Source: a virus
IMG/VR virus record: IMGVR_UViG_3300025131_007717
Location: 1 to 35,914 of that record
Strand: one strand, 5' to 3'
DNA length: 35,914 nt
The position numbers and the translations under genes were made by a program. Within the stretch, counting starts at the first letter, position 1; every line of letters begins with the position of its first letter. This document shows positions 1 to 35,914 of the stretch, one piece after another. Below the pieces are notes generated by a model. That model worked only from the letters and a program-made list of their open reading frames with translations. It ran no database searches and was not told where the DNA came from.

Positions 1-764
1 ATAAGAACTTTTACTAAATCAGCTCTCATTTCTTTAGCATATTTTTCACCGACATCTTTTTTCAATGACCTATACCATGCAACTATATCTCTTTCTAAGT
101 CTGTAGAGTTTGGGTACATTTTACTAATGTTATACTTAGCTTCATTTAATTCTTCGGTTAACATAGGTTCAGCTATTTCTCTAATCATTTTTCTAAAGAG
201 AATTTCTGATTTATTCATTTTACTCTCCTTGAGTTTCTTTATTTCAGAGTCTATTAATTTTGCCTTTCCGGTTTTTTGTATAGCCATATCTAATTGATCT
301 GCTATTGATGGTGCAAGCCAAGGGCCTTTTTGAGGATGACCTGAGAAAGTTACAGTATCACCTTTATTACTAGCTACTATATTTATAGTTTTATTTCCCC
401 TTTTGAATTTTTTGTATGCATTGTAAACTGCTTGCTGATCCGTTACTTTATATGTAAGAGATTTATATAAAAATCCTTTTTTAACAAAGTCCTCTTCTAT
501 TTTATTAGACTCGTCAACTCCTTTTAATAAGTTACGGTCATTATCTTTTTCAGCTTTTAATACATCTTTTGACAATTTATTAGTCATATTAACAGAACTA
601 GCAACTTTTTTTGCTAATTTTTTTAAGTCATATAACCCGAAAGTGGATTTTACTGGTATAGCTTTCATTAAGCTATTGTTTTTTTTAAAATAAACTTGAG
701 AGCTTTTTAGCTCTACTGAATAGGGTCCAAAGTCTATTTTATATTCATTTGGTGCTTCTTGCAT
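1..764 (-). CDS. Unknown protein, 3' end cut by the window edge
   Basis: An open frame of 254 codons runs from an ATG at 764 to the window edge with no stop, so the C-terminus is missing. The start is supported by AAGAGG about 8 nt upstream. The product is lysine-rich and hydrophilic, with no signal peptide or membrane segment; I recognise no domain. At 218 an in-frame ATG (Met183) follows AAGGAG at ideal spacing and opens a segment beginning MNKSEILFRKMIREIAEP, a type of N-terminus I associate with separate small proteins of marine phages. The gene may therefore be a fusion or have an internal start giving a second shorter product. A (G)ATATTTATT element at 806-814 lies 41 nt upstream of the start. 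A virion or assembly role is possible but not shown. Confidence 0.75.
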   Translation of the reverse strand, partial: MQEAPNEYKIDFGPYSVELKSSQVYFKKNNSLMKAIPVKSTFGLYDLKKLAKKVASSVNMTNKLSKDVLKAEKDNDRNLLKGVDESNKIEEDFVKKGFLYKSLTYKVTDQQAVYNAYKKFKRGNKTINIVASNKGDTVTFSGHPQKGPWLAPSIADQLDMAIQKTGKAKLIDSEIKKLKESKMNKSEILFRKMIREIAEPMLTEELNEAKYNISKMYPNSTDLERDIVAWYRSLKKDVGEKYAKEMRADLVKVL

Positions 765-805
765 AGGAATATTCCTCTTATCTATTACTGAATAATTATT
801 CTTTA

Positions 806-830
806 ATAAATATCAAATACTCAAGCTAAA
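806..830 (-). promoter_or_regulatory. Candidate late promoter element (GATATTTAT with TTTAGCTT box)
   Basis: Read on the minus strand, TTTAGCTT is followed 8 nt later by GATATTTATTAA, in the gap after the 86-residue gene and 41 nt before the start at 764. It matches the element at 33177-33201 at about 21 of 25 positions. Shared sequence in two unrelated gaps with the same orientation suggests a promoter, but no transcript data are available. Confidence 0.45.
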
Positions 831-833
831 TTG

Positions 834-1094
834 CTACTTTTTAGGCTTAGTATACTTGAACTTCTTACTCAATAGCTCTTTTGCTTCAACTTCAGCATCA
901 TGATGAGACTTATAAGGCCCTCCGATCTTATTTTTACCATGGTATAACAAAATTTCTACAGAGCCTCCTATTATTTCATACTCTCCTTTGAAATTCTTTT
1001 TACGTTTTGGTTGAGTTATTTTTTGTCGTATATCAAAATATCCAACTTTTCTAACGTATCTTCCTAATTTAACTGCCTTTGGGGGGTTTGCCAT
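834..1094 (-). CDS. Small basic protein of unknown function
   Basis: An 86-residue, strongly basic protein (many Lys/Arg, ending in a Lys-rich tail) with no cysteine motif, signal peptide or membrane segment. The start at 1094 is preceded by AAAGGA about 7 nt upstream. I do not recognise the family. A segment around residues 43-70 (GGSVEILLYHG, then GGPYKSHHDAEVEAKELL) looks like a compact alpha/beta fold. It follows the 81-residue unknown gene and precedes the left-edge gene, so it probably belongs to the phage core rather than to the glycan cluster. The basic charge would allow nucleic-acid binding, but nothing specific shows it. Confidence 0.7.
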   Translation of the reverse strand: MANPPKAVKLGRYVRKVGYFDIRQKITQPKRKKNFKGEYEIIGGSVEILLYHGKNKIGGPYKSHHDAEVEAKELLSKKFKYTKPKK

Positions 1095-1109
1095 AATTTA
1101 TCCTTTTAT

Positions 1110-1118
1110 ATAAATATA
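1110..1118 (-). promoter_or_regulatory. ATATTTATA-type element upstream of the 86-residue gene
   Basis: Minus-strand TATATTTATA lies 15 nt before the start codon of the 86-residue gene, in a 34-nt gap. It shares the ATATTTAT core of the elements at 806, 18347, 25092, 30700 and 33177 but lacks the leading G, and local sequence is very AT-rich, so this is a weak member of the group. Confidence 0.25.
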
Positions 1119-1128
1119 TATTCTACCT

Positions 1129-1374
1129 CTATTGAGAAGTTCTTATTTGCAATTTTTGTATTTCTTCCAGGAATTCTAATACTTCATAGTCCTTTCCTTT
1201 GTCATTTTTTATCTTTACTAGTGGTAATACCTCTGGAGTTTTGTCAACCATCCACATTAGTTTTTTTAAACCCTCTCCGCCCCAGAATACTTTGAAGGAG
1301 CTTTCTCCTAATAAGTTACTTTCAAAAGTTACTTCTTTTTCTTTATCATCTGGGAACATTATAAAGTATTGCAT
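1129..1374 (-). CDS. Small acidic protein of unknown function
   Basis: An 81-residue soluble protein with many Glu and Lys residues and a cluster of aromatics in the middle (FKVFWGGEGL, then LMWMVDKTPE). Its start overlaps the end of the methyltransferase gene by 16 nt, which suggests translational coupling. No catalytic motif or cysteine pair is visible and I do not recognise the family. It is the last gene before a short gap and may be a phage protein unrelated to sugar metabolism. Confidence 0.65.
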   Translation of the reverse strand: MQYFIMFPDDKEKEVTFESNLLGESSFKVFWGGEGLKKLMWMVDKTPEVLPLVKIKNDKGKDYEVLEFLEEIQKLQIRTSQ

Positions 1375-2039
1375 AATTTATTCTCAACTAGAACTTGCCC
1401 ACTTCCAGTATTATATTCTTTAATAATTTGTAAATTTGAATTTGATTTATTAGCAGCAGCTTCATTTTTAATTTTCGTATCTATCATCCTATTATATTCT
1501 ATAATATTCTTAACTCTTTCTATTGGTGCAGCATCTTTTTCTTCAAATTCTTTTGTAGTATTTAGAACAGCATTAACTGCGTTTTTATACTTAATTATAT
1601 TTTGAATATCTTTACTATGAGACCCATGAAAATAGTCGTCAAAAGTTAAATATCTAATATTCATTTCTATACATTTATTAACATCAATATTGACTCCTCT
1701 GATTGTGTGATCGCCATCAATAAAGCATAAGTCAAATTTATTATGCCAAAAAGAGCTTTGTATGTTTCTACTATCCATTTCAATATATTCAAACCTCCCG
1801 GGATATTTTTCTTTTATGTAACTGATAGAGTTTTGAACATCTTTATATGGTCTGATGTCTATACTTGTTACTAATGCTTTTGAATTTTGTAACCAATATA
1901 TTGAACTTGTACCCCTATTAAAACCTATTTCTAATATTCTTTTAGGATTTGTAATTGAGCAGATATCATTAATAGTATTAAAAGAATCCTCGTGTAGTTC
2001 ACCATTATCCCTTTCGAGCTCGCTTAAATTATTTTTCAT
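1359..2039 (-). CDS. Class I SAM-dependent methyltransferase (Methyltransf_24/CmcI-like)
   Basis: A 226-residue Rossmann-fold methyltransferase. Motif I is ILEIGFNRGTSS (residues about 35-46), which binds S-adenosylmethionine. An acidic residue follows at SIDI (about 59-62) and the typical FIDGDHT motif lies at about 106-112; this pattern is shared with CmcI-type and glycan O-methyltransferases. The start overlaps the preceding epimerase stop as ATGA, so the two are probably translated together. Being last in the sugar cluster, it probably methylates a sugar hydroxyl of the glycan built by its neighbours; the true acceptor cannot be read from sequence. A second, different methyltransferase lies at 7978-8544. 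Confidence 0.85.
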   Translation of the reverse strand: MKNNLSELERDNGELHEDSFNTINDICSITNPKRILEIGFNRGTSSIYWLQNSKALVTSIDIRPYKDVQNSISYIKEKYPGRFEYIEMDSRNIQSSFWHNKFDLCFIDGDHTIRGVNIDVNKCIEMNIRYLTFDDYFHGSHSKDIQNIIKYKNAVNAVLNTTKEFEEKDAAPIERVKNIIEYNRMIDTKIKNEAAANKSNSNLQIIKEYNTGSGQVLVENKLCNTL

Positions 2040-3043
2040 TTCTCAGTTTTCCAGTATTCGTAAATACCCTTATCCAATTCGTATTCTCCCCAAAAGAATC
2101 TTTTTCTTTTAGGTTGTGATAGGGCCCATTTCCACATTCTAGTTAAACCTTCTTCTAAGTCTATTTCATGTTTAAAATCTAATAATTTTTGGGATTTATC
2201 CCATGTCGACCAAGCATGTTTTACTTCATGCCGCGCTTCCAAGTAATTTTTAGTAAGGGGGGTGCCGGTTACACTTATCAATATATTACAAGCTTCATTA
2301 ATTGTATATTCTTTAATACCACCAAGGTTTATTATTTCACCTATACATGCTGGATTCTGAGATGCATTCCAAAATGGTACAATTGAATCATCAACATAAC
2401 TGAAGGCTCTTTTCTGTTCCCCATCTCCGAATATTGTTGGTTGCATATCATTCATAATCTGATACATCCAGATTCCTAATACATTTCTATACTTATCCCA
2501 TATATTTTGGTTTTGCCCATAGAAATTATGTGGTCTTACAATTGTATATTTCAACCCATGTTGTTGTAATGCTATTTTCAAATCTTGTTCTACAGAAAAT
2601 TTTGCTACACCATATGGATCTATAGGACATTGTTGTAAATCTTCTGAAAATGGTGGGTCGTATTTGTCCCCATAAACAGACATTGAACTTGCAAATACAA
2701 ATCTTTGTATATCATATTTTATACTACAAGTTATTAAATTTATAGAAGATATTAAATTATTTTCATAATTATACTTTCTAATAAATGGGCTTAACCCCTC
2801 TGCTGCATAAGCTGCATAATGATATACAATTTCTGGTTTATGTTGTTTAAATAATCTATCTACCCTATCAAGTTCTTTTAAATCAAATTTATAAAATTTA
2901 ACCTTATTTGGAATATTTTCTATGTATCCTCCTGATAAGTCATCAACGCCAATTACTTTGTAATCTGTATTATTTATTATCCAGTCTGCAAGTCTTGAAC
3001 CAAGTAACCCAGCAACACCTGTTATCAATATCGTTTTATTCAT
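2036..3043 (-). CDS. NAD-dependent nucleotide-sugar epimerase (extended SDR, GalE-like)
   Basis: A 335-residue extended short-chain dehydrogenase. The N-terminal Rossmann motif is TGVAGLLG (G9, G12, G15), Asp34 after beta-2 is typical of NAD(H) binding, and the catalytic set is Ser119/Ser120 with Tyr144 and Lys148 (YGVAK). The C-terminal part has the substrate-domain pattern RAFSYVDD. Such enzymes epimerise UDP-hexoses at C4 or act as related dehydratases in the cytoplasm. Overlaps with the GT2 gene before it (8 nt) and the methyltransferase after it (ATGA) place it in one operon that makes and transfers an activated sugar. Exact sugar specificity is not predictable here. Confidence 0.88.
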   Translation of the reverse strand: MNKTILITGVAGLLGSRLADWIINNTDYKVIGVDDLSGGYIENIPNKVKFYKFDLKELDRVDRLFKQHKPEIVYHYAAYAAEGLSPFIRKYNYENNLISSINLITCSIKYDIQRFVFASSMSVYGDKYDPPFSEDLQQCPIDPYGVAKFSVEQDLKIALQQHGLKYTIVRPHNFYGQNQNIWDKYRNVLGIWMYQIMNDMQPTIFGDGEQKRAFSYVDDSIVPFWNASQNPACIGEIINLGGIKEYTINEACNILISVTGTPLTKNYLEARHEVKHAWSTWDKSQKLLDFKHEIDLEEGLTRMWKWALSQPKRKRFFWGEYELDKGIYEYWKTEK

Positions 3044-3851
3044 ATTTTATACCTCTTATAATTTTACCCTTTGGAGAATGAGATAAATCTTTATTTAATA
3101 TCATATCAAATCCCCACTTGTATTTGTATAGCCCATATGCTTCTACTTCTGATTCTTTGAATCTTTGCCCCTCTTTACTATTTTTAGTTGATACTGACCC
3201 AAAGTGATAAAAGTTTAATTTTCTAGAACGTAGAGTTTTCATCCCAGCTAATTCGCATTTTAAAAAGAAGTCCCAATCACAAATAAATGGAGAAGGGTAT
3301 AAGTCGTCAAATCCCCCAACCATCATATATTTTTTCTTAGATAAAAATAGGGGAAATATACCACCATCATCTGTAAGTTTATCTTCTCTTAGTGTTTTTT
3401 CATTATGCATAAAATCATCTAGATCAAAATCTTCAGGGGGGCCAAAATCTTTAACTACAAAATTAAATATACCTTTAGTTTTTTCAATTTGATTTGGAGT
3501 TATAATTAAATTTTCATCATAATCCTCAAGTAATATTTTATCCCAACTCATTGGAAATACATTGTCATCATTTACTATTAGTAGTTTTTCATTCTCTGCA
3601 TGCCATATACCTATATTCAATGAATGTTGCATTCCACTATTTTCATTAGAAGATATAAAGTTTACATCATTTTTATATTTTTCAATTATACTTGAACTTT
3701 CTTCAACGAAACCATCTATTATACAAATAACTTCGTTGGTATTCTCTTGACCTCTAAGCAAAGACTCTAAACATATATCTAGGCACTTGGGATTTCTATA
3801 AGAAGGAACTATTACAGATATCATCTTATCAGTTTCTATTCTTTTTTCCAT
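3036..3851 (-). CDS. Family 2 glycosyltransferase
   Basis: A 271-residue GT-A fold glycosyltransferase. The N-terminus ISVIVPSYRNP (residues 11-21) and the D-x-D equivalent VNDDN (93-97), which binds metal and nucleotide sugar, are typical of GT2. A later segment with a DWDFF motif (about residues 200-204) resembles the acceptor-site ED/WD region of the family. No membrane segment is present, so the enzyme is probably cytoplasmic or peripheral. The start shares one base with the previous stop (TAATG) and the end overlaps the epimerase by 8 nt. It probably adds one sugar to the glycan made by this cluster. Confidence 0.88.
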   Translation of the reverse strand: MEKRIETDKMISVIVPSYRNPKCLDICLESLLRGQENTNEVICIIDGFVEESSSIIEKYKNDVNFISSNENSGMQHSLNIGIWHAENEKLLIVNDDNVFPMSWDKILLEDYDENLIITPNQIEKTKGIFNFVVKDFGPPEDFDLDDFMHNEKTLREDKLTDDGGIFPLFLSKKKYMMVGGFDDLYPSPFICDWDFFLKCELAGMKTLRSRKLNFYHFGSVSTKNSKEGQRFKESEVEAYGLYKYKWGFDMILNKDLSHSPKGKIIRGIKYE

Positions 3852-4798
3852 TATAATGTACCACTATATATTTCAATAGATTTTTCCAACCCTTCATGCA
3901 GGTTTGTTTTCGGCTTCCATCCTGTATACTTCTTTATTTTACCAGAATCTAGATACTGATGGTTTATTTCTGGAAAATCTTTTTCTATATAATTTACCGA
4001 TAATGAGTTATCTATTTTTTCTAGTATCATATTTACTAGATCTCCTATAGAGATTATTTCTCCACTACCCATATTAAATCCATAACCAGCAGTTGTGGCT
4101 ATATTTTTAACTAGTGATAAATATCCGTCAACTGCATCTTCTATGTATAAGAATTCTCGGGTTGATTCCTCGCTGCCCTTCCATATCATAGGAGATTCAC
4201 CTTTTAATGCTAATTGAATAGTATTTGGTATTATTCTTGACATATTCATATCGCCACCACCATATAAATTAGAACATCTTGTTACAACTACTGGTAAATC
4301 GTAATTATAGAAATAGGACCTTGCAATTAAATCTGTACAAGATTTTGATACTTCATAGATCCCTCTACCATTCATAGGTGTAGATTCTACATAAGGAACT
4401 TCTCCCTTACCATAGGCTTTATCAGAGCTACTAACAGCAATTGCCTTTACATTTCCATATAATCTTGCAGCTTCTAAGATATTTATTGTACCAGCTATAT
4501 TTGTTTCAAATGCTAACTTTGGATTTGGTTGACATTTTTTAACTTCTGATAATGCTCCTAGATGATATACTGTGTCGAATTCATATTCATTAAACAATAG
4601 TTTTATAAATTCAAAATCTCTTATATCTCCCTTAACCAAATTAATCTTTTTCATATCAATATCTAAAAATTTTAAAGTGGTTTTTTGTTTGATATCTAAT
4701 GTAACAATTGTTACACTATCTGCTGATTCAACCAGGCGTTTTGCTATATAAGCACCTAGAAAACCAGTTCCTCCTGTTATTAGTATATTCTTGTTCAT
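3851..4798 (-). CDS. Nucleotide-sugar 4,6-dehydratase/epimerase (extended SDR, CDP-glucose dehydratase-like)
   Basis: A 315-residue extended SDR. GGTGFLG (G9, G12, G15) binds NAD(P), and the active site is Ser124/Ser125, Asp126-Lys127, Tyr148 and Lys152 (YEVSK). The SSDKAYG string resembles the S/T-DK-x-Y motif of CDP-glucose 4,6-dehydratases, where Asp-Lys replaces the simple Ser-Val of epimerases. A 4-keto-6-deoxy product would be the substrate for the DegT-type aminotransferase in this cluster (8746-9918). It overlaps the upstream glycosyltransferase-like gene by 4 nt and is joined to the GT2 by TAATG. The dehydratase assignment is less certain than the SDR assignment. Confidence 0.85.
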   Translation of the reverse strand: MNKNILITGGTGFLGAYIAKRLVESADSVTIVTLDIKQKTTLKFLDIDMKKINLVKGDIRDFEFIKLLFNEYEFDTVYHLGALSEVKKCQPNPKLAFETNIAGTINILEAARLYGNVKAIAVSSSDKAYGKGEVPYVESTPMNGRGIYEVSKSCTDLIARSYFYNYDLPVVVTRCSNLYGGGDMNMSRIIPNTIQLALKGESPMIWKGSEESTREFLYIEDAVDGYLSLVKNIATTAGYGFNMGSGEIISIGDLVNMILEKIDNSLSVNYIEKDFPEINHQYLDSGKIKKYTGWKPKTNLHEGLEKSIEIYSGTL

Positions 4799-5487
4799 AT
4801 TTTACTCCAATTTATTAAAGGCGATAGAAATTGTTTCTCGCTATGTGTACTATATCCAGGGACACAAGATATCAAGTTAGAACCTGAATTCCATAATTCA
4901 ATGAATTTTGAATGATCATAAGCTCCTACTGCATTTTCTCGTTGGCAATACTTAGTATGTATTTTCCAATGCTTCTTAAAAGTAGCCCATTTTCCCGAAT
5001 AAGTATTGCATGTAGAAGGCGTTGTTCTCCAGTGTGTTGATTTAGTATATACTAATTTAGATTGCAATTGTTCATATGCAGGATGATTATACTTATCCAA
5101 ATGATCATATAAAGTAACATAGTCAACATCAATACTTGAAAAAGCCTCCAATAATATATCTGCCCAACCATCTCTATGTAGATAATCATCTTCTACTAAA
5201 TAAACTATATCATTATCTTTTAAATTTGCTTTTTCAATAGCATCTAAACAATGCTTAAAACTTGCAAAGTCTGAACCACCTGTGAATTCTATTACTTTAT
5301 CTTCTTTGTCAAATTCGAAATGATGATTATTTATTGTACCATCTAACATTATAGTTAAATCTATATCTGCTTTCTTAATTGAACGGTAGCATTTCTCATA
5401 CGAGAACCAATCTGGTCTTGTATCAAGATGCTTTTCACGTGTATTTGCTCCGTTCCATTGTCTTAAAAATACTTTAATTTTAGACAT
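4795..5487 (-). CDS. GT-A-like glycosyltransferase with an EDDY motif
   Basis: A 230-residue protein. I chose the ATG at 5487 over the in-frame ATG at 5577: it has GGGAGGAG 8 nt upstream, and the longer version would run through 90 nt of the preceding gene. VYLVEDDYLHRDGW (residues 95-108) carries a D-x-D-like metal/nucleotide-sugar motif after a hydrophobic strand, as in GT-A enzymes. I cannot assign a CAZy family. The start overlaps the GT9-like stop by 8 nt and the end overlaps the dehydratase by 4 nt. A protein with the same FIEDDY context lies at 7076-7975, suggesting two related transferases in one cluster. Confidence 0.75.
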   Translation of the reverse strand: MSKIKVFLRQWNGANTREKHLDTRPDWFSYEKCYRSIKKADIDLTIMLDGTINNHHFEFDKEDKVIEFTGGSDFASFKHCLDAIEKANLKDNDIVYLVEDDYLHRDGWADILLEAFSSIDVDYVTLYDHLDKYNHPAYEQLQSKLVYTKSTHWRTTPSTCNTYSGKWATFKKHWKIHTKYCQRENAVGAYDHSKFIELWNSGSNLISCVPGYSTHSEKQFLSPLINWSKI

Positions 5488-6385
5488 ATTGTATTCTCCT
5501 CCCGTAATTTTCGCCGTGTAAACCTGGCATTGTATATGATGTACATATAATTTCTGTTTTACTGGATATCGTATCATATATACTACTTTGATACCCCAAA
5601 TTTATTTTAGCCTTCTCTCTTATATAGCATTGCATTCTTATAGATAGATCAGTATCCTTAAAGTCTAATACAACATTCATATAATCAAATGGCGTTTCCT
5701 TAATATCAATACCAGAATAAAAACAGAATTTCAAGTGTTTATACTTTTTTAATACTTCATGCGTTTTTTCATCTATCTTCCCACCATAAAATTCACCTTT
5801 AGCTAATTCAGACGTAGATAGTATTAACCCTCCAAAATCTTCATCTCCAAAGTAGTCTTTTATAATCTTATCTCCAAGTTCCTTTTCCTCTTCTGAATAG
5901 TATAACTCGGGGTTTACATCTTTTATATCTTCATCATCTAACTGCCAAAATCTTAAAATCTGTTCTACCATAGGTTCATCTTCGTTATCTTTATCCCAAA
6001 TTCTATAGTGATCATGATATATCTCTCCATCAAAAGAATCTATGGTTCCATCTACATATGGATTATTTGCAAAAACCAATTCAGCACTTTTAGCTGGTTC
6101 CGGCCAATGTTTCCAGCCCTCTATATCATCTCCCCAAGTTTCACTTATAAGTTTCTCTGATGGTATGTATATTTTTGAATTTGGATACTTTTTCTTCAAT
6201 AGTCTTGGCATTGCTGAAATTATACTCCAGTCACCAAAACCGTGGCATAGTCTAAGTATAACAAATTTTCCAGCTTCTAAATATTCGTCTGGTATTCTAT
6301 ATCCATCATCTTTTTCGAATCCAAGCTTGTTCACCTCACCAGCCCAGGTTATTTTATTATCAATTAATCTCATAAATATAGGCAT
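5480..6385 (-). CDS. GT9-like (heptosyltransferase-type GT-B) protein
   Basis: A 301-residue protein. The N-terminal part FVILRLCHGFGDWSIISAMPRLLKKKYP (from residue 41) has the phosphate/acceptor-loop pattern of GT9 heptosyltransferase-like proteins (hydrophobic strand, GxGD, then A-x-PxLKKKYP). The middle is unusually acidic. The C-terminal domain, with NLGYQSS and a late Gly-rich end, is compatible with a GT-B nucleotide-sugar site but weak, so function is less certain than fold. The start at 6385 has AGAAGGG about 6 nt upstream and lies 19 nt after a copy of the shared promoter (6405-6436). It is the first gene of the last cluster transcript. Confidence 0.65.
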   Translation of the reverse strand: MPIFMRLIDNKITWAGEVNKLGFEKDDGYRIPDEYLEAGKFVILRLCHGFGDWSIISAMPRLLKKKYPNSKIYIPSEKLISETWGDDIEGWKHWPEPAKSAELVFANNPYVDGTIDSFDGEIYHDHYRIWDKDNEDEPMVEQILRFWQLDDEDIKDVNPELYYSEEEKELGDKIIKDYFGDEDFGGLILSTSELAKGEFYGGKIDEKTHEVLKKYKHLKFCFYSGIDIKETPFDYMNVVLDFKDTDLSIRMQCYIREKAKINLGYQSSIYDTISSKTEIICTSYTMPGLHGENYGRRIQYV

Positions 6386-6404
6386 AGATTCCCTTCTTTT
6401 AATA

Positions 6405-6436
6405 CTAATATAGTAATTTTTTTTGACTTATCCAAA
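6405..6436 (-). promoter_or_regulatory. Shared phage promoter (GATAAGTC-N12-TATATTAG), copy 1
   Basis: On the minus strand TTTGGATAAGTC is followed after exactly 12 nt by TATATTAG, and the start codon of the GT9-like gene comes 19 nt later, after an AGAAGGG ribosome site. The element starts 4 nt after the sulfotransferase-like stop codon. It is one of six copies with identical spacing in this window. It would give the distal half of the glycan cluster its own transcript. Confidence 0.82.
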
Positions 6437-6440
6437 TTAA

Positions 6441-7076
6441 TTAAACATTTTCTCTATTTCTGTATAAATTTAAATCTACTATATTTGAAGTATCTAATGG
6501 AGCGTTTTCTCCACAAAAAGAAAATATAGTATTCATTGTATTATTATTTGAATAAATTATATCTCTATGATTAATGGAAAGACACTCACTATTATTATAT
6601 TGATGGGTTTTGTCATATATTCTTTCACCTATCTCATTAGGAATATTTTGAGCAGATGATAATGAATTACAACATTCAATTTTATCTCTAGTACAGAAAA
6701 TAAAATAATACTGATGTAAATCAGAGCATATCTCTTTTAAGAAAGATTGGAAAAAGGTTAGTCTAGGATCTTTAATTAATATTTTTTCACTGCTAAATTC
6801 TTTTTGGATAAGTTTTCTGTAATTTATTAAATGATCTTGATTATATTCAAATTTGTTTTTTGGTAAGTGATGCCATGAACACTCATTGTATTCTAACAAT
6901 TTATCATGAAAATTAGTAAATGAATCATTTTCGAAATAACCTTTAGGATTTTGCCAATTTTTATCTTGGTTTTTGGTTTTTCCTATATCCCACCCATTTT
7001 CTACTAAACAATTTGAAAGGAGAGAAGTCCCACAACGATGCATACCTATTAAAAATATAATTTTTGATTTACTCAT
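6441..7076 (-). CDS. Sulfotransferase-like P-loop protein
   Basis: A 211-residue protein beginning with a short strand and the P-loop GMHRCGTSLL (residues 11-20), the 5'-phosphosulfate loop pattern of sulfotransferase-family proteins (GxxRSGTS, here with Cys for Ser). LIKDPRLTFF (about 95-104) and CTRDKIECCNSL (about 116-127) match the KDPR and the 3'-phosphate-binding Arg/Ser parts of the family. The likely donor is PAPS and the likely acceptor a sugar of the cluster's glycan. It is shorter than most family members (250-300) and may be a minimal version. It is coupled to the upstream gene by TAATG and ends at the promoter at 6405. Confidence 0.78.
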   Translation of the reverse strand: MSKSKIIFLIGMHRCGTSLLSNCLVENGWDIGKTKNQDKNWQNPKGYFENDSFTNFHDKLLEYNECSWHHLPKNKFEYNQDHLINYRKLIQKEFSSEKILIKDPRLTFFQSFLKEICSDLHQYYFIFCTRDKIECCNSLSSAQNIPNEIGERIYDKTHQYNNSECLSINHRDIIYSNNNTMNTIFSFCGENAPLDTSNIVDLNLYRNRENV

Positions 7077-7975
7077 TACAAAAATTTATTTATTAATTTT
7101 CTATTAGACAATTGAATAGGAATTATTGGAGAATTATTAATATCTTCTTCAGTAAATTTATCTCTATATGAAGTAGAAGAATCATAAAATATTATTTGTC
7201 CTCCTAAATCGTACGTATACCCATCTGACCAATAGGGAAATTGCAACTTTTTTCCTTCTATTGGTCTTTTTAAGTAATGAGAATGTTCTATCCCAGACAA
7301 TGTAAATAAATGGGAAAATGTTAATTGATAATACCCCCCAATATAACTGTTCCATTGTCCGTTCCAATCAAACCCATTATCTATTTTGTTATCGATTTTA
7401 TCAAGCATTTCCCTAGGAGTTTTCTCAAAGTAAGGATTAGAGTATAATTTTTTTAGTGTTGTAGTACTTACAAATACCATCCCTTCAAAATGGATTGGAT
7501 ATCCTGCTTTTTCTTTATAATCTTTTGAACCTTCTACAACAGAACATAATACCCCAATGTTATTCTTAAAATCTTCTTGGTAAATATTTTGAAATATTGA
7601 ATCAAAATTATCCATACTAGCACAATAATCATCTTCTATAAAGCAATAATAATCAAATTCATCATTATAATACTCAAAAGCCTTTAGGAATTGCCCAGGA
7701 GAATATCCAAAATTTTCACATTCTTTAATTTCTATTTTACAATTTATTTTATTAACTATTTTGTTAATATCATAATAACTTCCCCAAGTGTTATCTGATT
7801 GAGGTTTCATTATAGTAATTTGTGATATGTTACTATCAATTTCAGCTAATTTATTCAAATGGTTTTTTAATATATCATTTGGAGATATAAGAAAGGCTTT
7901 ATTCTTTACCTTATGATCTCTTTTATTAGATGGAAATTTTCCATTAAATGTTGCTATTACATAATTAATTTTCAT
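7076..7975 (-). CDS. GT-A-like glycosyltransferase with an EDDY motif (second copy type)
   Basis: A 299-residue protein starting with a hydrophobic strand (INYVIATFNG). YYCFIEDDYCASMDNFD (residues 109-125) carries the acidic D-x-D-like metal-binding motif, and GYSPGQFLKAF just before it resembles the N/G-x-G...A-x-N helix of GT-A enzymes. The segment RPIEGKKLQFPYW (about 237-249) is of unknown role. No transmembrane segment. The EDDY context resembles the 230-residue protein at 4795-5487, though overall similarity is low by eye. It lies 2 nt after the methyltransferase stop and shares a TAATG junction with the sulfotransferase-like gene. Confidence 0.72.
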   Translation of the reverse strand: MKINYVIATFNGKFPSNKRDHKVKNKAFLISPNDILKNHLNKLAEIDSNISQITIMKPQSDNTWGSYYDINKIVNKINCKIEIKECENFGYSPGQFLKAFEYYNDEFDYYCFIEDDYCASMDNFDSIFQNIYQEDFKNNIGVLCSVVEGSKDYKEKAGYPIHFEGMVFVSTTTLKKLYSNPYFEKTPREMLDKIDNKIDNGFDWNGQWNSYIGGYYQLTFSHLFTLSGIEHSHYLKRPIEGKKLQFPYWSDGYTYDLGGQIIFYDSSTSYRDKFTEEDINNSPIIPIQLSNRKLINKFL

Positions 7976-7977
7976 AA

Positions 7978-8544
7978 TTATAAATTAATTCCTGATAATC
8001 CAGGAAATTTGTTGTTTAATACTTTGTAATTTGTTGATTCTTTAGTACTATTAATTGGTCTACAGTTATATTTCACCATCCATTCTATATTATCTCTCTC
8101 TAATGTCCCCCCTTCAAATATTATGTTTGAATTTGGATATTTATTATGGATACTAGCAATAGTATCTCCTGTATTGGATATATCAAGATGGATGAGATCA
8201 AAATCCTCATCTTCTTTTAACCATTCATTAAAATCTTTTTTAATTAAAGTTACAATATTATTTAATCCATTATATTTAAGATTATAGTTAACTATATTTC
8301 TTATTGAATTCTTATATTGGTAATCTTCAAATAAGTCATAACCTATAATTTCTCCAAACCCATTGTCTCTAACACCTTGAGCAAGACATACTGTTGAATA
8401 ACCATATAATAACCCAAAATCAATTATTTTTTTAGGTTTTAATTCTCTAACGGTATTATAAATTGTTTCCCCTAAATTGTTTAGGGTATAAGAAGAGTGG
8501 ATATGTTTTGGTTCTAAATACATTTTGTTTTTATTAAATTTCAC
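7978..8544 (-). CDS. Class I SAM-dependent methyltransferase
   Basis: A 188-residue Rossmann-fold methyltransferase. Motif I is IIDFGLLYGYSTVCLA (residues 40-55, with Asp/Gly-x-x-x-Gly), the acidic residue ending beta-2 is GYDLFED (about 67-73), and DFDLIHLDIS (about 111-120) is motif IV. These features suggest a small-molecule or glycan methyltransferase, not a DNA methyltransferase: no (D/N/S)PPY motif is present. It overlaps the upstream 70-residue gene by 11 nt. It differs from the methyltransferase at 1359-2039, so the glycan may be methylated at two positions. Confidence 0.82.
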   Translation of the reverse strand: MKFNKNKMYLEPKHIHSSYTLNNLGETIYNTVRELKPKKIIDFGLLYGYSTVCLAQGVRDNGFGEIIGYDLFEDYQYKNSIRNIVNYNLKYNGLNNIVTLIKKDFNEWLKEDEDFDLIHLDISNTGDTIASIHNKYPNSNIIFEGGTLERDNIEWMVKYNCRPINSTKESTNYKVLNNKFPGLSGINL

Positions 8545-8746
8545 TAAATACTTCTATCATTAACACATTTTTATCATTAACCATTAAATAACTCCCGTCC
8601 TTTAAATGGAACTTGGTAAACTGGCCTTGTCTAATGGTGGAGGTGTTAATTCCTTCTATTGTTCTTTTTTCCCCACCAACAAAATGAATAATTTTAGTTA
8701 CCCATGGACCTTGGTTTTTTACTGATGATTCTAAATCTACTGCCAT
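8534..8746 (-). CDS. Small conserved-looking protein, unknown function
   Basis: A 70-residue protein. I chose the ATG at 8746, not the in-frame ATG at 8767, because it shares a base with the aminotransferase stop codon (TAATG) and follows AAGGTTGG. The sequence alternates short strands (WVTKIIHFVGG, FTKFHLKDGSYLMV, NVLMIEVF) and looks like a small beta-barrel. There is no cysteine motif or signal peptide. I do not recognise a named family. Its neighbours are sugar genes, but it looks more like a phage accessory protein than an enzyme. Confidence 0.65.
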   Translation of the reverse strand: MAVDLESSVKNQGPWVTKIIHFVGGEKRTIEGINTSTIRQGQFTKFHLKDGSYLMVNDKNVLMIEVFSEI

Positions 8747-9918
8747 TACCAACCTTGTTTTATACAATCAATAATATATTCTCTTTGTTCTTTTGTTACC
8801 CACCAACCATTTGGAATACATATCATTTCATTTACTACTTTGTCCAGGGTTGGTAATGAGCATCTATACTCTGATACGCATGTATGTTTATCATTTCTTT
8901 CATGCACTCTGCTAACCATTATACCCTTTTCTTCCATCATTTTCATAAAACCTGGTTGGTCATCAACTAGCATTGTATATAACCAATAAGAACAGCCAGG
9001 TGTTTCTTTAATTAATTCGACGCCATTTACACCATCCAATTCCTTCTGATAAAAGTGAGCATTATCTATATTCTTTTTTATAACGTTTTCATCTACTTCT
9101 CTTAGATTGCATAAGCCTATTGATGCATTTATATCATTCATATGAAATTTATAACCCCATTCAGGAATATCAGCTTCGCATCTAAAATCTTTTCTATTAT
9201 CTTCTCTATCTATTCCATACCATCTTAGTATTTTAGCTCTTTTTGCCAATTCCAGATGTGGTGTAACTAACATACCACCATCACCAGAAGTTAAGTGTTT
9301 TATAGCTTGAAAACTAAATGTACATAAGTTACCATGAGTCCCTATTGGTTGCCCCTTATATTTTGCTCCAAATGCATGAGCACAATCTTCTATTATTGCT
9401 GGTTTAAATCCGTATAGCTTTTTGCATTTTTCTTGTATTCTTTTTAACCCGTCCAGATCTATCGGGTTACCACCCCAGTGAACTACATAAATAACTTTAG
9501 TTTTTGGAGATAACTTTCTTTCTAAATCTACTAAACACATATTTAAAGTTTTTTTATCTACATCAACCCATTTTATATTAATTCCATTTGCTAATACTGG
9601 AAAGTTTGTTGCAGTACAAGTTAAAGGTGTACATAATGCTTCGTCACCATCTTGAATACCAGGCCAATTGGATTCCCAATATGCCATACCATCAAAGTTC
9701 TTGGTATTTATATCTGGGCTTTTTAACAATCTTAAAGCTAGATGCTCTGCAGATGTTCCACTATTGACTGTTACCACATGATCTCTAATAAACCTTTTAC
9801 CCAGTTCATCTTCGAATTCTTTAACCTTTGGACCCTGTCCAATAAATCCGCTATCTAATACTTTCCCAACTTCTTTATTTGCATGCTTTGACATGTAAAC
9901 TTTAAATAATGATATCAT
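8746..9918 (-). CDS. DegT/DnrJ/EryC1/StrS-family sugar aminotransferase
   Basis: A 390-residue PLP-dependent fold-type I aminotransferase of the usual family length. NSGTSAEHLAL (52-62) binds the cofactor phosphate, EDCAHAFGA (177-185) supplies the Asp and stacking residues, and FSFQAIKHLTSGDGG (201-215) contains the Schiff-base Lys207. Family members aminate a 3- or 4-keto NDP-sugar using glutamate or glutamine. With the dehydratase-like SDR at 3851-4798 it could make an aminodideoxy sugar such as a perosamine-type residue. The start has TTAGGAG 7 nt upstream and lies 9 nt after the GT2 stop. Confidence 0.93.
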   Translation of the reverse strand: MISLFKVYMSKHANKEVGKVLDSGFIGQGPKVKEFEDELGKRFIRDHVVTVNSGTSAEHLALRLLKSPDINTKNFDGMAYWESNWPGIQDGDEALCTPLTCTATNFPVLANGINIKWVDVDKKTLNMCLVDLERKLSPKTKVIYVVHWGGNPIDLDGLKRIQEKCKKLYGFKPAIIEDCAHAFGAKYKGQPIGTHGNLCTFSFQAIKHLTSGDGGMLVTPHLELAKRAKILRWYGIDREDNRKDFRCEADIPEWGYKFHMNDINASIGLCNLREVDENVIKKNIDNAHFYQKELDGVNGVELIKETPGCSYWLYTMLVDDQPGFMKMMEEKGIMVSRVHERNDKHTCVSEYRCSLPTLDKVVNEMICIPNGWWVTKEQREYIIDCIKQGW

Positions 9919-9927
9919 CTTTATCTC

Positions 9928-10560
9928 CTAAATAGTTTCATAAAATGCATTTTGTTCTTCTTGTCTTCCAATATCTTTTGGGTGGTATAAAGCAAATTTT
10001 TCATCTTCTGGTAAATTTGCAAATTTAGTATAACCTTTTAATTGTTCGTGTACTGGTTTTGTCCAATATATTTCTTCTTTGTTTCGATATATTCTCATTT
10101 GCCAATCAGGGAAATTAACCCAATTATCAGGTCCACTTACTCTCCAACCCCATTTAGCAATATGTTCGTCTGTAATTCCTGCTACTGTATTTACTCTTGG
10201 AACCCAAAATGCTTCTATTCCTTCATTAGCTTCTAGAACATATGGAATAGCTTGTATCAAATAGGGATTTGGTATTTCATCTGCATCAATTTGAAATATC
10301 CAATCTCCAGAACAATTTTTATTCAAATTATTTTTATATGCTGAAAAATTCTTATTTAATGAATATTGACATAATTTATATTCCAATGCTGTTTTTGATT
10401 CAAATCGTTTACAAATATTGATTACTTCTTGCGTTGAATTATCTTTATCCATTTGAACTACTACTTCGTCATTTGGTCTTTTATGTTCAAATAGAAAAGT
10501 TAATAGTTTATCTATCTCTTTATGCTCATTGCATACTGTTATCGCGTAACTTATTGTCAT
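9928..10560 (-). CDS. Family 2 glycosyltransferase (short)
   Basis: A 210-residue GT-A protein: ISYAITVCNEHKEIDKLL at the N-terminus and the D-x-D motif IDADEIP (91-97), followed by a region with GWRVSGPDNW and MRIYRNKEEIYW that resembles the acceptor half of WaaE/KdtX-type GT2 enzymes. There are no membrane segments. It transfers a sugar from a nucleotide donor to an undefined acceptor. It starts 11 nt after the 137-residue unknown gene, without a strong ribosome site, and precedes the aminotransferase. Confidence 0.87.
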   Translation of the reverse strand: MTISYAITVCNEHKEIDKLLTFLFEHKRPNDEVVVQMDKDNSTQEVINICKRFESKTALEYKLCQYSLNKNFSAYKNNLNKNCSGDWIFQIDADEIPNPYLIQAIPYVLEANEGIEAFWVPRVNTVAGITDEHIAKWGWRVSGPDNWVNFPDWQMRIYRNKEEIYWTKPVHEQLKGYTKFANLPEDEKFALYHPKDIGRQEEQNAFYETI

Positions 10561-10571
10561 ATATTATTGTT

Positions 10572-10985
10572 CTATTGAAATTTATAATCTACTATAAAAG
10601 TTGTTGTCATTTTGTTAATAAAATACGTTCTATATGCATCATTATATTCTTTTTTAACATTCCCTAGGAAAGCTCCATAAAATCTATTTGATGATATCTC
10701 CATTACAAGTTTTTCCAAATCTATTCCTTTAACAGAATATTCGCGAATACGCGTTAAGCCCACTGTATTGGCTAATTCATTTAATTTTCTAGAAGAAAAA
10801 CTAGATAGAGATAGAGCATGAACTTTACTTTTATATCCAGGATTCAATACTAGCATCATATCCCCTTTCGCTTCTCCCTTTTTATTTGTATATCTAAAAG
10901 AAACGATCATACCCTTCTGTAAAGCTCTAACTGGTATTTGAAACATCCTAGCTTGTTTTGTTTTATGCTCTGTCAGAAAATTCAT
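10572..10985 (-). CDS. Unknown protein inside the glycan cluster
   Basis: A 137-residue basic protein. The ATG at 10985 overlaps the previous gene by 23 nt and is supported by GGAG 9 nt upstream; a shorter start at 10946 is possible. The N-terminal half is beta-rich (GMIVSFRYTNKKGEAKGDMM, then LVLNPGYKSKVHALSL), and the end has DAYRTYFINKMTTTFIVDY. This is the build of a phage protein of unknown function, with no sugar-enzyme motif. Together with the 154-residue gene before it, it forms a two-gene island between glycosyltransferases. Confidence 0.7.
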   Translation of the reverse strand: MNFLTEHKTKQARMFQIPVRALQKGMIVSFRYTNKKGEAKGDMMLVLNPGYKSKVHALSLSSFSSRKLNELANTVGLTRIREYSVKGIDLEKLVMEISSNRFYGAFLGNVKKEYNDAYRTYFINKMTTTFIVDYKFQ

Positions 10986-11427
10986 CTAAATCAACTCCAT
11001 TTAATTTTTTACTAGCTTCTAAAAATCTATCAAACCTCTCGGCCTTAGCCATGTTAATCTTAGATTCATAATCTCCTACTTTATCATCTTCGCCTAGTTG
11101 TTCTATTGGTGCATAGCACCATTTCCAATTGTCTGCATCTTTTCCTTCTGGAAATATTATTCCGTCTTGTAGTTGAATCGTAGTTGGATACCAATAAGAC
11201 TCACCATCATCAAATCTAAGATCTTTCATTATTTGTGGCATATTCTTTTCATATTTCTTAATTTTGAAATCTGGATGTTTTTTATAGTTTAAAGGGTTTT
11301 CATTTGTAAAGAACCCACTTCCTATGCATAACCTTGATTCTCCCTGTTTATCATCAACCTCGACTATAACTTCATTTCTATTGGTTATGGGGCTTTGTTC
11401 CCAATCTGCTTTTTGTATTTTAGTCAT
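10963..11427 (-). CDS. Unknown acidic protein inside the glycan cluster
   Basis: A 154-residue soluble, acidic protein with many Asp, Glu and Trp residues. The start at 11427 has GGAG 7 nt upstream and overlaps the GT4 stop by 8 nt. Notable segments are SRLCIGSGFFTNENPLNY and WKWCYAPIEQL, followed by an acidic helical tail (MAKAERFDRFLEASKKL). I do not recognise the family and see no catalytic signature. The order GT4-GT4-154-137-GT2 suggests that these two proteins are phage-lineage genes around which sugar genes were inserted. Confidence 0.7.
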   Translation of the reverse strand: MTKIQKADWEQSPITNRNEVIVEVDDKQGESRLCIGSGFFTNENPLNYKKHPDFKIKKYEKNMPQIMKDLRFDDGESYWYPTTIQLQDGIIFPEGKDADNWKWCYAPIEQLGEDDKVGDYESKINMAKAERFDRFLEASKKLNGVDLDEFSDRA

Positions 11428-12700
11428 TTATTTTCTCCAACTTTTTTAGTTTTGGTAGATTCAACAATACTTTCTCAGGGGCTGAGGGTATTGCTTCCAT
11501 CATAGTTTTGAACTTTTCTAACATTAAATCTAATGTAAAATTTTCCTTTATATATTGAGTTTGTTTTCTGCTTCTAGTTAGATGAGCCTTATAATTTTTA
11601 TAAACATCTTTTAGAACTGCTGATGCATAATTAGGGTCTATAAAAAACCAACCTGAATCCTTTAATATTACATCTTTCCAAACAGAAGATTCATGTATTT
11701 TACCCAAGTTCCCTTTCAATAATATCCCATATTCAGAAAGGAAATCTACCTGCCCAGACCACCCAGATGCAATAGTCGGCTTACCAGTTATACTAAATTC
11801 TTGTAGAGGTCTTCCATATCCTTCTCCGTGAGTAAAAGATACCATAGCTTTTACGTTTTTATGATTATATAAACCGTTTAATTCTTCTGGTGTCATATCT
11901 CCATGTAGTAGATAGATGCTAACTCTATTATTATCTACTGCCTTTAGAATAAACCTCACCCTTTTTAACATCTCTTCTCTATCTGTTACAGAGTAGGTAG
12001 CTCCAGAGGTTTTAATTATCAAAGCTGGTTTATTTTTTAATTTGTTGAATGTATCGCAAAAAACTTTTATAACTCCTCCAACATCTTTTCTATCATGACC
12101 GAAATCTCCCTGAAGCCAGTGGCCTACCATTAAAAAACAAAAGTCTTCTTTAACTTGTTTCATAGATTCTATAACGGTTATAGGTATATCTGTAGTTTTT
12201 TTGAAAATACTAATATCTGATCCCTCAAATAATACTTCTATTGGTACTTCGCACTTAAGAGTTCCTTGTTTTTTCTTTGTATTTTTGTCCATTTTATCAT
12301 ATGATGATTCAATAAAGACTCTTTTAGAATGCTCTGAGGGTACGATTATTTTGTCCATTCTATTGATACCTTCAATCCATTGCGGACTAACTAGATTAGT
12401 TTCCATACCAGCAGTAATTCCTATATTATAAATGCCTACAGGCTGGAATTCGTTTGGTACTGTTACTTGTATCCAAATGTCTGGTTTATATTTTAATTCG
12501 TTAGTTTCCATTATGAGTGAAGAAATTGCCTCCTCTTTTTCAGTAAGAGCATTTTTTGGACATCCGCCCCAGCGTTGATCCATAATCTCAATATCAAATC
12601 TATTCATAGAAATTAAACTTTTTATTAAATCTCTTGCATGGTCTCCATAACCACTTCTTGATGTTGCTGGGCAACTTATAACTAATTTAGGTTTAATCAT
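11420..12700 (-). CDS. Family 4 glycosyltransferase (GT-B)
   Basis: A 426-residue GT-B protein. The N-terminal acceptor domain has the loop SRSGYGDHARDLI (14-26) and MDKIIVPSEHSKRVF (115-129). The C-terminal domain has HGEGYGRPLQEF (291-302), the E-x7-E-like nucleotide-sugar motif, and GKPTIASGWSG (306-316). Such retaining transferases use UDP- or GDP-sugars. The start overlaps the preceding GT4 gene as ATGA, so the two are co-translated, and the end overlaps the 154-residue gene by 8 nt. It probably extends the glycan after its neighbour. Confidence 0.9.
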   Translation of the reverse strand: MIKPKLVISCPATSRSGYGDHARDLIKSLISMNRFDIEIMDQRWGGCPKNALTEKEEAISSLIMETNELKYKPDIWIQVTVPNEFQPVGIYNIGITAGMETNLVSPQWIEGINRMDKIIVPSEHSKRVFIESSYDKMDKNTKKKQGTLKCEVPIEVLFEGSDISIFKKTTDIPITVIESMKQVKEDFCFLMVGHWLQGDFGHDRKDVGGVIKVFCDTFNKLKNKPALIIKTSGATYSVTDREEMLKRVRFILKAVDNNRVSIYLLHGDMTPEELNGLYNHKNVKAMVSFTHGEGYGRPLQEFSITGKPTIASGWSGQVDFLSEYGILLKGNLGKIHESSVWKDVILKDSGWFFIDPNYASAVLKDVYKNYKAHLTRSRKQTQYIKENFTLDLMLEKFKTMMEAIPSAPEKVLLNLPKLKKLEKIND

Positions 12701-14142
12701 ATCAATTCTCCCATTGGATAGTTTTCTTGTATATCTGCTTCTACTTTCATTATAGTAAAGTTTTTTCTTGGTATAAAGTTAGAAAAACAGCCTTCCATAG
12801 CTTTTATAAATGCATCAGCCATTCCTTTGTGGTTAAACTTATTTTTTATTGCCCAATTCCTACCAACTAATCCTCTTCTCTTTCTTTCTTGTCTTCCTCT
12901 ATCATACCAAACTTTTAGCTGATTTGTAATTTGACTTATACTAGCTCTTGAATCATATATATAAGGTGTTTTTGGTGAACCTTGCAAATTTAGTTGTGGC
13001 CATAGAGGTAAAGTCCATTCCCCATGATCAGTTGAAAGTTCACTTGTAGAATTACTAGGTATATCTGCTGTTAAATGTTTAACAGAAAATTCTTCTCCAT
13101 TAATCTTAAAGCCCATTTGATCTTGAAGTCCACCAAGTACTGTTGCAATTGTTGGCGTTCCAGCCATCAAAGATTCCATGTGAGACAGACCAAATCCTTC
13201 TGCAGAAGATGGGTTGCATGTAACATCTGCAAGATTATACATATAATTAAGAAATTTATCATCTATTTTTTGTGTGCTAAATTTTATATCATATTCTGGG
13301 CATAGTGCCTCTTTTACAGCTGGTAGATCTGTACCATTATCATCTATTGGGTCTGTGTGCATTATCAATACACATTTACTTGATTGTTCTTTTGTTAATT
13401 GATCACAAAGCTTTCTATACCCTAGGACTAGATCTGATGGGCTTTTTCTTCTAATATTTCTAGAATTGAAGAATAGTACAAAATCTTTTTCTTTATCGCC
13501 TAAAACTTCTTTTTTAAAATTCAGATAGTCGCCATCAGTTTCATCTATGGGTTTAAATATATTTTCATCTATTCCATGTTGGACATAAAATAAGTCTTTT
13601 TCTTCTACTCGGGGTTTTCTTTGGCAAACATGTTTATTAATATTATAAGTCTGCTTTGAAATTGCCATTAGTAAATCGCACGATTCATAAGCATTTTCAT
13701 TCCAATGGGGGTATGGTAGATCATCCCAAATGTTTAAATATGTAATAGGAATTTGTTGTCTTATTTCATGCTCCATTGCATATAACCATTCCCAAAATCT
13801 AGGGTCAGTAAAATGGCAGATGGCGTCTGGTTTTTCAGAGTCAAGTAAAGATCTAACTACATCTTGGTCACCATAACCAGCTATTGGTAATACCTTAACA
13901 TTTGCTGTACTATCTCCTGTCCATTTTTGAAAATCTGAGGATATGTCAACTATTCCTTTACCAGCATCAGGATGGTTTAATGCTCCTCCTATCTGAATCC
14001 AATCATATTTATGTACTGTTCCCCTCATGATTTCTCTGGTCATAGTTCCAACTCCAGATTTCAATCTACAATCATCTGATAACATTAGGATCTTCTTTTT
14101 ATGCGATAATTTATTTACTCGATTTAGCTTTGGTAATTTCAT
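12697..14142 (-). CDS. Family 4 glycosyltransferase (GT-B), first gene of the glycan cluster
   Basis: A 481-residue GT-B protein. KSGVGTMTREI (28-38) is the N-terminal glycine loop, YVQHGIDENIFKP (186-198) the interdomain motif, SRNIRRKSP (227-235) the phosphate-contacting Arg/Lys strand, and SSAEGFGLSHMESLMAGTP (312-330) the conserved E-x7-E donor motif. It is longer than most GT4 enzymes, with an extra segment of about 60 residues (350-410) and a C-terminal tail. The start at 14142 follows GAGG, which lies inside the end of the small ribbon-helix-helix gene 5 nt away, so the regulator-like gene and the cluster are probably on one message. Confidence 0.92.
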   Translation of the reverse strand: MKLPKLNRVNKLSHKKKILMLSDDCRLKSGVGTMTREIMRGTVHKYDWIQIGGALNHPDAGKGIVDISSDFQKWTGDSTANVKVLPIAGYGDQDVVRSLLDSEKPDAICHFTDPRFWEWLYAMEHEIRQQIPITYLNIWDDLPYPHWNENAYESCDLLMAISKQTYNINKHVCQRKPRVEEKDLFYVQHGIDENIFKPIDETDGDYLNFKKEVLGDKEKDFVLFFNSRNIRRKSPSDLVLGYRKLCDQLTKEQSSKCVLIMHTDPIDDNGTDLPAVKEALCPEYDIKFSTQKIDDKFLNYMYNLADVTCNPSSAEGFGLSHMESLMAGTPTIATVLGGLQDQMGFKINGEEFSVKHLTADIPSNSTSELSTDHGEWTLPLWPQLNLQGSPKTPYIYDSRASISQITNQLKVWYDRGRQERKRRGLVGRNWAIKNKFNHKGMADAFIKAMEGCFSNFIPRKNFTIMKVEADIQENYPMGELI

Positions 14143-14147
14143 ATAAC

Positions 14148-14321
14148 TTATTTCCTCTTATTAATTTCACGTCTAAATTTAATATCAGTTACATATAATT
14201 CCAAAGTTATATTAACAAGCTTTTGGAAAGTAATATCCTCGTCTATAGCAAGCTTTTTGAATTCTTTACGATTATTATCATTTACTGTAACTGATGTTAG
14301 TTTGTTTTCATTGTATTTCAT
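14148..14321 (-). CDS. Ribbon-helix-helix-like small DNA-binding protein
   Basis: A 57-residue reading frame, not always caught by length filters. ATG at 14321 has AAGGA about 8 nt upstream, and TAA is at 14148-14150. LTSVTVNDNNRKEFKKLA (8-25) gives a beta strand of alternating residues followed by helix 1, and DITFQKLVNITLELYVTD (29-46) gives the turn and helix 2, as in Arc/MetJ/CopG-type repressors that bind DNA as dimers through the strand. It sits just before the first glycosyltransferase gene and after a palindromic AT-rich element at 14331-14357, which could be its operator. Target and function are inference. Confidence 0.75.
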   Translation of the reverse strand: MKYNENKLTSVTVNDNNRKEFKKLAIDEDITFQKLVNITLELYVTDIKFRREINKRK

Positions 14322-14330
14322 AACCTATTC

Positions 14331-14357
14331 CTTCATATATAAATATATAGATATATA
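14331..14357 (-). promoter_or_regulatory. AT-rich near-palindromic element with an ATATTTATA core
   Basis: The 43-nt gap between the DUF2493 gene and the ribbon-helix-helix gene contains runs of TATATATC and ATATATTTATATAT, largely self-complementary, ending about 9 nt before the start codon. The ATATTTATA core is shared with elements upstream of several other genes. It could be a promoter, an operator for the small protein, or only low-complexity AT sequence. Confidence 0.3.
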
Positions 14358-14364
14358 TTGAAAG

Positions 14365-14766
14365 TTAAGTAATTATAACTATTTTTTTGCCTAATTTTTT
14401 TGCATGCTTAATAGTATCCATAGTACCATTAGAAGTTACTCCCTTTGGTATAAATGCTATTAGATAATCTATGTATTTTGCTAATAGGTTGTTTCTATGA
14501 AAAAAGTTTCTTGGTGAATAGTCTTTGCTATAATAACCCTCATTACATGCAGAATATAGATTTTGTACAGTGTGTGAAGGATTGAATTCTTTATATTTTA
14601 ATTGAAAATCCAGTGCATATTTTTTTGCATATTTATCTGCCCCAAATTTACATCCACCACTAACTATTTCAACTTCAGTATTGAATTTCTTTTTGAGATT
14701 AAAAATCGTCTCTTTAATCTTTCTTTTATTTTCATATCTTCTACTTCCCACTATACCTATTTTCAT
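14365..14766 (-). CDS. DUF2493/SLOG-type Rossmann protein (YspA-like)
   Basis: A 133-residue protein starting MKIGIVGSRRYENK, the typical first strand and loop of DUF2493/YspA-like SLOG proteins. VEIVSGGCKFGADKYAKKYA (32-51) is the second conserved motif (SGG...GAD..A). YLIAFIPKGVTSNGTMDTI (about 101-119) provides the GT/S-x-GT nucleotide-binding loop. Members are thought to bind nucleotides or nucleotide-derived ligands; phage copies have no established role. It overlaps the Smr gene by 4 nt and ends before a 43-nt gap. Confidence 0.87.
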   Translation of the reverse strand: MKIGIVGSRRYENKRKIKETIFNLKKKFNTEVEIVSGGCKFGADKYAKKYALDFQLKYKEFNPSHTVQNLYSACNEGYYSKDYSPRNFFHRNNLLAKYIDYLIAFIPKGVTSNGTMDTIKHAKKLGKKIVIIT

Positions 14767-14993
14767 AACTTTATTATTAATACTCCGCTATTATATTCTT
14801 GTTCTATACCAATTAGTTTATAATCAGATAATACGTTTTGAACTAGTTCTTTCATCCTTGGACTAAATCCTGTCACTATTTCTAATTTATCAGCATATAA
14901 ATTATTACTTATAAACTTATCTACTTCATTAAATACATCTGCATGTCTTACGCCATGTAAATCTATTTTTGGGTTCTCATTTCTTTTGGGCAT
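14763..14993 (-). CDS. Smr-domain protein
   Basis: A 76-residue protein that is essentially one Smr domain. KIDLHGVRHADV (9-20) is the conserved D-L-H-G motif, and LEIVTGFSPRMKELVQNVL (about 37-55) corresponds to the x-I-I-T-G-x-G...L-x-x-V-x-x-x-L part, though the usual GKG is replaced by GFS. Smr domains bind or nick branched DNA or cleave RNA, depending on the family. Such a small free-standing version is seen in phages. The start lies inside the end of the nuclease gene (31-nt overlap) and the end overlaps the DUF2493 gene, so the three are tightly coupled. Confidence 0.83.
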   Translation of the reverse strand: MPKRNENPKIDLHGVRHADVFNEVDKFISNNLYADKLEIVTGFSPRMKELVQNVLSDYKLIGIEQEYNSGVLIIKL

Positions 14994-15910
14994 CTTTCAT
15001 AATTCATTTTGAATGGACAGTATTTACAATTCATATTTTTAATACCTGCTGTTGCTTTATATTCTCTATCTGTATTATATGTACCATCTTCATTAAAAAC
15101 AGAGGTAATAAATTCATCTACAACTTTAGCAGTTTTATTCATAGTAGGCTTACCAGAAGCAGGTGTAAACTGTTGAATTCTACTTTGAGGGAAATCGCAA
15201 TTTTCATAGATATTTCTTTTTACAATAAAGAATTCAATTTCAACATCTTCTTCTTTTACTCCATATTGTTTTGCAAAATATTTCTTATACAATCTCAATT
15301 GAAAAGACCCATCTCTTTTTTTCTTTTTATCCCAAGTTTTATATGAAGTTTTAATATCATAGATTTTTATTTTATCATGCTCTTTCATAACAATATCTAG
15401 GAAGCCTCCTATCAATATATTAGAATTAACATCGGATTCTACTAGTATTGGTATTTCTATACCTAGGAGTTCGCAATTCTTTTTTGTAAAATAAGAACCG
15501 CGTTTTTTAATAAAAGCTTCTAGTATTTTTACACCTTCTTTGTAGATATCCTCTAAGTCAAATTTTGTAGTAAAATGTTCACCACTATTTCTTTTAACGC
15601 CTGATTTGTAGGCAATCGACATATTTTCCTTCAGCAATCTTGGTAGATTCAAAGACTCAGCCGCCTTTACAGTATCTTTATACATTACAGTTAAGAAATG
15701 CTGTAGTGTTTCATGCATTGCAGTACCAAATGTAAAGAATATCGATTGTTGATATTCCTTATACCCATCTATATACATGCTTTTCCATTTATGAGGGCAT
15801 TGATTATAGGTTTTAATCTGGCTATTAGATATCATCTTCTTACCTAATCTCTTTGCCTCTCTCGACATTGCAAGAGGATCTTTGATGTTTTTACTATTGA
15901 AGTTCATCAT
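14963..15910 (-). CDS. Cas4/RecB-like PD-(D/E)XK nuclease with an iron-sulfur cluster motif
   Basis: A 315-residue nuclease. SQIKTYNQCPHKW (30-42) with Cys38, GTAMHETLQ (62-70) with His66, GGFLDIV (168-174) with Asp172, and IYDIKTS (183-189) with Asp185-x-Lys187 form the PD-(D/E)XK core; QLRLYKKY (204-211) is the following Q-x3-Y helix. Cys295, Cys298 and Cys307, with Cys38, match the four-Cys Fe-S arrangement of Cas4/AddB-type nucleases. No CRISPR or other cas gene is nearby, so a role in phage recombination or end processing (as for T4 gp46/47-type functions) is likelier. It overlaps DUF3310 by 17 nt. Confidence 0.88.
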   Translation of the reverse strand: MMNFNSKNIKDPLAMSREAKRLGKKMISNSQIKTYNQCPHKWKSMYIDGYKEYQQSIFFTFGTAMHETLQHFLTVMYKDTVKAAESLNLPRLLKENMSIAYKSGVKRNSGEHFTTKFDLEDIYKEGVKILEAFIKKRGSYFTKKNCELLGIEIPILVESDVNSNILIGGFLDIVMKEHDKIKIYDIKTSYKTWDKKKKRDGSFQLRLYKKYFAKQYGVKEEDVEIEFFIVKRNIYENCDFPQSRIQQFTPASGKPTMNKTAKVVDEFITSVFNEDGTYNTDREYKATAGIKNMNCKYCPFKMNYERCPKEMRTQK

Positions 15911-16109
15911 CTTTCTTTATCACCTCTATGTATTTATCTATGTACTCTTTAACTTTTAACAAATCTTCAAGTCCATTTTTATCATGCCACCTAGTAATAT
16001 ATTTTACGATATTACCTTCAAAGAAATTTAGGTTTTGATCCGCTATAAAGTCCCAAACTTCTATTTTACCTTTATTATAATGATTTGGATGCTCTATTTT
16101 ATTAGGCAT
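15894..16109 (-). CDS. DUF3310 protein
   Basis: A 71-residue protein matching the DUF3310 pattern: HPNHYNKGKIEVWDFI (8-23, the HY..G..E motif), then FEGNIVKYITRWHDKNGLED (30-49, the GN..KY..R...K.G..DL motif) and a final helix. It is common in tailed phages, sometimes annotated as a nucleotide kinase, but no P-loop is present and the function is unknown. The start codon shares one base with the upstream stop (TAATG), so it is translated with the zinc-ribbon gene. Confidence 0.9.
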   Translation of the reverse strand: MPNKIEHPNHYNKGKIEVWDFIADQNLNFFEGNIVKYITRWHDKNGLEDLLKVKEYIDKYIEVIKKDDELQ

Positions 16110-16357
16110 TATATAATTTTTTTACCGTCGTTATTCGGTATAAATTCATCATTAATATTACCACACTTATCGCACTTAAAAACTTGTAAAGGTATCATTG
16201 ATTCTTTTCCATTTGGAGATAAAACTGCAGATAGTTTTTTGAATAAAAATACTTGATTAAAGGTTTGATTCTCACATTCTGTGCAGAATACATCTTGTAA
16301 ATCCTTTGGGTTAATATTTACTTGTTGCTGTTGGTTAATGTCAATTTCTTTTCCCAT
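16109..16357 (-). CDS. Zinc-ribbon protein of unknown function
   Basis: An 82-residue protein with a two-knuckle zinc site: Cys25-x2-Cys28 (VFCTECEN) and Cys62-x2-Cys65 (FKCDKCGN), separated by a strand-rich linker containing SAVLSPNGKESMIPLQVF. The N-terminus has a Gln run (residues 9-12). The arrangement suggests a small nucleic-acid- or protein-binding zinc ribbon. It follows the groEL stop by 3 nt without a clear ribosome site, so it probably depends on groESL transcription. Function unknown. Confidence 0.75.
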   Translation of the reverse strand: MGKEIDINQQQQVNINPKDLQDVFCTECENQTFNQVFLFKKLSAVLSPNGKESMIPLQVFKCDKCGNINDEFIPNNDGKKII

Positions 16358-16360
16358 AAT

Positions 16361-18010
16361 TTAAAATCCCATTCCAGCCATTGTATCGGCTGCTTTATTA
16401 TTATTATCTTCTTTTATTTTTGTTACTACGCATTCTGTAGTTAGCATTGTTCCTGCTACTGAGACTGCTTTTTCTAGTGCAACTCTTGTTACTTTTGCTG
16501 GATCAATGATTCCTTCTTTGACCATGTCAACATAAATTTCTCTCCTTACATCATAACCATAAGAATTTGAAAAGGCCTCAGATTTACCATCTGGTCTTGA
16601 ATCATAGATATTATTCCAAATAACTTCAGCATTAAGACCAGCATTTTCCATTATATAATTGAAGGGGGCTTCGCAGGCTTTAAGTACTATTGAAATACCT
16701 TCATGTTGATCAGTATTTTCACCTTTCAAATTTACTATAGAAGATCTTGCTCTCATTAGTGCTATTCCTCCTCCTGGTACAACTCCCTCATCAATTGCAG
16801 CTCGTGTTGAAGCTAATGCATCTTCAACTCTATCTTTCTTTTCTTTCATTTCTAATTCTGAACCTGCTCCGATCTTCATTATTGCAACCCCTCCTATCAA
16901 TTTACCAAGTCTTTCTTGCATACCTTCCTTTTCATAAGAAGATGAAGAATCATCAATCATATTTTGGATTTCTTTGCATCTATTTTGAATAACTTCTGTT
17001 TCACCTCCACCATCAACTATAGTAGTTTGCCTATTATCTATTGTTATCACCTTTGCAGAACCAAACCATTCTGGTTCAAATTGTTCTAATTTCATACCCT
17101 TATCTACAGATACAACTGTTGCTCCAGTTAAACATGCAATATCTTCTAACATATCTTTTCTTTTGTCACCAAAGCCAGGAGCTTTAACTGCTGCAACTTG
17201 TAGTGTTCCTCTTGCTTTATTTACAATTAATCCAGCTAATGCTTCTCCATCTATATCTTCTGCAATAATTACTAAGGGTTTGGATTGTGCTATACAATAT
17301 TCTAACGTTTTTACTAAACTTTTTAATGATGTAATTTTTCTATCGTATAATAAAATCAAAGGTTCTTCCATTTGAACTAGCATTGATTGCTGATTTGTTA
17401 TAAAATATGGAGAGCAATATCCTTTATCAAATTGTAACCCTTCAACTACTTCTAATTCATCTTCAGCAGTTCTAGATTCCTCTATGGTTATCACACCATC
17501 ATTTCCAACTTTTTCCATTGCAGATGAAATAAGATTACCTATAGTTGAATCGTTATTAGATGAAATTGTTCCCACTTGTGTTATCTCTTCATTTGATGTT
17601 ACTTCAGTTGATATTTCATCAATACCTTCAATTATACCTTTTACAGCTAAATCCATACCTCTTTTTAATTCAATTGGATTAGAGCCATTCATAACTTTTC
17701 TATATCCTTCTTGTAGAATTGAATGAGCTAATACCGTTGCGGTTGTTGTTCCATCTCCAGCTTCATCGTTAACTTGATTTGCTACTTCTTTTACCATTTG
17801 AGCACCAGCATTTTGGATGGGGTCTTCCAATTCTATTTCCTTTGCAACTGTTACACCGTCCTTTGTAGAATGATATTGACCATAACCTTTTTCAAGAACT
17901 ACGTTTCTACCACTTGGCCCTAGAGTAGCTCTTACTGCTTCTGCTAGTTTATCAACTCCTATAAAAAGCTCCGTTCTTGCTTCTGTACTAAAACTTAATT
18001 TCTTTGACAT
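16361..18010 (-). CDS. groEL: Phage-encoded GroEL chaperonin
   Basis: A 549-residue full-length chaperonin. ATLGPSGRNVVLEKG (29-43) and KDGVTVAKEIELEDP (about 49-63) form part of the ATP site; AGDGTTTATVLA (about 84-95) is the nucleotide-binding signature; VEDALASTRAAIDEGVVPGGG lies in the conserved position near the catalytic Asp398 of E. coli. The C-terminus ends GMGF, a short form of the usual GGM repeats. AGGAG lies about 9 nt before the start. It folds proteins in the cytoplasm with GroES, encoded 3 nt upstream; a phage copy may serve virion or replication proteins or replace a limiting host chaperonin. Confidence 0.97.
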   Translation of the reverse strand: MSKKLSFSTEARTELFIGVDKLAEAVRATLGPSGRNVVLEKGYGQYHSTKDGVTVAKEIELEDPIQNAGAQMVKEVANQVNDEAGDGTTTATVLAHSILQEGYRKVMNGSNPIELKRGMDLAVKGIIEGIDEISTEVTSNEEITQVGTISSNNDSTIGNLISSAMEKVGNDGVITIEESRTAEDELEVVEGLQFDKGYCSPYFITNQQSMLVQMEEPLILLYDRKITSLKSLVKTLEYCIAQSKPLVIIAEDIDGEALAGLIVNKARGTLQVAAVKAPGFGDKRKDMLEDIACLTGATVVSVDKGMKLEQFEPEWFGSAKVITIDNRQTTIVDGGGETEVIQNRCKEIQNMIDDSSSSYEKEGMQERLGKLIGGVAIMKIGAGSELEMKEKKDRVEDALASTRAAIDEGVVPGGGIALMRARSSIVNLKGENTDQHEGISIVLKACEAPFNYIMENAGLNAEVIWNNIYDSRPDGKSEAFSNSYGYDVRREIYVDMVKEGIIDPAKVTRVALEKAVSVAGTMLTTECVVTKIKEDNNNKAADTMAGMGF

Positions 18011-18013
18011 TTA

Positions 18014-18301
18014 TTATTCTCCTATTATTGTTTCTAAATCTGGTTCCCTGATTATTAGGTATTCTTCACCTTCCAATTCAGTTTTTCTTGCACTGTGTTT
18101 TAGAAATACTACCATATCTCCAACTTTACATTGCATAGCTCCTCTTGACCCAGATAACAATAATACTCCTGGACCAACCGCTACAACTTCTCCTGTTACT
18201 ACAGCTTCTTGAGTAGTATCAGGCATAATAACGCCTCCGGATGTAATATCATCTGCGTCTGTTTTTTTGATTACGACCTTGTCGCCAATTGGGTATAACA
18301 T
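18014..18301 (-). CDS. groES: Phage-encoded GroES co-chaperonin
   Basis: A 95-residue GroES of normal length. LYPIGDKVVIKK (2-13) opens the Cpn10 fold, GGVIMPDTTQE (22-32) is the mobile loop that contacts GroEL, and GEVVAVGPGVLL (about 37-48) and KVGDMVVFLKHS follow in the usual order. It lies directly upstream of groEL in the same order as bacterial operons. The start at 18301 follows AAAGG about 8 nt upstream. Having both partners matters because several known phage chaperonins or co-chaperonins occur alone. Confidence 0.96.
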   Translation of the reverse strand: MLYPIGDKVVIKKTDADDITSGGVIMPDTTQEAVVTGEVVAVGPGVLLLSGSRGAMQCKVGDMVVFLKHSARKTELEGEEYLIIREPDLETIIGE

Positions 18302-18346
18302 ATAATAACCTTTTTTTAATTCTAATTTATAACTATTTTCTTAATA

Positions 18347-18355
18347 ATAAATATC
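18347..18355 (-). promoter_or_regulatory. GATATTTAT element upstream of groES
   Basis: Minus-strand GATATTTATTATTA lies in the 64-nt gap between the polB stop and groES, 45 nt before the start. The same nonamer occurs in four other gene gaps in the same orientation. It could give groESL a promoter separate from polB. Confidence 0.42.
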
Positions 18356-18365
18356 TAGATTTGAA

Positions 18366-20819
18366 TCAACTATTGATATTTTCATTATATTTTTCTAATA
18401 ATTCTTCTATATAAGGCATTTGCTGAAATTCTTCAATTGGAACTATACACTGCTTGTAAAATAGTATATCATAATCAATTTCGAATTTGTCTTTATTTTT
18501 ATCAATTAAATGCAAATCATCTTCATTTATACAAATAGCTTTATGCCTTTCTTTTATTTTTTTGTCGTCTTCAATTTGAGATTTAACATAAAATAGATAG
18601 GGATTATCTAAATTAGTTAATTCTGTTCCTAAAATATCATTTGCCCAAACAGCAGCTTTTACATGCTGGGGCATTGTTTTTGTATAAGTATTAAATGGTT
18701 TTCCAAAGGCTTTGGCCATACCAATCTTTTGATATGGTTGTGATTCAACCTCTTTACGTAAATTTAGAATCCAATCTAAAGTTAATTTTTTTGTTACAGC
18801 TAACTCAGCCATATCATTTAATCTTTTCTTTAAGAACTCTGGTGTTTCTTTACGTATAATATTCATCCCTCTTATTACTTTCTTTCCTGAACCTTTTATT
18901 ATTCCATAATATCTTTTCTTTACATCTCCAAAATATATTCTATCTAAATAGTATTCAAATTTCAAATCTAAGAACATGAAGTCTTTTACTGGACCAGTAT
19001 TATGCTTTTTTACAAAATCCTTATATAAAGAATCATTATATTCTTTTTGCATTCCTTTCATACCATCCTCATCTTTACCATTAGATTTTATGAATACAGA
19101 ATCTGTATCTGCATATAAAGGTTTATGACCTTTATTGTTAAAATGAATTAGGCCAAATTTCAAAGCCTGTCTTGCAAAGAATGTAACTGCATCTGCACAT
19201 TCAAATAAGCACATTCTAAATAATGAATATCCCATTGCACCATATGCAGAATTCATAATAATTTTATATGACCATTGTCTTTTATGCATTGCTTCACGAT
19301 TACCAGAAGAAATTTCTCCAGCTTTTAATGCTCTATTGATCTCTACCCTTTGAACAAATATCTTTTTAAGTATTTGTGGTATTATACCAACTTTGTGTGT
19401 ATGACCATAAAACAAATATCTCCTACCGAATAAATCCTTAGAATATCCAGTGTCTACGTAATCTATATTATCATCTTTCAGTTGTTGTACTACATCTTCG
19501 ATATCTATACCGCCCTTCTCGCACTGTTCTTGGGAGCATATGAAAGTTTCTGGTGAAATGTTAAATGCCATCATAGTTGTTGGATATAGCGAAGTATAAT
19601 CCATTACTGTTACATTTTCATTCAAGCCTGGTTCTGTTGGATCAATAACTATAGCCCCCTGATAATCTCTTCTGCGTTTTGAATATCTAGTAGGGAAAAT
19701 AGTTTTATTATGGAATTCTTTGCACATGTAATTATCACATAGCATTGATTTAAAGAATACAAGATTTAACGTTTGTAAATTTGCAATTTGTTGCATTGAA
19801 ATGTATAAGTCAAATACTTGAACTTTTTCATTTATCTCTTTAAGAATCTCAACATCACGTACAGCATATTTTAAGAATCCTTCATAATCATCTAACCAAT
19901 CCTTCCAGGTTGATGCTGTTAATTTTCCAAATTCTTCATCTTTAAGAATAACCTTTGCTGCTGTTGCCAATTTCCAATTTGGCAAATTATATTTCAAATC
20001 TTGTAAAGCTTCCATCATATCAATATGGTCTAAACCTTTTATTTGAAATTTCCAATAATCACCTCTTTTTCTAATATAATAATCTTTTACCGGAGATAAC
20101 TCTTCAATCGGTAATCCAAGGCGTTTGCTTCTATTTAATATATAAGGCATATCATAACCAGAAGAATACCACCCAGAAAGAATATCTGGTTTGCAGGTTT
20201 TAACTAAGTTAATAAACCCAAGTAATACATCTTCTTCTGTTTTACAAAAGACATATGTTACATTATCCTTGTCAACAAATTTTGGTTCTGTAAAATTCTT
20301 AGTCTTTTCTGGGTGCCATGAAAATACAAAATACTTCTTAGCTTCACTTGAATATGCAACTATTGAAGTAATAGGCATGTTTGGTGAATCAGGTCTGTTT
20401 TGAGATGAATCATTGGGATCATACCAAGTCTCAATATCTAAATACATAAAGTGACGCTTAGTAGACCATTCCAAGTTGTTATCCAATATAAACTTAAACT
20501 CTGGAGTTAGGTCTGCTTGGTAAGTGCGTTTTATATGTTTCTTTGTTAATCTATTTTTGTTTTTTATAGAAGTATAATATACACGTAGAAGATCTTTACC
20601 ATCTACAGATTTATATATTTCATCGCCTGGGGTTTTCATACCAGGGAAATCATCTATATCAGAAATGTGCTCAGCATCATAGTAAAAGTAATCTTTATAC
20701 TTTTCTTTTATCTGTACATTCTTTCCATTGCTATCATATCCTGATAGATGCATATCCCATTCGCCCTTATTAAAGTGTGATGTGATTTTAGAAACTTTTA
20801 TATTATTCAGCATACCCAT
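18366..20819 (-). CDS. Family B DNA polymerase (T4 gp43-like)
   Basis: An 817-residue replicative polymerase with proofreading domain. Exo I is LDIE (Asp128, Glu130), Exo II is GWYSSGYD (216-223, Asp223) and Exo III is YAVRD (Tyr318, Asp322). Polymerase motif A is DYTSLYP (407-413), motif B KIIMNSAYG (519-527), motif C YADTDS (569-574), followed by a KKRY motif. The Exo II Asn usual in GWN is Tyr217, an oddity. It is shorter than T4 gp43 (898). The shared promoter at 20835-20866 lies 15 nt upstream; ribosome site is weak. It copies phage DNA with the helicase, SSB and recombinase encoded upstream. Confidence 0.96.
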   Translation of the reverse strand: MGMLNNIKVSKITSHFNKGEWDMHLSGYDSNGKNVQIKEKYKDYFYYDAEHISDIDDFPGMKTPGDEIYKSVDGKDLLRVYYTSIKNKNRLTKKHIKRTYQADLTPEFKFILDNNLEWSTKRHFMYLDIETWYDPNDSSQNRPDSPNMPITSIVAYSSEAKKYFVFSWHPEKTKNFTEPKFVDKDNVTYVFCKTEEDVLLGFINLVKTCKPDILSGWYSSGYDMPYILNRSKRLGLPIEELSPVKDYYIRKRGDYWKFQIKGLDHIDMMEALQDLKYNLPNWKLATAAKVILKDEEFGKLTASTWKDWLDDYEGFLKYAVRDVEILKEINEKVQVFDLYISMQQIANLQTLNLVFFKSMLCDNYMCKEFHNKTIFPTRYSKRRRDYQGAIVIDPTEPGLNENVTVMDYTSLYPTTMMAFNISPETFICSQEQCEKGGIDIEDVVQQLKDDNIDYVDTGYSKDLFGRRYLFYGHTHKVGIIPQILKKIFVQRVEINRALKAGEISSGNREAMHKRQWSYKIIMNSAYGAMGYSLFRMCLFECADAVTFFARQALKFGLIHFNNKGHKPLYADTDSVFIKSNGKDEDGMKGMQKEYNDSLYKDFVKKHNTGPVKDFMFLDLKFEYYLDRIYFGDVKKRYYGIIKGSGKKVIRGMNIIRKETPEFLKKRLNDMAELAVTKKLTLDWILNLRKEVESQPYQKIGMAKAFGKPFNTYTKTMPQHVKAAVWANDILGTELTNLDNPYLFYVKSQIEDDKKIKERHKAICINEDDLHLIDKNKDKFEIDYDILFYKQCIVPIEEFQQMPYIEELLEKYNENINS

Positions 20820-20834
20820 TCTTTTTATTATATA

Positions 20835-20866
20835 CTAATATAACAAATTTTATTAACTTATCCAAA
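20835..20866 (-). promoter_or_regulatory. Shared phage promoter (GATAAGTT-N12-TATATTAG), copy 2
   Basis: On the minus strand TTTGGATAAGTT is followed after exactly 12 nt by TATATTAG, ending 15 nt before the DNA polymerase start codon, in the 72-nt gap after dut. It is the only copy with T instead of C at the last box position. It would drive polB and perhaps groESL. Confidence 0.82.
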
Positions 20867-20891
20867 TTTTTTGAGTGGAACTTATTAACAA

Positions 20892-21344
20892 TTATTTAGT
20901 TCCAGATGAACCAAATCCACCTTCACCTCTTGAAGATACTTCTGGATATAACTCTTTTTCTTCTACTTCTTCTACTATAGGGTCGCCTAATTTTAATAAT
21001 ACTAGTTGTATTATTTTATCACCAGGATATAGTGTTTGATCAATTAAACCAATATTTGTTAGGTTTATATGTACTTCTCCTTGATAACCACAATCAACTA
21101 CACAAGCTCCTACCTGTAGCTTTTTATTTACTGCTACTCCAGATTTATTAAATGCTACCAATGCAAATCCTTCAGGCACATTAACCTTTATTCCAGATGG
21201 AATTAAACAAGACTCTTGAGGTTTTAATTTTATCATACCATTTTGTAATATACTTTTATCGTTTGGTATAAAGAAGTCTATACCAGCATCTGTTGTGTTT
21301 GCTCTAGTTGGAGATTTTACATCTCTAATTTTTGTAAACTTCAT
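20892..21344 (-). CDS. dut: dUTPase (trimeric dUTP pyrophosphatase)
   Basis: A 150-residue dUTPase with all five motifs: DAGIDF (19-24), NKSGVA (66-71, usually P-R-S-S/G), VVDCGYQGEV (82-91, with catalytic Asp84), PGDKIIQLVL (107-116) and RGEGGFGSSG (139-148). It hydrolyses dUTP to dUMP and pyrophosphate, keeping uracil out of DNA and supplying dUMP. The start has TAGGAG about 6 nt upstream and lies 8 nt after the TS-family gene. It is the last gene of the nucleotide module before the polB promoter. Confidence 0.97.
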   Translation of the reverse strand: MKFTKIRDVKSPTRANTTDAGIDFFIPNDKSILQNGMIKLKPQESCLIPSGIKVNVPEGFALVAFNKSGVAVNKKLQVGACVVDCGYQGEVHINLTNIGLIDQTLYPGDKIIQLVLLKLGDPIVEEVEEKELYPEVSSRGEGGFGSSGTK

Positions 21345-21352
21345 TTTTTCTC

Positions 21353-22102
21353 CTATTTGTTATTTTGTTTTAATACTTCTTTCTCACCAGCAAAGCAATG
21401 TAATGAGACGATTTTCATATCATAAATACCAAGCTTTACATCGTCCCACTTTTTTGAACGGCCTTGTAATGTTTCTAATACCCATTTTGCTTTTCTCATT
21501 GCTAAGTATATATCATCACGGAAGTGGCGTATATAATCACAAGAACGAATAAAGTAGAATAAATGTAACCAATTATCTCTTCTAATAAAATGATACCCTA
21601 ATGTGCATGGAACTCTTTCTTCGTGATGTGCACCAGTATCTTCTGGGAACCATATGGGTAAGAAAGCTTGACGCGTAAAAGGTTCTCTTTCTAATAATTG
21701 TACTACATCTTGCATATCACCATATCTGTATCTCATTCCCTCTATATGATTAGGCCATAGTCTTTCTGGATAAGTATGAGAAAACTTCTCATCGGATTTA
21801 AACTGTTTATTACCTTTTTGTGCAAATGGCCACCATTCACTACTAGGTGGTGGGTTTAATGGTACTCCACCAACTCTTTCTGCAAAATGATCATCAGCCC
21901 ATGGTAGATTTGGTTTAATTTCTTTTACCATTTCTGAAATTTCTTGTGGCATAATAAATTTTACATCATGATTGAATAATTCCCACATTGCTTGGTCTAC
22001 ATTTACTGATTGCCATTTTCCACTAAATACTTCTTTACCTAAACTGTAAAGTTTATCTTTAGTTTCTTTTATTGCTAAACTTGGTTTTGGATGTATATTC
22101 AT
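21353..22102 (-). CDS. Thymidylate synthase/dCMP hydroxymethylase-family enzyme
   Basis: A 249-residue member of the ThyA fold. RQAFLPIWFPED (about 144-155) corresponds to the folate/phosphate strand RR..L..W.P.D, RVPCTLGYHF (163-172) contains catalytic Cys166, and IRSCDYIRHFRDDIYLAMR (185-203) aligns with RS-x-D...FNIA. The Asn that recognises the uracil base in thymidylate synthases is Asp here (196 or 197), as in dCMP hydroxymethylases such as T4 gp42. Activity on dCMP, giving a modified cytosine, is therefore possible; dTMP synthesis remains an alternative. It overlaps the dNMP kinase gene as ATGA. Confidence 0.88.
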   Translation of the reverse strand: MNIHPKPSLAIKETKDKLYSLGKEVFSGKWQSVNVDQAMWELFNHDVKFIMPQEISEMVKEIKPNLPWADDHFAERVGGVPLNPPPSSEWWPFAQKGNKQFKSDEKFSHTYPERLWPNHIEGMRYRYGDMQDVVQLLEREPFTRQAFLPIWFPEDTGAHHEERVPCTLGYHFIRRDNWLHLFYFIRSCDYIRHFRDDIYLAMRKAKWVLETLQGRSKKWDDVKLGIYDMKIVSLHCFAGEKEVLKQNNK

Positions 22103-22617
22103 ATTAATTTTTTAAATCTTATAATAGATTTATTATCAAAATTATTTTCAAATTCTATAACATTTCCTAAATATTTATCTATGGTTTCCATTATATTATA
22201 ATACATTCTATCTTCTAATTCATAATCTGAATTGTCCCAATGGTCCCCTCTATCTCTACTATTTGTATTATCTCCAGTTACATATATAATTTTATCATCT
22301 ACTGTAATTATACCTTCATGTAGTATTTTCATAAGAATTCTATTTGATTCTTGTTCTGTAACTCTTCCCTCTATGACCCCCCAAGCTAATGGTGAAATTA
22401 TGCTTCTATCAGTTACAATATTTTCTATGTACCCATGATTATTTAGGTCATGTAATATTACTCTACCCATACCAAAAGCATTGGCAGCTAATTTATCTTT
22501 ACCTAAATCAAGGATATTATACCATTTGGCATATGGAAATTTATAAACCTTAATTCCAGCTTCTTGTAACAAGTGTGTTTTACCCGTATTTCTCGGGCCT
22601 TCTATCATTGTAATCAT
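22099..22617 (-). CDS. Deoxynucleoside monophosphate kinase-like P-loop protein
   Basis: A 172-residue P-loop kinase. EGPRNTGKTH (6-15) is the Walker A motif, VTDRSIISP (68-76) is the DR-x-x-S motif of thymidylate and deoxynucleoside kinases, and SRDRGDHWD (about 121-129) may serve as the Arg-rich lid. It probably phosphorylates a dNMP produced by its neighbours (TS-family enzyme, dUTPase). The exact nucleotide is unclear. The start codon lies only 4 nt after the TATATTAG box of the promoter at 22622-22653, leaving almost no leader; Met4 (22608) is an alternative start just before the P-loop. Confidence 0.82.
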   Translation of the reverse strand: MITMIEGPRNTGKTHLLQEAGIKVYKFPYAKWYNILDLGKDKLAANAFGMGRVILHDLNNHGYIENIVTDRSIISPLAWGVIEGRVTEQESNRILMKILHEGIITVDDKIIYVTGDNTNSRDRGDHWDNSDYELEDRMYYNIMETIDKYLGNVIEFENNFDNKSIIRFKKLI

Positions 22618-22621
22618 ATTG

Positions 22622-22653
22622 CTAATATAATAAAAAAAATTGACTTATCGAAA
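22622..22653 (-). promoter_or_regulatory. Shared phage promoter (GATAAGTC-N12-TATATTAG), copy 3
   Basis: Minus strand TTTCGATAAGTC, 12 nt, then TATATTAG. The upstream box begins immediately after the stop codon of the 83-residue gene. The start codon of the dNMP kinase is 4 nt beyond the -7-type box, so a transcript starting at normal distance would be leaderless or would start inside the gene. Confidence 0.82.
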
Positions 22654-22905
22654 TTATTCGCCGTATAAGTTGAATGTTTTTGGTGGTTCTGGGGTTACTT
22701 CTACTTCTTCAACAGCATATACTTTACCATCTAGAGCAGCAAGATGAAAATCTCTATGGCCCTCTCTTTGGTAAATATATTCCAGCGCATCTGTTAAAGA
22801 TGGTAGTACCATTTTTGTATCTCCACTTACAGGAGTCCATCTATCTCCAGGTGGTACTCTTTCTAATACTAAATCTTTTTTTTCTTCTTTTATTTTTTCT
22901 TCCAA
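22654..22905 (-). CDS. Small acidic protein of unknown function, TTG start
   Basis: An 83-residue protein whose start codon is TTG at 22905, chosen because GAGGAG lies 8 nt upstream and no ATG is available. The N-terminus is a charged Lys/Glu run, the middle has LPSLTDALEYIYQREGHRDF and the end is rich in Val, Glu and Pro. I do not recognise the family. It follows the zinc-knuckle gene by 4 nt and ends at promoter copy 3, and so belongs to the nrdJ transcript. Confidence 0.68.
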   Translation of the reverse strand: MEEKIKEEKKDLVLERVPPGDRWTPVSGDTKMVLPSLTDALEYIYQREGHRDFHLAALDGKVYAVEEVEVTPEPPKTFNLYGE

Positions 22906-22909
22906 ACTT

Positions 22910-23119
22910 TTATCTCCTCTTTGTTTTTAACCAATTTTCCTCTTTCTCTTTTGTTGGCCAACCTCTTGGAAGTTCACATCTTTTACAAACCCATCTTATT
23001 TCTCTTTCGTTTGTAAATCTTATTTCCTGTTCTTTATGTCTGCAATTTTCTTGATATTCTTCTATTTCTTTCTCTATTTCCTTTAACCTTATATGTAGTT
23101 GGTCTATTCTGTACTCCAC
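22910..23119 (-). CDS. Small coiled-coil and zinc-knuckle protein, GTG start
   Basis: A 69-residue protein starting with GTG at 23119, supported by GGGAG about 7 nt upstream. Residues 5-25 form a charged helix likely to be a coiled coil (IDQLHIRLKEIEKEIEEYQ). Cys26-x-His28 and Cys45-x2-Cys48 (WVCKRCEL) could bind one zinc ion. Similar small proteins accompany nucleotide genes in marine phages, but their role is unknown. Its position just after nrdJ and before the 83-residue gene suggests co-transcription. Confidence 0.7.
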   Translation of the reverse strand: MEYRIDQLHIRLKEIEKEIEEYQENCRHKEQEIRFTNEREIRWVCKRCELPRGWPTKEKEENWLKTKRR

Positions 23120-23166
23120 GAGTTTCTCCCATTAAATATTCATTAATGCATAACTCTTGAATCAAA

Positions 23167-25026
23167 TCAGGTAATTTCACAAGCTCCTCCTGCACATGCT
23201 AGTTCACCAGATAGATTTGTATTATCACCTTCTTCTATAACATTTGATAAATTAACTTCTTTTAAAGTTTTTTCCATTTCTTTATACTTTGCTTTAGTTA
23301 TATCTTCAAATGGAGCTTGAGTATATGTACCACCGTCATAAGGTAATACTGAAAGTCCATTATATGAATTTCTATTTTCCCACATCCATTCTCCTGCTAG
23401 TTCCCAATCTTTATCTTTTAAGGATATAGTTGCAGATACATTATGTGTATTCGAACCTTTTCTATGACCTGATTTTACCCATTCAGTAGCTACTTTCCTA
23501 ACTCTATCTAATAATGCGAATGGAGATTCAGTTCTTAATATCGAACCACTTGGTGCTTTTTGAGGAACTTGAATAACTGCAGTGTCGTGAGGTCTAAAAT
23601 ATTCATCTTCAACTAACTCTGGGTGATACTTGGATAAGTGTCGATATATTGATTCGTTTTTCCCAACTCTCAATCTTCTAATATAAAAATCATTATGCCA
23701 TGCATGAATACCAGATGAAGTTCCTAATGTTAATGATGTTGTTCCTGCAGGCTTTACTGTAGTACATCTTGCTGCTTTATTAATACCAATAATTTTTGCT
23801 ACTCTTGAATTTTCTCTTTTTACAACATCTGCTGCTTTTTTTAAATCATAACCTAATACAGCACCAGAACCAATACCAGTCATAGAAACACCAACTAATG
23901 CTTCTTTCTCAGTAGTTTCTCTCCAAACGTCTCTTAGATAATGGAATGAAGTATATCCTGCTTGGAGTGTTCCTATAAATGCTGCAGCTTTTACTCTTGC
24001 ATTTAAGTCTTCTTGTGATTCGATATTTGAAACATTTACTTCACAAAGATTACAAAACTGAAAAGGTCTTAAGGCAATTTCGCAACATGGGTTAGTTCCC
24101 CAATCTTTGTCGTTGTTAAGATAAATTCCTGGTTCTCCATTTCCAGATAATTCAATACGTTTCCATAAATCCATGAAGAATTCTTTTTTAATCTTATGTC
24201 TCATTAAACATGCTGAATTATTTGCTCTGCCTCTCTGTGGGTTTAATTCCCACCAGTTTCCAACTTTACATGAAATCATTTCACCATCATCAGCACTAAA
24301 TAAAGAAATAAGTGCAGCTCTTCTAATACCACCAGCTAATACTGCATCAGCAATATGGCAAATCATATCATGAGCTTCTAAAGTTGTTAGACTGTCTCCA
24401 GTTTCTTTAGATTCTAAAATACCAGTTAGTTTTACAATACATTCTTTTAGTGGTTGTGGTCCAGGAGCTTTACCACCAGAAGTTATCAATCTTGCACCCT
24501 TTGGTCTAATATCTGAAAAGTCAAAATCAATTCTTGAACCTCCTCCATTCATATAAGATTTCATAAGAACTTTTATTGCATCTGCCCAACCTTCAATTGA
24601 ATCTCCAATTAAAAATCTTCTTGCTCTTTTTGGATAGGGTTTACTTATTATTGGTAATTTTTCAACATGATGTTTTTGTACAGAATATCCAACCCCAGTG
24701 CCACCTAACAACAAAAACATAGTTTCACTAAAAGCATCAATATGGTCTATTGGTAAATAAGCACAGTTGTAAACTCTGTTTGGAGATATTTCAATTGGTT
24801 TGCCAGCAAATTGCATTGACCTCATTGATGGAAGTACTTTTTTGTCATAAACATACCAATATGCATTTGCAATCTGTCCTACTAATTCTGGATATTTTTT
24901 AAGATGCATTTTTCTATTTCTATCAACTAACTCTGTCCAGGTTTCACGTCTATTTTTTTCTGGGATGTACTTTGCATACTTCATGTATACTGTTATTTCT
25001 GATAAAATCTGACTTGATACTTCCAT
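23167..25026 (-). CDS. nrdJ: Class II (adenosylcobalamin-dependent) ribonucleotide reductase
   Basis: A 619-residue enzyme of the monomeric class II type. The N-terminal redox Cys is Cys88 (YNCAYLP), the thiyl radical site is NPCCEIAL with Cys314 and Glu316, its redox partner is probably Cys325 or Cys328 (FQFCNLCEVN), and the C-terminal shuttle pair is Cys611/Cys616 (CAGGAC). GGTGVGYSVQ (108-117) is also conserved. It reduces ribonucleotides to deoxyribonucleotides aerobically or anaerobically using vitamin B12. It is shorter than the 739-residue Lactobacillus enzyme. AAAGGGAAAGG precedes the ATG. No B12 riboswitch was recognised; two overlapping hairpins lie in the leader. Confidence 0.94.
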   Translation of the reverse strand: MEVSSQILSEITVYMKYAKYIPEKNRRETWTELVDRNRKMHLKKYPELVGQIANAYWYVYDKKVLPSMRSMQFAGKPIEISPNRVYNCAYLPIDHIDAFSETMFLLLGGTGVGYSVQKHHVEKLPIISKPYPKRARRFLIGDSIEGWADAIKVLMKSYMNGGGSRIDFDFSDIRPKGARLITSGGKAPGPQPLKECIVKLTGILESKETGDSLTTLEAHDMICHIADAVLAGGIRRAALISLFSADDGEMISCKVGNWWELNPQRGRANNSACLMRHKIKKEFFMDLWKRIELSGNGEPGIYLNNDKDWGTNPCCEIALRPFQFCNLCEVNVSNIESQEDLNARVKAAAFIGTLQAGYTSFHYLRDVWRETTEKEALVGVSMTGIGSGAVLGYDLKKAADVVKRENSRVAKIIGINKAARCTTVKPAGTTSLTLGTSSGIHAWHNDFYIRRLRVGKNESIYRHLSKYHPELVEDEYFRPHDTAVIQVPQKAPSGSILRTESPFALLDRVRKVATEWVKSGHRKGSNTHNVSATISLKDKDWELAGEWMWENRNSYNGLSVLPYDGGTYTQAPFEDITKAKYKEMEKTLKEVNLSNVIEEGDNTNLSGELACAGGACEIT

Positions 25027-25054
25027 GATCCTTTCCCTTTATTCTTAATTATAG

Positions 25055-25083
25055 ATAAAAACAACCGGCATTGGTTGTGCCGG
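25055..25083 (-). terminator. Intrinsic terminator or attenuator before nrdJ, two alternative hairpins
   Basis: On the minus strand CCGGCA and TGCCGG form a 6-bp stem with a 7-nt loop (25065-25083). ACAACC and GGTTGT form another 6-bp stem with a 6-nt loop (25061-25078). The two share bases and exclude each other, and both are followed by a T-rich run (TTTTTAT). It either ends transcripts of the helicase gene or, since the GATATTTAT element lies upstream, attenuates nrdJ. Confidence 0.7.
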
Positions 25084-25091
25084 ATTCTATA

Positions 25092-25100
25092 ATAAATATC
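25092..25100 (-). promoter_or_regulatory. GATATTTAT element upstream of nrdJ
   Basis: Minus-strand GATATTTATTATAG in the 97-nt gap after the helicase gene, 65 nt before the nrdJ start and just upstream of the hairpins at 25055-25083. If it is a promoter, those hairpins lie in the 5' leader of nrdJ. Confidence 0.4.
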
Positions 25101-25123
25101 GATATATAATTATATAACAACTA

Positions 25124-26467
25124 CTATCCATTTAATTCTTTGAACTTATTACCAAGCATTTTCCTTAAGTATTCAGAATTATTATTTATATCCTCCTGTG
25201 CTGCTTGTCCTTGAACAGTGGCTCCATCGTAAATATCTATTTGACCATTTGAAGCATTCATCTTACTTGGTAATGTAATTCCGTCAGGTCCAAATCTATT
25301 TTTAATAATATGCCATCTTCCAGTTCCAGCTGCTTTATCTTCTATTTTACGAGATAAAGATATAACAAAGTCTGCTGTCATAATCTTGGAATATGATTCT
25401 GCAATCTTGTCAGCTTGTATTACGTCTTCTTGCAATGCAGACCTATTTGCTTGAGATGCGGTCCATACTGGTACTTCATATTCACCAGCTAAACCTCTTA
25501 AGTCTTCATAGATATTACCAAGTTCATGCCTAACCTCTCTACCATTTCCTCTTAATAAATCTGCATAATCTACTATTATCAAATCGGGCATCCTACCTTG
25601 TATCTTGCATTTTTCTATATGTGAACCTATAGATAAAACTGTTGCCCCTTTTGTTGGATAATATTTTATAATCAATTCTCCAGATATATTCTTTACCCGT
25701 TTCTTTACATCATCCAAGTTATACTTTAATTCTTGAGCTGGTATCCCTGTAAAAATTGCATCATATCTTAGCCCAACATACGCTTGATTTAATTCCAATG
25801 TATAATGCAATACAGTTTTACCAGCTTTTACAGCATTCGCTCCAATGTTTGCTAATGCCCAAGATTTACCTATACCGGCGGGTGCCACCATTACTCCAAG
25901 CTCTCCACTACCTAACCCCCCATCGGACAAATCATCAATTACTTCCCAACCGGTTGTAATTGTGTTACGAACACTTGACTTATACCTATCATCGATTTCG
26001 GTATTATATTCGTGGCCGATATTTCTGTCGCCTCCTGCCTTCATTGCTTCGTCTATTTTAACCTTTATGGCATCAAACTCACCGCTCTCTAGCAGGTTAA
26101 CGGATTCAACGATGGCACCCTTTAATTTTTGATTTTTACAAAACTTAATAGATTCTTCTTTGATAAAGTCTAAATCAGATGAACCAGCACTTCTCATTGC
26201 ATCTTTTAGCGAAGATACAACTGAAGTTTCCAATACATCGTCTGTTAGCTCTTTTATCTTTACTTTCATCACCTCCATTGTTGGTGGAGATTTAAATTCT
26301 ACTACATGGCTTTTTATACATTTAACAATAAAAGAAGTTGCTTCAGATTCAAAATATCTATAGTCTAATATATCAGATATCTGTTGTAGGAAATTCTTAT
26401 CTGTTAATAATGCTGCTATTAACTTAACTTGGAAGTTGTAACCAAAATCTGAAAGTTTATTTATCAT
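25124..26467 (-). CDS. DnaB/T4 gp41-like replicative DNA helicase
   Basis: A 447-residue SF4 helicase. The N-terminal domain (1-150) is helical. TTGWEVIDDLSDGGLGSGELGV (171-192) leads into Walker A APAGIGKS (195-202). Walker B is PDLIIVDYADLL (294-305, Asp300), and VWTASQANRSAL (334-345) is the H4/sensor motif. A DNA-contacting segment follows near 365-395. It unwinds DNA ahead of the polymerase as a hexamer. No primase is visible in the window. The start overlaps the exonuclease stop by 11 nt with AAAGG upstream, so the two are co-translated. Confidence 0.93.
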   Translation of the reverse strand: MINKLSDFGYNFQVKLIAALLTDKNFLQQISDILDYRYFESEATSFIVKCIKSHVVEFKSPPTMEVMKVKIKELTDDVLETSVVSSLKDAMRSAGSSDLDFIKEESIKFCKNQKLKGAIVESVNLLESGEFDAIKVKIDEAMKAGGDRNIGHEYNTEIDDRYKSSVRNTITTGWEVIDDLSDGGLGSGELGVMVAPAGIGKSWALANIGANAVKAGKTVLHYTLELNQAYVGLRYDAIFTGIPAQELKYNLDDVKKRVKNISGELIIKYYPTKGATVLSIGSHIEKCKIQGRMPDLIIVDYADLLRGNGREVRHELGNIYEDLRGLAGEYEVPVWTASQANRSALQEDVIQADKIAESYSKIMTADFVISLSRKIEDKAAGTGRWHIIKNRFGPDGITLPSKMNASNGQIDIYDGATVQGQAAQEDINNNSEYLRKMLGNKFKELNG

Positions 26468-27497
26468 ATTTAGCCTTTGTGTCTAAAGATAAGAATACAT
26501 CTCTTATCCAAAATTCTATATTTTTTACTATTTGCATTCTATCTTCTAAAAGCATTTTCATAAAGTCGTATTTTACAAACGATGGTATTGGAGCTTTTAC
26601 TATATTTTGCAATCTTTCTTTTGCTGAACCAGAGATATCTGCTTCATGTAATTGCATTAGCTTATAATTTAGATAGAGCTTTTCTTCATTATCTTTTATT
26701 AAATCCAATTGCCTAGAAGGAATTGAATTGGTTTTTGCATATTCTATAATATCCTCTAATGTTAATACATCAGTGCCGAATAGTATTGGTAAATATTTTA
26801 TAAGTGATTTATGACCCAAGCCTCGTATACCTGGTACATTGTCACCTTTGTCTCCTAATAAACATTTATATAAAATATAATTTTCGGGTCTTAACTCAAA
26901 TTCATCTTTAACATCATTTTGGAAATAATATTTCTTTTTGGTTGGTGACCAAACTGTAATTCTTTTATCTACTAATTGTATGAAATCTTTATCAGAAGAC
27001 ATTATAAAACATTTACTATTTGAAAGTAATTGTTTACAAATATAAGCTATAGAATCATCAGCTTCTATCTTATCTATAGTTGCTAATGTTATTGGGCAGT
27101 TACTTAAATAATTCAATAGTCTTTGCATTTGATTTTTCATTGCAAGTCTATTATCTTCTGCTGAATCTTGTTGATGTGCAGCCCTTAGTAATTTCCTATT
27201 AACTTTGCGATTTTGCTTATATTCTGGAAGTAGTTTTCTTCTACGTTGGCTTCCCCCAGCTCCATCAAAACAAATTATAACCCTAGTTGGTTTTATATTT
27301 TTAATTGCATAACCAATAGAAAGTAGAAAACCCTTTATACCTCCAACATGAATTCCATCATCATTAGTAGATGGATTCATAACAAATGCTCTGATAAACG
27401 TATTCAGCCCATCTATTAAGAGGACTCTATCGTTTAATCCTAATTTGGTATCGTCTTCTTTTAATGTGCTTAGTATATCGCTATAATACTTTTTCAT
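26457..27497 (-). CDS. 5'-3' exonuclease of the FEN/T4 RNase H family
   Basis: A 346-residue nuclease with the metal-binding acidic residues of the family: LLIDG (Asp29), ICFDGAGGSQRRRKLLPEYK (Asp78 and the basic loop), KIEADDS (Glu145, Asp147, Asp148), SSDKDF (Asp169, Asp171) and LGDKGDNVPGIRGLG (Asp216, Asp219, helix-hairpin-helix start). Such enzymes remove RNA primers and 5' flaps during lagging-strand synthesis. No polymerase domain is attached. It starts after a 161-nt gap containing two hairpins; no clear ribosome site precedes the ATG. Confidence 0.94.
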   Translation of the reverse strand: MKKYYSDILSTLKEDDTKLGLNDRVLLIDGLNTFIRAFVMNPSTNDDGIHVGGIKGFLLSIGYAIKNIKPTRVIICFDGAGGSQRRRKLLPEYKQNRKVNRKLLRAAHQQDSAEDNRLAMKNQMQRLLNYLSNCPITLATIDKIEADDSIAYICKQLLSNSKCFIMSSDKDFIQLVDKRITVWSPTKKKYYFQNDVKDEFELRPENYILYKCLLGDKGDNVPGIRGLGHKSLIKYLPILFGTDVLTLEDIIEYAKTNSIPSRQLDLIKDNEEKLYLNYKLMQLHEADISGSAKERLQNIVKAPIPSFVKYDFMKMLLEDRMQIVKNIEFWIRDVFLSLDTKAKYDK

Positions 27498-27532
27498 ATA
27501 GGTTTTTATTTTTTATTATGTGAGAACAATAA

Positions 27533-27579
27533 ATAGATAGGGGTTGCTTTAGCTGTCTATATCAGGACCCCCTATCTAT
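27533..27579 (-). terminator. Perfect 11-bp inverted repeat, possible terminator
   Basis: ATAGATAGGGG at 27533-27543 pairs exactly with CCCCTATCTAT at 27569-27579, leaving a 25-nt loop. On the minus strand the stem is followed by TTATTGTTCTC, a weak T-rich run, so termination is uncertain. A protein-binding site or regulatory hairpin in the exonuclease leader is equally possible. Confidence 0.5.
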
Positions 27580-27593
27580 ATATTGAAATTTCC

Positions 27594-27629
27594 TTGGAAG
27601 AAAAAATTTTGTTCGCAATTTTTTTCCAA
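27594..27629 (-). other. Second stem-loop downstream of recA, with a 4-nt cap
   Basis: TTGGAAG and the following A-run pair with a T-run and CCAA (27594-27629), with a short inner TTG/CAA stem closing a TTCG (plus) or CGAA (minus) tetraloop and a small bulge. It lies 30 nt after the recA stop on the minus strand. It may stabilise the 3' end of the recA message or act together with the next hairpin. Confidence 0.45.
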
Positions 27630-27658
27630 AGTGAGATTTTCCCTCTAAACCCTTGGCA

Positions 27659-28807
27659 TTAGCCTATCGGGACATCATCGTTACCAATCTCTACGTCGTC
27701 TATACCTATATCTCCTGTTTGATAAGACATAACCAATGCATTACATATCGATTGATAAACTCTTTCCTTACGTTCCGGATTATTTAAGATTTTACTTTCG
27801 AATTCCTTAGACATAAATTTAATCTCTTCTCCAGTTTTGGAATCTGTGTATGTATACCAAGATCCTCCTTGTTGTACAAGATCATAATCTTTCATAACTT
27901 GTAGCCATGAACCATAATCATCAATACCTCTATCGAAATATATTTGAAATTCTGCAATTCTTAATGGAGGTCCCATCCTATTCTTAACTACTTGAGCCTT
28001 TAGTTTAATACCAATTACTTGTTCTTTTCCATCAACTTTAGCTTTTATCTGCCCTGCTGCTTTTAATCTTAATCTACAAGAAGCATGGAATCCTAGAGCT
28101 TTTCCACCAGATGTTGTATAGGGATCCCCGAAGGAAACGCCCAATCTTACTCTTAGTTGATTTGTAAATACTAAGCAAATTCTTTGGCGTCCTATTAATT
28201 GTGTCATCTTCCTCATTGCTTTTGAAATTATAATAGCTTTGCTTGTAGCCCAACCATCTTTTTCAAAATCTGCTTCTTGCTCTACTTTTGTTGTTGCTCC
28301 TGCTACTGAATCAACTATAATTGTAACTAGCCGATTGTTATCTGACTCTCTAATTTTTAGAATAATATTTTCAATAACTTCAAAAATATCTTCAATAGCT
28401 TCTAGCTGTATGTATAACATACTTTTTATATCTATACCTATAGCTCTTGCGAATTCTTCATTCATAGCGTTTTCAGTATCTATATAAACTGCTAATCCCT
28501 TTTGCTTCTGAGTATTAGCTAATAAGTGAGCACCAATTAAAGATTTACCAGAGGCTTCTAAACCGGTTAATTCGGTTATCCTCCCAACTGGTATACCACC
28601 ATTAGGTCTATTTGAAATTGCTAAATCTAACAAAGATGAACCGGTGGATACCCATTCAGTTAAATCTGTTGGTGTATCCTCCGCTCCATCTAAGAAATAT
28701 GCAACCTTCATTGATTTAAATTTCTTATTAAGTGAGTCTGCAATAACTCCGGCTAGTTCGTCTCGTTCTGCAATACTTTGCTTTTGCTTTTTATTCTTTC
28801 TAGCCAT
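27659..28807 (-). CDS. recA: RecA/UvsX-family recombinase
   Basis: A 382-residue strand-exchange protein. GRITELTGLEASGKSLIGA (75-93) contains Walker A GLEASGKS, a run ending IIVDSVAGATTK (about 165-176) is Walker B, and TNQLRVRLG with the downstream SGGKALGFHASCRLRL form the conserved L2-region signature. The motif order and TNQ-R...GGKAL are close to bacterial RecA; length resembles UvsX. The C-terminus is acidic (DDVEIGNDDVPIG), typical of RecA regulation. It promotes homologous pairing and recombination-dependent replication. AGGAG lies 7 nt before the start, 9 nt after the SSB gene. Confidence 0.94.
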   Translation of the reverse strand: MARKNKKQKQSIAERDELAGVIADSLNKKFKSMKVAYFLDGAEDTPTDLTEWVSTGSSLLDLAISNRPNGGIPVGRITELTGLEASGKSLIGAHLLANTQKQKGLAVYIDTENAMNEEFARAIGIDIKSMLYIQLEAIEDIFEVIENIILKIRESDNNRLVTIIVDSVAGATTKVEQEADFEKDGWATSKAIIISKAMRKMTQLIGRQRICLVFTNQLRVRLGVSFGDPYTTSGGKALGFHASCRLRLKAAGQIKAKVDGKEQVIGIKLKAQVVKNRMGPPLRIAEFQIYFDRGIDDYGSWLQVMKDYDLVQQGGSWYTYTDSKTGEEIKFMSKEFESKILNNPERKERVYQSICNALVMSYQTGDIGIDDVEIGNDDVPIG

Positions 28808-28816
28808 AATTATCTC

Positions 28817-29569
28817 CTAATTATTGAATAGATCGTCAAAAGCAGTATCTATATCATCAGTTTTCTTAACGCCTGCTACAGCAGGAGTTGCTTTTACTGG
28901 TTCAGTATCTTCACCTTCACTTGGATTTAACCATTCTTCCAATGCTGCTTTCAAATCTTCATAGGAAACTTTCTTGAAAATATTCATCAAGTCTTCTTGA
29001 CCATTCATAATATTTTCTGCTACTGCTTTATCTTCTGTTGCAGGTGATTGGTTAGGTTTAACCATAATTGCAGTTTTAGGGAAACGTTCTTGCCCTTCTG
29101 CTGGCGTGAATGTTACTGTAATATCTCTACCAGATTTTAAATCCGTAATATCACCGTAATCTGGGTCTGCTATAAATGTTAATAGTTCTTGATAAACTGT
29201 TTTACCAAATCCCCATAATTTAACACCTTCAGATTCTTGGCCTCTTACTAATACAGGAACGTAAGTTCTCATTTTAGGAGTAAGTCCCTTTGCCAGTTGC
29301 CAGTCATCTCTGTTACCAGTTTGCTTTAGTTTGTCAGCAAATTCTGATACTGGGTCTGCTTCACCAAAAGTAGTTGGTGATAGATAATTCCTTTTACCTA
29401 AACCATAGTGAAAGAATAATTCCTGAAATGGGTTATCTTTGTCGTACTGATAAGGTACTATTCTTACTTGGTTTTTACCTGGTTCAGGTTTCCATAAATT
29501 CGACGTTCTAGTCGTCGATGTTTGTAATCCTTGTAATTTCTTACGGATTGCTTCTAAATCAATTGCCAT
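28817..29569 (-). CDS. Single-stranded DNA-binding protein (T4 gp32-like)
   Basis: A 250-residue protein with the gp32-like order: an N-terminal helix (IDLEAIRKKLQGLQ), a beta-barrel core containing LWKPEPGKNQVRIVPYQYDKDNPFQELFFHY (25-55), and a very acidic C-terminal tail (EGEDTEPV... DDIDTAFDDLFNN) that normally contacts polymerase, helicase and recombinase. No zinc-binding Cys/His cluster as in T4 gp32 is visible. It coats single-stranded DNA during replication. The start follows AAAGGAG, 16 nt after the Hc1-like gene, and recA follows 9 nt later. Confidence 0.9.
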   Translation of the reverse strand: MAIDLEAIRKKLQGLQTSTTRTSNLWKPEPGKNQVRIVPYQYDKDNPFQELFFHYGLGKRNYLSPTTFGEADPVSEFADKLKQTGNRDDWQLAKGLTPKMRTYVPVLVRGQESEGVKLWGFGKTVYQELLTFIADPDYGDITDLKSGRDITVTFTPAEGQERFPKTAIMVKPNQSPATEDKAVAENIMNGQEDLMNIFKKVSYEDLKAALEEWLNPSEGEDTEPVKATPAVAGVKKTDDIDTAFDDLFNN

Positions 29570-29585
29570 AATTAATTCTCCTTTT

Positions 29586-29759
29586 TTATTTGTTATTTTT
29601 AATTTCTTGCACGTCTTTTCTTAGGTCTTGTGCTTGACCCTTTAATAGTTGCATTGCTTTTCTAATTCTTGTACCAGCAGATTTATTACCATTGTTGAAC
29701 TTTTCAACATCTGATGATATACTAGTTAAAGTCTCTTGCAAGTTTTCGATTGTAATCAT
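29586..29759 (-). CDS. Hc1/histone H1-like small protein
   Basis: A 57-residue reading frame short enough to be missed by length cut-offs: ATG at 29759 with AGGGAGAA 8 nt upstream, stop at 29586-29588. The core GNKSAGTRIRKAMQLLKGQA (24-43) and DLRKDVQEIK (45-54) match the small Hc1/histone H1-like proteins found in Bacteroidota (pattern GNKAAGTR.RK.MQ.LK..AQ..R.E). These are DNA-associated or chromatin-like proteins. It is the first gene after promoter copy 4 and heads the SSB-recA transcript, so it may help package or protect replicating DNA. Confidence 0.82.
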   Translation of the reverse strand: MITIENLQETLTSISSDVEKFNNGNKSAGTRIRKAMQLLKGQAQDLRKDVQEIKNNK

Positions 29760-29788
29760 GTCTAATTCTCCCTTTTTAATTGTTAATA

Positions 29789-29820
29789 CTAATATAATAA
29801 AAAATTACGACCTATCCAAA
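29789..29820 (-). promoter_or_regulatory. Shared phage promoter (GATAGGTC-N12-TATATTAG), copy 4
   Basis: Minus strand TTTGGATAGGTC, 12 nt, then TATATTAG. The upstream box starts right after the TAA of the membrane-protein gene, and the Hc1-like start codon is 29 nt downstream. It has a G in place of A inside the box. It would drive Hc1, SSB and recA. Confidence 0.82.
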
Positions 29821-30165
29821 TTATTTCCAGAAAATTTGTACCATTACTAACGTTGTTGCAAGAGTAAGACAAACTGCGGTTTTAGCAGTAATACCTTCAC
29901 TCATATGTATATACGTTAGTATGGCAAAAATAATTGCTCCAATACCAAAACCAAGCAAACGCCCTGGCCATAATTGGCCATCAAAATGTTCAACAATATA
30001 CTTGGTTCCCATAATAAATGAATATGAAATTGGGATTCCAAGTGTTGCTGCTAAGATTAGTGGGTGTTCTTTAGCCCATTTAGAAATAAATTGGCCATTG
30101 GTTTGATACCATATAACAATTTGCCCGAAAGCAAAACATAACATTCCTAATAGTAATTTGTTCAT
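29821..30165 (-). CDS. Small four-helix membrane protein
   Basis: A 114-residue protein with four predicted membrane helices (about 2-19, 34-54, 66-86, 92-112). The hydrophilic loops hold WYQTNGQFISKWAKEHP and KYIVEHFDGQLWPGR. No holin hallmark such as a dual-start motif is present, though a lysis role cannot be excluded. It has its own promoter (copy 5), 25 nt upstream, and ends where promoter copy 4 begins, so it is expressed as a single gene together with the replication genes. Family name unknown. Confidence 0.82.
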   Translation of the reverse strand: MNKLLLGMLCFAFGQIVIWYQTNGQFISKWAKEHPLILAATLGIPISYSFIMGTKYIVEHFDGQLWPGRLLGFGIGAIIFAILTYIHMSEGITAKTAVCLTLATTLVMVQIFWK

Positions 30166-30190
30166 TTTTGTACTTTTTATTTATTATTTA

Positions 30191-30222
30191 CTAATATAAG
30201 AATTTTTTTTGACTTATCCAAA
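30191..30222 (-). promoter_or_regulatory. Shared phage promoter (GATAAGTC-N12-TATATTAG), copy 5
   Basis: Minus strand TTTGGATAAGTC, 12 nt (eight A then TTCT), then TATATTAG, 25 nt before the start of the membrane protein and in an 81-nt gap. With copy 1 it is the best match to the consensus. Confidence 0.84.
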
Positions 30223-30246
30223 GAAATTCGGGAAAACTTTATCTTT

Positions 30247-30651
30247 TTATGCTTTTGTGAAATATCTTAAAACTGCATCGTCTGGGTAAATTTCATAGTC
30301 ATCATATCCTTGACCTTCCCAAGATTTACCAGTCCATTTGAATTTTTGATTATTTTTCAAAGTACCACCTGCTGATTTCCAATCTTTACCTTTATTCCAT
30401 AAACCCATCATTTTTGCAGGTGCAAAATTAGTTTCAGACTTTTTATATTTGAATGGTGGTTTAACTGAAATTCCTACTTCATCATCATCACCATCCCAAA
30501 AGAATATTGGTTGCTTTGGTGTAATTTCATCAGACTTGAAGTATTTATTATCTGCATTTGGACCTTCAGTTACTAGATCCATTGAGTTGTTTTCATTGAT
30601 AACAAACTTTTTATTTTGTTTGTTCCATTCTCTAATATCGAATTTTGTCAT
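30247..30651 (-). CDS. Unknown Lys/Trp-rich protein
   Basis: A 134-residue soluble protein opening MTKFDIREWNKQNKKFVI. The middle has DGDDDEVGISVKPPFKYKK, and the C-terminal half repeats Trp-containing segments (MMGLWNKGKDWKSAGG, then FKWTGKSWEGQGYDDY), suggesting a small beta-domain. It has no catalytic motif. AAGGAGAA precedes the start. It lies between the virion-type genes and promoter copy 5 and may be a virion or morphogenesis protein; I do not recognise it. Confidence 0.7.
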   Translation of the reverse strand: MTKFDIREWNKQNKKFVINENNSMDLVTEGPNADNKYFKSDEITPKQPIFFWDGDDDEVGISVKPPFKYKKSETNFAPAKMMGLWNKGKDWKSAGGTLKNNQKFKWTGKSWEGQGYDDYEIYPDDAVLRYFTKA

Positions 30652-30699
30652 TTTTATGTTCTCCTTTTTTTATAAAATGCGTCTTCATTCTATTATAAT

Positions 30700-30708
30700 A
30701 TAAATATC
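30700..30708 (-). promoter_or_regulatory. GATATTTAT element upstream of the 134-residue gene
   Basis: Minus-strand GATATTTATATTATA, 48 nt before the start at 30651. Its GA comes from the TGA stop codon of the preceding gene. It shares the nonamer with elements at 806, 18347, 25092 and 33177. Confidence 0.4.
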
Positions 30709-31108
30709 AACGTTTAATCTTTATATAGATAATATCATCAACTTCTGTCTGAATCCTTTTAAGACCTTCATCATTGGTTAATAGCATTGTATTTCTATAA
30801 TTTTCCCAATCTAGTTGATAAGATGTATCTAGTACACCATTATTCAAAACTGTTATTAGAGCATTTAAAGCGTTTATTGTATATAAACTATTAGTTGCTT
30901 TCTTTCTATGTAAAAGGATAGTATTATCTAATTCAGAATAATTTTCATCTACAGAAATATTATATGTACACATCAACTCGTTAGAGTTTTCAACGTTTCT
31001 TAATAGAAAGATTTTATTATATAATATATCATACTTTTCTATTATTAAATCAAGTGTTTTACGCTTTTGTTTTGGACTTGTAAATGTACATAGTAAATTA
31101 GTTCTCAT
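30707..31108 (-). CDS. Unknown conserved-looking phage protein
   Basis: A 133-residue protein beginning MRTNLLCTFTSPKQKRKTLD, with an alternating strand-helix pattern (KIFLLRNVENSNELMCTYNI around 32-51) and a second half containing LYTINALNALITVL and VDDIIYIKIKR. I have a general impression of similar proteins in marine phages but cannot name a family. AGGGAA precedes the start. It follows the 683-residue gene by 11 nt and probably shares its transcript, which suggests a late function. Confidence 0.72.
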   Translation of the reverse strand: MRTNLLCTFTSPKQKRKTLDLIIEKYDILYNKIFLLRNVENSNELMCTYNISVDENYSELDNTILLHRKKATNSLYTINALNALITVLNNGVLDTSYQLDWENYRNTMLLTNDEGLKRIQTEVDDIIYIKIKR

Positions 31109-31119
31109 TCTATTATTCC

Positions 31120-33171
31120 CTATCTACATACCTTTTTAAGATTACCAGCATATACTGCATTAGGTCTTGCCACCCAATTTCCATTTTTATCTTGAGCTGG
31201 TTCAAAACCTGGGCTTGCTTGGAATGCCATATTATTTATGCAATTTATACCATCGCTCATTTCTATCTCACCAGTCTTAGTATTTGCGTTTGCGTTTGCA
31301 TAATCTTGAAAAGCTAAATCATTGTTATGTACTTCCTGTAGGATTAACCCTCCTCTAGAATATTGTTCCATGCCATCAAGTAACATTTTCTTATTTTCAT
31401 CAGTCATTCCTTTATACTTACCATCAGCTTCCCACTTTGCTAGATTATCCTCTGCCCATTGTCTAGGCGTCCTTCCATCTTTGAATTTAAGATCTCCCTT
31501 TATTAAGCCTGCCTTTCTTGCTGCTTTTTCTTCTTTGTCTAATACAGCCTTACCAGATTGTATCTTTTCTTCTGATAATTCAGCACCTTTACTTTTACCC
31601 CCAATAAAATTATTATGTTGGTTTAATACATTTGTTAAACTTTCTTTAGTAGTTTCTGTTTTGAAAGTAGTCATTCCTAATTTTGCAGTAAATCCTGATG
31701 CTGCTCCTCCATCTTTCTTAACACTTAAGCCACCAGCATCTGTCATAGTAACTATGGTTTCTCCTCCAGCTGCTATTTTCTTAATGTAGTCTGGGTCATT
31801 TGGATCTAAGTCTTCAATTGGAAATTGTATTAAATCTGCTACAGGAAATGTTTCACCTGCTGGTGCTATTGTTGGTTTGCCATTTTTATTGTTGGCAAGT
31901 AATACTAATGATTCAGCTAGATCTGGTGCTGCTTTCGAAATAGAAGCAGCATTACCCATCCTCTTTAAAATTTCCATAGACTCTTTTTCATACTCAGAAG
32001 GGTCATCTATATTTGATAGATTTTCTAGATCGGTCACTATCTGTTTTTCAGCTTTTGTAGGATTTTCACCTAGAGCTTCTTCCAATTTATTAGCTATTAC
32101 CTTGGGGCCTTCTTTTGCTAACTTATCTCTACCCTCTTTAGTTGCAGGGTTTGCACCTTCTACTAATGATACTGAGTCTAGGTTATCTATCTTATCGTAA
32201 GAATCTATAAGATTGTTATATCTTATAATACCACTTTGTAATTGTTCAACTTTGTGTTCTACATCTTCATCAGATATACCAGGATTCTGTTCTTTATATT
32301 CTACAATTTCTTTTATTAGTGAATCTGTATCTGGCATTGACTGTCTTCTCATGGTATGATCTCCAACTTTTACTTCAGTGATCTTTCCATCAACTCTAGT
32401 CTTTTCAACTTTGTTTGAAATAGTTTTACCCATTTTACTCAAGGTTAAGATTTTACCACCAATCTTAACTGGTACAGACTCAGAGGAAGTTACAGGATCA
32501 GCTTTTTCCATTCCCTTATCTACCATGCTTTGTTTTACTGCCTTACCAGCTTCTCCTGTACCAAATTTCAATTTATCTCTAGCACCCTGTTTGAAGTTTC
32601 CAGGTTTTTGATTTGCTAAATATATAGTTGTTTCATTAGGATTATCTTTTATTCTTGCATATTTGTTTAGTGTTGCCATTTCTTCTTTACTAACATCATC
32701 GCCATTTATCAATTTAGGTAATGCTTCAGAGAAGACTTTAGAATCTTGTTCATTTGCAAAAGCAATATTGTCAATCTTAGCTTTGGATTTTTCAATAAAC
32801 CCTGGTTTGGCTTTATCTATTTTTTTCTGTAGTTTTTCATCTGCCTTTGCATCTGTAGGTTTAGCTTTTGGCTTTTTCTTTTTCACCGTATCTTTTGCTT
32901 TAGGGTCAGCATCACCAGCAGTAGTATCCTTTCCACCTATATTAACTTTAGTGGTTGATCTCATATCATGCTGGGCATTATATTTTGCAAACTCTGCTTT
33001 ATTTTTAAAGTCTATTTCAGCAATGAATTTATTTATAAACTCCTCTGTCATTCCGTTTGCACGCAAAGTTGTTTCAAGAAGATCTAAGTGATCTTTCTTG
33101 CCAGGATCGGGCATACCATCATTTACTCGCCAAGCCCAATCTTTAACTAGTTTATCAATTAACATATTCAT
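31120..33171 (-). CDS. Large virion-type protein (683 residues), function unknown
   Basis: It opens with DKLVKDWAWRVNDGMPDP (6-23), a motif I associate with large structural proteins of marine T4-like phages. A segment around 67-88 (DMRSTTKVNIGGKDTTAGDA) follows, then a Lys/Ala-rich low-complexity stretch (about 88-120), long acidic helical regions, and a C-terminal part with INCINNMAFQASPGF ending LKKVCR. There is no signal peptide or membrane segment. A tail, baseplate or internal head protein is likely; the exact role is not visible. The start lies 5 nt after the GATATTTAT element; no ribosome site is visible. Confidence 0.78.
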   Translation of the reverse strand: MNMLIDKLVKDWAWRVNDGMPDPGKKDHLDLLETTLRANGMTEEFINKFIAEIDFKNKAEFAKYNAQHDMRSTTKVNIGGKDTTAGDADPKAKDTVKKKKPKAKPTDAKADEKLQKKIDKAKPGFIEKSKAKIDNIAFANEQDSKVFSEALPKLINGDDVSKEEMATLNKYARIKDNPNETTIYLANQKPGNFKQGARDKLKFGTGEAGKAVKQSMVDKGMEKADPVTSSESVPVKIGGKILTLSKMGKTISNKVEKTRVDGKITEVKVGDHTMRRQSMPDTDSLIKEIVEYKEQNPGISDEDVEHKVEQLQSGIIRYNNLIDSYDKIDNLDSVSLVEGANPATKEGRDKLAKEGPKVIANKLEEALGENPTKAEKQIVTDLENLSNIDDPSEYEKESMEILKRMGNAASISKAAPDLAESLVLLANNKNGKPTIAPAGETFPVADLIQFPIEDLDPNDPDYIKKIAAGGETIVTMTDAGGLSVKKDGGAASGFTAKLGMTTFKTETTKESLTNVLNQHNNFIGGKSKGAELSEEKIQSGKAVLDKEEKAARKAGLIKGDLKFKDGRTPRQWAEDNLAKWEADGKYKGMTDENKKMLLDGMEQYSRGGLILQEVHNNDLAFQDYANANANTKTGEIEMSDGINCINNMAFQASPGFEPAQDKNGNWVARPNAVYAGNLKKVCR

Positions 33172-33176
33172 TGTTT

Positions 33177-33201
33177 ATAAATATCAAAAAACTAAGCTAA
33201 A
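33177..33201 (-). promoter_or_regulatory. Candidate late promoter element (GATATTTAT with TTTAGCTT box)
   Basis: Minus-strand TTTAGCTT followed by TTTGATATTTAT, overlapping the last codons of the PolA-like gene and ending 5 nt before the start of the 683-residue virion-type gene. It matches the element at 806-830 at about 21 of 25 positions, although one lies partly in coding sequence and the other is intergenic. Confidence 0.48.
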
Positions 33202-34217
33202 AGTTTCATATCATTGTAGTTATTACCAGTGTGTATTTTTACTGGGAAGTCTAATTCTTTTGCTATTGTGTCTTTCAAATTCATCTCCTCTTTAGATATA
33301 TCAAATAGAAATGCATCATACGTATATAATATCAATTTAGATTGTTTCCCTTCTAGGATATTTTCCATATTCTGAATTGTTTTTATATTTCTTTCTGTTT
33401 CGTAAGCTTGTATTAAATAATTAAATAACTTTTGAGGGTTCATGTCTGCCAGATTTCTTTTATATAACCTTCGCTTGAAGACTGGAGTCTGAATATAACC
33501 CTTGTTATTATAAATATCCCATAAGTTAGAAATGTAAGCTTTAACTTTATCGAAATATTCAATACCTTCCAATTCTTTAGGTACTCCCCCATAAAGAACT
33601 TGGAAAGACATAGATTTTGATTGCTTATATTCTTCCTTCGTAACAGACTTAACACCGTAAAATTGCTTTGCAAAATATTCGTGTACTGAAGATGATGGTA
33701 ATTTGTAATCTATAAGGGCTGCAATTAGTCTAATGTGATATGCATCAAAATCCATTTCTAATAAACACCCAGAATTAAATCTACTTATATACTTTTCTCT
33801 AGTTCCATCAGCTTTATTTAATGCTGCATAATTAATACCCTTGTTTGCATTAGAGGGTCTGCCAGTAATAGTAAATAAATTATACTTAGAATACTCATAG
33901 CCGCTATTAGTATATAAACCATTTCTTTCTATTCTATTAAAAATTGGTAAAATCAGATTTTCGTAAGTTTCAGCCACTTGTGAATCATAGTCTGAAATAT
34001 CTAGGCTGTCTAAGAAAGCTTTTAATCTTTCAATATATTCACGATGTTTGCAGTTTGGTATTACATCAGATATATCTTGACGATTCCAATATAATCGATT
34101 GAAGAATTTTTGCGCCTCAGGTTTTAATATATCCAAATCTATACTCTTTCCATCTTTAATATAGGTTTGTACACGCACTTTATTTTCTAAATCTATTGTA
34201 ACCTGGTTTATTTTCAT
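33192..34217 (-). CDS. Compact family A DNA polymerase-like protein (palm/fingers only)
   Basis: A 341-residue protein with family A polymerase motifs: TGRPSNANKGINY (118-130, compare TGR-S...NLQNIP), motif A LEMDFDAYHIRLIAAL (153-168, Asp156), motif B KSMSFQVLYGG (201-211, equivalents of Lys758, Phe762 and Tyr766 of E. coli Pol I), N-x3-Q at Asn266/Gln270, and motif C YTYDAFLFD (298-306, Asp301, with Ala replacing the second acidic residue). Arg754 is replaced by Tyr197. No 3'-5' or 5'-3' exonuclease domain exists. It lies among virion-type genes behind promoter copy 6, its start 4 nt after the box. A repair, gap-filling or degenerate role is possible. Confidence 0.82.
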   Translation of the reverse strand: MKINQVTIDLENKVRVQTYIKDGKSIDLDILKPEAQKFFNRLYWNRQDISDVIPNCKHREYIERLKAFLDSLDISDYDSQVAETYENLILPIFNRIERNGLYTNSGYEYSKYNLFTITGRPSNANKGINYAALNKADGTREKYISRFNSGCLLEMDFDAYHIRLIAALIDYKLPSSSVHEYFAKQFYGVKSVTKEEYKQSKSMSFQVLYGGVPKELEGIEYFDKVKAYISNLWDIYNNKGYIQTPVFKRRLYKRNLADMNPQKLFNYLIQAYETERNIKTIQNMENILEGKQSKLILYTYDAFLFDISKEEMNLKDTIAKELDFPVKIHTGNNYNDMKLLA

Positions 34218-34221
34218 ACTT

Positions 34222-34253
34222 CTAATATAATCAATTTTTACGACTTATCGAAC
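34222..34253 (-). promoter_or_regulatory. Shared phage promoter (GATAAGTC-N12-TATATTAG), copy 6
   Basis: Minus strand GTTCGATAAGTC, 12 nt, then TATATTAG, only 4 nt before the PolA-like start codon. The box overlaps the end of the preceding gene, whose TAA stop lies inside GATAAGTC. The TTTG of other copies is not kept here. Confidence 0.8.
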
Positions 34254-34640
34254 AAATTTGGCAAAATCTTTTATAGTATTTTTAAGCTGTGGCAGCTTTT
34301 TACTTGCTAAGTTACAATAGTATTCATTAACGGAATTTACTGTTATTGCTGTCATTTTATTTACAATTGGTAAATTGGTTCTAGTTATATACCAATTCAT
34401 TGAAGCTTTTTTATAAAGACCTTTTGGTAAGTCTGAAAATTTACTTGAAAAGAACTTAAAATCTGTTTCTATTGCTTCATGTGAGTCGTATCTTGCTATG
34501 AAAAATCTTTTGAAGTATCCCTTCTTATAATCCTTTTCATTAGGTTTACGGAAAATATTTACTGGTGATATTGTAGGCTTACCAAAATCGTCTGTCAATT
34601 GTCCATAAGTGCTATTACTATCTATATTTTCATCTATCAT
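34245..34640 (-). CDS. Small virion-type protein
   Basis: A 131-residue protein. I chose the ATG at 34640 because it overlaps the upstream stop as ATGA; the longer in-frame start at 34733 would read 97 nt into that gene. Segments include TYGQLTDDFGKPTISPVNIF and GYFKRFFIARYDSHEAIE, the latter resembling a motif of phage structural proteins. The C-terminal half is helical and basic. Being coupled to the hub-like gene suggests a tail or baseplate part. The stop codon lies within promoter copy 6. Confidence 0.7.
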   Translation of the reverse strand: MIDENIDSNSTYGQLTDDFGKPTISPVNIFRKPNEKDYKKGYFKRFFIARYDSHEAIETDFKFFSSKFSDLPKGLYKKASMNWYITRTNLPIVNKMTAITVNSVNEYYCNLASKKLPQLKNTIKDFAKFVR

Positions 34641-35914
34641 CCTTTTATCTCTACTCCTATTTTTGCAAATAATGGAAGGGGTCTTTCCTTCTGTGGTATC
34701 ATTCTCATCATACAAGTTAAAGTGGTGGTCCAACCGCTATCGCTTATACCATTACTAACTTTTGTAATTTGAAATAATACTTTATCTTTATATCTATTAG
34801 GTAATACTCCCCCATCTTCTACTACATCCATTGTTAAACTGTTACCCTGGTATATTCCTGATATACCGTCTAGAGTCAAAGATAATTCAAGAGGTAATAA
34901 TCTGGGAGCTGCAACAGCATTTTCTTTCATATTCTCAGCTAAGTGTAGTTTTGAACCAAAGACTAAATTATTAACTATTTGCTTTTGGGCTTGTCTTGGG
35001 CTTAAAGAATCTTTCCTTTCTGGTGTTTGCATAAATTGATTTGCAAAAGTTGTAGACCAATCCAATATAAGATTTGCCTTTTTTTCAATAAAATCCGCTT
35101 TTAATCTACCCGGTGATTTGCTTTTCTTTCCCAAGTTTCCAGAATAAAACCCATCTATTATTTGGTCCCCATAAATATTAAATGAATTTGCAGTTTTATC
35201 TCCCGTATTTAAAGATGGATTTTTATTAGAGATAAAAGCCATTGAAGCTACTGCTTTTGGTAGCTTAGAAGCCATGGATACAGTCTTCAAGATATTTCCA
35301 CTTCCTATACCTTTAAATCTATAGTGCTTTGAAATAGATGATGGTTCTAGTATTTCTCCCTTTTTAGAACTTAAACTTTTGACACCATCTAAAAATGGAT
35401 TTAATTCTCTTTTTTGTGTTTTGGCTCCCATTACATAATTTTTATCTACAACTTGTAATACATGAGAATCACTTTCGTTTGCTTGTAGGGCAAAATCCCA
35501 AGGGTTACCGCAAGCATCGTTTATATCTGCTAATAAAGTTGTAACAAAACCTTCAAAGGATCTCTGACTATTAAGTACTGATATAACATGTTTAGTATTT
35601 ACTAGTATATCTCTAATATTTCCACTAGAATAATTTCCAAATTGAGTAATTTCACTTTCTTTTATATTATTTGTGAAAAATCTTCCTTCTCCTTTCACAA
35701 TATCATCAAAAGCATATTTATTGATATCTTTAAAATTAGCAGCTACTTCAGCATTAAATGGTTTCTCATCAGCATCTAACTCAACACCAATCTCCTCAGC
35801 TATGGTGAGCATATCTTTTACCCTGTCGAAATGAGCATCAGATTGTTTATCTGTTAGCATGCAGATATGTGGGTCCATTGACATAATACAAGGATGATTG
35901 ATACATTGATTAGA
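34637..35914 (-). CDS. Baseplate/tail hub-like structural protein, 5' end cut by the window
   Basis: At least 425 codons; the frame stays open from the ATG at 35884 to the window edge (upstream residues include NHPCI), and no ribosome site precedes that ATG, so the real start lies outside the window. The C-terminal part LLPLELSLTLDGISGIYQGN, followed by LPNRYKDKVLFQITKVSNGI and WTTTLTC, matches a pattern of phage tail/baseplate proteins (LSL-x-DGISG...F-I-x-x-V-x-H-x-I...W-T-T). Earlier parts are rich in Asn, Ser and Lys. It is followed by the small virion-type gene with an ATGA overlap. Exact place in the tail is not known. Confidence 0.75.
   Translation of the reverse strand, partial: SNQCINHPCIMSMDPHICMLTDKQSDAHFDRVKDMLTIAEEIGVELDADEKPFNAEVAANFKDINKYAFDDIVKGEGRFFTNNIKESEITQFGNYSSGNIRDILVNTKHVISVLNSQRSFEGFVTTLLADINDACGNPWDFALQANESDSHVLQVVDKNYVMGAKTQKRELNPFLDGVKSLSSKKGEILEPSSISKHYRFKGIGSGNILKTVSMASKLPKAVASMAFISNKNPSLNTGDKTANSFNIYGDQIIDGFYSGNLGKKSKSPGRLKADFIEKKANLILDWSTTFANQFMQTPERKDSLSPRQAQKQIVNNLVFGSKLHLAENMKENAVAAPRLLPLELSLTLDGISGIYQGNSLTMDVVEDGGVLPNRYKDKVLFQITKVSNGISDSGWTTTLTCMMRMIPQKERPLPLFAKIGVEIKG

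Follow-up and report, generated by a model that had tools for sequence, protein, structure and literature searches.

A short divPolA1-type family A DNA polymerase, probably an accessory replication enzyme, beside a family B polymerase in a phage genome

Introduction

Why a phage should carry a second DNA polymerase, of a family other than its main one, is the question raised by the DNA analysed here, a stretch of 35,914 nucleotides (IMG/VR virus record IMGVR_UViG_3300025131_007717, positions 1 to 35,914), hereafter called the window. An earlier note, made from the letters alone, had described a compact family A-like polymerase next to virion genes and had regarded two polymerase families in one phage as unusual. 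The latter view is fair, since more than one polymerase occurs in only 8 of 563 polymerase-bearing subtrees according to PMC11348598 (Yutin et al., Virol J 2024). As described there, divPolA1, first reported in 14 phages including Flavobacterium phage immuto, is a divergent PolA that these genomes encode in addition to a regular PolA, PolB or PolC; its palm residues are conserved, its thumb is truncated and its 3'-5' exonuclease domain is inactivated. It lies upstream of a conserved replication array, and GroEL/GroES lie near the regular polymerase. The family itself, already known since 2024, is therefore not new, and a full-text literature search for its name returned only that paper and its preprint. 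The earlier interpretation of the window gene is partly supported by the results below.

Results and discussion

Identity and fold of the second polymerase

33192..34217, minus strand: divPolA1 gene, 341 aa; short form, a thumbless, exonuclease-less family A DNA polymerase (open reading frame, profile, model and alignment)

The gene that the earlier note had placed here is real. Its open reading frame starts with ATG and has exactly these bounds, to which we add the strand that the note had left unstated. The protein scored 39 bits with the Pfam profile PF00476 (DNA_pol_A), above its gathering score of 34.3 (E 6e-10), and matched the PHROGs family phrog_17, 'DNA polymerase' (E 5e-10). PF00476 was the sole match in a Pfam scan up to E 10, in which the T7-type RNA_pol profile was unmatched. 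An AlphaFold2 model made with 43 related sequences as input had a mean pLDDT of 92 and a pTM of 0.87; its best PDB fold matches were to the Bacillus (Bst) Pol I large fragment (E 8.5e-15, probability 1.00), and DNA polymerases made up all 50 of the top 50 PDB matches listed. A sequence-only PDB search gave a weak match at best (E 0.09). Both checks proposed in the earlier note thus point the same way, with DNA_pol_A above its cut-off, no other family assigned and a confident palm fold on the Pol I large fragment.

The protein showed 38.7% identity over 225 residues to that of Immutovirus (Flavobacterium phage immuto; E 8e-48), with which it also has the invariant residues given below in common, and at least 552 relatives were found, most of them contig fragments; E-values from the collection scans were computed over candidate stretches only. 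The window gene is almost certainly a member of divPolA1, a lineage of accessory family A polymerases carried by large, mainly marine myophages. A cellular origin was considered and rejected: one scan of bacterial and archaeal genomes yielded seven short contigs, mostly from metagenome bins, which look like binned phage contigs, and three of the seven are labelled Winogradskyella or Flavobacteriaceae. Kinship with divPolA2 was rejected as well, as the divPolA1 profile did not match AUR84708. In the account given in PMC11348598, divPolA2 of barbaviruses and Vibrio phages is likewise an extra thumb-lacking PolA-like protein, lying beside a regular PolB, but has a different N-terminal domain and a variable gene neighbourhood.

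Loss of the thumb and of half of a dead exonuclease domain

33921..34217, minus strand: N-terminal part, residues 1-99, helical throughout (aligned with relatives of ~440 aa and with Klenow; helices in the model)

Only 17 residues separate IERNG from TGR in the window protein, compared with 121 in Klenow, indicating that the thumb, about 100 residues, has been lost; the earlier note had missed this deletion. It had held that both exonuclease domains are lacking. The protein indeed has no proofreading domain, but the 3'-5' domain is not wholly absent, as its helical half seems to remain: residues 1-99 are probably what is left of the C-terminal half of this domain, now dead, the assignment resting partly on inference. 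Relatives of about 417-459 aa have a complete but dead domain, in which D355 is replaced by Pro or Gln and other Asp residues are lost, and the model of one of them (L046) reached a query-normalised TM-score of 0.77 against a Klenow structure. The short form in the window is without the N-terminal half of this domain (about 100 residues), where D355 and E357 would sit. In comparison with E. coli Pol I, divPolA1 has no thumb, no working 3'-5' exonuclease and no fused 5' nuclease, FEN being encoded by a separate gene.

Most short forms are 332-344 aa long. All 20 short sequences, including one whose start call is uncertain, formed one monophyletic clade (FastTree support 0.96), a topology consistent with a single N-terminal loss. 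Forms of 316-324 aa in the tree (L035, L036 and L043) are artefacts of ATG-only start calling; with GTG or TTG starts, they extend to about 424-430 aa. No sign was found of a split gene with the N-terminus encoded next door, as the upstream open reading frame had no family match and short length is common to the monophyletic clade. The clade had a pN/pS of 0.22-0.47 and a dN/dS of about 0.14-0.36, indicating purifying selection on divPolA1. The window protein shares with the divPolA1 of PMC11348598, as characterised there, the extra PolA, the kept palm, the truncated thumb, the replication array, GroEL/GroES and apparently the loss of the exonuclease aspartates, but it is more reduced, with 341 aa instead of ~417-459 aa and about 100 aa missing N-terminally. 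With palm and fingers and without a thumb or working exonuclease, it is among the most reduced family A polymerases in this analysis.

Catalytic motifs

33849..33872, minus strand: TITGRPSN motif; R120 corresponds to R668 of E. coli Pol I (alignment)
33723..33758, minus strand: motif A, EMDFDAYHIRLI; D156 corresponds to D705, and H161 stands in place of the steric-gate E710 (alignment, 64 of 64 relatives)
33588..33629, minus strand: motif B, YKQSKSMSFQVLYG; Y197 for R754, with K201, F205 and Y209 corresponding to K758, F762 and Y766 (alignment)
33300..33329, minus strand: motif C region, LILYTYDAFLFD; D301 corresponds to D882, with H881 replaced by Tyr and E883 by Ala (alignment)

Sixty-four non-identical divPolA1 relatives were aligned with Klenow and Taq. 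Equivalents of R668, D705, F762, Y766, G767, Q849 and D882 were present in all of them and those of K758, N845, R712 and H734 in 63, while the R841 equivalent depends on the alignment. With E. coli Pol I/Klenow and the Bst large fragment, divPolA1 has the palm and fingers fold and motifs A, B and C in common; with E. coli Pol I/Klenow it also shares the equivalents of R668, K758, F762, Y766, N845, Q849, D705 and D882, but its steric gate and motif C are altered. All 64 relatives have His for E710, Tyr for R754, Tyr for H881 and Asp for S707, and the E883 position is Ser in 49 and Ala in 15. The alignment agrees with the family A positions read in the earlier note (D156, K201, F205, Y209 and D301), with its Ala after D301 and with its Tyr at R754; the E710-to-His change had escaped it. 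In a wider set comprising 157 distinct sequences, fragments among them, His occupied the gate in every readable motif A. Five relatives (L238, L245, L246, L260 and L263) keep R754 and have His at E710 with DSYH in motif A; they may represent intermediate stages of the family's divergence.

R754 and E710 of Pol I aid dNTP binding and selection. The window protein has His, Tyr and YD(S/A) instead of the canonical E710, R754 and HDE motif C, but these are not strictly defining for family A, and motif C varies among active enzymes. The main PolA of immuto has HDQ in motif C together with E at the gate and R at 754, as read from its translation; the E710 and R754 changes are therefore specific to divPolA1 rather than a trait of the host or phage lineage. 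Neither the E710-to-His and R754-to-Tyr replacements nor the promoter class described below, nor so wide a spread, is discussed in the part of PMC11348598 that deals with divPolA1.

Since the thumb, R754, E710 and the second carboxylate of motif C are all gone, divPolA1 might be a scaffold for replication proteins with weak or no catalysis. However, a scaffold would not need the equivalents of D705, D882, R668, F762, Y766 and Q849, invariant here. Furthermore, Tt72 pol, the family A enzyme of a Thermus phage, has Ser at E883 and is active, its D705 and D882 equivalents being critical (PMC9324360), so that YDA or YDS does not imply a dead enzyme; Tt72 pol differs from divPolA1 in being full-length, with strong proofreading and a kept E710 equivalent (PMC9324360). 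We consider the scaffold rather improbable.

The His at the gate is the most interesting change, because E710 sterically blocks ribonucleotides (restated in PMC9324360). Its presence in every relative with a readable motif A could point to a primase-like or RNA-polymerase-like offshoot of family A that makes or extends RNA. The D-S of divPolA1 motif C, which resembles T7-type RNA polymerases, would fit the same reading. Against it stand the Pfam and fold matches, confined to DNA_pol_A and, among the top 50, to DNA polymerases, and the length of 341 aa, which leaves no room for an N-terminal promoter-binding domain. In addition, six large genomes carrying divPolA1 have a separate gp61/DnaG-like primase, making a primase role unlikely; nulls with the Toprim_4 profile mean nothing here, since it also missed T4's own gp61. 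An RNA-making enzyme is thus very unlikely.

Gene neighbourhood

34637..35914, minus strand: C-terminal portion of a tail-region protein of ~1150 aa, cut off by the edge of the window (46% identity to L095:6040-9504)
28817..29569, minus strand: SSB, gp32-like single-stranded DNA binding protein
27659..28807, minus strand: UvsX-like recombinase
26457..27497, minus strand: FEN, 5'-3' flap/RNase H-type exonuclease, the proposed partner
25124..26467, minus strand: DnaB-like replicative helicase
16361..18301, minus strand: GroEL and GroES, marking the locus of the regular, swappable polymerase (read from the sequences; same position in Immutovirus; PMC11348598)

Several neighbours were named from their sequences. 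On the minus strand, tail-region genes are followed by divPolA1, small genes, SSB, UvsX, FEN and DnaB, then by ribonucleotide reductase, nucleoside kinase-like, thymidylate synthase-like and dUTPase genes, PolB, GroES and GroEL, and finally by a PD-(D/E)XK nuclease and glycosyltransferases. divPolA1 is preceded by genes for tail sheath, tail tube and lysin and by large unnamed genes, and L095:6040-9504 itself comes after tail sheath, tube and lysin genes. The earlier note had put the gene among virion genes; it stands instead where the tail module meets the replication module. Taking SSB as the starting point, divPolA1 lay 1.9-6.3 kb upstream in 28 of 28 loci, those with at least 6.4 kb of upstream sequence. 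FEN was present in 23 of 24 records searched, the T4 control included, the exception being an 18.5 kb contig. An ATP-dependent ligase occurred in six large contigs, and a search for one found none in Immutovirus, Mel-JY01 and LR756508.

This neighbourhood bears on the main rival to gap filling, a recombination or lesion-bypass polymerase that would extend UvsX-made D-loops or cross damaged bases rather than fill Okazaki gaps. The position of divPolA1 directly upstream of SSB and UvsX, the lack of proofreading and the His for E710, which could loosen the active site, all fit such an enzyme, but no signature separates it from a gap filler, and the presence of FEN and ligase agrees no less well with gap filling. 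We regard this alternative as possible, though unlikely.

The genes flanking divPolA1 received no name from PHROGs or Pfam. One of them, directly after it (31120-33171, minus strand), encodes a 683-aa protein without a match in either; over its first ~57 residues it matches the N-terminal end of a 380-aa protein encoded at the equivalent position in another genome (G006), and beyond these the two differ. At the other end of the window (834-14142, minus strand) lies an extended series of genes, identified by eye, for glycosyltransferases, nucleotide-sugar epimerases, a WecE-like aminotransferase and methyltransferases; Flavobacterium phage immuto has a similar series at the same relative place.

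Promoter class

34222..34249, minus strand: promoter element GATAAGTC-N12-TATATTAG of divPolA1 (repeated element; spacing rule from PMC6847099)
6405-6432, 20835-20862, 22622-22649, 30191-30218 and 34222-34249, minus strand: window copies of GATAAGTC-N12-TATATTAG

The separate promoter claimed in the earlier note is supported. GATAAGT-N-TATATTAG occurred five times in the window (0.02 expected), in each case just before a gene, namely divPolA1, PolB, a kinase-like gene and two others. In two related genomes of ~135 kb, a slightly looser pattern gave 15 copies each (0.1-0.3 expected), preceding divPolA1, FEN, primase, PolB and small unnamed genes, with FEN and primase identified by position. Most relatives have a promoter-like element at a similar distance before divPolA1. 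A generic sigma-70 scan stayed at chance level (40 versus 38) and did not reveal the element, and a scan for the T4 late promoter TATAAATA was also at chance level.

Among other roles, the earlier note had suggested end repair, and it had raised packaging into virions; the corresponding reading is a packaged enzyme that would repair genome ends after injection. The upstream neighbours are indeed tail-region genes, but divPolA1 has its promoter class in common with PolB, FEN and primase and is in fixed linkage with replication genes. The virion link is thus unsupported, end repair has no specific support, and we consider a packaged enzyme highly improbable.

Exchange of the main polymerase

18366..20819, minus strand: regular family B DNA polymerase with exonuclease domain (same promoter class as divPolA1, at 20835-20862)

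The complete family B polymerase reported earlier was confirmed. Among contigs of 60 kb or more, 21 of 22 had a regular polymerase beside divPolA1 (18 family B, two C and one A); in the exception (G065), divPolA1 lies at the very contig end, and PolA was left out of its search. Flavobacterium phage immuto is largely colinear with the window, with a 778-aa PolA replacing PolB at the GroES/GroEL locus, and other divPolA1 relatives have a family C main polymerase. The main polymerase has thus been exchanged between families A, B and C while divPolA1 stayed, as also reported in PMC11348598 for the genomes described there and extended here to more genomes. The role of divPolA1 therefore seems independent of the replicase type, and from this exchange we infer a role other than bulk replication, as the earlier note had proposed.

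Some regular polymerases appear to be divided between two frames. In G054 (C1:5059-6160) and G061 (C1:113366-114467), the family C polymerase occupies two open frames of about 440 and 750 aa, which appears to reflect an intron, an intein, a split gene or a frameshift. In a 484-kb phage (W02, LR756508.1; 260623-266900), family B polymerase matches lie in two large frames, of 1022 and 625 aa, which are separated by several kb; this suggests an insertion or a split gene.

Proposed role

We propose the following scenario, with gap filling as the main role of divPolA1, to which we assign a probability of roughly one half. The protein would be an active but weakly DNA-gripping, distributive and non-proofreading polymerase. 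The separate 5' nuclease FEN would remove primers and leave short gaps, divPolA1 may fill these a few nucleotides at a time, with a partner such as SSB or FEN holding the DNA, and a ligase would then seal the product. Short recombination intermediates that UvsX produces may be a further substrate for extension by divPolA1. The work of E. coli Pol I would in this way be split between separate gene products for nuclease and polymerase, with processive synthesis left to the main polymerase.

The computed basis of the gap-filler scenario is the kept palm and fingers with both Asp residues, the linkage to SSB, UvsX, FEN and DnaB, and the promoter class of replication genes. Against it, both E710 and R754 are replaced, and a thumbless protein may be unable to hold primer-template alone. 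In T4, moreover, FEN and ligase suffice without a divPolA1-like enzyme, and the host presumably encodes a Pol I itself, which counts against the need for gap filling by divPolA1. Shared position and promoter are an association and no proof of a shared reaction.

More speculatively, and with little probability in our estimation, the thumbless, His-gated polymerase could be held by SSB, UvsX or FEN and have relaxed sugar selection, filling gaps with dNTPs or rNTPs or extending RNA primers. If true, a Pol I would here be put together in trans, for which we know of no precedent among characterised family A enzymes. As a fixed part of a widespread marine phage group with swapped main polymerases, divPolA1 offers a clean test of which task in phage replication persists through a change of replicase. 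It likewise allows one to ask whether an enzyme like Pol I can function when its thumb is missing and its steric gate is His. With the cultured Flavobacterium immuto phages, these questions can be tested.

Hosts and transcript starts

The Bacteroidetes promoter TTTG/TANNTTTG has a spacing of 4-5 nt to the start site (PMC6847099), and the phage element, with a preceding TTTG or TTTC, resembles it. This likeness, the fact that immuto infects Flavobacterium, and the bins labelled as flavobacterial indicate that the hosts of divPolA1 phages are probably Bacteroidota, although Mel-JY01 is recorded from Microcystis. In several genes the element sits 6 nt before the ATG, and leaderless mRNAs are therefore predicted; with the 4-5 nt spacing of PMC6847099, the predicted start of the divPolA1 mRNA is the A of its ATG.
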